Position numbers and translations under genes: made by a program | Shown: one piece after another, positions 1 through 64,000 of the stretch | How the letters are laid out: every line of letters begins with the position of its first letter | Numbering within the stretch: the first letter of the stretch is position 1 | Notes under the pieces: model-generated | Database searches by the model: none | What the model saw: only the letters and a program-made list of their open reading frames with translations | Told to the model about the DNA's origin: nothing | Assembly: GCF_036021035.1 (NCBI RefSeq) | Contig: NZ_CP107930.1 | Coordinates: 4,402,001-4,466,000 of the forward strand | DNA length: 64,000 nt | Direction of reading: 5' to 3' | From: Kineococcus sp. NBC_00420 | GTDB lineage: Bacteria; Actinomycetota; Actinomycetes; Actinomycetales; Kineococcaceae

Positions 1-1
1 C

Positions 2-484
2 GCGGACGCCGTCCCGGTCGTGGCCTCCAGCGTCGCGGAGAACGCGATCGTCGCCGAGCCCGCGCCGGTCGTGGCGGCTCCGGTGGCCGCACCGGCTCCC
101 GCGCCCGCCCCGGTCCAGGCCTCGATGGGTGCGCGCATCCTCGACGTGGCCGACGACTACGCCGGTGTCCCCTACGTCTACGGCGGCACCACCCCCGCCG
201 GCTTCGACTGCTCGGGCTACACCAGCTACGTCTACCGCCAGGTCGGCGTCGAGATCCCCCGGACCGCCGCCGCCCAGAAGTCGGCCGCGGCCACGATCTC
301 CCGCGGCGACGCCGTCCCCGGCGACCTCGTCTTCTTCAGCAACGGCTCCGGCCGTGCCTTCCACGTGGGCATCTACGCGGGCGGCGGGATGATGTGGGAC
401 GCGCCGCGGACCGGCAAGCCCGTCCAGCTCCGCGCGATCTGGAGCGACGCCGTCACCTTCGGTCGCCTCGCCGCCACCGTCTGA
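2..484 (+). CDS. NlpC/P60 (C40) cell-wall peptidase, 5' partial
   Basis: The reading frame is open to the left edge, so the N-terminus lies outside the window. A linker rich in Ala, Pro and Val is followed by a complete NlpC/P60 domain. It has the catalytic Cys in FDCSGYTSYVY, the His in FHVGIYAGGG, and MWDAPRTGK at the third-residue region. Family members cut D-Glu/meso-DAP peptide bonds in peptidoglycan outside the cell. The Ala/Pro-rich stretch probably links the catalytic domain to an unseen N-terminal signal or wall-binding part. A large inverted repeat lies 47 bases downstream. The domain assignment is firm; the exact substrate is inferred. Confidence 0.88.
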   Translation, partial: ADAVPVVASSVAENAIVAEPAPVVAAPVAAPAPAPAPVQASMGARILDVADDYAGVPYVYGGTTPAGFDCSGYTSYVYRQVGVEIPRTAAAQKSAAATISRGDAVPGDLVFFSNGSGRAFHVGIYAGGGMMWDAPRTGKPVQLRAIWSDAVTFGRLAATV

Positions 485-530
485 TCGAGGCACGTCACCG
501 ATCGGCGAGTGATCGTCGCTCGGGTCCGCA

Positions 531-599
531 AGAACGGCGCTCGTCGCGCCCACCGGAGGAGGCTCCCGCCTCCGACGGTGGTGCGGCGGGCGCCGTTCT
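531..599. terminator. Large inverted repeat, probable terminator
   Basis: Perfect 10-base arms at 531-540 and 590-599 enclose further paired segments (ACC/GGT and AGG/CCT nearer the loop). The structure starts 47 bases after the peptidase stop. It is most likely a terminator, although it has no U-tract. A structured RNA is the alternative. Confidence 0.5.
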
Positions 600-672
600 C
601 GCGTTCGCGACCCGGCCGATCCGGGTCACCTCCCCGGTTCCGGCGCGCCCAGTGGGATTCACGGGAAAGTTG

Positions 673-723
673 CTGACTCCACCACCCCTCGCGACGTAGG
701 GTGCCGTCAACGACGACGGCACC
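673..723 (+). promoter_or_regulatory. Promoter and palindrome before the His-rich leader
   Basis: A TAGGGT -10 (697-702) lies 18 bases after a CTGACT -35 candidate (673-678). A 9-base inverted repeat, GGGTGCCGT (699-707) / ACGGCACCC (715-723), overlaps the predicted start point and could be an operator or a 5' hairpin. The Shine-Dalgarno GGAGG of the leader peptide follows at 727-731. Confidence 0.45.
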
Positions 724-735
724 CACGGAGGTCCG

Positions 736-915
736 ATGACCAGGCGTCACGGCGGCACAGCCACCGTGGTGCCCCACGCCCTCCAGCAGCACGCGGAGCA
801 CCACCACCACGTGCACCACCACCATGTGCACGTCGTCGCTCTCAGAGGCGCCCTCCCCACCGGGGACGGCGCCTCTCGTCGTCTCAGGAGGTGGATGTGC
901 GCACGCTCGTGCTGA
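736..915 (+). CDS. Histidine-rich leader peptide (59 aa)
   Basis: ATG at 736 is preceded by GGAGG at a 4-base spacing, a textbook ribosome site. The peptide has eight His residues in nine codons around residues 22-30 (four, Val, four), with more His nearby. Its stop (TGA 913-915) lies 16 bases inside the HNH gene, in another frame, so the two are likely coupled. A perfect 9-base hairpin (AGAGGCGCC/GGCGCCTCT) forms just after the His codons and just before the HNH ribosome site. This layout resembles a his-type leader peptide that senses charged tRNA-His. Regulation of a nuclease gene this way is not something I know of. Function is inferred only. Confidence 0.55.
   Translation: MTRRHGGTATVVPHALQQHAEHHHHVHHHHVHVVALRGALPTGDGASRRLRRWMCARSC
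844..875 (+). promoter_or_regulatory. Attenuator-like hairpin before the HNH gene
   Basis: The arms AGAGGCGCC and GGCGCCTCT pair perfectly around a 14- to 15-base loop. The hairpin sits between the histidine codons of the leader and the AGGAGG (886-891) that serves the HNH gene. The pyrimidine-rich loop (CCCTCC) could instead pair with AGGAGG. That gives two alternative folds that ribosome stalling on His codons could switch. Confidence 0.45.
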
Positions 916-1391
916 ACGCCGGCTTCGAACCGCTCGCGGTGGTGTCCTTCCGCAGGGCACTCGTCCTCGTGCTCGCCGGGAAGGCGTCGGTGGTCCTCGC
1001 CGACGCCGACCCCGTCGTCGGCGCGACGATGAGCCTCGAACGGCCCTCCGTCATCCTGCTCACGCGCTACGTCCGCGTCCCGCGCGGCCAGGTCGTCCCG
1101 GTCAGCCGGCGTGGCGTCCTGCGCCGCGACCACCAGCGCTGCGCCTACTGCCGCGGCCACGCGAGCACCGTCGACCACGTCCTGCCGCGCAGCCGCCGCG
1201 GCCCGGACACCTGGGAGAACCTCGTCGCCTGCTGCGTGCGCTGCAACAACGCCAAGGGCGACCGCACCCCCGAGGAGATGGGCTGGAGCATGCCGTTCCG
1301 ACCCGCCGCCCCCCGGGGCGCGTCCTGGGCCGTGCGGGGGGCCGAGACCCCCGACCCCCGCTGGGACGAGTTCCTCGCCACCGCCGCCTGA
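897..1391 (+). CDS. HNH endonuclease family protein
   Basis: The protein starts MRTLVLNAGFEPL and has the usual actinobacterial HNH layout: an N-terminal domain, then a zinc-ribbon HNH core with CAYC, the VDHVLPRSRRG motif (DH pair), CVRCNNAKGDRTP, and a short tail. The four Cys form the structural zinc site and the DH/N residues the nuclease centre. I chose GTG 897 because AGGAGG (886-891) is 5 bases away; the in-frame GTG at 891 touches that site. Targets of this family are largely unknown and DNA repair or processing is the usual guess. The gene overlaps the His-rich leader peptide. Confidence 0.85.
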   Translation: MRTLVLNAGFEPLAVVSFRRALVLVLAGKASVVLADADPVVGATMSLERPSVILLTRYVRVPRGQVVPVSRRGVLRRDHQRCAYCRGHASTVDHVLPRSRRGPDTWENLVACCVRCNNAKGDRTPEEMGWSMPFRPAAPRGASWAVRGAETPDPRWDEFLATAA

Positions 1392-1481
1392 CCCCGGTCC
1401 CGCCGGCGGGACGACGGACGGCGTCCGGGGTTCCGCCGTGCGGATGACGAGGACGGCGCGGGTGGGTGCGACGCTGGGGGC

Positions 1482-1817
1482 ATGGACGAGAACAAGAGGC
1501 AGGGCGAGTCGATCGACGCGGTGCTGCGGGGTCTGCTGAAGCAGGGCCGGCTGGACCCGGGAGCCGAACGCCTCGCAGAACAGGGCATCGACCGGCTGAA
1601 GGCGTTCCTCGGCTCGACCCCGGGGGCGCGGACCACGACCGGGACCGAGGTCCCCGAGGACGCCGAGGTGGTCGTCCCCGGCGGGCGGGAGATGCTCATG
1701 CACACGATCCCGCTGCCCGACGGCACCCGGGTCGAGGTCCTGGTGCCGGAGCGCCTCACCCGTGCCGAGGCCGACCGGGTCGCCGGTGTCCTCACCGCGC
1801 TGGCCGTCGATGAGTGA
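1482..1817 (+). CDS. Conserved hypothetical protein (111 aa)
   Basis: A small acidic soluble protein beginning MDENKRQGESIDAVLRGLL. An N-terminal helix-rich half is followed by a beta-rich half that mentions no catalytic motif I recognise. It has no signal peptide or membrane segment. Its stop overlaps the start of the S4-domain gene by 8 bases, so the two are translationally coupled and may act together in RNA metabolism. I cannot name its function. Confidence 0.65.
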   Translation: MDENKRQGESIDAVLRGLLKQGRLDPGAERLAEQGIDRLKAFLGSTPGARTTTGTEVPEDAEVVVPGGREMLMHTIPLPDGTRVEVLVPERLTRAEADRVAGVLTALAVDE

Positions 1818-2040
1818 GGTGGCGGTGGAGACGATCGACGTGGAGGTGACGGGGATCGTGCGCCTCGGGCAGTTCCTCAAGCTCGCCGGCGCCGTCGACT
1901 CCGGTGGGGAGGCCCGTGAGGTCCTCCAGGCCGGGGAGGTGACGGTGAACGAGGAGCCCGAGGACCGCCGGGGTCGTCAGCTCTCCGACGGTGACGTCGT
2001 CGCCCTCGGCGACGGGTCCTGGCGCGTCCTCGTCAACTGA
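1810..2040 (+). CDS. S4-domain RNA-binding protein (YbcJ-like, 76 aa)
   Basis: Nearly the whole protein is one S4 domain, with the helix LGQFLKLAGAVDSGGEAR, then VLQAGEVTVNEEPEDRRGR and LSDGDVVALG. S4 domains bind structured RNA such as rRNA or tRNA. The ATG at 1810 overlaps the preceding gene by 8 bases and fits the domain boundary. An upstream in-frame codon at 1762 would place unrelated residues before the domain. It converges with the dehydrogenase gene three bases downstream, and no terminator hairpin is visible between them. Confidence 0.8.
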   Translation: MSEVAVETIDVEVTGIVRLGQFLKLAGAVDSGGEAREVLQAGEVTVNEEPEDRRGRQLSDGDVVALGDGSWRVLVN

Positions 2041-2043
2041 GGG

Positions 2044-3000
2044 TCAGCCGAGCACCCGCACCGGGCGGCCTGCCCGCCAGGCCGTGACGTCCTCGACGGC
2101 GTCGAGGTACATCCGGCGGTAGGAGTCCTGCGTCACGTACCCCGTGTGCGGGGTCAGGACGGTGTTCGGGGCCTCACGCAGCGGGTGGCCGAGGGGCAGG
2201 GGTTCGACGTCGTACACGTCGAGCCCCGCCCCGGCGATCGTCCCCGCGTGCAGGGCCGCCACGAGCGCGTCGGTGTCCACGACCGGGCCTCGCGAGGTGT
2301 TCACCAGGAACGCCGTGGGCTTCATCGTGGACAGTTCCGCCGCACCCAGCAGACCGCGGGTGCGCTCGGAGAGCCGGGTGTGGACCGAGACGACGTCGCT
2401 GCGGCGCAGCAGGTCCGCCTTCGAGACGGGTTCCACGCCGAGCTCCCGGGCCTGCGACGGGTCGAGGTTCTCCGACCACGCGAGGACCTCCATGTCGAAG
2501 GCCTGCGCGATCCGCGCGACCCGGCGGCCGAGTTTGCCCAGCCCGATCGTGCCGAAGGTCAGCCCGGCCAGGTCCAGCCCCACACCCAGCTGCCAGTGCC
2601 CCGCCCGGAGGCCCGCGTCCTCGGCCGGGACCCGCCGGGCCAGGGCCAGCACGAGGGCCCACGTGAGTTCGGCCGTCGGCGTCGCGGTCGTCGGTGTGCC
2701 GGCCATCCCCGTCCCGCAGACCAGGACCCCGTGGCCCGCGGCGGCGGGCAGGTCGATCGCGGCGTTGACCATGCCCGTCGTCACCAGCAGGCGGAGGTCG
2801 GGCAGACCGGCGAACTCGCCCGCCCCGAACGGTGTCCGCTCGCGCATGGCGACGACGACCTCCGCGCCGGCCAGGCGTGCGCGCAGGGCGTCTCCGGCGA
2901 GGTGCTCGTGGACGAAGTCCACCTCGCCCAGACCCGAGAAGTCGGCGAACCCCGCGGCCACCCGCTGGTAGTCGTCGAGGACCACCACGCGCCGGCTCAC
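2044..3000 (-). CDS. D-isomer-specific 2-hydroxyacid dehydrogenase (NAD-dependent)
   Basis: A 318-residue enzyme of the D-2-hydroxyacid dehydrogenase family, which interconverts 2-keto acids and D-2-hydroxy acids. The Rossmann GxGxxG is at residues 153-158 (TIGLGKLG). The catalytic Arg (NTSRGP, 237), Glu (VEP, 266) and His (TPHTGY, 285) are all present. The GTG start overlaps the stop of the aldo/keto reductase by 4 bases, so the two are co-translated. Its place behind a sugar importer suggests a role in sugar-acid catabolism, but the substrate cannot be read from sequence. Confidence 0.88.
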   Translation of the reverse strand: MSRRVVVLDDYQRVAAGFADFSGLGEVDFVHEHLAGDALRARLAGAEVVVAMRERTPFGAGEFAGLPDLRLLVTTGMVNAAIDLPAAAGHGVLVCGTGMAGTPTTATPTAELTWALVLALARRVPAEDAGLRAGHWQLGVGLDLAGLTFGTIGLGKLGRRVARIAQAFDMEVLAWSENLDPSQARELGVEPVSKADLLRRSDVVSVHTRLSERTRGLLGAAELSTMKPTAFLVNTSRGPVVDTDALVAALHAGTIAGAGLDVYDVEPLPLGHPLREAPNTVLTPHTGYVTQDSYRRMYLDAVEDVTAWRAGRPVRVLG

Positions 3001-3779
3001 CCGCGCCCCAGCCCGTCGATCGCGGTGACCTCGTCGTCGGTGAGGACGAAGCCGTCGACGTCGAGGTTGGTGGCCTGCCGGCCGGGATCACCCGACTTGG
3101 GGATCACGACCACCCCGTGCTGCACGTGCCAGCGCACGACGACCTGCTCGGCGCTCACGCCGTGCGCCTGCGCGACGCCGGCGAGGACCGGGTCCTGCAG
3201 GCTCGTCGCCTTGAACGGGGAGTACCCCTCCAGGACGATCCCGCGGTCGCGGTGACCCTGCAGCAGGTCCGCGTCGAAGAGCCGCGGACCCCACTTCACC
3301 TGGTTCACGGCGGGGGTCACCCCGGTGGCCGCCGTGAGCTCGTCGATCTGGGCGAGGGAGTGGTTGCTGACGCCGATGGCGCGGACCTGCCCGCGCTGCT
3401 GCGCCGCGACGAACCGTTCCCAGACGTCAGGACGGGCCCGGCCCTCCGGCGGCCAGTGGATGAGCCACAGGTCCAGGACGTCGCGGCCCAGCAGTTCGAG
3501 GCTGCGGGCGAGGAACTCGTCCTCCCGGCCGGCGTGGTCCTGGCGCAGCTTGGTGGTGACGACCACGTCGTCACCGTCGTCGTGGCCCGCGATCGCCCGG
3601 CCGACCTCGGCCTCGTTCTCGTACATCGTCGCGGTGTCCAGCAGGCGGTACCCGAGGTCGAGGGCGCTGCGCAGCGACCGCTCACCCGCGGCACCGCGCA
3701 GGCCGTAGGTGCCGAGCCCCACGAGGGGCAGGTCGAGCGTGCCGTCGAGGGTCCGGACGGGAGTGCGGGGAGTGCTCAC
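2997..3779 (-). CDS. Aldo/keto reductase
   Basis: A 260-residue AKR with the full catalytic tetrad: Asp48 and Tyr53 (LLDTATMYENEAEVG), Lys77 (VVTTKL) and His108 (LWLIHWP). It reduces aldehydes or ketones with NADPH, in the AKR5 (2,5-diketo-D-gluconate reductase-like) style. A TAGCGT -10 ends 6 bases before the GTG start, so a separate leaderless transcript is likely even though it also lies downstream of the permease genes. Physiological substrate unknown; sugar-derived carbonyls are plausible from context. Confidence 0.88.
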   Translation of the reverse strand: MSTPRTPVRTLDGTLDLPLVGLGTYGLRGAAGERSLRSALDLGYRLLDTATMYENEAEVGRAIAGHDDGDDVVVTTKLRQDHAGREDEFLARSLELLGRDVLDLWLIHWPPEGRARPDVWERFVAAQQRGQVRAIGVSNHSLAQIDELTAATGVTPAVNQVKWGPRLFDADLLQGHRDRGIVLEGYSPFKATSLQDPVLAGVAQAHGVSAEQVVVRWHVQHGVVVIPKSGDPGRQATNLDVDGFVLTDDEVTAIDGLGRG

Positions 3780-3791
3780 GCGGGGACGCTA
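3780..3791 (-). promoter_or_regulatory. Leaderless promoter of the aldo/keto reductase
   Basis: TAGCGT (3786-3791, minus strand) followed by six bases and the GTG at 3779. No ribosome site lies in this space. The pattern recurs at many genes of the window. Confidence 0.5.
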
Positions 3792-3819
3792 CGACCCCCG
3801 GGAGCCTCCCGCACCCCGC

Positions 3820-4707
3820 TCAGTCCTTCAGGCCCGCGTTCATGTCGGCGTTCATGACGTAGCGCTGGAACACCAGGTAGATGACGACGAGCGGCACGAT
3901 CGAGATGACCGAGGCGCCGAGCAGGACCGACCAGTTGACGTTCTGCGCCCCGACGATGCTCTGGATGCCGATCTGGAGCGTGAACTTGCTCGGGTCGTTG
4001 AGGACGATGAGCGGCCAGATGTAGTCGTTCCACCGCCACTGGAAGGAGAAGATCGCCAGGGTGATCATGATCGGACGGGCGATCGGCAGCATGACGCGGA
4101 CGAAGGTCGTCAGCTCGTTCGAGCCGTCGATGCGGGCCGCTTCGAGCAGCTCGTTCGGCACCGTGGAGAAGAACTGCCGGAACATGAAGCAGCCGGTGGC
4201 GGTGATGATCGAGGGGACGACGATCCCGGCCAGGTGGTTGTAGAGCCCCAGGTCGCGGATCACGAGGAACGAGGGCGACAGGATGACCTCGGTCGGCAGC
4301 ATCGTCGTGGCGAGGATGCACATGAAGAACGCCTTGAGCCACCAGTTCTGGTACTTGGCCAGGGCGTAGCCCGTCATGGCGCTCGCCAGCACCGTGAGGA
4401 CGGTGGTGCTGACCGCCACGATGAGGGTGTTGGTGAAGTAGCCGGCGAAGTTGAAGCTCGTCCAGGCCTGCTCGTAGCCGGCGAACGTGGGGTTCTTCGG
4501 CAGCAGCGTCAGCGGGTAGGAGAAGAGGTTCCCCGCCGGTTTGAACGAGGACAGGACGAACCACAGCACCGGGAAGCCGTAGAGCACGGCGAGCAGCCAC
4601 AGCAGGACGGTGGCCCCGACGGTGCGGGCGGGCGAGCCGCCCTCGCGCACGCGGGTGCTGCGGCGCAGAGCCGGTGCCTTGGGGCGGGGCAGCGAGGAGA
4701 GAGCCAT
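3820..4707 (-). CDS. Carbohydrate ABC transporter permease (MalG type)
   Basis: A 295-residue inner-membrane subunit with six predicted helices and the cytoplasmic EAA loop (ELLEAARIDGSNELTTFVRVMLP) that docks the ATPase. It pairs with the permease encoded one base upstream to import a sugar delivered by the binding protein. ATG 4707 was chosen because the residues before it are in the wrong composition and belong to the shadow of the upstream gene. No ATPase gene is nearby, so a shared MsiK-type ATPase is expected. Confidence 0.92.
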   Translation of the reverse strand: MALSSLPRPKAPALRRSTRVREGGSPARTVGATVLLWLLAVLYGFPVLWFVLSSFKPAGNLFSYPLTLLPKNPTFAGYEQAWTSFNFAGYFTNTLIVAVSTTVLTVLASAMTGYALAKYQNWWLKAFFMCILATTMLPTEVILSPSFLVIRDLGLYNHLAGIVVPSIITATGCFMFRQFFSTVPNELLEAARIDGSNELTTFVRVMLPIARPIMITLAIFSFQWRWNDYIWPLIVLNDPSKFTLQIGIQSIVGAQNVNWSVLLGASVISIVPLVVIYLVFQRYVMNADMNAGLKD

Positions 4708-4708
4708 C

Positions 4709-5668
4709 TCACGCCTCCCGGCGTCGGTTGACGAGGACCTGGAGCAGGGCGATGCCCATGAGGACGGCCATGAGGACGAACGAGGCGGCGCTGGCGTAGC
4801 CGATCTGGCCCTGCTGGAAGCCCGTCCGGAAGATGTACTGGACGACCAGGTTGTTCTCCGTGCCCGGCCCACCGCCGTTCAGGGACTGCAGCAGCGCGTA
4901 CTCCTTCATGGCCCCGAGGCTGCCGAGCAGGATGACGATGAACGACGTCGGGGCGATGCTGGGCAGCGTGATGTAGCGGAACCGCTGCCAGGACGTGGCC
5001 CCGTCGATGGAGGCGGCCTCGTAGTAGGAGGTCGGGACGTTGCGCAGCGCGGCGACGAACAGCAGCATGTTGAAGGCCGTCCCGCCCCAGGCGCCGGCGA
5101 TGGCGACGATGACCAGCGACAGGTTCGCGTTGGACTGCCACGGGACGGCGGAGCCGCCGAAGGACGTGATGAGGAAGTTCACCAGCCCGAAGTTCTCCCC
5201 GAAGATCCACCGCCAGATGACGCCGGCGACGATGGGGGAGATGAGCCACGGGATGAAGAACAGGACGCGCGCGACGGTCTTGCCCTTGGCGTGCGGGCTG
5301 GTCAGCAGCGTCGCCATGGTCAGCGACAGCACGTAGTTCAGCGGCACCGACATGACGGCGAACAGGACCGTCCGGCCGAACGCCGAGTAGAACCCGGCGT
5401 CGCCGAGCAGCTTCTGGTAGTTGGCCAGGCCCACCCACGGGGCCGAGCCGACCCCGGTGTAGCTGGTGAACGAGTAGTACAGCCCCGTCAGCGCCGGCCA
5501 GACGAAGAACAGGAAGAACAGGACCACGTTGACGCCGACGAACAGCAGGGGCGCCACGCGGTAGCGCGCCGCCCGTCGGCGGTTGGCGGAGGCTCGCGGA
5601 GCCTGCACGAGGGCAGCGGGGTCGGTCCCGACGGCGGCGGGGACCGGGCCCGGTGAGGTGGGGGTCAT
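4709..5668 (-). CDS. Carbohydrate ABC transporter permease (MalF type)
   Basis: A 319-residue membrane protein with a cytoplasmic N-terminal extension, about six helices, and the EAA motif (SYYEAASIDGATSWQRFRYI). It forms the heterodimeric sugar channel with the downstream MalG-type permease. It lies 28 bases after the binding-protein gene, with a GGAGG just before the ATG at 5668. The substrate is not evident from sequence. Confidence 0.92.
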   Translation of the reverse strand: MTPTSPGPVPAAVGTDPAALVQAPRASANRRRAARYRVAPLLFVGVNVVLFFLFFVWPALTGLYYSFTSYTGVGSAPWVGLANYQKLLGDAGFYSAFGRTVLFAVMSVPLNYVLSLTMATLLTSPHAKGKTVARVLFFIPWLISPIVAGVIWRWIFGENFGLVNFLITSFGGSAVPWQSNANLSLVIVAIAGAWGGTAFNMLLFVAALRNVPTSYYEAASIDGATSWQRFRYITLPSIAPTSFIVILLGSLGAMKEYALLQSLNGGGPGTENNLVVQYIFRTGFQQGQIGYASAASFVLMAVLMGIALLQVLVNRRREA

Positions 5669-5696
5669 CGAACCTCCTGGGGAGCGCGAGCGGACG

Positions 5697-6995
5697 TCAG
5701 GCGATCTGCTCGTTCAGCAGCTTCACGATGTTGGCCACGGTCTCCGCCACGGTCTGCTGACCGTTGATGGCTTTGCCCACCTCGTCCTTGGTGGGGTCGG
5801 TCGTGATGGCCTTGCCCGCGAGGGTCAGCTTCTCACCCGAGTCGCTGCCGGACGTGGAGATCGGGTCGGCGAGCTCGATCTCCTTCTGGTAGAGCGCGTA
5901 GCCGTCGAGGGCGGCCTGGTTCGTCCCCGGGTAGGCCACCTCGAGGTCGTTCTCCACCGGCAGCCACCCGTTGGTCGCGGCGACCTTGGTGTAGTTGGCC
6001 GGGTCGTAGAGGAACTCGACGAACTGCATCGCGGCGGCCTTGGTGTCGCCGTTGTCGAAGGCCACGACCTTGCCGCCGGTGTTGATGTCGGTGGCCTGCG
6101 TCGGCTGCGCCGGGGTGGGGACGGCCGCCCACTCGAACTGGGTGATGCTCTCGGCGAAGTCGGCGATCTGCCAGACGCCGGAGAAGTAGGCGACGACCTG
6201 GCCGCTCTTGAACAGGGCGTTCGGGTCGCCCCCGGAGGTCCACACGGACTTCGGCATGACGACGTCGTCGTTGAGGTCGACGAACTTCTGCAGCGCCGCG
6301 GTGGTGTCGTCGTCGACGCTGTACTCGGTGCCCTTCTCGTTGAGCTGGAAGCCCTTGGCCCCGTGCTCGTAGAAGAACGCTTTGATGCGCGCGGGCGAGG
6401 CGTCGTAGACGAGGTCGTACTGGGCGCCGGCCGCGGTGCGGACCTGCGTCGCGGCGGCGAGGAACTCGTCCCAGGTCCAGGTGCTCGCGGGGTCGGTCGG
6501 GTAGGCCACCCCGGCCTTCTGGAAGAGCGTGGTGTTGATGAAGAGCCCGGCCGCGGTGATGTCGGAGGGGATCGTGACGATCTTGCCGTCGCTGGTCTTC
6601 TGGTAGAGCTTCTCGTCGATCTTGTTCGTGGCGCTCGTCGCGACGGCGGTGAGGTCCTGCAGCTTGTTCGTCCAGATCGGGTCCAGGGACGGTGCGCTCG
6701 CGACGTCGGGCAGGGAGTTCGCCTGCGCGGCCTGGCGCAGCTTCGTCTGGTACCCGTCGTAGGGGACGTTGACGATCTCGACCGTGATGCCCTTGGCCGC
6801 CTTGAAGGCGTCGGCCAGGTCGTAGTACCCCTTGGCCTGGGCCTCGCTGGCCGAGAGCCAGAAGGTGATCTTCTTGGCGTCACCGCCACCGGTACCGGAA
6901 TCGTCCGAACCGCAGGCGGTCAGGGCGGTTCCCGTGGCCGCCGCGGCCAGGGAGCCGAGGAGGATGGATCGACGACTGGTGGTGAACTCGCGCAT
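5697..6995 (-). CDS. Sugar ABC transporter substrate-binding lipoprotein (importer 1)
   Basis: A 432-residue extracellular binding protein. The N-terminus combines a twin-arginine SRRSILLGS with a lipobox LTAC (Cys28), so it is probably Tat-exported and lipid-anchored. The mature part has the two-lobed family-1 solute-binding fold (KKITFWLSASEAQAKGYY at its start). ATG 6995 fits the signal peptide; upstream in-frame codons only read through non-coding DNA. It heads the operon with two permeases and has a clear -35/-10 about 110-140 bases upstream. The ligand is probably an oligosaccharide. Confidence 0.92.
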   Translation of the reverse strand: MREFTTSRRSILLGSLAAAATGTALTACGSDDSGTGGGDAKKITFWLSASEAQAKGYYDLADAFKAAKGITVEIVNVPYDGYQTKLRQAAQANSLPDVASAPSLDPIWTNKLQDLTAVATSATNKIDEKLYQKTSDGKIVTIPSDITAAGLFINTTLFQKAGVAYPTDPASTWTWDEFLAAATQVRTAAGAQYDLVYDASPARIKAFFYEHGAKGFQLNEKGTEYSVDDDTTAALQKFVDLNDDVVMPKSVWTSGGDPNALFKSGQVVAYFSGVWQIADFAESITQFEWAAVPTPAQPTQATDINTGGKVVAFDNGDTKAAAMQFVEFLYDPANYTKVAATNGWLPVENDLEVAYPGTNQAALDGYALYQKEIELADPISTSGSDSGEKLTLAGKAITTDPTKDEVGKAINGQQTVAETVANIVKLLNEQIA

Positions 6996-7049
6996 GGTTG
7001 GACGTCCTCGTCTCCGGTCACGAACCGTCTCCTCCGCCGGCGGTGGAGG

Positions 7050-7067
7050 CCGGTCAGGGCTGACCGG
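7050..7067. promoter_or_regulatory. Palindrome in the importer 1 leader
   Basis: CCGGTCA (7050-7056), four bases, TGACCGG (7061-7067). It lies inside the predicted 5' leader, about 40 bases after the start point. It may be an operator for a sugar-responsive repressor or an RNA hairpin. Confidence 0.45.
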
Positions 7068-7111
7068 GGGAGGTGGACGGCACTGCCCTGAGCAGCAGCG
7101 GCAGTTCCGGC

Positions 7112-7141
7112 AAGTTAGGCGGAAAGCCCTTACCTCGTCAA
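7112..7141 (-). promoter_or_regulatory. Sigma-70-type promoter of importer 1
   Basis: On the minus strand TTGACG (7136-7141), 18 bases, then TAACTT (7112-7117). Transcription should start near 7105, giving a leader of about 110 bases. TTCCG/CGGAA half-sites flank the -10 and could bind a repressor. Confidence 0.7.
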
Positions 7142-7173
7142 GTGCCGACACCCGGTGGAGTCGGGATGACTTC

Positions 7174-7199
7174 ACGTCAGAACATGTGCACACTGACGT
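7174..7199. promoter_or_regulatory. Palindromic operator candidate between importer 1 and the lyase-like gene
   Basis: ACGTCAG (7174-7180) and CTGACGT (7193-7199) form a perfect 7-base inverted repeat around a 12-base centre containing TGTGCACA. It lies upstream of both divergent genes, 67 bases before the lyase-like start and 33 bases upstream of the importer -35. Confidence 0.45.
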
Positions 7200-7265
7200 C
7201 CGTCGGACCGCTGCCCCCGCGTGCGTCGGGACGACCCCCACCCCAGCGCCCGGAGGACTGATCGC

Positions 7266-9017
7266 GTGCACCCCGACCCCGCTCCCGAACTCCTCGACCG
7301 CGGGTTCACCGACCTGCTGGTCGCCGACCTCGACCGCAGGGTCGCACAACTGCTCGCCGGTCGGGCGGGAACGCTCAGCCCGCTGGCCCACCGCGAGACG
7401 ACCGCCCGGCTGAAGTCCCTCGTGGCGGCCTGGTCCCACCCGGGTTCCGCGCACCACCACGACGACCGGCTGCTCCCGCCGGCCGACGGGCTGCTGCGGC
7501 AGCTGGCCGCGGCGCAGACCCCCAGCGGCCTCTTCGACAGCTCCAACCTCGCCTCCCCGCCGGACACCGCGTTCACGGTCAACGACCTCTGCCTCACCGC
7601 CGAGCTCGCCGGCCGGGAGGAGGCGCTCACCGGGATCGCGGACGGGCTGCGCGAGATCGGGCGCCGCACGCTGCCGCCCCTGCTCACAGGCGGCGTCCAC
7701 ACCCCCAACCACCGGTGGGAGCTCACGAGCGCCCTGGCCCGCCTCGACGCGCTGCTCGGGCACGAGCCCGCCGTCCGCGCACGGGTGGAGGAGTGGCTGG
7801 CCGAGGGCGTGGACCAGCAGTCCGACGGGATGTACTCCGAACGGAGCCCGCTCTACGCCGGTGCCGTCACCAACCCCTCGCTCCTGGTCCTCGCCGACCT
7901 GCTGGACCGCCCCGACCTGCTCGACCCGGTGCGGCGCAACCTCGAGGCGTTCCTGCCCCTGCTCGACGAGGACGGCCTGCTGGAGAGCGTCCACTCCCGG
8001 CGTCAGGACCAGCACGAGGTCGGCCACCCCGGTACCGCGTTCGTGCTGCCCTACCGGCGCTTCGCCCTCGAGGAGGACCGCCCCGACTTCGCCGCCGCGG
8101 CCCGCTCGCTGCAACGCCACGGCCTGGACGGCCGCCACGGCCTGCCCGAGGTGATGGCCCACCCGCGGCTGGGGCTCGCGCTGCCCGCGGGACCCGAGGA
8201 GTGGCGCTGGAGCGGTGCTGCGCAGTTGGCGGACTCCGGCCTGGCGGTCGAGGCGAGCGGCCGCACCCGCACCGTCGTCTTCGGCGGCAGCGACCAGCCC
8301 GCGGTGCAGGCCGTCCGGTCGGGAACGGCCAACACCGCCACCTTCCTGCGCTTCCGGCACGGGTCGGCCGTCGTGCAGTCGCTGCGCCTCTCCAGCGACT
8401 TCTTCGGGCTCGGGCCGTTCCGCAGCGAGACGCTGGAACCCCGCGACGGCGGCGGGTACGTGCTGCGCCAGCGGTTGCGGGCCGGCTACTACCAGCCGCT
8501 GGCGGCGGCCGACCGCGATCCCCTGGGCGCCTACCCCCTGGGGGACGAGGGCCGCTTCCACGCCGCGATGGCCTTCGAGCGGCGTGCCGTCGACGCCGTC
8601 GAGCTGGACACCGAGGTCGAGGTCCTGCCCGGCCCGGACGGGGTCGAGGTGGTCGTGCGTACCGCCGGGGCCGCGACGTCCTTCGCCCTGGAACTGTCCC
8701 TGCGCCCGGATGGCACCCTGGAAGGCGCCGAGCAGCTGTCCGCGGACACCTACCGGCTCACCGGTGAGCGCTGCCGCTGGACCGTGGGGAGCGACGTCCT
8801 GGAGATCGGCCCGGGCGGCGGGGACGGTCCCGCCCAGCCGGCCCACTACTCCGGCGGAGAGCAGTACGAGTACCTGCGGGGCGGTCACGACGCGGAGGGG
8901 GTGCGCCTCTACGTCACCGGCCGGACCCCGGGGACGGTGCGGCTCTCGCTGCGGGTGCGCTCGGAGGGACTCGAACCCCCAACCAACCGGGTAGAAACCG
9001 GTCGCTCTATCCATTGA
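7266..9017 (+). CDS. Putative (alpha/alpha)-toroid polysaccharide lyase-like protein
   Basis: A 583-residue cytoplasmic-looking protein. The N-terminal ~290 residues are helical, with motifs GVHTPNHRWELTSALA and YSERSPLYAGAVTNPSLL. The C-terminal half is beta-rich, as in heparinase II/III-like lyases. I am not certain of the family and no lyase activity is shown. GTG 7266 is supported by GGAGG nine bases upstream. It is divergent from importer 1, so it may process the imported oligosaccharide. Oddly, its last 20 codons (SEGLEPPTNRVETGRSIH at the end) are the antisense of the tRNA-Arg gene. The likely domain end is the strand TVRLSLRV just before it. Confidence 0.6.
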   Translation: MHPDPAPELLDRGFTDLLVADLDRRVAQLLAGRAGTLSPLAHRETTARLKSLVAAWSHPGSAHHHDDRLLPPADGLLRQLAAAQTPSGLFDSSNLASPPDTAFTVNDLCLTAELAGREEALTGIADGLREIGRRTLPPLLTGGVHTPNHRWELTSALARLDALLGHEPAVRARVEEWLAEGVDQQSDGMYSERSPLYAGAVTNPSLLVLADLLDRPDLLDPVRRNLEAFLPLLDEDGLLESVHSRRQDQHEVGHPGTAFVLPYRRFALEEDRPDFAAAARSLQRHGLDGRHGLPEVMAHPRLGLALPAGPEEWRWSGAAQLADSGLAVEASGRTRTVVFGGSDQPAVQAVRSGTANTATFLRFRHGSAVVQSLRLSSDFFGLGPFRSETLEPRDGGGYVLRQRLRAGYYQPLAAADRDPLGAYPLGDEGRFHAAMAFERRAVDAVELDTEVEVLPGPDGVEVVVRTAGAATSFALELSLRPDGTLEGAEQLSADTYRLTGERCRWTVGSDVLEIGPGGGDGPAQPAHYSGGEQYEYLRGGHDAEGVRLYVTGRTPGTVRLSLRVRSEGLEPPTNRVETGRSIH

Positions 9018-9028
9018 GCTACGAGCGC
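8957..9028 (-). tRNA. tRNA-Arg (TCT)
   Basis: A complete cloverleaf of 72 bases on the minus strand: acceptor GCGCTCG/CGAGCGC, anticodon stem ACCGG/CCGGT with loop TTTCTAC (anticodon TCT), and T-loop TTCGAGT. CCA is not encoded. It reads AGA, a rare codon in GC-rich genomes. The 3' end overlaps, in antisense, the last codons of the preceding gene. Confidence 0.95.
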
Positions 9029-9056
9029 TGGTGCCGCCGTCGTGGCCGGCGCGCCC

Positions 9057-9062
9057 ACCCTA
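9057..9062 (-). promoter_or_regulatory. -10 element of tRNA-Arg
   Basis: TAGGGT on the minus strand, 28 bases upstream of the mature 5' end. The tRNA-Pro gene has TAGCCT at nearly the same distance. The -35 region is weak. Confidence 0.45.
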
Positions 9063-9107
9063 GCGAGTGGGCGCGGGCCACAGGGTACGTCCGGCGGCAC
9101 CCGTCCG

Positions 9108-11960
9108 TCAGACGGGTGCCAGCACGGCGCGGACCTCGTCGGGGGTGAGCTCCGTCGCCGGGGCGAAGGCGTCCCCGGCGACGTAGGCCAGCAGCGAACG
9201 CCGGAAGGCCGTGGCCGCGGGGGAGTCGTCGAGGGTCAGCGTGCAGACGACGAGCCGGCCCGCCCCCACCCGGGCCTCCAGCAGGACCCCGAGGCGCCGG
9301 GCGGAGAACCAGGTGTCGATGGGCTGCACCAGCGGGCGCAGACCCGTGGGCAGCCCGTCCAGCACGAGGGCCTTCGCGCCGTGCAGCAGGTCCCACCACT
9401 GCCAGTCGGTGTGTCCCTGCGAGGGGAAGCCCGCGAAGAGCGGGTGCCCCGGGTCGTGGGTGATCCCCAGCGTGTGCGGAGCCTGGTTCCGCGTCCACGC
9501 GGTGTTCCAGAACACGGGGGTGAAACCCAGTTCGACCTCCGTGCGGACCCGGGCCGGGTCCGGGGTCAGCAGCACCGTCGCGCCCGCGGCGGTGAGGCGC
9601 AGCGCCTCCTCGACGTCGGCGGTCCGGGTCACCTCCGGCTCCGGGTCGGGCACGGGGGCGTAGACCCACAGCGACCAGTCGTTCTCGTGGACGGTCCCAC
9701 CGCTCGTCCGGACGCGGACCACCAGCCGCACCTGGCGGGTGCGTTCGCTCCACCCCGGTTCGAGCGTCACCGTGCCCAGTCGTGCGTCGTTGCCGTCGGG
9801 GACCTCGCCCCGGCTCAGCACCCCACCGGCCAGCTGCGACCCCGCGGTGTCCTCCACCCGCCAGGAGACCTCCGCGTCCAGGACGCCCGGCCCGAAGTGG
9901 GCCACCTGGACGTCGAAGGAGAACGCCTCGTCGGTGCGCAGGGTCCGCCGGGGCAGGCGGGCCAGCGGCACGACGGGGCCGCAGAACCGGGCGAACTCCG
10001 TGGCGGTGGCGTAGGGCTTCTCGTCCCAGAACGCGTCCAGGACCCCGACCAGGGCCGTGCCCTGACCCGGGAAGTCGTTGAGCCCCAGCAGGTGGAAACC
10101 TGCGAACCCCGGGGTCCGCAGCGCGGTCTCGACCTCCTCCTTGTAGCAGAGCAGCTGCAGGCGACCCGACGCGTGCAGGAACTCCTCGGCCTGGTCGGCC
10201 ATCCCGCTGCGGCGCAGGAAGTCGGCGAAGATCCCGGAGTTCCTCGGCTGCATCAGCCCGGTGTACTTCGAGGCCTCCTGGAAGTCCGGGTACGCGCACC
10301 ACTGCCCGACCTCGTGGCTGACGACCGGTCGCGCTCCCGCGGTCACGAAGGCGGAGTGGTCCGACTCCGTCTGCGGCGGGGTGGCGTTGAGCCGGGAAGC
10401 GAGTCCCTCCTCCCACCGGTGCAGACGGGGGTCGGGCACGTTGTCGAAGTCGTTCTCCGGGATCGCCGGCCACCCGGCGGCACTCGTCCAGAGCCGGCGG
10501 GGATCGAGACGCCGGAAGTGCGCGACCCAGGCGCCGAGGAACTCCACGTCGCGGCCGGCGGGTTCGTTGCCGTGCGCCATGGCCACGAACGAGGGGTGGT
10601 TCCCGTAGGCCTCGAGGATGCGTTCGGTCTCCTCGTGGAGGAAGCGGTCGACGGGGCGTCCCTCGCCGAGCGCGGCGCCCTGGTTCGCCCAGACCGGGCC
10701 CTCGACCTGCAGGAGGACGCCCTCGAGGTCGGCGGCGGTGAAGGCCGCCTCCGGTGGGCACCAGGAGTGGAAGCGGACCAGGTTCAGGCCGTGCGCGCGG
10801 ACGGTGCGCAGGACCCGGCGCCAGGGTTCCACCTCGGTGGGCGGGTACCCCGTCAGCGGCCACACCGCGGACTCCAGGGTGCCGCGCAGGAACGTCGGCC
10901 GGTCGTTGACGGTGACCTGCGTCCCCCGCACCCCCACCTCGCGCAGGCCGAAGGTGGTGCGCCGCGTGTCGTGGTCCCGGCGGTCGCGCACCGTCGCGAG
11001 GAGTTCCACGGTCACCTCGTAGAGGGCCGGGTGGAACTCGTCCCAGGTCTGCGCGTCCGCGCCGAGGGGCAGGTCGACGTCGAGGTGGCCACCGCTGCCG
11101 GTCATCCCGCGTTCGCCGAGGTCGCGGGGGTGGTCGGTGAGTTCCTGGGCCCCGTCGGAGTCGTAGCTCGCGGTCACGGGCGGCGGGACGTGCTCCCCGG
11201 GGACGTTGAACCGCCGTGCGGAGACGGTCACGCTCCCGTGGCCGATGCCGAGCGGTCCGCCGGCGAGGTCGACCCGGACGCGGGCGCTGCGGCGCGCGAC
11301 GTCGGGGACGACGGTGACGCGCCGGATCGTCACCGGTGGGACCGCCTCGAGGCGGAGTTCTCCGACGACCCCGTTCCAGTTCCCCTGGGTGTGGTCGCTG
11401 ACGCTGTGGGCGTTCGGGCCGACGTCGACGACGGTGCGGTTGTCGATCCGCAGGGTCAGCACGTGCCGACCGGGTTCCAACTCGCCGAGGTCGTGGCGGT
11501 GCGGGGTCGAGAGGCTGCGCTGCGGACCCGTCCGGCGGTCGTCGAGCCAGACGACGGACTCCCAGTGCACCCGCTCCAGGTGCAGGACGACCCGCCGCCC
11601 GGCCCAGTCCGGGGGGACGTCGACGGTGCGCTGGAACCACACCGCCCCGCGGTAGTACGTGTGCGGTTGCAACCAGAAGGGGACCGAGACGTTCCCGTCC
11701 TCGCGGTAGGGCGCGTACCTCTCGTCCTCGTAGAAGGACCGGTCGACGACGAGACCCGTCCAGGGGGTCTCGAGGGTGACGGGATCGCCGAACCCCTGCT
11801 CCTGGACGGACCCCGGCAACGTGAGTTCCCGCGTCGCGACGGCGTCCAGCACCGAGGGGCGGTACCAGCGTTCGTGCTCACCGACCCCGTCGGGGTCGAG
11901 GGCCGTGCGCCAGGGGCCGCTCAGGTCGAGGACGTGGTGATCGGGTAGGTCGTCGGGCAT
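9108..11960 (-). CDS. Glycoside hydrolase family 2 protein (beta-galactosidase/glucuronidase type)
   Basis: A 950-residue GH2 enzyme with an N-terminal jelly-roll (residues ~10-210), an immunoglobulin-like domain, a TIM barrel (~350-640) and C-terminal beta domains. The acid/base Glu is in AHGNEP (466) and the nucleophile Glu in VVSHEVGQWC (550). No signal peptide, so it is intracellular. It cleaves non-reducing terminal beta-glycosides by retention; galactoside, glucuronide or mannoside cannot be told apart. AGGAGG lies just before ATG 11960. It is the last gene of the importer 2 operon and should hydrolyse what that system imports. Confidence 0.88.
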   Translation of the reverse strand: MPDDLPDHHVLDLSGPWRTALDPDGVGEHERWYRPSVLDAVATRELTLPGSVQEQGFGDPVTLETPWTGLVVDRSFYEDERYAPYREDGNVSVPFWLQPHTYYRGAVWFQRTVDVPPDWAGRRVVLHLERVHWESVVWLDDRRTGPQRSLSTPHRHDLGELEPGRHVLTLRIDNRTVVDVGPNAHSVSDHTQGNWNGVVGELRLEAVPPVTIRRVTVVPDVARRSARVRVDLAGGPLGIGHGSVTVSARRFNVPGEHVPPPVTASYDSDGAQELTDHPRDLGERGMTGSGGHLDVDLPLGADAQTWDEFHPALYEVTVELLATVRDRRDHDTRRTTFGLREVGVRGTQVTVNDRPTFLRGTLESAVWPLTGYPPTEVEPWRRVLRTVRAHGLNLVRFHSWCPPEAAFTAADLEGVLLQVEGPVWANQGAALGEGRPVDRFLHEETERILEAYGNHPSFVAMAHGNEPAGRDVEFLGAWVAHFRRLDPRRLWTSAAGWPAIPENDFDNVPDPRLHRWEEGLASRLNATPPQTESDHSAFVTAGARPVVSHEVGQWCAYPDFQEASKYTGLMQPRNSGIFADFLRRSGMADQAEEFLHASGRLQLLCYKEEVETALRTPGFAGFHLLGLNDFPGQGTALVGVLDAFWDEKPYATATEFARFCGPVVPLARLPRRTLRTDEAFSFDVQVAHFGPGVLDAEVSWRVEDTAGSQLAGGVLSRGEVPDGNDARLGTVTLEPGWSERTRQVRLVVRVRTSGGTVHENDWSLWVYAPVPDPEPEVTRTADVEEALRLTAAGATVLLTPDPARVRTEVELGFTPVFWNTAWTRNQAPHTLGITHDPGHPLFAGFPSQGHTDWQWWDLLHGAKALVLDGLPTGLRPLVQPIDTWFSARRLGVLLEARVGAGRLVVCTLTLDDSPAATAFRRSLLAYVAGDAFAPATELTPDEVRAVLAPV

Positions 11961-11988
11961 CGCGGGTCCTCCTATCGGTGGTGGGTCG

Positions 11989-12879
11989 TCAGCTCTTGAC
12001 CGCACCCGCGGTCAGCCCTTCGAGCAGTTGCCTGCGCAGCAGCACGAACACGACGAGGCTGGGGATCGCGGCCAGCACCGAGGCCGCGATGACCATGTCG
12101 ATCTGCCGGCTCTGCGCGCCGTAGAGGGCCTGGATGCCCAGCGGGAGGGTGAACCGGTCGGGGTCGGAGACGATGACCAGGGGCCAGATGAAGCTGTTGT
12201 AGCTGTTCAGGAAGTTCCAGACCGCCAGCGCACCCAGCGCCGGGCGCATCAGGGGCAGGACCATCTGCAGGAAGGTGCGGAACTCCGAGCAGCCGTCGAG
12301 GCGCGCGGACTCGAGGATCTCGTCCGGGACGCTCTGCTCGATGAACTGGCGCATCATGAAGATGCCGAAGGCCGGGGCGACCCACGGGACGATCAGGGTG
12401 ACGAGGGGTTCGGTGACACCGCTCTTGACCAGCACGATGAACAGCGGGACGACGATCACCGCGAACGGCACCGCCAGCGAGCTGAACATGACGTCGAAGA
12501 GGATCCGCTTGCCGCGGAACTCGTACTTGGCGAAGCCGAACCCGGCCAGGGCGCAGACGAAGACGGCCACGACCGTGGACAGCACCGCGACCAGCGTCGA
12601 GGTCGCGAACCAGGACCAGAACGGCTGGGTCGAGAGCAGGTTGCGGTAGTTCTCCAGGGTGGCGGGGGAGGGCAGCAACGACGGCGGGTAGCTGAAGATG
12701 TCACCCCGGGCCTTGAACGAGGCCGACAGCGCCCACAGCAGCGGGAACACGAAGACGGCCACGAGGACGACGAGGACGACGTAGAGCGCGGCCCGGCCGG
12801 GGGTGAGCGGTCGGCGGGTCCGCTGCGGGCGGGGCGCCTGCGCGCGGACCGACGGGTCCTGCTGGACGGTGGTGCTCAC
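11989..12879 (-). CDS. Carbohydrate ABC transporter permease (MalG type, importer 2)
   Basis: A 296-residue permease with six membrane helices and an EAA loop (EILESARLDGCSEFRTFLQM). The GTG start overlaps the stop of the MalF-type gene by 4 bases and GGAGG precedes it. It ends 28 bases before the GH2 gene. It works with the adjacent permease and binding protein; no ATPase is encoded nearby. Confidence 0.92.
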   Translation of the reverse strand: MSTTVQQDPSVRAQAPRPQRTRRPLTPGRAALYVVLVVLVAVFVFPLLWALSASFKARGDIFSYPPSLLPSPATLENYRNLLSTQPFWSWFATSTLVAVLSTVVAVFVCALAGFGFAKYEFRGKRILFDVMFSSLAVPFAVIVVPLFIVLVKSGVTEPLVTLIVPWVAPAFGIFMMRQFIEQSVPDEILESARLDGCSEFRTFLQMVLPLMRPALGALAVWNFLNSYNSFIWPLVIVSDPDRFTLPLGIQALYGAQSRQIDMVIAASVLAAIPSLVVFVLLRRQLLEGLTAGAVKS

Positions 12880-13796
12880 CGGGTACCTCCCACTCCGAAG
12901 ACTCGGTTGGCCGTGCGGCCCAGCGCGAACACCAGGACGAACATGACGACACCCGCGGCGGCGGCGTAGCCCATCTGCTGGCGTTCGAAGGCGGCGCGGA
13001 AGATGAACTGGGCGACGGACAGCGTCGACTCGCCCGGACCGCCCTGGGTCAGCAGGTACGGTTCCTCGAAGATCTGGGCACTGCTCACCAGGGTCGTGAC
13101 CGCGACGAACGCGGTGACCGGTCGCAGCACCGGCAGGGTGACGGCGAAGAACGTCCGGACCGGTCCGGAACCGTCGAGGGCGGCCGCTTCGTAGAGTTCC
13201 CGGGGGACGTTCTGCAGACCGGCGAGGAAGAAGATGGTCATGTAGCCCGTCCACTTCCAGACGACGAGGAGGACGACGCTGAGCTTCGCCCACGACGGGT
13301 CGCCGAGCCAGTCGATGCCACCCCACCCGAAGACGCCGCGGAAGAAGGCGTTGAACAGCCCGAACTCCCGGTCGTAGAACAGGGTGAAGACCAGGGCGAT
13401 GACGATGGGTGAGAGCACGACCGGGGTGAAGTAGGACAGCCGGAACAGGTCCCGTCCGCGCAGCCCGCGGGCGTTGAGCGCCTGGGCGATGAGCAGGGCC
13501 AGCGGGAGGACGACGAGCATGCTGACGGCGACGTAGATCGCGGTGTTGCCGACGGCGGTCCAGAAGCTGGTGTCGGTGAACAGCCAGCGGTAGTTCTGCA
13601 GACCGACGAAGGTCGGGCTGCCGATGCCGGCCCAGTCGGTGAGGCTGAGGTAGGCCCCGACCCCGATCGGGACGATCATGAAGAGGCCGTAGAGGACGAA
13701 GAACGGGGAGATGAAGACGTAGGGGGCCCGGCTGGGGGTCACGCCCGTGGTGGTGGGGGTGACGGGCGTGGTGCGCGGGGCGGTCGTGGTGGTCAT
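12876..13796 (-). CDS. Carbohydrate ABC transporter permease (MalF type, importer 2)
   Basis: A 306-residue permease with a Thr/Pro-rich cytoplasmic N-terminus (MTTTTAPRTTPVTPTTTG), six helices and an EAA loop (ELYEAAALDGSGPVRTFFAV). ATG 13796 overlaps the binding-protein stop by 4 bases. It partners the MalG-type protein encoded next. Confidence 0.92.
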   Translation of the reverse strand: MTTTTAPRTTPVTPTTTGVTPSRAPYVFISPFFVLYGLFMIVPIGVGAYLSLTDWAGIGSPTFVGLQNYRWLFTDTSFWTAVGNTAIYVAVSMLVVLPLALLIAQALNARGLRGRDLFRLSYFTPVVLSPIVIALVFTLFYDREFGLFNAFFRGVFGWGGIDWLGDPSWAKLSVVLLVVWKWTGYMTIFFLAGLQNVPRELYEAAALDGSGPVRTFFAVTLPVLRPVTAFVAVTTLVSSAQIFEEPYLLTQGGPGESTLSVAQFIFRAAFERQQMGYAAAAGVVMFVLVFALGRTANRVFGVGGTR

Positions 13797-15121
13797 TCCC
13801 GGGCCTGCTTCCGGTAGCTCTCGACGGAGTCCGCGATGGCCTGCGCGGCGGTGGAACGTCCACGGATCGCGGCCTGGACGGGCCCGGCGAGCGCCGACTG
13901 GAGGATCGCGAAGTTCGGGCTCTGGTAGAACGCGGGGAGGTCGGTGGCGGCCTCGCCGAGGACCTCGAAGACGCGCTGACCCCCGAGGTAGTCGTCCTCG
14001 ATGGCGAGCAGTTCGGGGTCGGTGTAGAGCGAGCGGAACGTCGGGAGGTAGCCGGCCGCCTTGTAGCGCAGCAGTTGTCCCTCGCGGGTGAGGTAGGTCG
14101 CGGTGAGCAGTTCCTTCGCGGCCTCGGTGTTGACCTTGTCCTTGGTGACGGCGAACCCGGTGCCACCGGAACTGGAGGCGATGTGCCCGCCGCCGGCGAA
14201 GCGGGGGGCGACACGCATGCGCCACAACCCCTTCTGGTCCGGCACGTTGGCCTGCAGACCGTAGGCGTTGTACCAGTTCGGCATGAACGTCCCGATCAAC
14301 TGGCCCTGCTTCAACGCCGCCGCCAGCGGGGCGCCGTACGCGTCGGGGAGGTTGATCAACGTCCCGTTGGCGACGCCGCGGGCCATCCAGTCGACCGTCT
14401 CGACGGCCTCGGGGGAATCCAGGATCAGACCCCCGTCCTCGTCGAAGAACCCGCCACCACGCTGCAACAACCACTGCAGCAGGGAGTTCGCGGTGTCGCC
14501 CGGGGTCCCGGTCCCGACCATGGCCAGCGACTGCCCGGTCCTGCGGTGGAGCGCCGCGCCGACCTCGAGGAGGTCCTCCCAGGTGTCGACGTCGGTCGGG
14601 AGTCCGTTCTTCGCGAACTCGTCCTCGCGGTACCAGTAGATGCTCAGGCAGGTGTCGGACTCGATGGCGTAGACGCCACCGTCGACGGAGTAGGGCTGTC
14701 GGCGCAGCAGGTCGTCGCCGTACTGCGCGAGGTCGTCGGTCCAGTCCACGAGGATGTCGCCCGCGACGCCGCTGCGCATGACGCGGTTGAACTGCCCGAC
14801 CTCGATGCCGGTGAGGTCCGGGGTGCCCTTGCCGACGATCGCCTGGTTGATGAACCGGGTCATGACGTCCCCGGCGGCGCTCTGGGTGACCTGGACGTCG
14901 TAGCGGAACGGCGACGTCGTCGAGAGTTCCGCGGCGGACTCGGTGAACGTCTTCACGTAGCCGGGGTCGTGGGTCCACATCTGCAGGTCCACGGCGCCGG
15001 ACGACGCCGCGGGGCCGTAGGCCGCGTCCGCGCAGCCGGTGAGGGAACCCGCCGCGGCAAGTCCGGCACCGGCCAGGAAGGTCCGGCGGGAGGGGGTGGG
15101 CTGGGGCCATCGGGTCTGCAT
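13793..15121 (-). CDS. Sugar ABC transporter substrate-binding lipoprotein (importer 2)
   Basis: A 442-residue binding protein with a twin-arginine motif SRRTFLAG and lipobox LTGC (Cys30), so probably Tat-exported and lipid-anchored. The start at ATG 15121 has GAGGA just upstream. An in-frame GTG at 15193 lies 6 bases after the TAGCGT -10 of the AraC-type promoter, so a leaderless, 24-residue-longer form is possible. It heads importer 2 and GH2. The ligand is probably a galactoside-like oligosaccharide, judged from the GH35 and GH2 neighbours only. Confidence 0.9.
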   Translation of the reverse strand: MQTRWPQPTPSRRTFLAGAGLAAAGSLTGCADAAYGPAASSGAVDLQMWTHDPGYVKTFTESAAELSTTSPFRYDVQVTQSAAGDVMTRFINQAIVGKGTPDLTGIEVGQFNRVMRSGVAGDILVDWTDDLAQYGDDLLRRQPYSVDGGVYAIESDTCLSIYWYREDEFAKNGLPTDVDTWEDLLEVGAALHRRTGQSLAMVGTGTPGDTANSLLQWLLQRGGGFFDEDGGLILDSPEAVETVDWMARGVANGTLINLPDAYGAPLAAALKQGQLIGTFMPNWYNAYGLQANVPDQKGLWRMRVAPRFAGGGHIASSSGGTGFAVTKDKVNTEAAKELLTATYLTREGQLLRYKAAGYLPTFRSLYTDPELLAIEDDYLGGQRVFEVLGEAATDLPAFYQSPNFAILQSALAGPVQAAIRGRSTAAQAIADSVESYRKQARE

Positions 15122-15199
15122 CGCGTCCTCGTCGACTCGGGGGTGGGTGTCACGGGGGACCACGCCGCGGGTCCGACGTCGTCGTCCGCCCACGCCGTG

Positions 15200-15260
15200 A
15201 CGCTACGTCGCGCGGAGTTCCCGCAACCATGGGTGATCCGACTCAGCCCATGGACGAAAC
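15200..15260 (-). promoter_or_regulatory. AraC-type operator/promoter A (importer 2-GH2 operon)
   Basis: Reading on the minus strand: GTTTCGTCCAT, 17 bases, CCATGG (15227-15232), 21 bases, TAGCGT (15200-15205). The two CCAT half-sites are 21 bases apart, two helical turns, in direct orientation. No -35 hexamer is visible. The distal half lies inside the end of the GH35 gene. Identical architecture is found at sites B and D. Confidence 0.75.
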
Positions 15261-17582
15261 CCCGGTGGCCACGACCACCCGCGCGATCCGCACGACCTCG
15301 ACGGAACGGACGTGGACACCGTCCGGCACGTCGCGCACGGACGGGTCCACGAACACCCCCGTCGCCCTGTGCCACGGGAGGAGTTCCAGGTCGAGGCCGT
15401 CGCGGCTCACCGGGTCCCGCCACGGGGTCAGGTCGAGTTCCCAGACGCGGCCGTGCCAGAAGTGGTCGCTGACCACGACCCCGTCGACCACGGCCCGGCC
15501 GACGTCACCGGTCCAGTCGATCCGCAGCAGCACCCGGTCGGTCCCGGTGAGGAGTTCCGGCGGGACGTCCACGTGGACCCGGGCCGCGCCGGAGAAGTCG
15601 GTGGGGGCGCTGAGCCGGTCCGCCGGTCCACCGCGGCGGGGCGCGGGCGGGGCGGGGGCGATCGGGTGCAGGTCGCGCAGCAGGGTCACCGTGCCGCTGC
15701 CGGCCACCGCCACCGTCTGCGTGGACCACGGGTCCTCCGCCCGGCCCGTCAGGACCGAGAGCGTGACCGCGTCCCGGTCGGTGTGCAGGACGAGCCCACC
15801 CTCGCCCGCGTAGAGCGGGGCGTCGCTGAGGACGAGGCGTCGTGCGCCGTCCACGTCGAGGGCGTAGAGGCGGTTCGCGGTGGCCTCGTCGAGCACCAGC
15901 AGGCGCACCCCGGGGAGTTCGACGACGCTCGCGGGGCCGGGCTCCCGGGTGAGCTCGACGACGGTGGCGCCGTCCCGGAACTCCCCACGGGCGGTCCCGG
16001 ACACCGCCGTCCGCCCCTCGAGGACGAGTTCGACGGGAACCCCGTCGGTGGCGACGAGGACCACGAACCCGTGCCCGGCCACGGTGGTCCGGGTGAGGAC
16101 CTGCGCGGTGGCGCTGCGCAGGACGAGACCGTCGGCGAGGGGGTAGCGGACCGGCCACGCCACCGACACCCCGGGGGGCAGGTCGAGCGGACGGCTGGGC
16201 AGGGTCACCGCGCCGTCGTCGAACTCCACGGTGAACCGGACGCCCGGTTGCGCCGCGAGGGGGTGGCGCGCCGGTTGGTAGGTGGTGACGAACACGTACC
16301 CCCGCAAGCCGTCGGAACGCACGGCCCAGCGCAGTTCGCCCGGATCCTCGCCGCCCCCGCCGACGACGCTGGGCATCGCGGCGAGCGCGGAACCGTCCTC
16401 GGCCAGCCAGAGGTGCTGGCGGCGCAGCAGGTGGTGGTGCCGGCGGACCTGCCCGTGCTCGCCGATCGGGGCGGCGAAGTCGTAGCTGCGGGTGGGGACG
16501 TCGTTGGGGTACCCGGTGGCGTGGGACTCCTGCTGGGTCCCCTCCGCCCCGGTCCGCTGGGTGCCCCCGGCGTAGACGTAGTACCCCTGCCAGACCGAGC
16601 CGCTGCCGATCTTCGCCAGGGCCAGCGCGGCGACGTCCTCGGGGGTGACGAGCGGTCGCCGGTGGTACGCGACGTGCATGCCGCCGCCGAGTTCGCAGGT
16701 GGCGAAGGGGGACGCGGTGTCGTCCGTGCGCGCCACCGCCGCGGACGTGACCCCGTCCAGGGCGGCCCGCACGTCGGCCCCGACGCTGAGGTCGTCGCGC
16801 TCCCGGGTGTAGCGGAAGTGCAGACGGCCGTAAGCCGGCCAGTCGGTGCCGGCCTCGTCCCAGAACCCGTCGGAGTACGCGCCGTAGACCGGGAGCAGCG
16901 TGTCCGGGACCTGCGCCCCGCCCCAGCCGGTCGCGGTCCAGACCGGCACCCGGAGCCCGAGCTCCTCGGCGGTCTCGCGCAACCGGGCCAGGTGCTCCGG
17001 CTGGTCGTAGAGCTCGTTGTCGATCTGGGCGGCCACGACCGGGCCGCCGGACGCGTGGGTCAGGTCGGCCACCTGCGCGATGGTCTCGGCGTAGAAGCGG
17101 CGCACGAGGTCGAGGTAGGCCGGGTCGTTCGTCCGGGTCGCGAGGTCACGGGACACCAGCCAGTCCGGGAAACCCCCGTGGCGGGACTCGCCGTGGGCCC
17201 ACGGCCCCAGCCGGAGCACGACGTCCAGGCCGTTCCCGGCCGCGGTCACCACGAAGGCGCGCAGGTCGAGGTCGCCGTCCCAGCGGAAGTCCCCGGGGGC
17301 GGGTTCGTGGGCGTTCCAGAACACGTAGGTGGCCACCGAGGTCAGCCCGCCGACCCGGGCGTGGCCCAGGACCTCGGACCAGCGTTCCCGCGGGACGCGG
17401 GAGAAGTGGACCTCGCCCGTCACGGGGAACCACGGCCTGCCGCCCCGTTCGAGCCGGCCGCTGGTGACCTCGATGCGGTCCGGGGTGCCGGCGGGTTCCC
17501 CCAGCGGGAGGTGCCCCCGGCGGACGTCCGCGGGCCTCCCGGCGCGCAGGGTGCGGGTGGGGTGCGCGACGTCGGCGTCCAT
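15243..17582 (-). CDS. Glycoside hydrolase family 35 beta-galactosidase
   Basis: A 779-residue enzyme. The N-terminal TIM barrel has FPVTGEVHFSRVPRERW, the acid/base Glu190 in QIDNELYD and a nucleophile candidate Glu297 in FATCELGGG. The C-terminal part consists of beta domains that form the usual GH35 carbohydrate-binding lobes. GH35 enzymes release terminal beta-galactose with retention. QIDNE replaces the more common QxENE, a small deviation. No signal peptide, so intracellular. ATG 17582 is 8 bases after the TAGCCT of operator B and has no ribosome site, so the mRNA is probably leaderless. Confidence 0.87.
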   Translation of the reverse strand: MDADVAHPTRTLRAGRPADVRRGHLPLGEPAGTPDRIEVTSGRLERGGRPWFPVTGEVHFSRVPRERWSEVLGHARVGGLTSVATYVFWNAHEPAPGDFRWDGDLDLRAFVVTAAGNGLDVVLRLGPWAHGESRHGGFPDWLVSRDLATRTNDPAYLDLVRRFYAETIAQVADLTHASGGPVVAAQIDNELYDQPEHLARLRETAEELGLRVPVWTATGWGGAQVPDTLLPVYGAYSDGFWDEAGTDWPAYGRLHFRYTRERDDLSVGADVRAALDGVTSAAVARTDDTASPFATCELGGGMHVAYHRRPLVTPEDVAALALAKIGSGSVWQGYYVYAGGTQRTGAEGTQQESHATGYPNDVPTRSYDFAAPIGEHGQVRRHHHLLRRQHLWLAEDGSALAAMPSVVGGGGEDPGELRWAVRSDGLRGYVFVTTYQPARHPLAAQPGVRFTVEFDDGAVTLPSRPLDLPPGVSVAWPVRYPLADGLVLRSATAQVLTRTTVAGHGFVVLVATDGVPVELVLEGRTAVSGTARGEFRDGATVVELTREPGPASVVELPGVRLLVLDEATANRLYALDVDGARRLVLSDAPLYAGEGGLVLHTDRDAVTLSVLTGRAEDPWSTQTVAVAGSGTVTLLRDLHPIAPAPPAPRRGGPADRLSAPTDFSGAARVHVDVPPELLTGTDRVLLRIDWTGDVGRAVVDGVVVSDHFWHGRVWELDLTPWRDPVSRDGLDLELLPWHRATGVFVDPSVRDVPDGVHVRSVEVVRIARVVVATGVSSMG

Positions 17583-17590
17583 GACGGCTC

Positions 17591-17651
17591 AGGCTAGGTG
17601 CGCGCCCCGGTGGGGAACCATGGGTGATCCCGCGCCGGGGATGGACGAAAC
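17591..17651 (-). promoter_or_regulatory. AraC-type operator/promoter B (GH35)
   Basis: On the minus strand: GTTTCGTCCAT, 17 bases, CCATGG (17618-17623), 21 bases, TAGCCT (17591-17596), 8 bases, ATG of GH35. It fills the gap between the AraC and GH35 genes. The match to site A covers both half-sites and all spacings. Confidence 0.75.
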
Positions 17652-17653
17652 GC

Positions 17654-18529
17654 TCACGCGGTCCGGGCGCGGAACGCCGTCGGCGACTGGCCGTGGGTCC
17701 GGCTGAACTGGCGGGAGAAGTACAACCCGTCGTCGTAGCCGCAGGCGGTCGCGACCTCCGCCACGCTCAGCGACGTGCCGTCGAGCAGTTCCCGGGCGCG
17801 GGCCATCCGCAGGTCGCTCTGGTAGCGCAGCGGGGAGGTCCCGACGTGCTGGCGGAACAGGGTCCCCAGCTGCGAGGGGCTGAGTCCGACCATCGCCGCG
17901 AGGGCGTCGACGGGGGTCCGTCGCGGCGTGGTCGCCCGCAGGTGCTCGACGGCCCGTTCCACCGGGCTCAACGCGGGGCCGCGGGGCCGGCGCCCGGTGG
18001 CGATCACCTGCGTGAGCGCGTGGAACGCGGCCCCCGAGGCCTGGACGAGCCCCCCGGCCGTCCCGGTGTCGAGGGCGTCCAGCACCCCCGACACCAGGCT
18101 CGTCAGCGCACCGGGGTCGCGCAGGTGCGAGACCGGACCGCCCGCGGCGGTGGCCGCCGCGGTCAGCAGGTCGTCGGCGTCGGGGCCCGTGACGTGCATC
18201 CACCACAACGTCCACGGGTCCTCGCGGTCGGCCCCGTACTCGTGGGCGACCCCGGCGCGCAGCAGGACGGCGTCGCCGCGGTGCACGGGGTGGGAACCCT
18301 GCGGGGTCCGGCACCAGCCCGAACCGTCCGTGCAGAAGAGCACCACGTGCTGGCGGGCACCCTCGGGCCGACCCCGGCCGTGATCGGCAGCCCGGGGGAA
18401 GAACCCGGCGTCGGTGACCAGCAGCCGGTCCGTCACGGGGCGGGTCCTCGCCTCGCGCACCACGGGCCGGGGGAGGACGAACATCCGCTGCCCGGCGAAA
18501 CCGTCCCGCACCGTGGCCGCTTCGTCCAT
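17654..18529 (-). CDS. AraC-family transcriptional regulator
   Basis: A 291-residue regulator with an N-terminal cupin-like sugar-sensing domain (residues ~1-150) and a C-terminal double helix-turn-helix (~195-291). The HTH includes VDALAAMVGLSPSQLGTLFR and the signature VATACGYDDGLYFSRQFSRTHGQSP. It most likely binds the direct repeats A, B and D and activates the island when its sugar is present. It has its own -35/-10 promoter (TTGACC, 17, TTCCAT) ending 6 bases before ATG 18529, so it is probably leaderless and independent of the repeats. Confidence 0.9.
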   Translation of the reverse strand: MDEAATVRDGFAGQRMFVLPRPVVREARTRPVTDRLLVTDAGFFPRAADHGRGRPEGARQHVVLFCTDGSGWCRTPQGSHPVHRGDAVLLRAGVAHEYGADREDPWTLWWMHVTGPDADDLLTAAATAAGGPVSHLRDPGALTSLVSGVLDALDTGTAGGLVQASGAAFHALTQVIATGRRPRGPALSPVERAVEHLRATTPRRTPVDALAAMVGLSPSQLGTLFRQHVGTSPLRYQSDLRMARARELLDGTSLSVAEVATACGYDDGLYFSRQFSRTHGQSPTAFRARTA

Positions 18530-18535
18530 CCGGCC

Positions 18536-18564
18536 ATGGAACGCGCCGACCGGGGCGGGGTCAA
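18536..18564 (-). promoter_or_regulatory. Promoter of the AraC gene
   Basis: On the minus strand TTGACC (18559-18564), 17 bases, TTCCAT (18536-18541), 6 bases, ATG 18529. Unlike sites A, B and D it has a -35, so basal expression without activator is expected. Confidence 0.55.
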
Positions 18565-18582
18565 GCGGCTCGCCGCCCGGTG

Positions 18583-18642
18583 GTTCGTCCATGTCCGCCG
18601 TCGTTCGAGCCATGGCGGCGGCGGCCGGGCCGCGCCTAGCGT
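18583..18642 (+). promoter_or_regulatory. AraC-type operator/promoter D (DUF5107-TPR gene)
   Basis: On the plus strand: GGTTCGTCCAT, 17 bases, CCATGG (18610-18615), 21 bases, TAGCGT (18637-18642), 7 bases, GTG. Orientation relative to the driven gene is the same as for A and B. Confidence 0.75.
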
Positions 18643-18649
18643 CTCGATC

Positions 18650-21583
18650 GTGGAGCAGACGACAGTCCCCGGCATCACCCTCCCCGACGCCCCCGAGCGG
18701 CTGCGGCCGGACCTGGCGGCGGGCGCCGCGGTGGCGTGGAACGCGCCCCTGACCATCCGGACCTACGAGGCGGGTGAACCCAGCCCGTTCCCGATGTACC
18801 TCGACCGCCGCGTCTACCAGGGCTCCAGCGGCACGGTGTACCCGCTGCCGTTCGTCGAGCACGTCGCCGACCACGGGATCGACCGGGAGTGGCAGGCGGT
18901 CCACCTGGAGAACCGCTACGTGCGGCTGGTGGTGCTGCCCGAACTCGGTGGCCGGATCCACGTCGGCTACGACAAGATCACCGGGTACGACTTCTTCTAC
19001 CGCAACGACGTGGTCAAACCCGCGCTCGTCGGTCTCGGGGGCCCCTGGATCAGCGGTGGCGTCGAGTTCAACTGGCCGCAGCACCACCGTCCCGGGACCT
19101 ACCTCCCCGTCGAGACCACGATCCAGCACGACGAGGACGGGACCGTCACCGTCTGGTGCGGGGACCACGACCCGTTCCAGCGCATGGCCGCCCAGCACGG
19201 GGTGCGGTTGCGTCGCGACAGCTCCGTCGTCGAACTCGTGGTCCGGTTGCACAACCGGACCAGCGACCGGCAGTCGTTCCTGTGGTGGGCCAACGTCGCG
19301 GCCCGCGTCCACGAGGAGTTCCAGTCGTTCTTCCCCGAGGACGTCCGCCACGTCGCCGACCACGCCCGGCGGGCGATCACCGGGTTCCCCCGGTCCGATC
19401 GCGACTACTACGGCGTGGACTACCCGCAGCGGGCCCGCGAGAACCCCGGTGCGGACCGCATCGACTTCTACCGCAACATCCCGGTGCCCACCTCGTACAT
19501 GGTGGTCGACTCCCAGGGGGACTTCTTCGGCGGTTACGACCACGCCGCGGGAGCGGGGTTCGTGCACTGGGCCGAACGACGGATCTCCCCCGGCAAGAAG
19601 CAGTGGACGTGGGGGAACGCCCCCTTCGGCCACGCCTGGGATGCCCAGCTGAGCGACGACGACGGCCCCTACGTGGAACTCATGGCCGGCGTCTACACCG
19701 ACAACCAACCCGACTTCAGCTGGTTGCTGCCGGGGGAGACGAAGACGTTCGTGCAGCACTGGTACCCGGTGCCGGCGATCGGCGTCGTGCACCAGGCGAC
19801 CCCGGACGCCGCGGTGCACGTGGAACGGGGTTCCACCGTCGTCGCCCGTTTCGCCGTCACCGCGACCCGGCGCCGCGCGCAGCTGCGCATCCTCCGGGAC
19901 GGGGAACTCGTCGCCTCCCGGACCGCGGACCTGACCCCGGGGGTTCCCGCGGAGGTGACCTGGGAGGGTTCCACCGGAGCACTGCGGGTGGAACTCCTCG
20001 ACGCGGCCGGACGGGTCCTCGTGCGGTGGGCACCGGTCGAGGTCGACGAGAACGCCGGAGAGCCCGAGGTGGCGACGGAACCTCCCACGCCCGAGGCGAC
20101 GGGTTCGGTGGAGGAGTTGTTCCTCACCGGCCTGCACCTCAGTCAGTACCGCCACCCCACGAGGTCCCCGGTGCCTTACTGGCGCGAGGCGTTGCGCCGC
20201 GACCCCGGCGACGTCCGGACGAACCTCGCCCTGGCCGACCGCGCCTACCGCGCCGGGTCCTACGAGACGGCGCGGCGGGGGGTCGAGACGGCGTTGCGCC
20301 GCCTCACCCGGCGCAACGCGAACCCCCTCGACGCCGAGGCGTACTACCTGCACGGTCTGGTGCTGGCCCGGCTCGGCCGGGTCGAGGACGCCGAACGGGC
20401 GTTCGGGAAGGCCGGCTGGGACGGCACCTGGGCCGCCGCCGCCGGTCTGGAACTCGCCCGTTCGCTGGCGCGCCGCGGTCGCAACCGCGCCGCCCTGCGC
20501 GTCCTCGACACCCTGGACGGGGTGGTCGCCCACGACACCCGGCGGATCGCGGTGCGGGTGCTGCTCTGGCGTCGGAGCGGGAACCACCGAGGTGCGGGCG
20601 AGGTGCTGCGGGCCGCGCTCGCGGTGGACCCGCTGGACGCGACGCTGCGCTTCCTGGACCAGCGCGAGCTCGCCGACGACGCGGGTCTGCTGCTGGACGT
20701 CGCGCTCGACCTGCGCGCGGCCGGGGAGCACGGGCAGGCCCTGCGGTTGCTCGAGCGCGTCGCCGCGGTCCCCGTCGGTGCCGCCGGGAACTTCCGGCCC
20801 GTCGCGGAGTACGCGGCCGCGGTCGTGCACGAGGAACTCGGCTCCCCGGCGGAGGCGGCGGCGGCCCGCGACCGGGCCCGTCGCAGCGACCCGACCCGGG
20901 CCTTCCCGTCCGGCCTCGACGCGCACGACGTCCTGCTCGCCGCCCTCGACGCCGATCCCGCGGACACCACCGCGGGGTTCCTGCTGGGCAACCTGCTCTA
21001 CGCCCACGGCCGTCGGGTCGAGGCGAGCGAACTCTGGGAGGCGTGCGTCGCCCGGGGGATGCGCCACCCCGTCCTGCTGCGCAACGCGGGCCTCGCCGCC
21101 CACAACGTCTCCCACGACGACGAACGCGCCTGGGCGCGCTACGCAGCGGCGGTCGAGGTCTCCGGTGCGGACGCGCGGCTGCGCTACGAGCAGGACCAGC
21201 TGGCCGTCCGGCTCGGCCACGACCCCGCGCAGCGCTTCGCGCGCCTGCGACCGGTCGAGGACCTCGTCCTGACCCGCGACGACCTGACGGTGGACTACGT
21301 CGCGCTGCTGCTCGACCAGGGGTTCGCGGCGCGGGCCCGCGAGATCCTCTCGACCCGGCCGTTCCACCCCTGGGAGGGCGGCGAGGGCCGGGTCGTCGCC
21401 GCCTGGGACGCGACCGCCGCCGCACTCGGCGTGGACCCCGGGGACCCCCCGACCTCGCTCGGCGAGGCCCGCCCCCTCCACCCGGCCCCGGCGGCCGTGG
21501 GCGCCGACGGCGCCACCGACTACTTCGCCACCAGCCTCCCGGACCTCCTGCTCTTCGCGCGGGAGGACGGGGACGGGTGGTGA
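18650..21583 (+). CDS. DUF5107 and TPR-repeat protein
   Basis: A 977-residue protein without signal peptide. Residues ~40-380 match the DUF5107 type: a mutarotase-like beta-sandwich with GRIHVGYDKITGYDFFYRND, GVEFNWPQHHRPGTYLP and NRTSDRQSFLWWANVA. The rest (~470-900) is tetratricopeptide-like helical repeats (YYLHGLVLARLGRVEDAERAF). DUF5107-TPR proteins are often found in glycan-use loci, but their activity is not established. GTG 18650 lies 7 bases after the operator D -10, consistent with a leaderless mRNA. It overlaps the mutarotase-like gene by 4 bases. Confidence 0.82.
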   Translation: MEQTTVPGITLPDAPERLRPDLAAGAAVAWNAPLTIRTYEAGEPSPFPMYLDRRVYQGSSGTVYPLPFVEHVADHGIDREWQAVHLENRYVRLVVLPELGGRIHVGYDKITGYDFFYRNDVVKPALVGLGGPWISGGVEFNWPQHHRPGTYLPVETTIQHDEDGTVTVWCGDHDPFQRMAAQHGVRLRRDSSVVELVVRLHNRTSDRQSFLWWANVAARVHEEFQSFFPEDVRHVADHARRAITGFPRSDRDYYGVDYPQRARENPGADRIDFYRNIPVPTSYMVVDSQGDFFGGYDHAAGAGFVHWAERRISPGKKQWTWGNAPFGHAWDAQLSDDDGPYVELMAGVYTDNQPDFSWLLPGETKTFVQHWYPVPAIGVVHQATPDAAVHVERGSTVVARFAVTATRRRAQLRILRDGELVASRTADLTPGVPAEVTWEGSTGALRVELLDAAGRVLVRWAPVEVDENAGEPEVATEPPTPEATGSVEELFLTGLHLSQYRHPTRSPVPYWREALRRDPGDVRTNLALADRAYRAGSYETARRGVETALRRLTRRNANPLDAEAYYLHGLVLARLGRVEDAERAFGKAGWDGTWAAAAGLELARSLARRGRNRAALRVLDTLDGVVAHDTRRIAVRVLLWRRSGNHRGAGEVLRAALAVDPLDATLRFLDQRELADDAGLLLDVALDLRAAGEHGQALRLLERVAAVPVGAAGNFRPVAEYAAAVVHEELGSPAEAAAARDRARRSDPTRAFPSGLDAHDVLLAALDADPADTTAGFLLGNLLYAHGRRVEASELWEACVARGMRHPVLLRNAGLAAHNVSHDDERAWARYAAAVEVSGADARLRYEQDQLAVRLGHDPAQRFARLRPVEDLVLTRDDLTVDYVALLLDQGFAARAREILSTRPFHPWEGGEGRVVAAWDATAAALGVDPGDPPTSLGEARPLHPAPAAVGADGATDYFATSLPDLLLFAREDGDGW

Positions 21584-22518
21584 GCGTCCCGGGACGGGCG
21601 TTCCACCTGGTGGACGCCGGGTACGAGGCCCACGTGATGAGCGTCGGGGCGACGCTGCGCCGGCTGACGTCCCGGGGTCGCGACCTCGTCCTGCCCTTCG
21701 AGGCGGCCCAGGTGCGGCCGGCGATGTCGGGCACGCTGCTGGCGCCCTGGCCCAACCGGGTCGGCGACGGTCGCTACGTCTTCGGGGGTGCGACGCACCA
21801 GCTCGACGTGAACGAGGTCGACCTGGGCAACGCCACGCACGGCCTCGTCGCGTGGTCGGACTTCGACGGCCACCAGGACGGACCGGACCACGTTCGGCTC
21901 ACCACGACGATCGAGCCCCGGCCGGGCTACCCCTGGTGCGTCGACCTGTCGGTCGACCTCACCCTCGGGGAGTCCGGGCTGCGCCAGGAGGTCACGGCCG
22001 TCAACCGCAGCGGCTCTCCCGCGCCCTTCGGGGTGGGCGGACACCCGTACCTGCTGGCGGGGCTGCCGGAGGAGCGGGCAGTGGACGCCTGGTTCCTCGA
22101 GGTCCCCGCCGAGCGCGTGCTCACGACCGACGAGCGCCGGCTGCCGGTGGGGGAGGTCGCCGTCGCCGGTGCGCTCGACTTCCGGGCGCGGCGGCCCGTG
22201 GGTGACGTCGTCCTGGACCGGTCCTTCACGGGGCTGCGGGCGGGGCCCGACGGCTTCGTGCGGGTCCGGGTCACCGACGCCGGGGGCCGGGGAGCCGAGC
22301 TCGTCCTCGATCACCGCTGCCCGTGGGTCCACGTCTACTCCGCCGACCTCTCCACGGGAGCAGCCCACCGCGCCGCGCTCGCCGTCGAACCCCTGACCTG
22401 CCCGCCGGACGCGTTCCGTTCCGGTCGTGACCTCATCGGCCTGGCCCCGGGGGCCTCGACCACGGCGGGCTGGACGATCCGGGCCGTGGGTGGCGGCGGG
22501 GACGCGGCGAGCGACTAG
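21580..22518 (+). CDS. Aldose 1-epimerase family protein
   Basis: A 312-residue mutarotase-fold protein: APWPNRVGDGRY, NATHGLVAW (catalytic His region), GVGGHPYLLAG (second His) and AVEPLTCPPDAF (Glu base). Such enzymes interconvert alpha and beta anomers of aldoses such as galactose. The GTG overlaps the DUF5107-TPR stop (GTGA), so it belongs to the AraC-linked island and would handle beta-galactose released by GH35/GH2. Exact sugar unknown. Confidence 0.88.
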   Translation: MSVPGRAFHLVDAGYEAHVMSVGATLRRLTSRGRDLVLPFEAAQVRPAMSGTLLAPWPNRVGDGRYVFGGATHQLDVNEVDLGNATHGLVAWSDFDGHQDGPDHVRLTTTIEPRPGYPWCVDLSVDLTLGESGLRQEVTAVNRSGSPAPFGVGGHPYLLAGLPEERAVDAWFLEVPAERVLTTDERRLPVGEVAVAGALDFRARRPVGDVVLDRSFTGLRAGPDGFVRVRVTDAGGRGAELVLDHRCPWVHVYSADLSTGAAHRAALAVEPLTCPPDAFRSGRDLIGLAPGASTTAGWTIRAVGGGGDAASD

Positions 22519-22521
22519 CCT
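22516..22521 (+). promoter_or_regulatory. Leaderless promoter -10 of ettA
   Basis: TAGCCT overlaps the stop codon of the mutarotase-like gene and lies 7 bases before the GTG of ettA. Confidence 0.5.
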
Positions 22522-22528
22522 GGGGCCC

Positions 22529-24211
22529 GTGGCGGAATTCATCTACGTGATGTCCAAGGCTCGCAAGGCGCACGGGGACAAGGTCATCCTCGACGACGTC
22601 TCGATGTCGTTCTTCCCCGGCGCGAAGATCGGGGTCGTCGGCCCCAACGGTGCGGGCAAGTCGAGCGTGCTGAAGATCATGGCGGGGCTCGACCAGCCCT
22701 CCAACGGCGAGGCCCGCCTCTCGCCGGGCTACAGCGTCGGCATCCTCATGCAGGAGCCGGCCCTCGACGAGACCAAGACGGTGCTGCAGAACGTCCAGGA
22801 CGGTCTCGGCGAGCTCAAGGTCAAGATGGACCGCTACAACGAGATCACCGGTCTCTTCGAGGACCCCGACGCCGACTTCGACGCCCTCATGTCGGAGATG
22901 GGCCAGCTGCAGGAGGAGCTCGACCACGCCAACGCGTGGGACATGGACTCCCAGCTCGAGCAGGCCATGGACGCGCTGCGCTGCCCGCCCGGCGACTCCG
23001 ACGTCTCGGTCCTCTCCGGGGGGGAGAAGCGTCGCGTCGCCCTGTGCAAGCTGCTGCTCGAGCAGCCCGACCTGCTGCTGCTCGACGAACCCACCAACCA
23101 CCTCGACGCCGAGTCGGTGACGTGGCTGGAGCAGCACCTCGCGAAGTACCCCGGTGCCGTGCTGGCCGTGACCCACGACCGCTACTTCCTCGACAACGTC
23201 GCGCAGTGGATCCTCGAGCTCGACCGCGGTCGCGCCTACCCCTACGAGGGCAACTACTCCACCTACCTGGAGAAGAAGCAGTCCCGCATGGAGGTCCAGG
23301 GCAAGAAGGACCTCAAGCTGGCCAAGCGCCTCAAGGACGAGCTCGAGTGGGTCCGCTCCAACGCCAAGGGCCGCCAGACCAAGTCCAAGGCGCGCCTGAA
23401 CCGCTACGAGGAGATGGCCGCCGAGGCCGAGCGCACGCGCAAGCTCGACTTCGAGGAGATCCAGATCCCGGCCGGTCCCCGGCTGGGTCAGGTCGTCATC
23501 GAGGCGAAGGACCTCAAGAAGTCCTTCGGTGACCGCACCCTCATCGAGGGTCTGTCCTTCTCCTTGCCGCGCAACGGCATCGTCGGCGTCATCGGGCCCA
23601 ACGGCGTCGGGAAGACGACGCTGTTCAAGACCATCGTCGGCCTCGAGGACCTCGACTCCGGCGACCTCAAGATCGGCGAGACGGTCAAGCTGTCCTACGT
23701 CGACCAGTCCCGCGGTGGCCTGGACGCGTCGAAGTCGCTGTGGGAGACGGTCTCCGACGGCCTGGACTACATCCAGGTCGGCAACCAGGAGATGCCCTCG
23801 CGGGCCTACGTCTCGGCGTTCGGCTTCAAGGGCCCGGACCAGCAGAAGCCGGCCGGCGTCCTCTCCGGCGGGGAGCGCAACCGCCTCAACCTGGCGCTGA
23901 CGCTCAAGGAGGGCGGCAACGTCCTGCTCCTCGACGAACCCACCAACGACCTCGACGTCGAGACCCTGGGGTCGCTCGAGAACGCCCTGCTGGAGTTCCC
24001 CGGGTGCGCCGTCGTCGTGAGCCACGACCGCTGGTTCCTCGACCGGGTGACGACGCACATCCTGGCCTACGAGGGCACGGAGGAGAACCCGGGGAACTGG
24101 TACTGGTTCGAGGGGAACTTCGCCGGCTACGAGGAGAACAAGGTCTCCCGCCTCGGGCCGGACGCCGCGCGCCCGCACCGCGTGACGTACCGCAAGCTCA
24201 CCCGCGACTGA
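22529..24211 (+). CDS. ettA: Energy-dependent translational throttle protein EttA (ABC-F ATPase)
   Basis: A 560-residue ABC-F protein with two ATPase domains and no membrane segments. Domain 1: Walker A GPNGAGKSS (~38), signature LSGGEKRR, Walker B LLLLDEPTNHL. A charged linker follows. Domain 2: GPNGVGKTT (~356), LSGGERNR, LLLDEPTNDLD. EttA binds the ribosomal E site and gates entry into elongation by ATP/ADP ratio. The start VAEFIYVMSKARKAHG matches the family and lies 7 bases after a TAGCCT. A perfect 18-base terminator follows. Confidence 0.95.
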   Translation: MAEFIYVMSKARKAHGDKVILDDVSMSFFPGAKIGVVGPNGAGKSSVLKIMAGLDQPSNGEARLSPGYSVGILMQEPALDETKTVLQNVQDGLGELKVKMDRYNEITGLFEDPDADFDALMSEMGQLQEELDHANAWDMDSQLEQAMDALRCPPGDSDVSVLSGGEKRRVALCKLLLEQPDLLLLDEPTNHLDAESVTWLEQHLAKYPGAVLAVTHDRYFLDNVAQWILELDRGRAYPYEGNYSTYLEKKQSRMEVQGKKDLKLAKRLKDELEWVRSNAKGRQTKSKARLNRYEEMAAEAERTRKLDFEEIQIPAGPRLGQVVIEAKDLKKSFGDRTLIEGLSFSLPRNGIVGVIGPNGVGKTTLFKTIVGLEDLDSGDLKIGETVKLSYVDQSRGGLDASKSLWETVSDGLDYIQVGNQEMPSRAYVSAFGFKGPDQQKPAGVLSGGERNRLNLALTLKEGGNVLLLDEPTNDLDVETLGSLENALLEFPGCAVVVSHDRWFLDRVTTHILAYEGTEENPGNWYWFEGNFAGYEENKVSRLGPDAARPHRVTYRKLTRD

Positions 24212-24228
24212 CGGGGACCTCCACCGGT

Positions 24229-24271
24229 GAGGGGGGTGCGGCGACCGTGACGCGGTCGCCGCACCCCCCTC
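24229..24271. terminator. Bidirectional terminator (18-bp stem)
   Basis: Perfect 18-base arms at 24229-24246 and 24254-24271 with a 7-base loop. It lies between the convergent ettA and flavoprotein genes and should serve both. Confidence 0.9.
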
Positions 24272-24277
24272 GCCGCG

Positions 24278-25462
24278 TCAGCCCGCCGGCAGGTACCGCC
24301 GCGTCGCCGTCCCGTTGAGGTCGTGGTCGCCGATGGCGCGGCGGCGGTGGATCGCGGGGTTGTGGGTCGCGATCGTACGGGCGTTGCGCCAGTGCCGGTC
24401 CAGCCCGAGGTCCACGTCGACGGCGGAGGCCCCACCCACCTCGAACAGGTTCGCCGTCGCGTCGACGACCAGCGGCAGGACGACCTGCTGGGCGCGGTAG
24501 ACCTCCAGCTGGGCCTGCAGCAGGACGTCGTGGTCCCCGTCGGCGAGGTGCCTGCTCAACGCGGTGTCCAGGGTGCGGGCCGCGCCGAGGACGATCGCCC
24601 GGGCCGCCGACGCCGCGCTGGAGAGCCCGCCGACCTCGGCCTGCACCAGGTGGTGCTCACGGGGCAGGGCTTCCCCGGCGTAGCCGAAGATCCGCCGACG
24701 GCCCCGGACGTAGTCGACGGTGTCGTCCAGGGCGGCGAAGCCGATCCCCGCGACGACCGCCAGCAGCACCAGCTGGAAGAACCCGAGCACGTACGTCTGC
24801 GCGTCGTCGTCGGGGTCGATCCGCCGCACGTGCCCGGGGTCGATCGCGACGTCGGTGAACGTCGTCGTGCCGCTGCCGGTGAGGCGCTGCCCGAAACCCT
24901 TCCAGTCGTCGACGACCTCGACGCCGCTCGCACCGGTCGGGACGAAGACCTGGACGCTGTCGCCCTCGAAGGCGGCGGAGGTGTCGATCCAGTCCGCGTA
25001 GATCGACCCCGTCGTGTAGAACTTCCGGCCCCGCAGCCGCAGACCCTCCGGGGTGCGTTCCAGGACGGTGGACAGGTCCGAGGTCGTCGAGGCCTCCGAG
25101 ACGGCGTTGCCGACGAGGTCACCGTCCAGCACCCGCTTCCACCAGCCCTCGCGCGCCCCCGGATCGGCCTCGAAGTACTGCTTCTCGACGAACGCGAGGT
25201 GGCCGCGGAAGACGTGGGCGACGTTGCAGTCGGCCCGGGCCAACCGGATCAACCGGTCGAAGAGGACCTCCAGCGAGGCCCCCTCGCCGCCGACCGACGC
25301 GGGGACGTGCGCGTTCGGGAACCCCGCCGCCGCGAGCTCGCGGACGAGTTCGCGGGGCAGCTCGCGGTCACGTTCGCGCTGGGCCGCCCCGGTGCGGACG
25401 CGGGTCAGCAGGTCCTCGAAGGTCTCCTCGCTCAGCACGGCGCCACGGTGCCACACCGTCAC
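24278..25462 (-). CDS. Acyl-CoA dehydrogenase-family flavoprotein (SfnB/DszC-like monooxygenase)
   Basis: A 394-residue protein with the acyl-CoA dehydrogenase fold: helical N-terminus (LVRELAAAGFPNAHVP), beta middle (GRKFYTTGSIYADW, GFGQRLTGSGTTTFTDV), helical C-terminus. The GSIYADW and GSGTT elements resemble SfnB/DszC flavin-dependent monooxygenases rather than true dehydrogenases; the usual catalytic Glu is not obvious. Such enzymes use reduced FMN to attack organosulfur or aromatic compounds. It lies 24 bases behind tesB. Substrate unknown. Confidence 0.78.
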   Translation of the reverse strand: MTVWHRGAVLSEETFEDLLTRVRTGAAQRERDRELPRELVRELAAAGFPNAHVPASVGGEGASLEVLFDRLIRLARADCNVAHVFRGHLAFVEKQYFEADPGAREGWWKRVLDGDLVGNAVSEASTTSDLSTVLERTPEGLRLRGRKFYTTGSIYADWIDTSAAFEGDSVQVFVPTGASGVEVVDDWKGFGQRLTGSGTTTFTDVAIDPGHVRRIDPDDDAQTYVLGFFQLVLLAVVAGIGFAALDDTVDYVRGRRRIFGYAGEALPREHHLVQAEVGGLSSAASAARAIVLGAARTLDTALSRHLADGDHDVLLQAQLEVYRAQQVVLPLVVDATANLFEVGGASAVDVDLGLDRHWRNARTIATHNPAIHRRRAIGDHDLNGTATRRYLPAG

Positions 25463-25486
25463 CGGCCCCGGTCCGAGCGCCCGACG

Positions 25487-26344
25487 TCAGCCCGCGGACG
25501 GGACCCGCACCATGCCCTCCTGGGCGACCGTCGCGACCAGCCGGCGCTCGCGGTCGTACATCCGACCCGTCGAGAGACCCCGCGCGCCGGAGGCGTTCGG
25601 GCTCTCGACCACGTACAGCAGCCACTCGTCGGCGCGGGCGGGGCGGTGCCACCACATGGCGTGGTCGAGGCTCGCCACGCTCGTCCCCGGGCTCGACCAG
25701 GCCAGCCCGTGGCGGCGCAGCACCGGTTCCAGCACGCTGAGGTCGCTGGCGTAGGCCAGCGCGCCCCGGTGCAGCAGGTCGTCGCCCGGCAGGGGCGCAT
25801 CGAGGCGGAACCACACCGACTGGTGCGCCCGGCGCTGTGGGTCGGCGCTCCCGTACAGCGCCGGTTCGACGTGCCGGATCTCGACGTGGCGGCCGCGGCC
25901 GATCTGGCGGGCGCGCGGGTCGTCGACCGCGTCCAGGATCTCGTAGTCGCTGCGCAGGTCCTCGGGTTCGGGGACGTCGGGCGCGGGTTCGAAGTGCTCC
26001 AGCCCCTCCGAGGCGGTCTGGAAGGAGGTGATCCCGGAGAGGATCGGCACCCCGTTCTGGGTGGCCTGGACCCGGCGGGCGGAGAAGGACCGCCCGTCGC
26101 GCAGGCGCTCCACCGCGAACGCGACCGCGACGTCCGGGTCGCCGGGACGCAGGAAGTAGGCGTGCAGCGAGTGCAGCCGCCGATCCGCGCCGACGGTACG
26201 GCCGGCCGCGACGGCCACCTGCCCCAGCACCTGCCCGCCGAACAACCGGGCGCGCCAGTGCGGGAGGTTCGGGCCGGTGAACACGTCCAGTGCGTCGTCG
26301 GCCGGCTGGACGTCGAGCACGGGCAGCAGGGGACTGGTGGTCAC
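25487..26344 (-). CDS. tesB: Acyl-CoA thioesterase II
   Basis: A 285-residue double-hotdog thioesterase. N-terminal hotdog: FGGQVLGQVAVAAGRTVG. C-terminal hotdog: SLDHAMWWHRPARADEWLLY followed by GLSTGRMYDRERRLVATVAQEG (Thr and Gln of the active site). It hydrolyses acyl-CoA to free acid and CoA. A TAGCGT lies 6 bases before GTG 26344, so the mRNA is probably leaderless. It is divergent from a medium-chain reductase with a mirror-image promoter. Confidence 0.9.
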   Translation of the reverse strand: MTTSPLLPVLDVQPADDALDVFTGPNLPHWRARLFGGQVLGQVAVAAGRTVGADRRLHSLHAYFLRPGDPDVAVAFAVERLRDGRSFSARRVQATQNGVPILSGITSFQTASEGLEHFEPAPDVPEPEDLRSDYEILDAVDDPRARQIGRGRHVEIRHVEPALYGSADPQRRAHQSVWFRLDAPLPGDDLLHRGALAYASDLSVLEPVLRRHGLAWSSPGTSVASLDHAMWWHRPARADEWLLYVVESPNASGARGLSTGRMYDRERRLVATVAQEGMVRVPSAG

Positions 26345-26350
26345 CCGCGC

Positions 26351-26375
26351 ACGCTACCGGGAGCGGGGGTAGCGT
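26351..26375. promoter_or_regulatory. Mirror-image leaderless promoters of tesB and the reductase
   Basis: TAGCGT on the minus strand (26351-26356) and TAGCGT on the plus strand (26370-26375), each 6 bases from a GTG start. Only 13 bases separate the two -10 elements, so the polymerases must exclude each other. Confidence 0.55.
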
Positions 26376-26381
26376 CGGCGC

Positions 26382-27365
26382 GTGCTCGCCGCCCGCGCCG
26401 TCCGCGCCCTCGAACCGGGGTCAGACGACCCGTTGTCCGCGCTGGAGGTGGCCGACGCCCCCGCCGCCGAGGCCCCACCGGGTTGGGTCCGCGTCACCGT
26501 GGCGGCGGCCGCCCTGAACCGGCACGACCTGTGGAGCCTGCGCGGGGTCGGGTTGCCGCCCGAGCGGCTGCCGATGGTCCTGGGCTGCGACGCCGCAGGG
26601 ACGCTCGACGACGGTTCCGAGGTCATCGTGCACGCGGTCGTCTCCGACGAGGACCACACGACGTACAGGGGTGACGAGACCCTCGACCCGCGGCGGACGC
26701 TGCTCTCCGAACTCCACCCCGGTACCCTCGCCGAGCACGTCTGGGTCCCGCGCCGCAACGTGCTGCCGCAACCCGCCGGGTGGAGCGTCGAACGGGCCGC
26801 GTCGCTGGGGGTGGCGTGGCTCACCGCCTACCGGATGCTGTTCACCCAGGCGCGGGCCGTCCCCGGCCAGACGGTGCTGGTCCAGGGGGCCGCCGGCGGG
26901 GTCTCCAACGCGCTCATCACCCTGGGATCCGCTGCGGGGCTGCGGGTCTGGGTGACCGGGCGCACCCCGGAACGGCTCGAGAAGGCCCGTTCCTGGGGGG
27001 CCGCGGCGACGTTCGCGAGCGGGGAGCGGTTGCCCGGCCGGGTCGACGCGGTGTTCGAGACGGTCGGCAGGGCGACCTGGAAGCACTCCGTCCAGGCGCT
27101 GAAGCCCGGCGGCTGCATCGTCGTGTCCGGCGCCACCACCGGCGGCGACGCCCCGGCCATGCTGGAGAACGTGTTCTTCAAGCAGCTGCGGGTCCTGGGG
27201 TCCACGATGGGGACCCGCGACGAGTTCGAACGCCTGCTGCAGTTCTGCGACAGCGCCGGTCTGGAACCCGAGATCGACTCCGTCCACGCCCTCGCCGACG
27301 CCCGGGACGCGTTCGCGCGCCTGGACTCCGGCGAGGCCGTGGGGAAGGTCCTGATCCGCCCCTGA
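26382..27365 (+). CDS. Medium-chain alcohol dehydrogenase/quinone oxidoreductase
   Basis: A 327-residue MDR enzyme with GroES-like N-terminus (ALNRHDLWSLRGVGLPPERLPMVLG-type region) and Rossmann domain (VLVQGAAGGVSNALITLGSAAG). No zinc-binding Cys set is seen, which fits the quinone/enoyl reductase branch. It reduces quinones or enones with NADPH. Start GTG 26382 follows TAGCGT by 6 bases. Substrate not predictable. Confidence 0.85.
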   Translation: MLAARAVRALEPGSDDPLSALEVADAPAAEAPPGWVRVTVAAAALNRHDLWSLRGVGLPPERLPMVLGCDAAGTLDDGSEVIVHAVVSDEDHTTYRGDETLDPRRTLLSELHPGTLAEHVWVPRRNVLPQPAGWSVERAASLGVAWLTAYRMLFTQARAVPGQTVLVQGAAGGVSNALITLGSAAGLRVWVTGRTPERLEKARSWGAAATFASGERLPGRVDAVFETVGRATWKHSVQALKPGGCIVVSGATTGGDAPAMLENVFFKQLRVLGSTMGTRDEFERLLQFCDSAGLEPEIDSVHALADARDAFARLDSGEAVGKVLIRP

Positions 27366-27381
27366 CCAGCGCCGGGGGGCG

Positions 27382-29007
27382 TCAGGGGAGACGGAACCAG
27401 GCGGCGGTGTCGGTGGGGACGCGGCCGGCGTCGAGGTCGCCGCTGGCCACCAGCAGGGTGGCCCCGGCGGGCACGGCGACGGGGTCCGGGCCGAGGTTCG
27501 CGACGACGAGGACGTCGGCGCTGGTGAAGGCGAGCACGTCGCCGCCGTCGATCTCGTGCCACCGCAGGGTGCCGCGTCCGAGGTGGAGTTCCCGGCGCCG
27601 GGCGATCAGCGTGCGGTAGAGCTCCAGCGTCGACCCGGCGACACCCGTCTGGGCCGCGACGGACAACCGGCCCCAGAGCTCCGGCTGCGGCAGCCAGCCG
27701 GCCGGGCCGGGGCCGAAACCGTAGGACGGTTCCCCGCCCTCCCAGGGGATCGGGACCCGGCACCCGTCGCGGCCGGTGTCCTCGCCGTTCGTCCGGGCGA
27801 ACGAGGGGTCCTGACGGACCCCCGCCGGCAACGTCGTCACCTCCGGCAGACCGAGTTCCTCACCCTGGTAGACGTAGGCGCCGCCCGGCAGGGCGAGCAT
27901 GAACGTCGTCGCCGCGCGGGCCCGGCGCAGACCGAGCTCGGCGTCCGGTTGCGGGTCGTCGGGACCGACACCGCTGGTGGGTTCCTGCCCGGCGGGGTAG
28001 CCGAGGCGGCTGGCGTGCCGGACGACGTCGTGGTTGGAGAGGACCCAGGTCGCCGGGGCGCCGACGGTCTCGTGGGCGACCAGCGTCGAGGTGATGACGG
28101 CACGGAGTTCCGCCGCGCGCCACGGGGCCCGCAGGTAGTCGAAGTTGAAGGCCTGGTGCATCTCGTCGCCGCGCAGGTAGCGGGCGAGACGCTCCGGCGG
28201 GGTGACCCACGCCTCCGCGACGAGCATCCGGTCACCCGGGTAGGCGTCCAGGACACGACGCCAGCCGCGGTAGATCTCGTGCACGCCCTCCTGGTCCCAC
28301 ATCGGGGGACGCTCGCCGGTGGCGGCGGAGCCGTCCAGCAGGGCCTGGTCGTGGTCCCACTCGGGCAGGCCGTCGGCCTTGACCAGCCCGTGGGCGACGT
28401 CGATGCGGAACCCGTCGACCCCGCGGTCCAGCCAGAACCGCAGGACGTCCTCGAACTCGGCGACGACCTCGGGGTTGGTCCAGTCCAGGTCGGGCTGGCT
28501 GGAGTCGAAGAGGTGCAGGTACCAGGAACCGTCCTCGACGCGCGTCCAGGCCGGACCCCCGAACACCGAACGCCACGAGTTCGGCGGGGCGTCACCGTCC
28601 CCCTCGCGGAACAGGTAGCGGGCCCGCTCGGGCGAACCCGGGCCGGCGGCCAGGGCGGCCCGGAACCAGACGTGGTCGGCGGAGGTGTGGTTCGGGACGA
28701 GGTCCATCACCACGCGCAGGCCGAGTTCGTGGGCGCGCTCCGACAGCCGCCCGAAGTCGTCGAGGGTCCCGAACATCGCCTCGATGCCGCGGTAGTCGGC
28801 GACGTCGTACCCCGCGTCCTTCTGCGGGGAGGGGTAGACGGGGGAGAGCCAGACGGCGTCGACGCCGAGGTCGGCCAGGTGCGGCAGGCGCGCGGTGATG
28901 CCGGGCAGGTCGCCCATGCCGTCACCGTCGCCGTCGGCGAAGCTGCGCGGGTAGACCTGGTAGATGACGGCGTCACGCCACCACGGGGTGCTGCTCGGTT
29001 CGCTCAC
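27382..29007 (-). CDS. GH13 alpha-glucosidase (oligo-1,6-glucosidase type)
   Basis: A 541-residue alpha-amylase-family enzyme. From this start: nucleophile Asp203 (GFRIDVAHG), acid/base Glu265 (LVAEAWV) and Asp327 (LSNHDVVRH). QKDAGYDVADY is typical of exo-acting alpha-glucosidases. It frees glucose from malto- or isomalto-oligosaccharides in the cytoplasm. I chose GTG 29007 because CAGGAT lies 7 bases upstream, a weaker version of the leaderless pattern. ATG 29016, three codons earlier, is the alternative. It follows pckG by about 30 bases on the same strand. Confidence 0.88.
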   Translation of the reverse strand: MSEPSSTPWWRDAVIYQVYPRSFADGDGDGMGDLPGITARLPHLADLGVDAVWLSPVYPSPQKDAGYDVADYRGIEAMFGTLDDFGRLSERAHELGLRVVMDLVPNHTSADHVWFRAALAAGPGSPERARYLFREGDGDAPPNSWRSVFGGPAWTRVEDGSWYLHLFDSSQPDLDWTNPEVVAEFEDVLRFWLDRGVDGFRIDVAHGLVKADGLPEWDHDQALLDGSAATGERPPMWDQEGVHEIYRGWRRVLDAYPGDRMLVAEAWVTPPERLARYLRGDEMHQAFNFDYLRAPWRAAELRAVITSTLVAHETVGAPATWVLSNHDVVRHASRLGYPAGQEPTSGVGPDDPQPDAELGLRRARAATTFMLALPGGAYVYQGEELGLPEVTTLPAGVRQDPSFARTNGEDTGRDGCRVPIPWEGGEPSYGFGPGPAGWLPQPELWGRLSVAAQTGVAGSTLELYRTLIARRRELHLGRGTLRWHEIDGGDVLAFTSADVLVVANLGPDPVAVPAGATLLVASGDLDAGRVPTDTAAWFRLP

Positions 29008-29040
29008 CCGTCCCATCCTGCCGGACGGCGCGGCTCGGCG

Positions 29041-30924
<1,884 letters not shown>

Positions 30925-30965
30925 GTCGGCGTGCCTCCTCGAGATGGGTGCTGGTCCGTGTTTCG

Positions 30966-30994
30966 ACTCTGGCGGCAACCGCACGGTCGAACAA
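30966..30994 (-). promoter_or_regulatory. Promoter of pckG
   Basis: On the minus strand TTGTTC (30989-30994), 17 bases, CAGAGT (30966-30971). The leader to the GTG is about 35 bases and includes GAGGAGG. Confidence 0.5.
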
Positions 30995-31006
30995 CGGTCC
31001 GGGCCC

Positions 31007-31035
31007 GTGAAGAACGCCGATTCTTCACGTACAGT
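31007..31035. promoter_or_regulatory. Operator palindrome and -10 of the RamB-like regulator
   Basis: GTGAAGAA (31007-31014), six bases, TTCTTCAC (31021-31028) is a perfect inverted repeat. TACAGT (31030-31035) follows at once and lies 7 bases before ATG 31043. The palindrome sits over the -35 region of the regulator gene and 13 bases upstream of the pckG -35. Confidence 0.65.
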
Positions 31036-31042
31036 GAAACGC

Positions 31043-32557
31043 ATGCCTCGATTGCGCGTCGCCGCCCTCGAACCGCTGACCGACCCGGCGCTCGCCCCGA
31101 CGGAACCCGGGACCGGGCTCGACGCCCTCACCGTGGGCCGCCGGATCCGGCACCACCGCGGGGTCAAGGGCTGGACGCTCGCCCAGCTCGGCGAAGCCGT
31201 CGGCACCGCGCAGAGCCAGCTCTCGCAGGTGGAGAACGGCAAGCGCGAACCCCGGCTCTCGCTCATCACGGCGCTCGCCCGCGCCCTCGAGGTCACCCCC
31301 GCCGAACTGCTCGACCCCTCGCCCCCGCCGACGCGACGCGCCGCGCTGGAGATCGAGCTCGACCACGCGCAACGCTCACCGCTGGCCCGCACGCTCGGCC
31401 TCCCCGAGGTCAGCGCCGGCCGGAAGCTCCCCACCGACGCCCTGGAGTCCCTCGTCCGGCTCCACCGCGAACTGGCCCGGCGCCACGACGCGTCCCACGC
31501 GACCCCGGAGGAGGCCCGACGCGCCAACACCGAGATCCGACTGCTCATGCGCCGCAGCGACAACCACCTCCCCGAGATCGAGGAGCTCGCCGAGGACCTC
31601 GTCCGCAGCGCCGGGTACACCGTCGGCGCGCTCACCCACCGCCAGGTCGCGCGGATGGCCTCCGACCTCGGGTTCAGCATCATCCACGTCGAGGACCTGC
31701 CCCACTCCACCCGCACCGTCACCGACCTCGCCCACGGCCGGATCTACCTCCCCCCGGCCTCCATCCCCGGCGGCCACGGGCTGCGATCCCTCGCGCTGCA
31801 GGCCATCGGACACCGCGTGCTCGGGCACGAACGCCCCGCCAGCTACACCCAGTTCCTGCGGCAACGGCTCGAGATCAACTACTTCGCGGCGTCCTGCCTC
31901 CTCCCGCGCGCCGCCGCCGTGCAGTTCCTGTCGGCCGCCAAAGCCGACAAGGACCTCGCCGTCGAGGACTTCCGCGACGCCTTCGGCGTGACCCACGAGG
32001 CCGCCGCGCACCGGCTCACGAACCTGCTGACCTCCCACCTCGGGATCCCCCTGCACTTCCTGCGCGTCGGCGAGGACGGGGCCCTGTACCGGGGGTACGA
32101 GAACGACGGCGTGCCCTTCCCCCAGGACGCCTCCGGCAGCATCGAAGGACAACCGGTCTGCCGCCGCTGGACCGCACGGACGGTGTTCGACGTCCGCAAC
32201 CGCACCACCGAGAACTACCAGTACACCGACACCCCCGCCGGGACGTTCTGGTGCTCCAGCCAGACCGGGAGCAGCGGGGACGGAGGGTTCTCGATCACCG
32301 TCGGCGTGCCCTACGCCCACGCCAAGTGGTTCCGCGGGCGCGACACCCGCGTGCGGACCCGCAGCACCTGCCCCGACGGGGACTGCTGCCGCCGCCCACC
32401 GACCGACCTCGTCGAACGCTGGGCCGACGCGGCGTGGCCCTCGGCGCGCCTGCACGCCCAGACCCTGGCCCCGCTGCCGTCGGGACGTTTCCCCGGAGTG
32501 GACGACCGCGAGGTGTATTCGTTCCTCGCCTCGCACGCGCCCCCTGCGGCGGGGTGA
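31043..32557 (+). CDS. XRE-family regulator with ImmA/IrrE-like domain (RamB/ScfR type)
   Basis: A 504-residue regulator: N-terminal helix-turn-helix ([20 protein letters not shown], residues ~45-65), a central IrrE/ImmA-like domain that lacks a clean HEXXH zinc motif ([14 protein letters not shown]), and a C-terminal Cys-bearing domain (STCPDGDCC). This is the layout of RamB-like regulators of acetate and fatty-acid metabolism in actinobacteria. It probably binds the palindrome at 31007-31028, controlling itself and the divergent pckG. The effector is likely an acyl-CoA, by analogy only. Confidence 0.85.
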
Positions 32558-32927
32558 GGTCTTGTCGGGTCTCGTTCCGGGCGGTGCGGCGGTGGCGCCG
32601 GCGGATACTCCGTTCGCGCTGGTCCGCGGGTGACGTCAGGTTCGTTCACCGGCGCTCACTCCGGACATCCGCCGGCCCCACCACCGCACCGCCCTTCGGC
32701 GTTTCCCGTGGCGGCCTCACCGTGCCGGGTGGGACGTGGCCGGTGGGGGTCTTGGGGGCCGGGGCCCCGGGCACCTGACCGCGGAGGGTTGGGAGGTCCG
32801 GGGGGGCTCGGGGGGCTGGTGTCGGAGGGGCGTGTCAGGGTGTCGGTGAGGCCACGGGAGTGGCCCCACGCCGACCCGCGGCTCAGGTCCATCGAGCCGG
32901 TCCGGACCTGGAAGGGGCCTGTACGAC
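32558..32927. other. Long intergenic region with a 28-bp inverted repeat and two G-quadruplex motifs
   Basis: No supported gene in these 370 bases. It holds an inverted repeat with arms 32579-32606 and 32667-32694 (26 of 28 positions pair), which begins 22 bases after the regulator stop. It also has two plus-strand G-quadruplex motifs (32745-32771 and 32786-32815) and a 7-base repeat CAGGTCC/GGACCTG shortly before egtA. The inverted repeat may be a terminator or structured RNA. The rest is probably the egtA promoter and leader; no clear -10 is visible. Confidence 0.55.
32579..32694. repeat. 28-bp near-perfect inverted repeat
   Basis: Arms 32579-32606 and 32667-32694 differ at two positions and enclose 60 bases with a smaller inner repeat. 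As RNA it would be a very stable hairpin. Confidence 0.7.
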
Positions 32928-34181
32928 ATGACGACACTGACTGGCGCAGCACCCGAGGTGGACTCCTCACCGTTGGACGTCGAGGCGGTGCGGGAGCGGG
33001 TGGCGGCCGCGGCGCTGCGGCCCTCCGAGGTCGGGTCGGTGGGGCTCGAACTGGAACGGCACGTCGTGGACCTGCGGGATCCGGGGAGCCGGGTCGGCTG
33101 GGACCGGCTGACCGCGCTGCTGGAGGGGTTCGCGACGCCGCGGGGGTCGAAGGTCACGCTCGAGCCGGGCGGGCAGGTCGAACTCTCGACGCTGCCCGGT
33201 GACGGGGTGGTGGCGGCGGTCGAGGCGCTGCGCGTGGACGCGAACGCCCTCGACGCGCGGCTGGCGGGGGAGCGGCTGGTCCTGCAGTCGACGGGGACGG
33301 ACCCGCTGCGCGCACCGCAGCGGGTGAACCCGGCGTCGCGCTACGTCTCGATGGAACGGCACTTCGCCTCCATCGGGGACACCGCCGGTCCGGCCATGAT
33401 GAGTTCGACGGCGTCGCTGCAGGTGAACCTCGACGCGGGCCCGGCGCACGGCTGGGCCGACCGCCTCGCGCACGTCCACCGGCTGCTGCCGGTGTTCGTC
33501 GCGCTCGCCGCGAGCTCGCCCGTCCAGGGCGGCACCCGGACCGGGTGGGCCTGTGCGCGGCAACGGATCTGGCAGGACCTGGAACCCGGCCGGAGCCGCG
33601 CCGGGACCGCCACCTCGGACCCGGTCGCAGCCTGGACGGAGTTCGCCCTCGCCGCGCCGGTGATGTTCCTCCGCGGCGGGGACGGGCAGTTCACCGCCGT
33701 CGAGGGGACCGTGTCGTTCGCGGCCTGGGCCGACGGCTCGGTGCGGCTCGGCGACCGGTCACCCACGGCCGCCGACGTCGACGCGCACCTCACGACGCTC
33801 TGGCCCCCGGTGCGGCTGCGCGGGTTCCTCGAACTGCGCGTGCTCGACGCCGTCCCCCGCGCGTGGTGGCCGGGGCTGGCCGCCGTCGTCGCGACCGTCG
33901 TGGACGACCCGACCGCGGCCGACCGCGCCGCCGAGGCCGCGCACCCCGTCGCGCACGCCCACCTCGAAGCCGCCCGCGACGGACTCACCGACCCGCGGAT
34001 CCGGACCGCCGCGCTCGGGGTGCTCGAGGCCGCCGCCGCCCGTGTCCCGGACGGACTCGCCGCCGACGTCGAGCGTTGGCTGGAGGCCCTCGACCGCGGT
34101 CGCGGCCCGGCCGACCTCGTCCTCGACCGCTTCGAACGCTCCGGACCGACCGCCTGCCTGACCGCGGAGGAACTGCGATGA
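32928..34181 (+). CDS. egtA: Ergothioneine biosynthesis glutamate-cysteine ligase EgtA
   Basis: A 417-residue GCS2-type ligase that makes gamma-glutamylcysteine for ergothioneine. Motifs: VGLELERHVVDL (metal-binding Glu), LEPGGQVELST and MMSSTASLQVNLD. AAGGGG precedes the ATG at 32928. The stop overlaps egtB (ATGA). Its product is the sulfur donor used by EgtB. Confidence 0.92.
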   Translation: MTTLTGAAPEVDSSPLDVEAVRERVAAAALRPSEVGSVGLELERHVVDLRDPGSRVGWDRLTALLEGFATPRGSKVTLEPGGQVELSTLPGDGVVAAVEALRVDANALDARLAGERLVLQSTGTDPLRAPQRVNPASRYVSMERHFASIGDTAGPAMMSSTASLQVNLDAGPAHGWADRLAHVHRLLPVFVALAASSPVQGGTRTGWACARQRIWQDLEPGRSRAGTATSDPVAAWTEFALAAPVMFLRGGDGQFTAVEGTVSFAAWADGSVRLGDRSPTAADVDAHLTTLWPPVRLRGFLELRVLDAVPRAWWPGLAAVVATVVDDPTAADRAAEAAHPVAHAHLEAARDGLTDPRIRTAALGVLEAAAARVPDGLAADVERWLEALDRGRGPADLVLDRFERSGPTACLTAEELR

Positions 34182-35500
34182 CCCACCCGACCCGGACCGG
34201 CGCGACCCGGACCGGCACGACCCTGACCGCCGACCTCGCCGTCGAGGCCCTCGACCGCGCCCGCGCCACCACGACGAAGCTCACCGACGCCGCCGACGCT
34301 GAACTCACCGTCCAGCACTCGACCCTCATGAGCCCCCTGGTCTGGGACCTCGCCCACATCGGCCAGCAGGAGGAGCTCTGGCTGCTCCAGCACGACAGCC
34401 CTGACCGCACCCCGGTGTTCCACGCCACGATCGCCTGTCTCTACGACGCCGCCGAGCACCCGCGGGCCACCCGGACCCGGCTCCCGCTGCTCGATCCGGC
34501 GCAGTCCCGGCGGGCCATCGCCGACGTCCGCCACCGGGTCCTCGACTCCCTCGCCCGGCTGGGACCGGAGGAGTCCGCGTTCGCGGCCGGGATGGTCGCC
34601 CAGCACGAGCACCAGCACGACGAGACGATGTTCGCCACGCACAACCTGCGCTCCGGCGACCCCCTCCTCGCCGCCGCCCCCACCCCGCCGGGGCGTCTCG
34701 TCCCCGCCGACGCCGTGCTCGTGCCGGCGGGGGAGTTCCTGCTCGGCGTGGACCCGGCGGAGGAACCCTGGGCCCTGGACAACGAGTCCCCGCAGCACCG
34801 CGTGCACGTGCCCGCCTTCCGCATCGGGCGGGTGCCCGTGACCAACGGCGAGTGGGCGCAGTTCGTCGAGGCCGGCGGCTACGACGACCCCCGGCTGTGG
34901 ACGTCGGCGGGCTGGGCCCACCGGCAGGCCGACGACGTCTCGGCCCCGATGGGCTGGGCCGCCGACGGCGCCGGCGGCTGGACCCAGCGCCGGTTCGCGA
35001 CCGAGCAGGCGCTCGACCCCGCCCGACCGGTGCAGCACGTCGACTTCCACGAGGCCTCCGCCTACGCCCGTTGGGCGGGGGCGCGGCTGCCCACCGAGGT
35101 CGAGTGGGAGAAGGCCTGCGCCTGGGACCCCGCCCTCGGGCGCCGGCGGCGCTGGCCGTGGGGTGACGGTCCGGCGACGCCGGAGCGGGCCAACCTCGGC
35201 GGCGGTGCCCTGGGACCCGCGCAGGTCGGCGCCTACCCGGACGGGGCCAGCGCCTACGGCGTCGAGCAGACGATGGGTGACGTGTGGGAGTGGACGTCCT
35301 CGGCGTTCGCGCCGTGGCCGGGGTTCTCGCCGATGCTCTACGACACCTACTCCGCGCCGTACTTCGACGGCACCTACCGCGTGCTGCGCGGCGGCTCCTG
35401 GGCCAGCGACCCGGTGTCGGTGCGCCCCTCCTTCCGGAACTGGGACTTCCCCGTCCGGCGGCAGATCTTCACCGGTCTCCGACTCGCCTGGAGCGCCTGA
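34178..35500 (+). CDS. egtB: Hercynine oxygenase EgtB
   Basis: A 440-residue non-haem iron enzyme. The N-terminal DinB-like domain supplies iron ligands in [11 protein letters not shown] and [10 protein letters not shown]; the C-terminal formylglycine-generating-enzyme fold has [14 protein letters not shown] and [23 protein letters not shown]. It couples gamma-glutamylcysteine to hercynine using O2, giving a sulfoxide. Four-base overlap with egtA; egtC starts directly after its stop. Confidence 0.95.
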
Positions 35501-36223
35501 GTGTGCCGCCACACGGCCTGGCTGGGCCGGCCCCGGAACCTGTCGGAGTTCCTGCTGGAACGACCGCACGGGTTGCTGCAGCAGAGCTGGGCGCCGCGCC
35601 GGCAACGGCACGGCACGGTCAACGCCGACGGGTGGGGCGTCAGCTGGTGGAGCCCGCCCGAGGCCTCCTCCGCCCCGGGGCCGGCGCGCTGGCGCAGTTC
35701 CGGGCCGATGTGGTCCGACGCGTCGCTGGCCTCCGTCGCCGCCCACGTCGCGGCCGGGTGCGTGGTGGCGGCGGTGCGGGACGCGACGGTCGGGATGCCC
35801 ACCGACGAGAGCGCCTGCGCCCCCTTCGTCCGCCACGGGTGGTCGTTGTCGCACAACGGCGTCGTCGATCGGTCGGTGCTGCCCGCGGACGCCTGGCCGC
35901 GGGCGGAGTCGGTGTGCGACTCCGCGGTCCTCGCGTCGTACCTGCTCGCCGCACCCGAGGAACTCGGCAAGCGGATCGCCGTCGTCGGTGCCGACGACCC
36001 CGCCGCCCGGCTCAACGTCCTGCTCGGCGACGGGGAGCGGCTGCTCGCCACCGCCTGGGGCGACACCCTCAGCGTCCTGGAGACCCCCGACGGGGTCGTC
36101 CTGGCCAGCGAACCGCACGACGACGACCCCCGCTGGCGCGACGTCCCCGACCGCACCCTCGTCGAGGCGCGCCTGCACGGCGGACGCGTCGTCGTCACCG
36201 AAACCCCTCTGGAGACCGTGTGA
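35501..36223 (+). CDS. egtC: Ergothioneine biosynthesis amidohydrolase EgtC
   Basis: A 240-residue class-II glutamine-amidotransferase-like hydrolase. The GTG is followed by the Cys that becomes the catalytic N-terminus ([11 protein letters not shown]). GWGVSWW and SHNGVVDRS are family elements. It removes glutamate from the EgtB product. It starts at the base after the egtB stop and overlaps egtD by 4 bases. Confidence 0.93.
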
Positions 36224-37206
36224 CCCCGCCCCGGCTGTCCCTGGAACGCCACCTCACCCCCGACGACCTGTCCCTGACGCTGCGCGCCGACGTCCGGGCG
36301 GGCCTGACGGCGGACGCGAAGACGTTGCCGCCCAAGTACTTCTACGACGAGCACGGCAGTCGGTTGTTCGACGAGATCACCCGGTTGCCCGAGTACTACC
36401 CGACCCGGGCGGAACGTTCGCTGCTGGAGCTGGTGGCCGGTGAGGTCGCGCAGATCACGGCGGCCGACGTCCTCGTCGAACTCGGCAGCGGCACGAGCGA
36501 GAAGACGCGGGTGCTGCTGCACGCCCTGCGCGACGCGGGGACACTGCGGCGCTTCGTACCCTTCGACGTCGACGAGACCGTCCTCGCACAGGCCGGGACG
36601 GAGATCCTGGCGGAGTTCCCCGGGCTCGACGTGCAGGCCGTCGTCGGGGACTTTGAACGCCACCTCGGGGAACTCCCGCGGGAGGGCCGACGCCTGGTGG
36701 CGTTCCTGGGCTCGACCATCGGGAACCTGGAACCCGCCCCGCGGTCGCGGTTCCTGCGCGAGCTGGCCTCCGGGATGGGACCCGGGGACCACCTGCTGCT
36801 CGGGACGGACCTGGTGAAGGACACCGGGCGGCTCCTTGCCGCCTACGACGACAGCGCGGGGGTGACGGCGGCCTTCGACAAGAACGTCCTCTCGGTGCTC
36901 AACCGGGAACTCGGTGCCGACTTCGACCTCGACGCCTTCGACCACGTCGCCGTCTGGGACGCCGGGCTCGAACGCGTCGAGATGCGGCTGCGGGCCCGCC
37001 ACGCCCACGAGGTGCGGCTGCCCGGCCTCGACCTCGCGGTGCGCTTCGACGCGGGGGAGGAGGTGCGGACCGAGGTGTCCTCGAAGTTCCGCCGGGAATC
37101 GGTGGTGAGCGAACTCGCCGCCGCCGGTCTCGACCTCGTCCGCTGGTGGACCGATCCCGCGGGGGACGTGGCCCTCAGCCTCGCCGCCCCGCGGGTCGTC
37201 GGCTGA
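36220..37206 (+). CDS. egtD: L-histidine N-alpha-methyltransferase EgtD
   Basis: A 328-residue SAM-dependent enzyme that trimethylates histidine to hercynine, the first committed step. [19 protein letters not shown] and the SAM loop [12 protein letters not shown] (~residue 86) are diagnostic, as are FLGSTIGNL and [12 protein letters not shown] 36220 overlaps the egtC stop. No egtE beta-lyase follows; the next gene is convergent. Confidence 0.95.
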
Positions 37207-37208
37207 GG

Positions 37209-37820
37209 TCAGACGAAGCGGACGACGTCCTCGACGTCGAGGCGCGGCAGCCGGGGGCGGAACGCGTCCGGGCCCGGGTAGCCGATGTTCACGACGAGGT
37301 GCGAGCGCCAGTCGGTGCCGGCGAAGAACTCCGCGTCGACGGCGGCCTTGTCGAACCCACCCATCGGGCCGGCGGCCAGGCCGAGCGCGCGCACGGCGAG
37401 GATGAAGTAGCCGGCCTGCATCGCCGCGCTGTAGGAGCCCATGCTCTCGCGCATCGCGGCGTTCTCCTCCAGCACCGGCTGCATGCCCGCCATGAACGGG
37501 GCGACGGTCGGGATGGCGTCGTGGAAGCGGTCGTCGACGGCCAGGACGGCGGTCACGGGGGCGCTCGCGGCGCGGTCGCGGTTGGTGTCGTTGAGCAGTG
37601 GCACCAGGCGGGCCTTCGCCTCCGGGGTCCGGACGAAGAGGACGCGCATCGGCTGCAGGTTCGCGCCGGTGGGGGCCCAGCGGGCCAGTTCCCAGACCTG
37701 GGCCAGCTGCTCGTCGGTGACGGGGGTGTCGGCGAAGGTGTTCGCGGTGTGGGCGTCGCCGAAGAGGGCGGCGCGCGCGGAGTCGTGGAGCCCGAGCGGA
37801 CGTTCGTCCAACGTGGTCAC
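37209..37820 (-). CDS. Nitroreductase-family protein (RutE/malonic semialdehyde reductase-like)
   Basis: A 203-residue FMN reductase with SARAALFGDAHTANTFAD, ELARWAPTGANLQPMRVLFV and AVRALGLAAGPMGGF. The RutE/HadB-like branch reduces malonic semialdehyde or quinone/nitro compounds with NAD(P)H. GTG 37820 has GAGGAG upstream. A near-consensus promoter (TTGACA, 16, TACTCT) is overlapped by a palindrome next to the HxlR gene, so repression by HxlR is likely. Confidence 0.86.
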   Translation of the reverse strand: MTTLDERPLGLHDSARAALFGDAHTANTFADTPVTDEQLAQVWELARWAPTGANLQPMRVLFVRTPEAKARLVPLLNDTNRDRAASAPVTAVLAVDDRFHDAIPTVAPFMAGMQPVLEENAAMRESMGSYSAAMQAGYFILAVRALGLAAGPMGGFDKAAVDAEFFAGTDWRSHLVVNIGYPGPDAFRPRLPRLDVEDVVRFV

Positions 37821-37853
37821 AGCTGTTCTCCTCAGAGTCGCTTGGTATGCAGT

Positions 37854-37907
37854 TGCTACTTCGAAAAAAAGAGTAGCACTGGCGAGAGGAGTGTCAACGG
37901 GTACAGT
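37854..37907. promoter_or_regulatory. Divergent promoters and HxlR operator
   Basis: Nitroreductase promoter on the minus strand: TTGACA (37892-37897), 16 bases, TACTCT (37870-37875). HxlR -10 on the plus strand: TACAGT (37902-37907), 6 bases before its GTG. A perfect repeat TGCTACT (37854-37860) / AGTAGCA (37872-37878) covers the nitroreductase -10 and start point. Confidence 0.7.
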
Positions 37908-37913
37908 CGGGGG

Positions 37914-38282
37914 GTGAGCGAGCAGGTGGAGGACGTGCAGACCGAGCACACGGCGCGGTCGTGCGACGGCGCCCTGGCACGCGCGTTCGGGTTCCTCGGC
38001 AAGCGCTGGAACGGGATCCTGCTCGCGACCCTCAGCTATGGTCCCACCGGGTTCTCCGAGCTGCGCCGCAACGTGGGCGGCATCAGCGACTCGGTGCTCG
38101 CGGACCGCCTCAGCGAGCTCGCCAAGGCCGGGCTCGTCACCCGCACGGTCCACGAGGGGCCGCCCGTCGCGGTCGTCTACGAGCTGACCGCCTCCGGGCG
38201 CGCGCTGACCCCGGCCCTGCAGGAGCTCACGACGTGGGCCCGCGAGAACCTCACCGAGGACCGCTGCCGGGGCCGGGACTAG
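37914..38282 (+). CDS. HxlR-family transcriptional regulator
   Basis: A 122-residue winged-helix protein: LGKRWNGILLATLSYGPTGFSELRRNV and GISDSVLADRLSELAKAGLVTRTV. Cys17 (ARSCDGALARA) is where YodB/HypR-type members sense quinones or disulfide stress, and Cys118 near the end could pair with it. It probably represses the divergent nitroreductase through the 37854-37878 repeat. The start GTG lies 6 bases after TACAGT, suggesting a leaderless mRNA. Confidence 0.9.
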   Translation: MSEQVEDVQTEHTARSCDGALARAFGFLGKRWNGILLATLSYGPTGFSELRRNVGGISDSVLADRLSELAKAGLVTRTVHEGPPVAVVYELTASGRALTPALQELTTWARENLTEDRCRGRD

Positions 38283-38296
38283 CGCCCGGCTAGTCC
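38276..38296. terminator. Shared terminator containing both stop codons
   Basis: GGACTAGC (38276-38283), five bases, GCTAGTCC (38289-38296). The TAG stops of both convergent genes lie inside the arms. Confidence 0.6.
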
Positions 38297-38739
38297 TCGA
38301 AGGTGTTCAGCATGCTGTGCGCGGCGCGCTCCAGGTAGTCCCACAGGACGCCCTCCTGCGCGGGCACCAGGTGCAAGGACTCGACGGCCGCACGCATGTG
38401 CAGCAGCCAGCGGTCCCGGGCGTCCGGGTTGACCCTGAACGGCGCGTGCCGCATCCGCAGCCGCGGGTGGCCACGCAGCTCGGAGTACGTCCCCGGGCCA
38501 CCCCAGTACTGCTCCAGGAACATCCGCAGACGCTCCTTGGCCGGACCGAGGTCGGCCTCCGGGTACATCGGGCGGAGCACCTCGTCCTCGGCGACGCCCG
38601 CGTAGAAGGCGTCGACGAGCGTCACGAACGTCGCGTGCCCGCCGACCTCGTCGTAGAAGCTGCGGGTCCCACCGTCCGGCCCCGCCGGCGTGCGGCCGAT
38701 GAGGTTCTGCGGACGGACGAACGGCAGGTCGGGGCTCAC
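38290..38739 (-). CDS. glbO: Group II truncated haemoglobin (TrHbO)
   Basis: A 149-residue 2-on-2 globin: [19 protein letters not shown] (B helix with Tyr), [27 protein letters not shown] (E-F region with the proximal His) and DRWLLHM (G8 Trp). It binds O2 or NO and is linked to oxygen chemistry and nitrosative defence. The 20 or so N-terminal residues before the globin are longer than usual. It overlaps the upstream SDR-type gene by 4 bases (GTGA). Confidence 0.88.
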
Positions 38740-40301
38740 CCCACCAGTGTCGCGCCCTCGCGGACCTCGACCGCACCGGGACCCGTGGACGCCAGGCTCG
38801 TCGGACCCTCGTGACGGGCCGCGGCCTCGGCCGCGTCCTTCACGTTCTTCTGCATGCCACCGAACACGACCCCGTGGAACGGGCTGATCGCCGCCCAGTA
38901 GGCCTGGCCCGCCAGACCGCGGGGGTGGAAGAGGGCCCGCTGGTGGAAGAGCGTGCGCCCCACGGCGTCCGTCTCGACCCGCAGGTCCAGCCAGGCCAGC
39001 CCCGGCAGCTTCATCTCGGCGCGCAGCCGCAGCAGCCGGTCGGCCTGACGGTCCTCCACGCGCCACCAGTCCACGGCGTCGCCGATCATCAGGTGCTTGG
39101 GATCACGCCGACCTCGGCGCAGCCCCGGACCCCCGGAGAAGCGGTCCATCACGCCGCGGACCGCCCACGCCATCGGCCACGAGTACCAACCCTGCTCACC
39201 GCCGATCCCCTCCAGCACCTCCCACAGCACGTGCGGCGGGGCGTCGACGACGGTCGTGCGCTCGTCGACGTAGAGGCTGCCACCGGCCCAGTCCGGGTCG
39301 GAGGGCAGCGGGTCGCTGGGGGCGCCCGGCACGGACGCCGAACTCCACCGCGTCTCGACGTTGGCGTCCTGGATGCGCTGCAGGGCCAGCTCCACCGCGC
39401 GCTTGAAGGGGATGAGGCCCTCCGCCGGGTCCGGGACGTACCCGGCGATGTCGTGCTCCTGGCAGAACACCTCGTGCACCAGGCTCTCCACCAGCGGACG
39501 GGCGATGGACTTGGGGACGGGGGTCACCGTCCCGACCCAGTGGCTGGACAGCTTGGGGGACATCACCTTCACGGGGAGGACGTAGCGCTTGGGGAGGCCG
39601 GCCACCTCCGCGTACCCGCGCATCATGTCGAGGTAGGTCATGACGTCGGGGCCACCGATGTCGAAGGTGCGGTTGACGTCCGCGGGCATCGAGGCCGAGG
39701 CGACGAGGTAGCGCAGCACGTCGCGCACCGCGATCGGCTGGATCCGGTTGTGCACCCAGCGCGGGCACACCATGACGGGCAGCCGCTCAGTGAGGTAGCG
39801 CATCATCTCGAAGCTCGCCGAGCCGGAGCCGAGGATCACCGCCGCCTGCAGCACCGTCGTCGGGACGGGGGAGTCGAGCAGGATCTCGCCCACCTCCCGG
39901 CGCGACTCGAGGTGGGTGGAGAGCTCCTCGCCCTCGGGGTGCATGCCGCCGAGGTAGACGACCCGGGAGACCCCCTGCTCCGCCGCCGCCCGCGCGAAGG
40001 TCCGGGCGGTGCGGCGGTCCTTGGAGGAGAAGTGCCCGCCGCCGCTCATCGCGTGGATGAGGTAGTAGGCGACGTCGACGCCCTCCAGCGCGGCGGTGAC
40101 CTGCTCGGTGTCGGAGGCGTCGGCCTGCACGACCTCGACGTCCTCGATCCAGGGCCGGTCCCGCAACGCCTCGGGGCGGCGCGCCATCGCCCGCACCCGG
40201 AAACCGGCTTCGAGCAGCTCGGGGACCAGCCGACCACCGATGTACCCGGTCACCCCGGTCACCAGCGCGAGCCGGCCCTCACCTGCTGCGATGTCGCTCA
40301 T
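38736..40301 (-). CDS. NAD(P)-binding protein with C-terminal DUF2867 domain
   Basis: A 521-residue two-domain protein. Residues ~10-310 are an extended-SDR/NmrA-like Rossmann domain ([45 protein letters not shown]). Residues ~345-500 are a DUF2867/START-like domain ([20 protein letters not shown]). The family is found widely in actinobacteria and its reaction is not known. ATG 40301 fits the Rossmann start. Coupling with the haemoglobin gene hints at redox use. Confidence 0.82.
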
Positions 40302-40354
40302 GGCCCCAGTGTCCGAGCGGAACACCGCCCCCGCGACTCGGCGGGTCCGCGACC

Positions 40355-41428
40355 TCAGAGACCGCGGTTGGTCGACCCCGGGTCCGCGGCCGCGGCGTCC
40401 TGGGCCGCGACGTCCGCCTCGCTCGGGGCGGGCGGCTGCGGGGTGACGGCCGCAGCGGGGTCGTTCAGGCGACGGGCCTGCGGAGCGTGGTCGTCGTGGC
40501 GCAGGAACACCGTGCGCTGGGCCAGGGGGAACTCGATCCCCTCGGCGTCGAAGACGGCCTTGATGCGGCGCAGCAGCTCGCGCTGGACGGCCCACTGCTG
40601 CATCGGACGGGTCTTCACGACGAGGCGCAGGACGATCCCGTCGGTCGTCATCTTCTCGACCCCCCACACCTCGGGGGCGTCCATGACCAGGGGCCGCCAG
40701 TCGTCCTCGGCGACCAGGTCGTCCGCGATGCGCTGCAGGACCTCCTGCACGCGGGCGAGGTTCTCCCCGTAGGCGACGGAGACGTCGAGGACGGCCCGGG
40801 CCCAGCCCTGGCTCTGGTTCCCGACCCGCACGATCTCGCCGTTGCGGACGTACCAGACGGTGCCCTTGACGTCGCGCAACCGCGTCACCCGCAGGCCGAC
40901 GGCCTCCACGGTGCCCGAGGCGTCCCCGAGGTCGACGGAGTCACCCACGCCGTACTGGTCCTCGGCGAGCATGAACACCCCCGACAGGAAGTCCTTCACC
41001 AGCGCCTGCGCCCCGAAGCCGAGCGCGACCCCCGCGATCCCGGCCGAGGCCAGGAACGGTGCGATGGCGATGCCGATGGTGTCGAGCACCACGAGGACCG
41101 CCAGGATCCCCAGCACGAAGGTGACGGTCGACTTGAGCACCGAGGCGAGGGTCTCGGCCCGTTGCTGACGACGTTCGTTGAGCAACGGCGAGGACTCGAG
41201 CAGCCCGTTCCGGCGGCCGCCGCCGCCGAGCTTCCCGGCCCCCGTCGCGATCCCCGTCGCGACCCGGCCGATGACCCGCATCAGCAGGAACCGCGCGACC
41301 CAGCAGATCAGCAGGACGATGACGATCTTCAGGGGCTTGTCGAGCAGGAACGTGACGACGCTCTGGGCGCCGTCGGCGGCGTCCTCCGAGGTGACGCCGG
41401 TGAAGGCGTGGGTGATCGAGTCCAGCAC
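40355..41428 (-). CDS. Small-conductance mechanosensitive channel (MscS family)
   Basis: A 357-residue membrane protein with three N-terminal helices (TFLLDKPLKIVIVLLICWVA; STVTFVLGILAVLVVLDTIG; the pore helix ASAGIAGVALGFGAQALVKD), the beta domain VGDSVDLGDASGTVEAVGLRVTRLRD, and an alpha/beta vestibule. It opens under membrane tension to release solutes. A disordered Ala/Pro-rich tail ends the protein. GTG 41428 is preceded by AAGGAG at some distance, so the start is less certain. Confidence 0.88.
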   Translation of the reverse strand: MLDSITHAFTGVTSEDAADGAQSVVTFLLDKPLKIVIVLLICWVARFLLMRVIGRVATGIATGAGKLGGGGRRNGLLESSPLLNERRQQRAETLASVLKSTVTFVLGILAVLVVLDTIGIAIAPFLASAGIAGVALGFGAQALVKDFLSGVFMLAEDQYGVGDSVDLGDASGTVEAVGLRVTRLRDVKGTVWYVRNGEIVRVGNQSQGWARAVLDVSVAYGENLARVQEVLQRIADDLVAEDDWRPLVMDAPEVWGVEKMTTDGIVLRLVVKTRPMQQWAVQRELLRRIKAVFDAEGIEFPLAQRTVFLRHDDHAPQARRLNDPAAAVTPQPPAPSEADVAAQDAAAADPGSTNRGL

Positions 41429-41447
41429 GGGGTGGGACGACTCCTTC

Positions 41448-41485
41448 TGCGTGGTGTTCCTGCGGGTGTTCCTGCGTGGTGTTCC
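41448..41485. repeat. Three tandem 12-13 bp repeats
   Basis: Three head-to-tail copies of TGCGTGGTGTTCC (the middle one 1 base shorter) at 41448-41460, 41461-41472 and 41473-41485. They fill the gap between the S9 peptidase stop and the MscS gene, directly before the ribosome site of the latter. Confidence 0.8.
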
Positions 41486-41490
41486 GGGGG

Positions 41491-43632
41491 TCAGCCGAGG
41501 TCGAGGCCGGTGGCCCGCGCCGCGAACGCGAGGGTGTCGCGCACGAGACCGGCGCTGCGCGAGAGCGAACGGGCACCGTGCCCCACGTCCTTCTCCCGGC
41601 GCAACAGCACCGGGCGGCTGCCCGGGTCGCTCGCGGAAGCGTGCTGCAGCGCGGCGCACAGCTTCCGGGCGTGCAACGGGTCCACCCGGGAGTCCCCGTC
41701 GAACACGGTGAACAGCACGGCCGGGTAGGCGGTCCCCGCCGCCACGCGGTGGTACGGCGAGTACGCGTGCAACCACCCGAACTCCGTCGCGTCGGCGGCG
41801 CTCCCGTACTCGTCGCTCCAGGTGGCGCCCAGACCGTGCAGTTCGTAGCGGACCATGTCCAGCAGGGGGGCGCTGCAGACGACGCCCGCGAACAGCGACG
41901 GTTCCTGGGTGGCGGCCGCTCCGACCAGCAGCCCACCGTTGGACCCGCCGTGCACGCACAACTGCTCGTGGGTCGTGAACCCCCGCGCGACGAGGAAGCG
42001 GGCCGCCGCGTGGAAGTCGTCGAACACGTTCTGCTTGTGCTCGCGCATCCCCGCGCGGTGCCAGTCCTCGCCCTCCTCGCCGCCGCCGCGCAGGTTCGCC
42101 ACCGCGTACACGCCGCCCGCCTCCACCCAGGCCAGCGCGTCGGGTGCGTAGTGGGGGGACAGGCTGATGCCGAACCCCCCGTAGCCGTAGAGGATCGCGG
42201 GCACCGGGGCGGTGGGGACGCCGTCGGCGTCGAGCAGGTCGGCGCGGACCGTGACCTGCAACCGGACGATCGTGCCGTCGAGGCTCGGGTACTCCAGCAG
42301 CGTGCTGACCACCGCGGGGACCTCGACCGCACCGGGGGGCGCGGACTCCACGGAGAGTTCCCGGGTCCGGGCGTCGAAGTGCCAGACGTGCGTCGGGGTC
42401 GTCGCGTCGCTGTAGCCGAACCACAGGTCGTGACCCGGTTCCGGCCGCGCCACGAGACCGCCGATGGAGCCCGTCCCGGGCAGGTCGACGCGGCCCAGGT
42501 CACCCGGCAACCGGTCACCGGTCTCGAGGTCGTGCACGGTCACCGAGCTCACGGCGTGCTCGGTCCAGCCCACGACCAGCAGGGGACGGGCGAGTTCGGG
42601 TCCGTCGAGGACCGCGACGTCGTCGAGCAGGGCCCGGCCCTGGGGGACCAGGTCGCGCCAGTGCTCCACCTCCGGGGTGGCCGGGTCGGTGACGGCGAGG
42701 CGGCCGCGGGGGGCGTCGAGGTCGGTGAACACGTACAGCCGGCCGTCACGGCCGACCCAGGCGCTGGTCTGCGCGTCGCGACCCGCCACCACGGTCCGCA
42801 GCTGCGGCGAGCCCGGAGCGGAGGCGGAGAGGTCGGCCAGCCAGACGTCGTTGCGCGGCGCCGTCCCGTCCGAGGCGCTCACGACCAGCCAGCGGCCGTC
42901 GCGCGAGGTCCAGACGCCGTAGTAGTTCGTCATCGACAGCCCGTCGCCGAACACCTCGACGTCGCGGGCGGGATCGGTCCCCACGACGTGCAGGTAGACC
43001 CGGCGGTGGTACTGGCGCTCCTCGGCGGGCACGGCCTCGGCCGGCAACCGGCGGACGTAGTAGAACGAGCGCTCGCCGTCCGCACCGGCGGGCAACCAGG
43101 CGATGGGGGAGTAGCGGGCCCGGTCGACCGGACCGTCCACGACCTCCCCCGTCGCGACGTCGAGCACCCGCAGGACGCTCTCCTCGCTGCCGCCCTCGGA
43201 GAGCTGGTAGGCCAGCAGGTCCCCCTCGACGCTGGGTCGCCACCCGTCCAGGGTCGTCGTCCCCGACGGGTCCAGCGCGATCGGGTCGATCAGGGTCCGG
43301 GGCGCCGCACCGGGGTCCTCCACCTGCAGGACCCCGTGCTCCGCGGTCGGCTCGCGACGGGTCCGGAACACCCGTTCCCCGCGGTGGACCGGGCTGCCGA
43401 CGGAACCCGTGGCCATCAGCTCCCGCACCCGTCGTTCCACGCGGTCACGGCCCGGCAGCGTCGCGGCGTGGGCCGCCCACGCCTCGTCCTGCCACCGCGA
43501 CCAGGCGAGCGTCCGCTCGTCCTCGACGTCCTCGAGCCAGCGGTAGGGGTCGGGGACCGCGACCCCGTGCAGCTCGTCGACGAGGTCGAGGCGCGGGGCG
43601 GGAGCCTCGCCGGCGGAGGTCGGGGTGCTCAT
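41491..43632 (-). CDS. Prolyl oligopeptidase-family serine peptidase (S9A)
   Basis: A 713-residue peptidase: an N-terminal strand, a seven-bladed propeller (to ~430) and an alpha/beta hydrolase domain. Triad: Ser in VHGGSNGGLLVG (~562), Asp in DGDSRVDPLHARK (~648), His in KDVGHGARS (~684). It cleaves short peptides after Pro (oligopeptidase B-like is possible). No signal peptide. TAGGGT lies 8 bases before ATG 43632, suggesting a leaderless mRNA. Confidence 0.92.
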   Translation of the reverse strand: MSTPTSAGEAPAPRLDLVDELHGVAVPDPYRWLEDVEDERTLAWSRWQDEAWAAHAATLPGRDRVERRVRELMATGSVGSPVHRGERVFRTRREPTAEHGVLQVEDPGAAPRTLIDPIALDPSGTTTLDGWRPSVEGDLLAYQLSEGGSEESVLRVLDVATGEVVDGPVDRARYSPIAWLPAGADGERSFYYVRRLPAEAVPAEERQYHRRVYLHVVGTDPARDVEVFGDGLSMTNYYGVWTSRDGRWLVVSASDGTAPRNDVWLADLSASAPGSPQLRTVVAGRDAQTSAWVGRDGRLYVFTDLDAPRGRLAVTDPATPEVEHWRDLVPQGRALLDDVAVLDGPELARPLLVVGWTEHAVSSVTVHDLETGDRLPGDLGRVDLPGTGSIGGLVARPEPGHDLWFGYSDATTPTHVWHFDARTRELSVESAPPGAVEVPAVVSTLLEYPSLDGTIVRLQVTVRADLLDADGVPTAPVPAILYGYGGFGISLSPHYAPDALAWVEAGGVYAVANLRGGGEEGEDWHRAGMREHKQNVFDDFHAAARFLVARGFTTHEQLCVHGGSNGGLLVGAAATQEPSLFAGVVCSAPLLDMVRYELHGLGATWSDEYGSAADATEFGWLHAYSPYHRVAAGTAYPAVLFTVFDGDSRVDPLHARKLCAALQHASASDPGSRPVLLRREKDVGHGARSLSRSAGLVRDTLAFAARATGLDLG

Positions 43633-43763
43633 GGGCGTCCACCCTAGGCGCGGGGCCCGACGTGGCGCCCCGACGGGCACGGGTCCCGGATTCGAACGCG
43701 GTCACCCGGCGACGCGCACCCCGCGGACGAGCCTCCGCCGGTGTCCTCTGGCAGAGTCGCGGG

Positions 43764-45917
43764 GTGTCTTCTGACGTCGCCGACCCGGCCGTCCTCGCCG
43801 ACCTCGCCACCGCCTGCGGGGTCGCCACGACCTTCACCGACTGGCAGGGGAAGTCGACCACCGTCCCCGCCAGCACCGTCACCGCCGTGCTCACCGCCAT
43901 GGGGTTCGACGTGAGCACCACCGCCGCGGCTCGTCGCGCCCTGCACGACGTCAAGCTCGCCCCGTGGCGCCGGGTGCTGCCACCGGTCGTGGTCGCCCGC
44001 GAGGGACGGCTCCACCACGTCCCCGTCCACGTCGCCCACGGCGACCCCGTCGACGTCGTCGTGGACCTCGAGGACGACGGCGGCTGGGCCCCGCTGCGCC
44101 AGGTCGACCGCTGGATCGACCCCGTGGACGTCGACGGCCACCTCACCGGCCGCGCCACCTTCGAACTCCCCGACGACCTGCCGCTGGGCTGGCACGTCCT
44201 GCGCGCGCGCACCCCGGCGGGTGAGACCGAGTGCCCCGTCGTGGTCACCCCGGACGTGCTCGAACTGCCGCCGACGCTGCGCAGCGGCCGCAGCTGGGGG
44301 TACCAGACCCAGCTGTACTCGGTGCGCTCCTCGCGCTCCTGGGGCATCGGCGACCTCGCCGACCTCGCCGACCTCTCGGCCGTGGGGGCCTCCCAGGGGG
44401 CGGGCTGGATCCTGGTGAACCCCCTCGCCGCGGCCTCGCCCGTCCCGCCGATGGAGGCCTCGCCGTACCTGCCGACCACCCGGCGCTTCGTGAACCCCGT
44501 CTACCTGCGCGTCGAGGACGTCCACGAGGTCGCCTACCTCTCGCCCGGCGACCGGGCGCTGGTCGAACGCCTCGCCGAACGCGTCCGGCCCGCCGACCAC
44601 GACGCGGGGGAGATCGACCGCGACGCCTCCTGGGCCGCGAAGCGGCAGGCGCTGGACGTCGTCTACGCGCACGGCCGGACCACCGCGCGGGAGGCCGCCT
44701 TCCGCCGCTACGTCGCCACCGAGGAGCCGGGGCTCTCCGGTTTCGCCACGTGGTGCGCGCTGGCCGAGCACTTCGGGCTGCCCGCCTCGGAGTGGCCGGC
44801 CGAGGCGGCCGACCCCGCGGCGGCGCAGGCGTCCGGGCTGGTCGACGAGCTCGCCGACCGCATCGAGTTCCACCGCTGGCTGCAGTGGCAGTGCGACGAG
44901 CAGCTGCGCACCGCCCAGGACGCCGCCACCGCGCCGGGCACCGGCCCGGGGATCGTCCACGACCTCGCCGTCGGCGTGCACCCCGACGGGGCCGACGTCT
45001 GGTCACTGGGCGACGCCCTCGCGCACGGGGTCACCGTCGGCGCCCCGCCGGACGCGTTCAACCAGCAGGGCCAGGACTGGAGCCAGCCGCCGTGGCGGCC
45101 CGACCGCCTCGCCGACCTGGCCTACCGCCCCTTCCGCGACATGGTCCGCACGATCCTGCGGCATGCCGGTGGCCTGCGGGTCGACCACGTGCTGGGGCTG
45201 TTCCGGCTGTGGTGGATCCCGCAGGACGCCCCGCCCGCGGAGGGGACCTACGTCCGCTTCGACCACGAGGCCCTCATCGGCATCCTCGCGCTGGAGGCCC
45301 AGCGCGCCGGTGCCGTCCTCGTCGGCGAGGACCTCGGGACCGTCGAGCCGTGGGTGCGCGACTACCTCGCCGACCGCGGGATCCTCGGCAGCGCCGTCCT
45401 CTGGTTCGAGTACGACGAGGCCGAGCCGAAGGCGCCCGAGGACTTCCGCGAACTCGCGCTGGCCAGCGTCACCGTGCACGACCTCCCGCCGACCGCCGGA
45501 TACCTCGCCCAGGAGCACGTCGCCCTGCGCGACCGGCTCGGGCTGCTGACCCGGCCGGTCGCCGAGGAACGCGCCCGCGACGCCGCCGAGCAGGAACGCA
45601 TCCTCGGTCTGGTCCGCGACCGCGGGCTGCTCGCCGCGGGCGCCGACGAGCAGGCGACCGTCGAGGCGTTGCACCGCTACCTCGCGCTGTCGCCCTCGCT
45701 GATGGTCGGGGTCTCGCTGGTCGACGCCGTGGGGGACCGCCGGACCCAGAACCAGCCGGGGACCTCGTTGGAGTACCCGAACTGGCGGATGCCCCTGACC
45801 GGGCCCGACGGCGAGGTCGTCCTGCTCGAGGACCTGGCCACCGACCCCCGGGTGCAGTCGCTGGCCCGGGCCGTCGAGCAGGCGCTCGCGGAACCGGGCG
45901 ACCCCGCGCAGCGGTGA
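43764..45917 (+). CDS. malQ: 4-alpha-glucanotransferase (amylomaltase, GH77)
   Basis: A 717-residue GH77 enzyme with the actinobacterial N-terminal extension (residues ~1-165) before the barrel. The nucleophile Asp is in RVDHVLGLFRLWW, the Glu in LVGEDLGTV and the third Asp in TVHDLPPTAGY. It transfers maltosyl units between maltodextrins and feeds glucose and longer dextrins to catabolism. CAGAGT lies 6 bases before GTG 43764, a weak leaderless pattern. Confidence 0.93.
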   Translation: MSSDVADPAVLADLATACGVATTFTDWQGKSTTVPASTVTAVLTAMGFDVSTTAAARRALHDVKLAPWRRVLPPVVVAREGRLHHVPVHVAHGDPVDVVVDLEDDGGWAPLRQVDRWIDPVDVDGHLTGRATFELPDDLPLGWHVLRARTPAGETECPVVVTPDVLELPPTLRSGRSWGYQTQLYSVRSSRSWGIGDLADLADLSAVGASQGAGWILVNPLAAASPVPPMEASPYLPTTRRFVNPVYLRVEDVHEVAYLSPGDRALVERLAERVRPADHDAGEIDRDASWAAKRQALDVVYAHGRTTAREAAFRRYVATEEPGLSGFATWCALAEHFGLPASEWPAEAADPAAAQASGLVDELADRIEFHRWLQWQCDEQLRTAQDAATAPGTGPGIVHDLAVGVHPDGADVWSLGDALAHGVTVGAPPDAFNQQGQDWSQPPWRPDRLADLAYRPFRDMVRTILRHAGGLRVDHVLGLFRLWWIPQDAPPAEGTYVRFDHEALIGILALEAQRAGAVLVGEDLGTVEPWVRDYLADRGILGSAVLWFEYDEAEPKAPEDFRELALASVTVHDLPPTAGYLAQEHVALRDRLGLLTRPVAEERARDAAEQERILGLVRDRGLLAAGADEQATVEALHRYLALSPSLMVGVSLVDAVGDRRTQNQPGTSLEYPNWRMPLTGPDGEVVLLEDLATDPRVQSLARAVEQALAEPGDPAQR

Positions 45918-45974
45918 ACCTGACCTGAGGCCCGACCCGCTCCTCCCCGGGGGTGGAGCTCGGCGCTCAACGCG

Positions 45975-46008
45975 ACGGGACCGGGTGCCGCGAGGCACCC
46001 GGTCCCGT
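45975..46008. terminator. Bidirectional terminator between malQ and pepN
   Basis: Perfect 15-base arms (45975-45989 and 45994-46008) with a GCGA loop, between convergent genes. Confidence 0.9.
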
Positions 46009-46015
46009 TCTCACG

Positions 46016-48571
46016 TCAGTGCGTGTCGCGCTCCTGGGCCCGCAGCGCGCGGGCGACGCCGTCGCGGTTCTCCAGGACCAGACGGCGCAGGGCCGGCGGT
46101 GCGTCGGGTTCGTCCTCGAGCCACCGGTCGGTGCGTTCCACGAGGGCGCTGTCCGCCAGCTCGAGCGGGTAGAGGCCCGTCACGATCTGCTGGGCCATCT
46201 CGTTGGTGCGCTCCGCCCACACCCCGCGCAGAGCGGCGAAGTACGGCTCCACGAACGGACGCAGCAGCGCCTCGTCGTGAGCCCGCCCGAAGCCGCCGAT
46301 CACCGAGGCCTGCACGGCGTTCGGCAGGTCCCCCTTCGTCACGACGTCGTCCCAGGCCCGCTGCTTGGCCGCCGGCGTCGGCAGGGCCGCGCGGGCGGCG
46401 GCGGCGGAGCGCTGCCCCGTGGCCGTCGCGTCGCGCGCCAGTTCGGCGTCGATCGCGTCGGCGCCGAGGGTGCCGCCGGCGACGAGCGCTGTCAGCAGGA
46501 CCCAGCGCATGTCGGCGTCGACCTCGAGACCCTCGATGACCTGCGACCCGTCGTAGAGACCGGCGACGATCGCGAGGTGGGCCTCGCTGCGGGCGAAGGA
46601 GGCGAACGACCGCACGAACTGCAGCTGGGTGTCACTGCCGGCCGGTGCGGCCCGGAGCAGTTCCAGCAGCGTGTCCGCGGTGCGGGAGCGGACCTCGTCG
46701 CGGTGGGCGGGGGCGGTGTACAGCTCCACCGTCGTGCTCAGCTGGCGCAGCAGCACCAGCGCGACCGTGGAGTCGGCCCGGGCCGCGTCCCCGGGCAGCA
46801 GCGTCGTGAGCAGCAGGTCGACGTAGTCGCGGGCGGGGGACTCCCCGTCGCGCGTCATGTCCCACAGCGCCGCCGACACCAGCGAACGCGGCAGCGAGTC
46901 GCGGAAGGCGTCGAGGTGCTGCAGCGCCGTGGTGAGCGAGGCCTCGTCGAGGCGGATCTTGGCGTAGGCGAGGTCGTCGTCGTTGACCAGCAGCAGGTCG
47001 GGACGCTTGCGGCCCACCAGCTGCGGCAGGTCGGTGCTCGCCCCCGCCGCGTCCAGCTCGATGCGGTCGGTGCGTTCGAAGGTGCCGTCGACGAGGTCGT
47101 AGCACCCGAGGGCGATCCGGTGCGCCCGCAGGTGCGGGTGCGCGGACGGGGCCTCCTGGACCAGGGCGGCCGCCGTGACGGTGCCGTCCGCGTCGGTGCT
47201 CAGCACCGGGCGCAGCGTCGCGACGCCCGCGGTCTCCAGCCACTCCCGCGACCAGGCGCCGAGGTCACGGCCGGAGGTCTTCTCCAGCTCCCGCAGCAGG
47301 TCCACGAGCTCGGTGTTGCCGAAGGCGTGGCGGGCGAAGTAGGCCCGGACCCCGGCCAGAAATTCCTCACGGCCGACGTAGGCCACGAGCTGCTTGAGGA
47401 CGCTGGCGCCCTTGGCGTAGGTGATGCCGTCGAAGTTCACCTCGACGTCCTCGAGGTCGTTGATCTCGGCGACGATCGGGTGCGTCGTGGGGAGCTGGTC
47501 CTGGCGGTAGGCCCAGGACTTCTCCAGGGAGTTGAACGTCGTCCAGGAACCCCGCCACTCCGTCGCCTCGGCCGCGCAGAGCGTCGACGCGAACTCCGCG
47601 AAGGACTCGTTGAGCCACAGGTCGTTCCACCAGCGCATCGTCACCAGGTCGCCGAACCACATGTGCGCCAGCTCGTGCAGGATCGTGACGACGCGGCGTT
47701 CGACGGTGGCCTGGGGGACCTTCGAGCGGAAGACGTAGCTCTCCACGAAGGTCACCGCCCCGGCGTTCTCCATCGCCCCGGCGTTGAACTCCGGGACGAA
47801 CACCTGGTCGTACTTCGCGAAGGGGTAGGCGCGGTCGAACTCGCGCTCGAAGAACTCGAACCCCGCCTTCGTCGCGGCGACGACGTTGTGCGCGTCGAGG
47901 TGCTGGGCCAGCGACTTGCGGCAGTAGACGCCCAACGGGATCGTCCGGCCGTCGGAGGAGACCAGGGAGTCCTCGGAACCCTCGTAGGGCCCGGCGATGA
48001 TCGCCGTCACGTAGGACGAGAGCCGCGGGGTCGGTGCGAAGGTCGTCCGCCGGCCCGCGGCGACGTCCTCGGTGGAGGCGACGGGGGAGTTGGAGACGAC
48101 GCGCCAGTGCGCCGGCGCCGTCACCACGAAGGTGAACCCGGCCTTGAGGTCGGGCTGCTCGAACACCGCGTAGACGCGTCGCGAGTCGGCGACCTCGAAC
48201 TGGGAGTAGAGGTACACCTCGTCGTCGACGGGGTCGACGAAGCGGTGCAGCCCCTCACCGGTGTTCATGTAGCGGCAGTCCGCGACCACGCGCAGCTCGT
48301 TCTCGGCGGCGAGACCGTCGAGGGCGATGCGGGCCTCGTCGGCCACGACGGCGGGGTCGAGGGAGGTCCCGTTGAGGACCACCTCGTGCACGCCGGCGCT
48401 GATGAGGTCGATGAAGGTGGAGGCGCCGGCGGTCGCGGTGAAGCGCACCGTCGTCGTGGAGCGGAACGTGCTGGGGCCGGTCGTCAGGTCCAGGTCGACG
48501 TCGTAGTGCTCGACCTGCACGAGCCCCGCACGGGTCCGCGCCTCCTCGCGCGTCAGGTTCTCGCCGGGCAC
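46016..48571 (-). CDS. pepN: Aminopeptidase N (M1 zinc metallopeptidase)
   Basis: An 851-residue M1 peptidase. Exopeptidase motif GAMEN ([12 protein letters not shown]), zinc site [12 protein letters not shown] (~298) with the downstream Glu in NESFAEF, then the long ERAP-like helical C-terminus. It removes N-terminal residues from peptides in the cytoplasm. The start [15 protein letters not shown] matches actinobacterial homologues; GAGAGGA precedes GTG 48571. Confidence 0.95.
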
Positions 48572-48699
48572 CGCACGTCCTCTCGTCGTTGGAGCGTCAC
48601 CACGGGATGTCCCCCTGGACGACGCGAAGCACTCTGCCACGAGCCCCCGACCCGTGGCCTGTCGCACCCGGCTGTTCCGTGTCGCAGGTCGGGAGCAGG

Positions 48700-49347
48700 A
48701 TGACCGTCATGACCGCCACGACGCTCGAGAACACCACCGACACCACGACCGCGACCGCCGACTTCTGGTTCGACCCGCTGTGCCCCTGGGCCTGGATGAC
48801 CTCCCGCTGGATCCTCGAGGTCGAGCAGGTGCGCGACATCACCGTCCGCTGGCACGTCATGAGCCTCTCCGTCCTCAACGAGGGCCGGGACCTCCCGCAG
48901 GAGTACCAGGAGCTGATGGCGAAGGGCTGGGGCCCGGTCCGGGTCGTCACCGCCGCGCGCAGCCTGCACGGCGACGAGGTGGTCCTGCCGCTGTACACGG
49001 CCATGGGCACCCGGATCCACCCCGGTGGCAACAAGGACTTCGACGTCGTGATCCGCGAGGCGCTGGCCGAGGTGGGGCTGCCCGCCGACCTCGCGGCCGC
49101 CGCGCACACCGACACCTACGACGCCGAGCTGCGCGCCTCCCACCAGGAGGGGATCACCCGGGTCGGCGAGGACGTCGGGACGCCCGTCGTGGCCTTCGGC
49201 GACGTCGCCTTCTTCGGACCCGTCGTGACCCCCACCCCCAGGGGCGAGGACGCGGGTCGGCTGTGGGACGGCTGCGTCCTCGTCGCCGGGACCCCGGGGT
49301 TCTTCGAGCTCAAGCGCACCCGCACCCAGGGTCCCGTCTTCGACTGA
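48700..49347 (+). CDS. DsbA-fold protein, mycothiol-dependent nitroreductase-like (Mrx2 family)
   Basis: A 215-residue thioredoxin-fold/DsbA protein. The active-site segment reads [13 protein letters not shown]: Cys28 is kept but the second Cys of CPWC is Ala. The family (M. tuberculosis Rv2466c) uses mycothiol and reduces nitro compounds or disulfides. A single Cys suggests a monothiol, mycothiol-conjugate mechanism. A second ATG at 48709 lies 7 bases after CAGGAT and could be a leaderless start. Confidence 0.82.
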
Positions 49348-49350
49348 TCG

Positions 49351-50028
49351 TCAGGTCACGATCCGCTGGGGGAGTCCGCGCTCGTCCGGCTCCCCGCCGA
49401 GGACGGCGGCGACACCCTCGACGAACCGCAACGCCGACCACGCGCACGCGGCCGCGTCGAGGTGGTCGTCGCCCGCGGGCGCGGGCGGCCCGTCCAGCCA
49501 GCCGGCGAGGGCCGCGACGCGCGCCTCGCGCCCGGCGGGGGTCTTCTTCGGCGGCAGGACCGCCCCGGTCATCGCGGCGAACGAGAGCTCGGGGTGGGTC
49601 TCCACCGCGAGCCGCCGCACCCGGTCCTGCGTCAGGGCCTCGTCGAGGGCGAGGACGGGCCCGCGCAACCCCCACGTCTGGGCCGAGAGACCCTTCCCCC
49701 GCAGGAGCTCCCGGGACACCTGCCGCGCCGCGGTGTAGTCGGGTGCCCGCAGCACCGCGCGCGGCGGGACGAGGAAGACCCGGGCGTGGGCGCGACCGAG
49801 GGCCCGCTTCGCGAGCCGGTCGGCGGGGCGCCAGTCGTCGCGGGGCAGACCGATCGGGACGTCGAACCCGACGGCGAGGGCACCGGGCGCCGTCGCGAGG
49901 ACCGCTTCGACCCCGGGTCCGGGCGCCGACCGCCACGCCAGCAGCCGCGCGGAGTGAGACGTGCCCTCGACGACGGCCACGGCCCAGCCCCCGCGAGCGC
50001 CGTCCACCCCGAGCACCACCGACCCCAT
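49351..50028 (-). CDS. DUF429 family protein
   Basis: A 225-residue protein with an RNase-H-like fold start (VVLGVDGARGGWAVAVVEG), GFDVPIGLP, and ETHPELSFAAMTG followed by GDDHLDAAACAWSA. Conserved acidic residues suggest a metal-dependent nuclease fold, but the family has no settled function. ATG 50028 fits the first strand. It converges with the preceding gene with only three bases between stops. Confidence 0.8.
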   Translation of the reverse strand: MGSVVLGVDGARGGWAVAVVEGTSHSARLLAWRSAPGPGVEAVLATAPGALAVGFDVPIGLPRDDWRPADRLAKRALGRAHARVFLVPPRAVLRAPDYTAARQVSRELLRGKGLSAQTWGLRGPVLALDEALTQDRVRRLAVETHPELSFAAMTGAVLPPKKTPAGREARVAALAGWLDGPPAPAGDDHLDAAACAWSALRFVEGVAAVLGGEPDERGLPQRIVT

Positions 50029-50064
50029 GACGCGATCCTGGCAGGGGACTGCCAAGCTGGCTCC

Positions 50065-50553
50065 ATGCGCGTCCACGTCGGTACCGACCACGCCGGGTTC
50101 GAGCTCAAGGAGTACCTCGTCGCCCACCTGCGCGAGCAGGGGCACGACGTCGTCGACCACGGGGCGCCGGTCTACGACTCCGTCGACGACTACCCGCCCT
50201 TCATCCTGCGCGCCGCGCTCGCCGTGTCGCAGGAGCCGGGCAGCCTCGGCATCGTCATCGGCGGCTCCGGCAACGGGGAGCAGATCGCCGCGAACGTCGT
50301 CCCCGGCATCCGGTGCGCGCTGGCGTGGTCCGTCGACACCGCCCGGCTGGCCCGCGAGCACAACGACGCCCAGTGCGTCGGCATCGGCGCCCGCATGCAC
50401 AGCCTCGAGGAGGCCACGCTGCTGGCCGACACCTTCCTCGCGACGCCGTTCTCGAACGACCCGCGCCACGTCCGGCGCATCGAGATGCTCGACGACTTCG
50501 CCCGCACGGGGGAGCTGCCGACCCTGCCGGCGAGCGCCACCGACGGGTCCTGA
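50065..50553 (+). CDS. rpiB: Ribose-5-phosphate isomerase B-type (RpiB/LacAB family)
   Basis: A 162-residue RpiB-fold isomerase: VGTDHAGFELKEYL (Asp/His of ring opening) and IGGSGNGEQIAAN. Glu72 takes the place of the Cys base, as in mycobacterial RpiB. It interconverts ribose-5-phosphate and ribulose-5-phosphate. TGGCAG/CTGCCA flank the gap to the divergent DUF429 gene. Its stop overlaps the glycosylase start. Confidence 0.9.
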   Translation: MRVHVGTDHAGFELKEYLVAHLREQGHDVVDHGAPVYDSVDDYPPFILRAALAVSQEPGSLGIVIGGSGNGEQIAANVVPGIRCALAWSVDTARLAREHNDAQCVGIGARMHSLEEATLLADTFLATPFSNDPRHVRRIEMLDDFARTGELPTLPASATDGS

Positions 50554-51377
50554 TGCCGGAGGGCCACACCGTCCACGGCAACGCCCGTGACCTCTTCGCG
50601 CGCTTCGGCCGGTCGCCGGTCTGGGTGAGCAGCCCGCAGGGGCGCTTCACCGAGGGGGCCGCGTTGCTGCACGACGCGACGCTGGTCGCCGTCGAGGCGC
50701 ACGGCAAGCACCTGCTCGCGCGCTTCGACAACGGGCGCGTCCTGCACGTCCACCTCGGTCTGTACGGCAAGTGGACGGCCGGCGACGGGCAACCGGAGCC
50801 GCCGCGTGGCCAGGTCCGGGTGCGTCTGGAGGCGGAGGGCGGCTGGGCGGACCTGCGCGGCCCGACCGCCTGCGAGGTCCTGGACCCCGGGGGCGTCGAG
50901 GCGCTGCACGCCCGGCTGGGGCAGGACCCGCTGCGCTCCGACGCCGACCAGGCCGTCGCCTTCGAGCGGATCAGCCGCAGCCGGACGACCCTCGGGGCGC
51001 TGCTCATGCAGCAGGAGGTCGTCGCCGGGGTGGGAGCGGTCTACCGGGCGGAGGTGCTCTTCCGCGCGGGCGTCAACCCCTACCGCCCGGGCCGTGAGGT
51101 GACCCGGGAGGAGTGGGAGTCCGTCTGGGGCGACCTGGTGCTGCTCATGCGGGCCGGTCTGAAGGCCGGCCGGATCGTGACGACCCGCCCCGAGCACCGC
51201 GCGAAGCGGAAGGGGACGCCGACCCGGGGCGATGCGTTCTACGTCTACCGCCGGGCGGGAGAGCCGTGCCGGTTGTGCTCCACGCCGGTCGAGTACGCGC
51301 AGATGGTCAACCGGCACCTGACGTGGTGTCCGACCTGCCAGCCTCGTGAGTTGAATACCGCCAGTCGCATTCCGTAG
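50553..51377 (+). CDS. Fpg/Nei-family DNA glycosylase
   Basis: A 274-residue base-excision enzyme. N-terminal MPEGHTVHGNARDL gives the catalytic Pro2/Glu3 (the GHTVH form is typical of Nei-like enzymes). A helix-two-turn-helix follows (LGALLMQQEVVAGVGAVYRAE) and a C-terminal zinc finger (CRLC ... CPTC). It removes oxidised pyrimidines or purines and nicks the strand. One-base overlap with rpiB (TGATG). Confidence 0.92.
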   Translation: MPEGHTVHGNARDLFARFGRSPVWVSSPQGRFTEGAALLHDATLVAVEAHGKHLLARFDNGRVLHVHLGLYGKWTAGDGQPEPPRGQVRVRLEAEGGWADLRGPTACEVLDPGGVEALHARLGQDPLRSDADQAVAFERISRSRTTLGALLMQQEVVAGVGAVYRAEVLFRAGVNPYRPGREVTREEWESVWGDLVLLMRAGLKAGRIVTTRPEHRAKRKGTPTRGDAFYVYRRAGEPCRLCSTPVEYAQMVNRHLTWCPTCQPRELNTASRIP

Positions 51378-51392
51378 ACGGAGAGTGACGAC

Positions 51393-51398
51393 TAGAGT
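51393..51398 (+). promoter_or_regulatory. Leaderless promoter -10 of the SpoIIE phosphatase gene
   Basis: TAGAGT, then six bases and ATG 51405. No ribosome site is present. Confidence 0.5.
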
Positions 51399-51404
51399 GC
51401 TCCC

Positions 51405-52529
51405 ATGCAGCGGTCAACCCCGCGGCCACCACGCAGCGTGGCGTCGCGACGGTCAGGGCTGCTCAGTGCCGCTCAGCGTGCGTCCTGGCGCCGGTTGCTC
51501 GCCCGCCCACCCCAGACGCCGGCGCTCCTCGTCCTCTCCGCGGTCGTGCTCGGCGTGGGTCTGGGCTCGGCCTTCACCCGCTGGGTGCCGTTGACGGCGT
51601 TCGTGCCCGCGATCCTGGTCGGTGCCTTCGTGCTGCGGATGTCGCGGATGCTGGCGCTCTGCCTCGTGGCGGTCCCGGCGATGTTCATCGCGATCGTCGT
51701 CCGCGCCGACGACCCCCGGCCCGTGTCACCGAGCGTTCTCGTCGTCATCGCGATCACGGCCGGGATGGCGATCGTCTTCGCCCGGGGGCGCGACCAGCTC
51801 GGACTGACCGGGTACCTCGGCGAGGCCATGCTCGTCGACCTGCGCGACCGGCTGATGTCCCAGGGGGACCTGCCGGAGCTGCCCCCGGGGTGGCACGTCG
51901 AGGGTCTGCTGCAGCCCGCGCACGGGGACGCGTTCTCGGGTGACGTCCTGCTCTCCTCCGTCTCGCCCGATGGCACCCGGTTCGAGGTGGTCCTGGTCGA
52001 CGTCTCCGGGAAGGGGCAGGACGCGGGCAGTCGCGGACTGCTGCTCTCGGGGGCCTTCGGTGGGCTGCTCGGATCGGTGTCGCCGCACGAGTTCCTCCCC
52101 GCCGCCAACCGCTACGTGCTGCGGCAGGACTGGTTCGAGGGCTTCGCGACGGCCGTGCACCTGGCGGTCGACCTCACCTCGGGGAAGGTGAGCGTCTCCT
52201 CGGCCGGACACCCACCGGTCGTGCACGCGCACTCCGTCGAGAGCGCGGAGCTGCTGGACGCGGCGCACGGGCCCCTGCTCGGTGTCGTCCCCGACGCGGA
52301 CTTCCCGCCCGTCACGGCGACCCTCGAACCCGGGGACGCCCTGCTCGTCTACTCCGACGGGGTCGTCGAGCAGCGCGACGTCGACCTCGGCGAGGGCATC
52401 GGTTCCCTGGTCCGCAGGCTGCTGGCCCTCACCCCCGACCAGCGCTCCGGGTCGCTGCCCCGGCTCGTCGCGGACGGGGCCGACGGCGACTCCGACGACC
52501 GCACCGCGCTGCTGCTCTGGCGCGACTAA
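51405..52529 (+). CDS. Membrane-bound SpoIIE-type (PP2C) serine phosphatase
   Basis: A 374-residue protein. A basic N-terminus and about three membrane helices (residues ~35-125) are followed by a PP2C/SpoIIE domain with metal ligands in SGDVLLSSV, VVLVDVSGKGQDA, VYSDGVVEQRD and DDRTALLLW. It should dephosphorylate a Ser/Thr-phosphorylated partner, often an anti-anti-sigma factor, but no such partner is encoded next to it. Its stop overlaps that of the convergent kinase gene by 4 bases. Confidence 0.87.
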   Translation: MQRSTPRPPRSVASRRSGLLSAAQRASWRRLLARPPQTPALLVLSAVVLGVGLGSAFTRWVPLTAFVPAILVGAFVLRMSRMLALCLVAVPAMFIAIVVRADDPRPVSPSVLVVIAITAGMAIVFARGRDQLGLTGYLGEAMLVDLRDRLMSQGDLPELPPGWHVEGLLQPAHGDAFSGDVLLSSVSPDGTRFEVVLVDVSGKGQDAGSRGLLLSGAFGGLLGSVSPHEFLPAANRYVLRQDWFEGFATAVHLAVDLTSGKVSVSSAGHPPVVHAHSVESAELLDAAHGPLLGVVPDADFPPVTATLEPGDALLVYSDGVVEQRDVDLGEGIGSLVRRLLALTPDQRSGSLPRLVADGADGDSDDRTALLLWRD

Positions 52530-53746
52530 CCCCGCGCCGGGAGCTCTCCCCGGATCCCGGCCGCGGCACGTTCGCCGTGCTCGGCGCCGAGGTCGGCGGC
52601 CAGTCGTCGCAGCAACGGGGCCGCGTCGCGCACGCAGACCCGCGGGTCGGGTTCGAGGTCCGTCAACGCCCGTGCGTCCGCGAAGCCCGCGGCCCGCCAC
52701 CGCTGCTCGGGGAGGTCGCGCCGGCCGCTGAGCACGACCACCGGGACCCCCGTCCTCGCGGCCGCCGTCGCGATCCCCACCGGGGTCTTCCCGCCCAGGG
52801 ACTGCTCGTCGAAGCTGCCCTCGCCGGTGATGACGAGGTCGGCGCCCGCGGTGCGGTGGTCCCAGTTCGCGAACTCCAGCACGACGTCGATGCCCGGGCG
52901 GCGGACCGCCCCGAACAGGCCGAGGGCCACCAGACCCGTCCCGCCCGCGGCCCCCGCGCCCGGGGTGTCGCGCGCGTCCACGCCGGTCGTGGCCGCCAGG
53001 ACGTCGGCGAAGCGGGTCAGCGCACGCTCGAGCAGGTCGACGTCGGCGGGGGAGGCACCCTTCTGCGGTCCGAACACGGCGGCCGCCCCCCGCGGCCCCA
53101 GCAGCGGGTGGTCGACGTCGGCGGCCAGCGTCCAGCGCGCGGCGCGTGCCCTCGGATCGAGCCCGGTGAGGTCGATGCGGTCGAGGTCGAGCAGGGCCGC
53201 TCCGCCGTCGGGCAGGTCGTGGCCGTCCGCGTCGAGGAGCCGGGCGCCCAGGCCGACGAGGATCCCGGCGCCGCCGTCGGTGCTCGCACTGCCACCGACG
53301 GCCAGGACGACGTGCTCGGCGGCGAAGTCGAGGGCGGAGCGGATCAACTGCCCGGTGCCGCGGGTCGTGGCGGTCAGCGGGGCGGGGACCCCGCCCTGCA
53401 ACCGGTCCAGCCCGGAGGCCTGCGCCATCTCCACGACCGCGGTGTCGCCGTCGCGGGCGAAGGTCGCCTCCAGGGTCTCCCCGGTCGGGCCGGCGACGCG
53501 GGTCGCCACGGCCCGGAAGCCCGCCGAGCGCAGCGCCGCCTCCACCGTCCCCTCGCCCCCGTCGGCGACGGGGATCTCGGTCCAGGCGAACGTGCGACCC
53601 ACGGTGGCGACGTCGCGGGTGAGCTCCCCGAAGGCGCCCTCGAAGCCCTCGCGGAAGCCGTCCGCGATCGTGCGGGCGACCTCGGCCGCGGTCAGCGAAC
53701 CCTTGAACTTGTCCGGGGCCACGACGACGTGGAAGGCAGACGACAT
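52526..53746 (-). CDS. glxK: Glycerate kinase (GlxK/GarK family)
   Basis: A 406-residue enzyme: VVAPDKFKGSLTAAEVA, IPVADGGEGTVEA, AVGGSASTDGGAGILVGLGARLLD, and VITGEGSFDEQSLGGKTP. It phosphorylates D-glycerate with ATP. TAGGGT lies 6 bases before ATG 53746, so a leaderless mRNA is likely. Confidence 0.94.
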   Translation of the reverse strand: MSSAFHVVVAPDKFKGSLTAAEVARTIADGFREGFEGAFGELTRDVATVGRTFAWTEIPVADGGEGTVEAALRSAGFRAVATRVAGPTGETLEATFARDGDTAVVEMAQASGLDRLQGGVPAPLTATTRGTGQLIRSALDFAAEHVVLAVGGSASTDGGAGILVGLGARLLDADGHDLPDGGAALLDLDRIDLTGLDPRARAARWTLAADVDHPLLGPRGAAAVFGPQKGASPADVDLLERALTRFADVLAATTGVDARDTPGAGAAGGTGLVALGLFGAVRRPGIDVVLEFANWDHRTAGADLVITGEGSFDEQSLGGKTPVGIATAAARTGVPVVVLSGRRDLPEQRWRAAGFADARALTDLEPDPRVCVRDAAPLLRRLAADLGAEHGERAAAGIRGELPARG

Positions 53747-53821
53747 GTCGGGACCCTACAGATCACCGCGGGTGATCCCGGGGAACGACGGAGCGGCCGG
53801 CCCCGAGGGGACCGGCCGCTG

Positions 53822-53895
53822 TGGAGCGGGTGACGAGAATCGAACTCGCGTAGCTAGTTTGGAAGACTAGGGCTCTACCATTGAGCTACACCCGC
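53822..53895 (-). tRNA. tRNA-Gly (TCC)
   Basis: Cloverleaf on the minus strand with acceptor GCGGGTG/CACCCGC, anticodon stem CTAGT/ACTAG, loop CTTCCAA (anticodon TCC) and T-loop TTCGATT. Discriminator T and an encoded CCA are included. Confidence 0.95.
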
Positions 53896-53973
53896 GTGCA
53901 CGGACAAGCCTGCCACAACCCTGCGGGCAGGAGCAGCGCACCGTGCGGGGACAGCGTAACGGGTCCGGAGCGG

Positions 53974-53979
53974 TAGCCT
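53974..53979 (+). promoter_or_regulatory. -10 element of tRNA-Pro
   Basis: TAGCCT, 27 bases before the tRNA-Pro gene. The spacing matches the -10 of tRNA-Arg in this window. Confidence 0.45.
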
Positions 53980-54006
53980 GCTCCAGTACCGCCTGCGTGG
54001 TGGTCG

Positions 54007-54080
54007 CGGGGTGTGGCGCAGCTTGGTAGCGCGTCCGCTTTGGGAGCGGAAGGCCCCCGGTTCGAATCCGGGTACCCCGA
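54007..54080 (+). tRNA. tRNA-Pro (TGG)
   Basis: Cloverleaf with acceptor CGGGGTG/TACCCCG, anticodon stem TCCGC/GCGGA, loop TTTGGGA (anticodon TGG) and T arm CCCGG-TTCGAAT-CCGGG. CCA is not encoded. Confidence 0.96.
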
Positions 54081-54143
54081 CGGACACGCGGGTGTCGCCG
54101 TACGTGGCGGCGCTCGCGCACGAAAGAGCCCCGACGCGGCAGC

Positions 54144-54149
54144 TAGCAT
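54144..54149 (+). promoter_or_regulatory. -10 element of tig
   Basis: TAGCAT, giving a leader of about 80 bases before the tig GTG; AGGAG is 8-12 bases before the start. Confidence 0.4.
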
Positions 54150-54235
54150 TCCGCGGTGCGCCGGGGCTGCCCGGCGTGCCGCACGCCTGACCACGACCTC
54201 CGCAGGACGCGGAGAGATCCCAGGAGAACCCCGCT

Positions 54236-55642
54236 GTGAAGAGCGACGTCGAGACCCTCAACGCGACCCGGGTGAAGTTCACCGTCGAGGTCGGCTACGA
54301 CGAGCTGAAGCCCAGTCTCGACAAGGCCTACAAGACCATCGGCGGTCAGGTCCAGGTGCCGGGCTTCCGCAAGGGCAAGGTCCCCGCGCGCGTCATCGAC
54401 CAGCGCGTCGGCCGCGGTGTCGTGCTCGAGGAAGCCGTCAACGACGCCCTGCCGAAGTTCTACCAGCAGGCCGTCGAGGCCTCGGACTTCCTGCCGCTGG
54501 GCCAGCCCACCGTGGACGTCACCCAGGCCCCCGACGTCAAGGACGGCGGTGACCTCAAGTTCTCCGTCGAGGTCGACGTGCGCCCGACGATCGAGCTGCC
54601 CGACCTCTCCACGATCACCGTCACGGTCGACGACCTCGAGGTCCCGGCCGAGGAGGTCGAGACCCGTCTCACCTCGCTGCGCGAGCGCTTCGGCACCCTC
54701 ACCGGCGTCGACCGCGCGGCCGCCGACGGCGACTTCGTCTCCATCGACCTGCACGCCGAGATCGACGGCGAGGAGATCGAGACCGCCAAGGGCATCAGCT
54801 ACCGCATCGGTCAGGGCAACATGATCGAGGGCCTGGACGAGGCGCTGACCGGCGTCGCGGCCGAGGGCACCGTGACCTTCTCCGCCCCCCTCGCCGGAGG
54901 CGAGCGCAAGGGCGAGGACGCCTCCATCACCGTGACCGTGCAGTCGGTCAAGGAGCGCGTGCTGCCCGAGGCGGACGACGACTTCGCCCAGCTGGCGAGC
55001 GAGTTCGACACGCTCGAGGAGCTCAACGCCGACCTGCTCAACCAGGTCGAGCAGGCCAAGAAGTTCGAGCAGGGTCTCCAGGCCCGCGACAAGGTCCTCG
55101 AGAAGCTCCTCGAGACCGTCGAGGTCCCGGTCCCCGAGTCCCTCGTCGAGGCCGAGATCCACGCCCACCTCGAACGCGAGAGCCGTCTCGAGGACGCCGA
55201 GCACCGCGCCGAGATCGAGGACTCCACCCGTCAGGCGATCCGCAGCCAGCTGCTGCTGGACGCCCTCGCCGACGCCGAGGAGATCGGTGTCGACCAGGGC
55301 GAGCTGATCGAGTACCTCGTCGGCCAGGCGCAGCAGTACGGCATGGAGCCCCAGCAGTTCGTCCAGATGGTCGACGGTGCCGGCCAGGTGCCCGCCATGG
55401 TTTCCGAGGTCCGTCGCCGCAAGGCGCTGGCCGTCGCCATGGAGAAGGCCACCGTGACCGACGCCTCCGGCAACGCCGTGGACCTCGAGGAGCTCGTGGG
55501 CGGCGACGACGACGAGGACGGTGCGGAAGCCCTCGAGTCCGGCAGCGAGTCCACCGACGAGGCCGGCCAGACCGTCGACCCGACCGGTGAGGACGAGCAG
55601 GCCGCCGCCGGGGAGACCGCGGAAGAGCCCTCGAAGAGCTGA
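54236..55642 (+). CDS. tig: Trigger factor
   Basis: A 468-residue ribosome-bound chaperone: N-terminal ribosome-binding domain with the signature GFRKGKVPARVIDQR, a central peptidyl-prolyl isomerase domain (ADGDFVSIDLHAEIDG) and a helical C-terminus (~250-420). An acidic tail rich in Asp, Glu and Ala ends it, common in actinobacteria. It folds nascent chains. It lies just upstream of clpP1-clpP2-clpX, the classical order. Confidence 0.97.
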   Translation: MKSDVETLNATRVKFTVEVGYDELKPSLDKAYKTIGGQVQVPGFRKGKVPARVIDQRVGRGVVLEEAVNDALPKFYQQAVEASDFLPLGQPTVDVTQAPDVKDGGDLKFSVEVDVRPTIELPDLSTITVTVDDLEVPAEEVETRLTSLRERFGTLTGVDRAAADGDFVSIDLHAEIDGEEIETAKGISYRIGQGNMIEGLDEALTGVAAEGTVTFSAPLAGGERKGEDASITVTVQSVKERVLPEADDDFAQLASEFDTLEELNADLLNQVEQAKKFEQGLQARDKVLEKLLETVEVPVPESLVEAEIHAHLERESRLEDAEHRAEIEDSTRQAIRSQLLLDALADAEEIGVDQGELIEYLVGQAQQYGMEPQQFVQMVDGAGQVPAMVSEVRRRKALAVAMEKATVTDASGNAVDLEELVGGDDDEDGAEALESGSESTDEAGQTVDPTGEDEQAAAGETAEEPSKS

Positions 55643-55649
55643 TCCCCGC

Positions 55650-55697
55650 CGCTGTCGGCGCGCTGTTCCCGGACCCGGGATCAGTGCGCCGACAGCG
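55650..55697 (+). terminator. Terminator of tig
   Basis: Perfect 12-base arms (55650-55661 and 55686-55697) around a 24-base loop, followed by AAAAGGG. It separates tig from the clpP operon. Confidence 0.75.
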
Positions 55698-55738
55698 AAA
55701 AGGGCCCCGCCCCGACATGGTCGTCGGGGGCTGCGCGT

Positions 55739-55831
55739 TAGGGTCGATCGAGATCGGCGGAGCATCCGCCGAACCCTCCCGGACCAGGTCCGGGGTGGGT
55801 GGTCGATGCCAGGAGAGGGCCAGGGAACAGC
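55739..55831 (+). promoter_or_regulatory. Promoter and structured leader of clpP1-clpP2
   Basis: TAGGGT (55739-55744) is the best -10. The leader of about 80 bases contains two short hairpins: CGGCGGA/TCCGCCG and CCGGAC/GTCCGG. I see no clear match to a named regulator site. Confidence 0.45.
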
Positions 55832-56473
55832 GTGAGCGAGATCTTGAGCGCACCGGGACTGGTGACGCCGCAGCAGGCTCGAACGGGTACGCCGGGAGCG
55901 GGCCTGGACGACAACGTCTACCAGCGACTCCTGCAGCAGCGGATCATCTGGCTCGGGACCGAGGTCCGGGACGACATGGCCAACGCCATCTGCGCGCAGC
56001 TGCTGCTGCTGGCCGCCGAGGACCCCGACGCGGACATCTTCATGTACATCAACTCGCCCGGCGGATCGGTCTCCGCGGGCATGTCGATCTACGACACCAT
56101 GCAGTACATCAAGCCGGACGTGGCGACGATCGCGACCGGCATGGCGGCCTCGATGGGGCAGTTCCTGCTCGCCGCGGGTGCGGCCGGCAAGCGTTCCGCC
56201 CTGCCGCACGCGAAGATCATGATGCACCAGCCGCTGGGTGGCCTCGGTGGTTCCGCCAGCGACATCAAGATCCTGGCCGAGCAGATCATCGCCACGAAGA
56301 AGCAGATGGCCGAGCTCATCGCGCACCACTCGGGCCAGACCTTCGAGACGATCACCCGCGACTCCGACCGGGACCGCTGGTTCTCCGCGCAGGAGGCCAA
56401 GGACTACGGGCTCATCGACCACGTCGTCGGTCACACGAGCGAGGTCACGGGCGGTGGCGGCACCGATGCGTGA
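55832..56473 (+). CDS. clpP1: ATP-dependent Clp protease proteolytic subunit 1
   Basis: A 213-residue ClpP with the active-site Ser in GMAASMGQF, His in MMHQPLGG and Asp in the C-terminal third. [12 protein letters not shown] is the oxyanion segment. Actinobacterial ClpP1 pairs with ClpP2 in a mixed 14-mer driven by ClpX or ClpC. GTG 55832 (VSEILSAPG) fits the length of homologues, though the ribosome site is weak. Confidence 0.95.
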
Positions 56474-57143
56474 GCCTCTTCGTCCTCCGTTCGACGCCCA
56501 GATGGGAGACCGCCCGATGATGAACCCCCAAGCGCGCTACGTGCTGCCGCAGTTCGAGGAGCGCACGTCCTACGGGATGAAGCGCTCGGACCCGTACACC
56601 AAGCTCTTCGAGGACCGCATCATCTTCCTCGGCGTGCAGGTGGACGACGCCTCGGCGGACGACATCATCGCCCAGCTCATCGTCCTGGAGTCCCAGGACA
56701 CCGAGCGCGACATCATCATGTACATCAACTCCCCGGGTGGGTCCTTCACGGCCCTCACGGCGATCTACGACACCATGCAGTACATCCGTCCGGACATCCA
56801 GACGTACTGCATGGGTCAGGCCGCCTCGGCCGCGGCCGTCCTGCTCGGCGCCGGTGCGCCGGGGAAGCGGTTCGCGCTGCCGAACTCGCGCATCCTCATC
56901 CACCAGCCGGCGATGGCCGGTGGCGACTACGGCCAGGCCTCCGACCTGGAGATCCAGGCCAACGAGATCCTGCGCATGCGGTCCTGGCTGGAGAGCACGC
57001 TCGCCTTCCACTCCAACCGCACCGCCGACCAGGTGCGCGAGGACATCGAGCGCGACAAGTTCCTCACCGCCAAGGAGGCCGTCGAGTACGGCCTCATCGA
57101 CGAGGTGCTCCAGAGCCGCAAGGCGTCGGCCCCCTCGCTCTGA
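56466..57143 (+). CDS. clpP2: ATP-dependent Clp protease proteolytic subunit 2
   Basis: A ClpP with Ser in [11 protein letters not shown], His in ILIHQPAM and [14 protein letters not shown] 56466 overlaps the clpP1 stop by 8 bases (225 residues). The internal ATG at 56517 has a better ribosome site (GGGAG) and begins [13 protein letters not shown], so a 208-residue form may be the real product. It forms the second ring of ClpP1P2. Confidence 0.94.
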
Positions 57144-57155
57144 GCACGGAACGTC

Positions 57156-57179
57156 ACTCGCGCGCAGCAATGCGCGAGT
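57156..57179. terminator. Hairpin after clpP2
   Basis: ACTCGCGC (57156-57163), eight bases, GCGCGAGT (57172-57179), 12 bases after the clpP2 stop. A probable terminator, or an attenuating hairpin before clpX. Confidence 0.55.
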
Positions 57180-57261
57180 CGTAGGCGCGCACCCGGGGGG
57201 CCGGTCTGGCACCGTGTCCCCCGGAGGCGTCTAATGAGTCGGGCGAGGGGTACCCGGCAGG

Positions 57262-57267
57262 TAGCGT
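57262..57267 (+). promoter_or_regulatory. -10 element of clpX
   Basis: TAGCGT, giving a leader of about 75 bases; AGGAGAGGAAG precedes the GTG at 57346. Confidence 0.4.
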
Positions 57268-57345
57268 GGTCAGCACGCGACGCGTCCGGTCCGCTCGGCG
57301 GCCTCCGGGTCGTGGGTCCAGCAGCACGAGGAGAGGAAGCCGTCG

Positions 57346-58638
<1,293 letters not shown>

Positions 58639-58653
58639 CCCCAGGACGACTAA

Positions 58654-58683
58654 GGCCCCGCACCTCCTTCGAGGTGCGGGGCC
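58654..58683 (+). terminator. Terminator of clpX
   Basis: Perfect 13-base arms (58654-58666 and 58671-58683) with a CTTC loop, followed by GTTCTCGTT. Confidence 0.92.
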
Positions 58684-58692
58684 GTTCTCGTT

Positions 58693-58737
58693 CCCACCCG
58701 TGATCTCGCCTGGAGTCCCAGCGGGATCACGGGTGGG
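58693..58737 (-). terminator. Terminator of the MarR-MFS-YceI operon
   Basis: Perfect 13-base arms (58693-58705 and 58725-58737), 6 bases after the YceI stop on the minus strand. It stands back-to-back with the clpX terminator. Confidence 0.85.
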
Positions 58738-58743
58738 TGAGGG

Positions 58744-59607
58744 TCACTGCTGGAGGACGGCCTCGACGTCGATCGCGACCTTGAGCGTGGTCCCGAAGAC
58801 GGCGACACCGATGCCGACGGCCTGGTTCCAGTTCATCTTGAAGTCGTCGCGGTGCAGCTCGGCCGTGGCCGAGAACGCAGCCCGGGTGCCACCCCACGGG
58901 TCGGGACCGCTGCCGGAGTAGGACAGCTGCAGCTGCACGGGCCGGGTGGTGGCCAGCAGGGTCAGGTCCCCGGCGAGGACCCACCCGTCGGCTCCGCGCT
59001 GCAGACCCGTCGCCCGGAACGACAACGTCGGGAACTCCGTGGTGTTGAGGAAGTCCGCCGAGCGCAGGTGCTCGTCGCGCTGGGTGTTGCCGGTGTCGAT
59101 CGAGGTCGCGTCGATCTCGACCTCGACGCGGGAACGGGTGACGTCCTCGGGGACGGTGATCACCCCGGAGAAGCTGGTGAAGCGTCCCGTGACCGCCGAG
59201 AGTCCCAGGTGGTGGGCGCGCGCGGAGATCGTCGAGTGCGTGACGTCGATCGCCCAGATCCCGGGCGGGGGGACGTCGCTGCCGCCCTGACGGCGCAGAC
59301 GAACCTCCCCGACGTGCCAGGCCCCGTCGGCCGGGACGACGACGGTCGTGGCCCGCGGCTCGTGGGCCGGGGCCGCGACGAGCATCGTCGCGGCCCCCGC
59401 CGGGACGCCGTCGAGGGAGAAGACCCCGTCGCCGGCGGTCACGGCCCGGGCCACCTGGGCCCCGTCGGCGCCGAGCAGCGTGACCGAGGCGCCGGTGACG
59501 GGCCACCCCTCACGGGTCAGCACCTTCCCCTCGCCGGTGACGCCCGCGCCGGCCTGCGCGCCGACGTTCCGGTCGGCGCGCAGGTCGGTCTCGCGGTCGG
59601 GACTCAC
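58744..59607 (-). CDS. YceI protein with N-terminal carboxypeptidase-regulatory-like domain
   Basis: A 287-residue protein. Residues ~22-107 form a CarboxypepD_reg-like beta domain (GKVLTREGWPVTGASVTLLG ... GDGVFSLDGVPAG). Residues ~113-287 form a YceI domain (GIWAIDVTHSTISARAHHLG, SGVITVPED, LNTTEFPTLSFRATG), a lipocalin-like barrel that binds isoprenoid or amide lipids. No signal peptide, unlike many YceI proteins. GTG 59607 overlaps the MFS stop, so it is coupled to a transporter carrying three copies of the same beta domain. Confidence 0.85.
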   Translation of the reverse strand: MSPDRETDLRADRNVGAQAGAGVTGEGKVLTREGWPVTGASVTLLGADGAQVARAVTAGDGVFSLDGVPAGAATMLVAAPAHEPRATTVVVPADGAWHVGEVRLRRQGGSDVPPPGIWAIDVTHSTISARAHHLGLSAVTGRFTSFSGVITVPEDVTRSRVEVEIDATSIDTGNTQRDEHLRSADFLNTTEFPTLSFRATGLQRGADGWVLAGDLTLLATTRPVQLQLSYSGSGPDPWGGTRAAFSATAELHRDDFKMNWNQAVGIGVAVFGTTLKVAIDVEAVLQQ

Positions 59608-62243
59608 CGCTGGTCGCCGATCTGGGAGTTCGTCTCGAAGCGGGTCAGGTCCAGCGTGGTGCCGGCCTGGCCGGAGCCCAGGGTCAGCTGGGCGGCGGAG
59701 ACGGTGTCCTCCTCGATGTCGACGGCCGTGGCCACCGGAGCGAACCCGGCGGCGGTGAGCGTGTAGTGCCCGCCCGCCAGGTCCTCGAAGGAGTAGCTGC
59801 CGTCGGTGCCGGTGACGACGGAGCCGACGACCTCACCGGAGGAGTCGACGAGGGTCACGGACGCCTCGCGGACGACACGGCCGTCGCTCGCGGCGACGAC
59901 GGTGCCGGTGAGGCGGCCGCCGCCGGTGAGGACGAGGTCGCAGGCCAGGGCGCCGGAGTCGGGGACCTCGACGCTGCGGGCCAGCGGACGGTGCGACTCG
60001 TTCTGCGCAGTCAGCACGTAACTGCCGCCCATGAGCTGGTCGAAGGCGTAGCCGCCGCCACCGTCGGTGCGGGTGGAGCCGACGACCTCGCCGGTCACGT
60101 CGGTCAGGGTGACGAGCGCGCCCTGGACCCCGTGGTGGTTGCCGGAGTCGACGCCGTCGTGGATCTCGTGAGCCAGGACCCGGCCGGTGATGGCCGAGCG
60201 ACCGGAGAGCACCACGTCGCGGGTGACGGAGGTGTCACCGATCCCGACGAGGGTCGCCGAGGGGGCCACGTGGGCCGCCGCGACGATCAGCAGGTAGGTC
60301 CCGCCGGTCGGCAGCGCGAGGCGGTAGGTGCCGTCCTCGCGGGTCGAGGTGCGGGCGACCTGCTGGCCGGACTGGTCGGCGAGGGTCACGACGGCACCCG
60401 GCAGCGGACGCCGGTCGTGGTGGCGGACGGAACCGGACAGCGAGAGTCCGGTGTCGGTGCGGGTGGACTGAGCGGACACGCCCGTCGTCTCCTCCCGGTC
60501 GTGGTGCGCGACACCGTTGAGCGTTGCGGCGGCACCGTTCACGGACCCGTTCACCGAGCCGTTCAACGGAGCGCCGTGCGCGGCACCGTTCACCGAGCTG
60601 TCGTGCGAACCCTCGACCGCAGCGTGCCCGGCCGGGGAGTCCTGGACCGCCGCGGGAGCGGTGGTCGCCACCTGGGCATCCTGTCCGGTCTCCTCGCCGC
60701 CGCGCAACGCCCGCTCCTTGAAGAAGAACGTGATGACGAAGGCGAAGAGGGCGAACGGGGCCGCGATGAGGAAGACCTCGGCGATCGAGGAGCCGTAGGC
60801 GGCCTGGACGATGCCGCGGACGGGCTCGGGGATCGTGGCCAGGTCCGGCACCCCGGTGCTGGAACCGAGCGAGCGAGCCGCTGCGGCGGGGTCGATGCCG
60901 GCGGAGCGCAGGCCCGAGGTCAGGTGGCTGGTCACGCGGTGGCCGAGGACGGCACCGAGGGCCGAGACGCCGATGGCGCCGCCGAGGCTGCGGGCGAAGG
61001 CCACGAAGGACGACGCGGAGCCGAGGTCACGGGGTTCGACGACGTTCTGGACCGCCAGCACGAGGTTCTGCATCATCATGCCGACGCCGAGGCCGACGAG
61101 GGCCATGTACGGCGCGACGACCCAGTAGTTGGTGTCGTACTCGATGGTGCCCATGAGGCCGAGACCGACGGTGAGGAGCAGGCCGCCCACGACGAGCCAG
61201 CTCTTCCAGCGTCCGGTCTTGGTGATGAACCGGCCGGCGATGGTCGAGGACAGGAAGAGCCCGATGATCATCGGGATGGTCATGATCCCGGCCTTGGTCG
61301 GGCTGTCGCCCCGGGCGAGCTGGAAGTACTGGCCGAGGAAGATCGTGGCGGCGAACAGGGCGACACCGACGAAGAGGCTCGCGGCGGCGGAGAGGGCGAT
61401 CGTCGGGTTGCGGAAGAACTTCAACGGGACGATCGGTTCCTTGGCGCGGTGCTCCGCCAGGACGGCGAGGCCCAGGAAGACGACACCCCCGGCGACCAGG
61501 GCGACGGTCCACCAGGAGCCCCAGGCGAACTCGGTGCCGGCGAGGGAGACCCAGACGAGCAGCGCGGAGATGCCGGCGGCGAGGAGGAAGGCGCCGAGGT
61601 AGTCGATGGAGACGGCGCGCTTGGCCTGCGGGGGCAGCTTCAGCTTGAACTGGAGCACGAAGAAGGCGATGACGGCGAAGGGGACACCGACGTAGAAGCA
61701 CCAGTGCCAGGTCAGGTGCTGGGTGAGGACCCCGCCGATCAGCGGGCCCCCGACGGTGGCGAGGGCGAAGGTCGCGCCGAGGTAGCCGGAGTACCGACCG
61801 CGTTCCCGGGGGCTGACCATCGACGCCAGCACGACCTGGGTGAGGGCGAGCAGACCGCCACCGCCGATGCCCTGGAAGACGCGCAGCGTGATGAGCATGC
61901 CCATGTTGGTGGACAGACCCGCGACGACCGAGGCGATCACGTAGATGATCAGCGCCGTCTGCACGAGCAGCTTCTTGGAGAACAGGTCCGAGAGCTTGCC
62001 CCAGATGGGGGTGGAGATCGTCGTCGCGAGCAGCGCGGCGGTGACGACCCAGGTGTAGCCGGACTCCGTGCCGTGGAGGTCGTTGACGATGGTCGGGAGG
62101 GCGTTCGAGACGACCGTCGAGGACAGGATCGCCACGAACATCCCGAGGAGCAGGCCGGACAGCGCCTCGAGGACCTCCTTGTGGGACATCTTCGGCGCGT
62201 CACTGTCGGAGTGCGTCAGGTGGGTGGGTGTCGTGGTGCTCAT
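59604..62243 (-). CDS. MFS (DHA2/EmrB-QacA) exporter fused to three CarboxypepD_reg-like domains
   Basis: An 879-residue fusion. Residues ~25-510 are a 14-helix drug:H+ antiporter (motif A GKLSDLFSKK; motif C GGPLIGGVL). Residues ~513-600 are a flexible linker rich in Asn-Gly. Then come three repeats (~600-680, 683-775, 777-857), each ending in a [GD]G-x-Y-x-[LF] ... GG-x-Y-x-L signature. With 14 helices both ends are cytoplasmic, so these domains should face the cytosol, unusual for this fold. ATG 62243 overlaps the MarR stop. Likely exports a hydrophobic compound under MarR control. Confidence 0.88.
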   Translation of the reverse strand: MSTTTPTHLTHSDSDAPKMSHKEVLEALSGLLLGMFVAILSSTVVSNALPTIVNDLHGTESGYTWVVTAALLATTISTPIWGKLSDLFSKKLLVQTALIIYVIASVVAGLSTNMGMLITLRVFQGIGGGGLLALTQVVLASMVSPRERGRYSGYLGATFALATVGGPLIGGVLTQHLTWHWCFYVGVPFAVIAFFVLQFKLKLPPQAKRAVSIDYLGAFLLAAGISALLVWVSLAGTEFAWGSWWTVALVAGGVVFLGLAVLAEHRAKEPIVPLKFFRNPTIALSAAASLFVGVALFAATIFLGQYFQLARGDSPTKAGIMTIPMIIGLFLSSTIAGRFITKTGRWKSWLVVGGLLLTVGLGLMGTIEYDTNYWVVAPYMALVGLGVGMMMQNLVLAVQNVVEPRDLGSASSFVAFARSLGGAIGVSALGAVLGHRVTSHLTSGLRSAGIDPAAAARSLGSSTGVPDLATIPEPVRGIVQAAYGSSIAEVFLIAAPFALFAFVITFFFKERALRGGEETGQDAQVATTAPAAVQDSPAGHAAVEGSHDSSVNGAAHGAPLNGSVNGSVNGAAATLNGVAHHDREETTGVSAQSTRTDTGLSLSGSVRHHDRRPLPGAVVTLADQSGQQVARTSTREDGTYRLALPTGGTYLLIVAAAHVAPSATLVGIGDTSVTRDVVLSGRSAITGRVLAHEIHDGVDSGNHHGVQGALVTLTDVTGEVVGSTRTDGGGGYAFDQLMGGSYVLTAQNESHRPLARSVEVPDSGALACDLVLTGGGRLTGTVVAASDGRVVREASVTLVDSSGEVVGSVVTGTDGSYSFEDLAGGHYTLTAAGFAPVATAVDIEEDTVSAAQLTLGSGQAGTTLDLTRFETNSQIGDQR

Positions 62244-62740
62244 GCGTTCGCCTGCAACTCTTTCTCCCGCTCTGGAAGGAGCTCGGTGTTCTCCGGCGAC
62301 GCTGCCGCTGACGTGGTGACCGCGCAACCTGCGGTGGCGGTCGTGGCGAGTTTCCCGAGGAGCCGGGTGAGGTCGCCGACCTCGTGGTCGGGCCAGTCGT
62401 CGAGGCGCTCGACGAGCTTGCCGACGATGGCCCGGCGGTGGTGGCGGAGTTCCTCGACACCCTCGGCGCTGACGGTCAGCCGCTGCGAGCGGCCGTCGTC
62501 GGGGTCGGGGGCGGAGTCGAGGAACCCTTTCTGCCGCAGGTGGGTCACCTGTCGGCTGACGGTGGAGAGGTCGAGCGAGAGGTGCTCGGCGACCTCGCTG
62601 ATGCGCAGGGAACCCCGCTGGTGCACGACGGCCAGCGTCGCGATCGCGGGGGTGTTCAGCGTGCCGACGAGCGTGCGGCGTGCGCGGAGCAGGTCCGGGA
62701 ACACGTCGACGAGCGCGGCACACGCGTGAGGTGTGGCCAT
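62240..62740 (-). CDS. MarR-family regulator of the MFS-YceI operon
   Basis: A 166-residue winged-helix protein (LRISEVAEHLSLDLSTVSRQ; GFLDSAPDPDDGRSQRLTVS). It is the first gene of the operon and overlaps the MFS start by 4 bases, the standard layout of a drug-responsive self-repressor. ATG 62740 was chosen since upstream codons run into the operator. The palindrome at 62790-62806 overlapping the -35 is its likely site. Confidence 0.9.
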   Translation of the reverse strand: MATPHACAALVDVFPDLLRARRTLVGTLNTPAIATLAVVHQRGSLRISEVAEHLSLDLSTVSRQVTHLRQKGFLDSAPDPDDGRSQRLTVSAEGVEELRHHRRAIVGKLVERLDDWPDHEVGDLTRLLGKLATTATAGCAVTTSAAASPENTELLPEREKELQANA

Positions 62741-62774
62741 GTCGACCTTCAAGCTCGGTTGGTGTGTGCAAGCA

Positions 62775-62806
62775 ACGATATGCCCGGATGGTTGCAGCAT
62801 GCAACC
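62775..62806 (-). promoter_or_regulatory. Promoter and MarR operator
   Basis: On the minus strand TTGCAT (62799-62804), 18 bases, TATCGT (62775-62780). The palindrome GGTTGC-N5-GCAACC (62790-62806) covers the -35. A second GTTGCTTGC-like half-site lies near the start point. Confidence 0.7.
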
Positions 62807-62846
62807 CCGAGGTCCCCCAGGAGTCGTCGTCGAGGGGGAGGGAAGG

Positions 62847-63275
62847 TCAGATCAGGGCGTTGAGGCGGCCGAGGAGGGTGGCGAGCTCGGCCATGTCGTC
62901 CTCGGGCCAGCCCTCGAGGCGGGAGTGCAGGCGCTGCCGGCGGGCCGAGCGCGCCGCGTGCACCTTCTCCAGGCCCTCGGGGGAGAGGGTCAGCCGCACG
63001 GCGCGCCCGTCCGTGGGGTCGGCTTCGCGGGTCACCAGCCCGAGGCGTTCGAGGAGCTGGACCTGGCGCGACAGGGTGGGCTTGCCGATCCCGAAGAAGG
63101 TCGCGAGGTCGGAGGGGCGGGTCTCGCCGACGTCGTCGAGGCGGACGAGCAGGCTGTACGCCTCGGGTTCGAGGTCGGGGTGCACGCTGCGCGCGGTCTC
63201 CCGGTTGATCGCGCGTGAACGGCGCAACAGCACGGCGAGTTCGCGTTCCAGTGCTTCGGCAGGGCCCGTGACCAT
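62847..63275 (-). CDS. MarR-family transcriptional regulator
   Basis: A 142-residue winged-helix protein (TRPSDLATFFGIGKPTLSRQ; LVTREADPTDGRAVRLTLS). It resembles the neighbouring MarR in arrangement, suggesting an old duplication. It has its own promoter: TAGGTT lies 6 bases before ATG 63275, a leaderless pattern. No target gene is obvious; the MFS operon downstream is possible. Confidence 0.87.
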   Translation of the reverse strand: MVTGPAEALERELAVLLRRSRAINRETARSVHPDLEPEAYSLLVRLDDVGETRPSDLATFFGIGKPTLSRQVQLLERLGLVTREADPTDGRAVRLTLSPEGLEKVHAARSARRQRLHSRLEGWPEDDMAELATLLGRLNALI

Positions 63276-63341
63276 CCGAGGAACCTACCGGTCCGCGCGG
63301 GGCGGCACGTGCCACGCACCCGACGCGCCGGGCCGGGTGGC

Positions 63342-63399
63342 TTGTCCAGGGCTCTCGGTCCCCGTACTGTCCCCACCGATGCATCGAACCGATGCATCG
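63342..63399 (+). promoter_or_regulatory. Promoter and double palindrome of the PadR gene
   Basis: TTGTCC (63342-63347), 17 bases, TACTGT (63365-63370). Two copies of the self-complementary CGATGCATCG (63377-63386 and 63390-63399) begin at the predicted start point, 13 bases apart. This is a likely autoregulatory operator. Confidence 0.7.
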
Positions 63400-63412
63400 G
63401 AACGGAGAACCT

Positions 63413-63985
63413 GTGGTCCGCAAACGCGGCGACGTCCTGCTCCTCGCGGTCCTGGCGCTGTTGGCCGACGGCCCGCTACACGGCTACGAGGTCCGCAAAC
63501 GTCTCGACCTGCGCCTCGGTGTGTTCCGGGCGCTGTCCTACGGAACGCTCTACCCCGCGTTGCGCGCCCTGCAGGCCGGTGGCTGCATCACCGAGACGAC
63601 CGAGGAACGCATCCCGGGCACCGTCAGCCCGAAGCGGGCGCGCGTCGTCTACGAGATCACCCGCCACGGCAAGGACCGGCTCGGGCAGATGCTCGAGGAG
63701 TCCGGTCCCGACGCGTGGGAGGACGACGCGTTCGGCGTCCACTTCGCCCTCTTCACCCGGGTCGCCCCGCGCACGCGGTTGCGCATCCTCGAAGGCCGCC
63801 GGGCCCGTCTGCTGGAACGCCTCGAGCAGATGAACCGCTCCATCGACCGCACCCAGGCCCAGCTCGACTCCTACGCCCTCGAGGCGCAGCGGCACGGCCT
63901 GGAGACCGTCCGCAGCGAGGTCGACTGGCTCGAACGCCTCATCTCCGCAGAGCACCACCCCGAGAAACCAGAGGAGAACCCCTGA
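63413..63985 (+). CDS. PadR-family transcriptional regulator
   Basis: A 190-residue PadR: winged helix (LLLAVLALLADGPLHGYEVR; SYGTLYPALRALQAGGCI) and a helical C-terminus (RILEGRRARLLERLEQMNRS) for dimerisation. GTG 63413 has GGAG upstream; ATG 63392 lies inside the operator and is less likely. Its stop overlaps the next start (TGATG), so the two are coupled. Confidence 0.88.
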   Translation: MVRKRGDVLLLAVLALLADGPLHGYEVRKRLDLRLGVFRALSYGTLYPALRALQAGGCITETTEERIPGTVSPKRARVVYEITRHGKDRLGQMLEESGPDAWEDDAFGVHFALFTRVAPRTRLRILEGRRARLLERLEQMNRSIDRTQAQLDSYALEAQRHGLETVRSEVDWLERLISAEHHPEKPEENP

Positions 63986-64000
63986 TGGCAGGACCCATCC
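63985..64000 (+). CDS. Start of next gene, 3' truncated by window end
   Basis: Only MAGPI is visible. The ATG overlaps the PadR stop. In many actinobacteria a PadR of this kind sits next to inositol-3-phosphate synthase, whose N-terminus is compatible, but five residues prove nothing. Confidence 0.4.

Follow-up and report, generated by a model that had tools for sequence, protein, structure and literature searches.

A predicted AraC-family operator-promoter repeated three times in a glycoside hydrolase island of Kineococcus

At the Escherichia coli promoter PBAD, AraC acts on two direct half-sites, araI1 and araI2, that are spaced by 21 bp and located just upstream of the promoter. The half-site itself reads TAGC-N7-TCCATA (PMC4514859). 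Direct repeats with a 21-bp periodicity are known more widely in the AraC family, namely, for regulators of rhamnose genes in Bacillales, Bacteroides and Enterococcus groups (PMC3870299). In leaderless genes of Actinobacteria, a TANNNT element is located roughly 12 bp ahead of the start codon (PMC3160421 and PMC3898074).

The locus described here lies in a 64,000-nucleotide stretch of the Kineococcus sp. NBC_00420 genome (hereafter, the window). As in the E. coli system, a regulator of the AraC family whose gene adjoins its putative targets is accompanied by a pair of directly oriented half-sites immediately ahead of the promoter; these have the TCCAT core of the E. coli half-site (PMC4514859), and DD-LYFSR-F in the second HTH of the regulator agrees with E. 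coli AraC. The TAGC A-box of TAGC-N7-TCCATA is absent from alignment A2. Unlike PBAD, the island contains three operator copies, likely leaderless targets and a half-site over the araC start codon, and neither a CRP site nor an araO2-type loop is apparent. The rhamnose regulators (PMC3870299) differ in motif letters, genes, sugar and phyla. The TANNNT spacing is close to that of the leaderless actinobacterial genes, here combined with a conserved, putatively activating repeat. The layout is real, and the switch that it suggests is of an ordinary kind; a search of openly available literature listed DUF5107 in one paper and yielded no description of this regulon.

The composite promoter in the window

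The initial annotation reported a composite pattern, GKTTCGTCCAT-N17-CCATGG-N21-TAGCST, and all three copies were confirmed to the letter (sites A, B and C; Table 1), with the coordinates unchanged for A and B, and with the third site starting at 18582 rather than 18583. The downstream genes are also those named in that annotation: site A precedes the operon of the importer (solute-binding protein and two permeases) and GH2, B precedes GH35, and C precedes the DUF5107-TPR and epimerase genes, with araC in the middle, between B and C. The distal half of site A overlaps the last codons of GH35, and site B begins 2 nt beyond the araC stop codon. Sites A and B have common letters outside the motif (GGATCACCCATGGTT).

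Table 1. Putative regulatory sites and genes of the island (window coordinates)
Feature	Position	Strand	Details
Site A	15200-15260	-	distal half TTCGTCCAT 15250-15258; proximal CCATGG 15227-15232; -10 TAGCGT 15200-15205
Site B	17591-17651	-	distal half 17641-17649; proximal 17618-17623; -10 TAGCCT 17591-17596
Site C	18582-18642	+	distal half 18584-18592; proximal 18610-18615; -10 TAGCGT 18637-18642
Lone half-site	18521-18529	+	TTCGTCCAT; antisense to araC codons 1-3 (ATGGACGAA)
Putative araC promoter	18536-18564	-	TTGACC 18559-18564, 17 bases, TTCCAT 18536-18541
GH2 glycosidase	9108-12005	-	
ABC permease 2	11989-12900	-	
ABC permease 1	12876-13793	-	
Solute-binding protein	13793-15121	-	ATG 15121; Tat-like lipoprotein start, signal judged by eye
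GH35 (beta-galactosidase family)	15243-17582	-	ATG 8 nt past -10 of site B
AraC-type regulator	17654-18529	-	291 aa; AraC_binding and HTH_18 domains
DUF5107-TPR protein	18650-21583	+	977 aa; GTG 7 nt past -10 of site C
Aldose 1-epimerase (mutarotase)	21580-22518	+	overlaps the end of the DUF5107 gene

The pattern is rare. When the window was shuffled 100 times with dinucleotides preserved, no match arose. Allowing up to 3 mismatches, a search of the single 5,434,400-base contig (5.43 Mb) that makes up the genome locates TTCGTCCAT-N17-CCATGG-N21-TAGNNT in 4 places, that is, the three window sites, the only ones free of mismatches, and a fourth place with 3 mismatches that lacks CCATGG; the many unrelated occurrences that would have spoken against the annotation were not seen, and the reversed pattern at the same threshold gave 0 places. 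When the -10 part is left out and at most 2 mismatches are tolerated, TTCGNCCAT-N17-CCATGG has 44 genomic places vs 18 for the reversed control; of the 44, only the window sites are perfect, 2 have one mismatch and 39 have two.

At all three sites, the two CCAT elements are 21 bases apart in direct orientation, as annotated, so that each site consists of two half-sites with 21-bp spacing that end near -35. This repeat is imperfect, and weak in B and C: the 17-base self-similarity is maximal at offset 21 in site A (10/17), barely so in B (7/17 vs 6/17 at four other offsets) and equal at offsets 21 and 20 in C (9/17). The suggestion that the missing -35 is replaced by the proximal half holds only loosely, given that CCATGG, itself a palindrome, shares just two bases with the hexamer 17 bases from the -10 (GGTTGC, GGTTCC and GGCGGC in A, B and C, respectively). 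No sigma-70 promoters or terminators were found between 15000 and 18800, a result of little weight given that shuffles average 0.0 and 0.4 as well.

At least two of the three window promoters look leaderless, a point absent from the initial annotation. The distance from TANNNT to the start codon is 14 nt for B and 13 nt for C, and the GH35 and DUF5107-TPR mRNAs are probably leaderless. Site A is ambiguous: the distance is 12 for an alternative, leaderless GTG start of the solute-binding protein (15193, 6 nt past the -10), or else a 78-nt stretch leads to ATG 15121.

The regulator contains the C-terminal double HTH of AraC-type proteins (HTH_18, E 1e-23; HTH_AraC, 9e-16) and the N-terminal ligand-binding/dimerization domain of the sugar-type AraC/XylS members (PF02311 AraC_binding, E 2.1e-14), and its best sequence match in the PDB is the DNA-binding domain of E. 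coli AraC (2k9s, E 2.4e-15). No relatives were found in the viral contigs searched; plasmid matches (1448 records, all best places below 60% identity, the top rows at 26-32%) were set aside.

Operators of related regulators

The operator is kept with the orthologous regulators: all 12 loci encoding close relatives of this AraC (L006 and L074-L084; 50-73% identity), mostly from other families of the order, have the same layout within ~2 kb of araC (alignments A1 and A2). The 13 sites in these loci, a count that omits L006:12746 (3 mismatches, CGAAGG, spacing 22), L082:14079 (4 mismatches) and L010:9966 (4 mismatches, a more distant relative), precede DUF5107-TPR (9), GH35 (3) or GH2 (1) and are found on either side of araC, in several gene orders. 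Nine of the 13 promoters appear leaderless, and the TANNNT-to-start distance is 12 in most relatives. At the same mismatch threshold, L085 and L007-L009 do not have the layout. Among 19 loci with AraC relatives of 43-48% identity, TANNNT is found 5-8 nt ahead of the start codon in 13, and 12 of these have a recognizable half-site; six (L008, L015, L052, L060, L061 and L062) have neither. Close orthologs of the regulator are missing from ten other genomes of the genus, and 9 of the 10 lack a profile match at E<=0.01.

A profile derived from the relatives' sites alone (R1), with the window sites excluded from training, gives A the best score of the whole genome (E 3.0e-7) and B the second best (E 5.4e-5), with C only fifth (E 0.109); within the window, A, B and C take ranks 1-3, with C third (E 0.0011). 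Across the order, R1 matches with E<=1e-4 were obtained in 11 of 198 genomes, always with a relative of this AraC close by; seven of them supplied training sites, and the other four (the genome under study, G148, G223 and G422) supplied none. R1 also scores G591:C63 (7.5e-4) and, partially, G008 (0.004), without such an AraC in the 3-kb locus, and has a partial match in G557 (8e-4). Together, the 12 of 12 loci and the R1 ranks support the AraC-type reading of the shared promoter layout proposed in the initial annotation, a comparison made at the level of sequence.

In nine of the 13 relatives' sites, the distal half-site is antisense of the araC start codon and doubles as coding sequence for the AraC N-terminus. 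The other four are not over this codon, so coding constraint there cannot explain them.

The module of regulator, GH35 and DUF5107-TPR, which occurs in multiple families within a single actinobacterial order, offers a testable regulon with letter-level operators and ties uncharacterized DUF5107-TPR proteins to beta-galactoside-type enzymes via putative common control. In L074, DUF5107, GH35, the solute-binding protein and two permeases form one operon row behind one operator; in the window, these genes are distributed over three copies of it. Related loci with two or more half-site variants provide material for understanding how AraC-family HTHs read DNA.

Proposed mechanism and alternatives

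We consider it likely that the AraC-family protein uses A, B and C as operator-promoters and activates all three units. A ligand-bound dimer would occupy both half-sites of the 21-bp direct repeat, and the proximal half-site, abutting the poor -35 position, would help RNA polymerase onto the TAGCST -10, such that the importer-GH2 operon, GH35 and the DUF5107-TPR/epimerase pair would be switched on jointly. The sequences show the motif with its spacing, its rarity in the genome and its conservation with the regulator, whereas binding, activation and start points at A-C are predicted. A beta-galactoside is a plausible ligand because of the presence of GH35 and GH2.

A regulator encoded elsewhere could instead recognize the motif, with the AraC protein a bystander. 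The palindromic CCATGG is compatible with this, and close variants (ATCGTCCA with CATTC) that precede GH2 in L075 and at G591:C63 imply that paralogous regulators may share the motif. However, every one of the 11 genomes with strong R1 matches has a relative of this AraC nearby, and a branch with support 100/100 separates the 12 AraC proteins encoded in TTCGTCC loci from the others. Half-site types were labeled by hand here; L057, which falls outside, was filed as ATCGTCC but also reads TTCGTCC, so that, judged by letters, this type requires one more change along the tree. We regard a bystander AraC as improbable. The same goes for chance, or recent copying of one promoter segment devoid of regulatory meaning, only much more strongly: the letters common to A and B outside the motif (GGATCACCCATGGTT) fit copying but the shuffles (0/100), the uniqueness in the genome, the 12 of 12 relative loci and the R1 ranks contradict it.

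There is little reason to expect that A-C are repressor operators at which the protein blocks RNA polymerase until sugar releases it. The half-site over the araC start codon fits repression of araC, but at A-C the -35 is poor and both half-sites precede the -10, in the position of araI1/araI2, from which E. coli AraC activates (PMC4760080). Between the two, activation at A-C is what we propose.

The lone half-site and putative control of araC

In the window, where the genes stand as three units, each with its own operator copy, one half-site is left over the araC start, a fourth element missing from the initial annotation. The distal half of C lies 63 bp, exactly three repeats, away from it. 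This lone half-site has lost both its -10 and its proximal partner (CGACCG), and R1 detects only a weak match at 18518-18568 (E 0.33), which ranks fifth within the window. By eye, the 63-bp segment 18521-18583 does not resemble the next 63 bases beyond the motif, and a direct duplication of it was rejected.

The lone half-site is the counterpart of the relatives' shared operator. In the relatives, one operator usually serves divergent genes and covers the araC start codon with its distal half-site, implying shared autocontrol, which likely takes the form of autorepression. A tentative scenario, to which we assign a rather low probability, is that the shared operator activates divergent leaderless sugar genes while blocking the araC start, and that in the window this unit was split in three, where the stranded half-site could act as an AraC-type auxiliary operator and tune the two, araC and site C, together. 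The araC gene itself would be leaderless, its ATG lying 6 nt past TTCCAT of the putative promoter. In 7 of 9 shared operators of the relatives, TTGAC is found 31-32 nt ahead of the araC ATG, compared with 30 in the window.

The composite promoter and the genes behind it

Three copies (sites A, B and C) of a composite promoter, consisting of the distal half-site GKTTCGTCCAT, 17 bases, the proximal half-site CCATGG, 21 bases and the -10 element TAGCST, are present in the window, with the fixed spacings described in the initial annotation; the sites lie where they had been placed, except that the third starts at 18582 rather than 18583. The composite is not a chance pattern because it is absent from all 100 shuffles of the window and because the genome search proposed as a test yields only sites A, B and C as zero-mismatch matches in 5,434,400 bases. 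One additional place in the genome comes within 3 mismatches and lacks CCATGG. Without the -10, and with 2 mismatches allowed, the pattern loses specificity (44 places vs 18 for a reversed control), and therefore the full spacing matters.

Pfam scans confirmed the gene content claimed behind the three sites, and the regulator contains AraC_binding and HTH_18 domains. Its sequence starts with ATGGACGAA at 18529, and among solved sequences the DNA-binding domain of E. coli AraC comes closest to it. The composite is absent upstream of the second importer of the window.

Features of the glycan island, of its surroundings and of related loci
Feature	Location	Strand	Content
Site A	15200-15260	-	precedes SBP, two permeases, GH2 protein
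Site B	17591-17651	-	precedes GH35
araC	17654-18529	-	291 aa
Site C	18582-18642	+	precedes DUF5107-TPR and overlapping aldose epimerase
Second importer	4709-9014	-	permease 4709-5668; SBP domain in frame 5697-9014
ABC protein directly after epimerase	22427-24211	+	two ABC_tran stretches and ABC_tran_Xtn, ABC-F-like
DUF5107-TPR/GH35 one-ORF fusion, L077	10511-16294	+	1927 aa
DUF5107-TPR/GH35 one-ORF fusion, L078	7585-13359	+	1924 aa
Sister site, L075	15700-15765	-	precedes GH2 gene
Sister site, L083	about 8560-8640	-	precedes DUF5107 gene
Sister site, L110
Weak profile match, L103	G454:C1:2275659-2275718		TTTCGTCCAC...CCCATTG...TACGGT, 6 nt, ATG

Conservation among relatives

A search of 396 genomes of the order found regulator matches at E<=1e-80 in 12, this one included; ten have 66-73% identity and one has 52% (G466). 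The layout TTCGTCCAT-N17-CCATGG, with TANNNT at 19-23 bases, was sought in 12 close-relative loci (L006, added from Myceligenerans indicum, and L074-L084, with L005/L080 counted once), the window, L085 and four more distant loci (L007-L010). Each of the 12 close-relative loci carries at least one site in which no more than 3 of the 15 fixed letters differ and the -10 lies 20 or 21 bases on. The sites number 13, with L006:12746 (3 mismatches) and L082:14079 (4 mismatches) left out as unlike. T, TCCAT, C-AT and TA---T are invariant in the alignment of these sites and remain so once the window sites join it. The driven genes, which occur on both sides of araC, encode DUF5107-TPR (9), GH35 (3) and GH2 (1), that of L078 being assigned by tblastn. 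Two loci encode DUF5107-TPR and GH35 in one ORF; the Pfam scan of these fusions covered L077.

R1, a profile based on sequence alone, was trained on the 13 sites of the relatives and on none of the window sites. In this Kineococcus genome, among 150 scored of 4192 first-look candidates, site A ranks first (3.0e-7), site B second (5.4e-5) and site C fifth (0.109), after two partial matches; within the window, with filters off, the three lead the 28 matches listed, and 18518-18568, the segment at the araC start, comes fifth without significance (E 0.33). Over 12 genomes, the 17 matches at E<=0.001 are 12 training sites, sites A and B, and three others: one in G571 (5.6e-6), ahead of a GH2 gene some 5 kb away from araC, one at G591:C63 (7.5e-4) with no AraC relative on its 3-kb locus, and one in G557 (8e-4) that is a partial match. 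Among 11 genomes of the genus, matches at 0.01 or better come only from this one and from G008, where the match is weak and partial (0.004) and its locus shows no AraC relative. Eleven of 198 genomes in the order have a match at 1e-4 or better, in each case within about 2 kb of a regulator relative, of which the locus fetched from G422 covers the HTH part only (43% over 155 aa); training sites came from seven of these genomes and none from our own, G148, G223 or G422. L103 matches weakly (E 0.046), with no AraC relative on its 3-kb locus.

Across 19 loci with 43-48% relatives, 13 have a long divergent ORF whose start codon follows a TANNNT by 5-8 nt. Twelve of these 13 also have a like half-site upstream (ATCGTCCA, ATCATCCA, TTCGTCCA or TTTTGTCCA), and six loci have neither element. 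The 12 AraC proteins of TTCGTCC loci form one side of a branch with 100/100 support, on a tree whose half-site types were labelled by hand (L057 mislabelled). Sister sites with GATCGTCCA and xCATTC, ordered TANNNT, 6 nt, start codon, perhaps answer to a paralogous regulator.

Proposed activation, transcript starts and autoregulation

The proximal half-site shares two bases with the -35 hexamer at 17-base spacing, and the -10 follows at a fixed distance. The claim that direct half-sites 21 bp apart are those preferred by AraC-family proteins agrees with the direct repeats of 21-bp periodicity described in an excerpt of PMC3870299, and an excerpt of PMC4760080 has RNA polymerase recruited from araI2. 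Such a placement of two half-sites and a -10 is that of AraC-family activators at their promoters. The half-site of E. coli AraC, TAGC-N7-TCCATA in the relevant extract of PMC4514859, has TCCAT in common with the window sites, but its TAGC part is not seen here. The second HTH contains DD-LYFSR-F in both regulators. Presumably, the TCCAT part is read by HTH2. Judged from sequence comparison, the three promoters of the window make up a genuine and conserved AraC-type regulon. Its architecture is already known; neither this instance nor its set of genes seems to have been described in the literature searched.

In M. tuberculosis, according to PMC3898074, promoters as a rule have TANNNT and no -35 consensus, so the lack of a -35 does little by itself to argue for an activator; PMC3160421 puts TANNNT about 12 bp upstream of leaderless starts. 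At nine of the 13 relatives' sites, the driven ORF has a start codon 5 nt (L006) or, elsewhere, 6 nt downstream of the -10, and these promoters look leaderless; at four (L075, both L080 sites, L083) the start is probably further on. In the window, GH35 starts 8 nt and DUF5107-TPR 7 nt after the -10, and the SBP has candidate starts at GTG 15193 (6 nt) and ATG 15121 (78 nt), the latter giving, by eye, a Tat-like lipoprotein start.

The distal half reads as the antisense of araC's opening codons at nine of the 13 sites from relatives; seven of the nine also have TTGAC 31-32 nt upstream of the araC ATG. Binding at this start-codon half-site should hinder araC. The window retains ATGGACGAA and TTGACC, the latter 30 nt ahead of the ATG, but has CGACCG as the partner half-site, with no -10 after it; site C, 63 bp away, is the working pair. 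Conservation of the half-site may be partly for the protein's N terminus, since L075 keeps ATGGACGAA with no paired site there.

Origin of the island

No close orthologue of the regulator or GH35 (15243-18529) was found in ten other genomes of the genus, four of which contain 46-49% AraC relatives. The island may have been acquired by transfer, or lost elsewhere, because the nearest relatives belong to other families of the order. In L074, one operator precedes a single row of DUF5107, GH35, SBP and two permeases, genes that in the window are split into three units with three operators.
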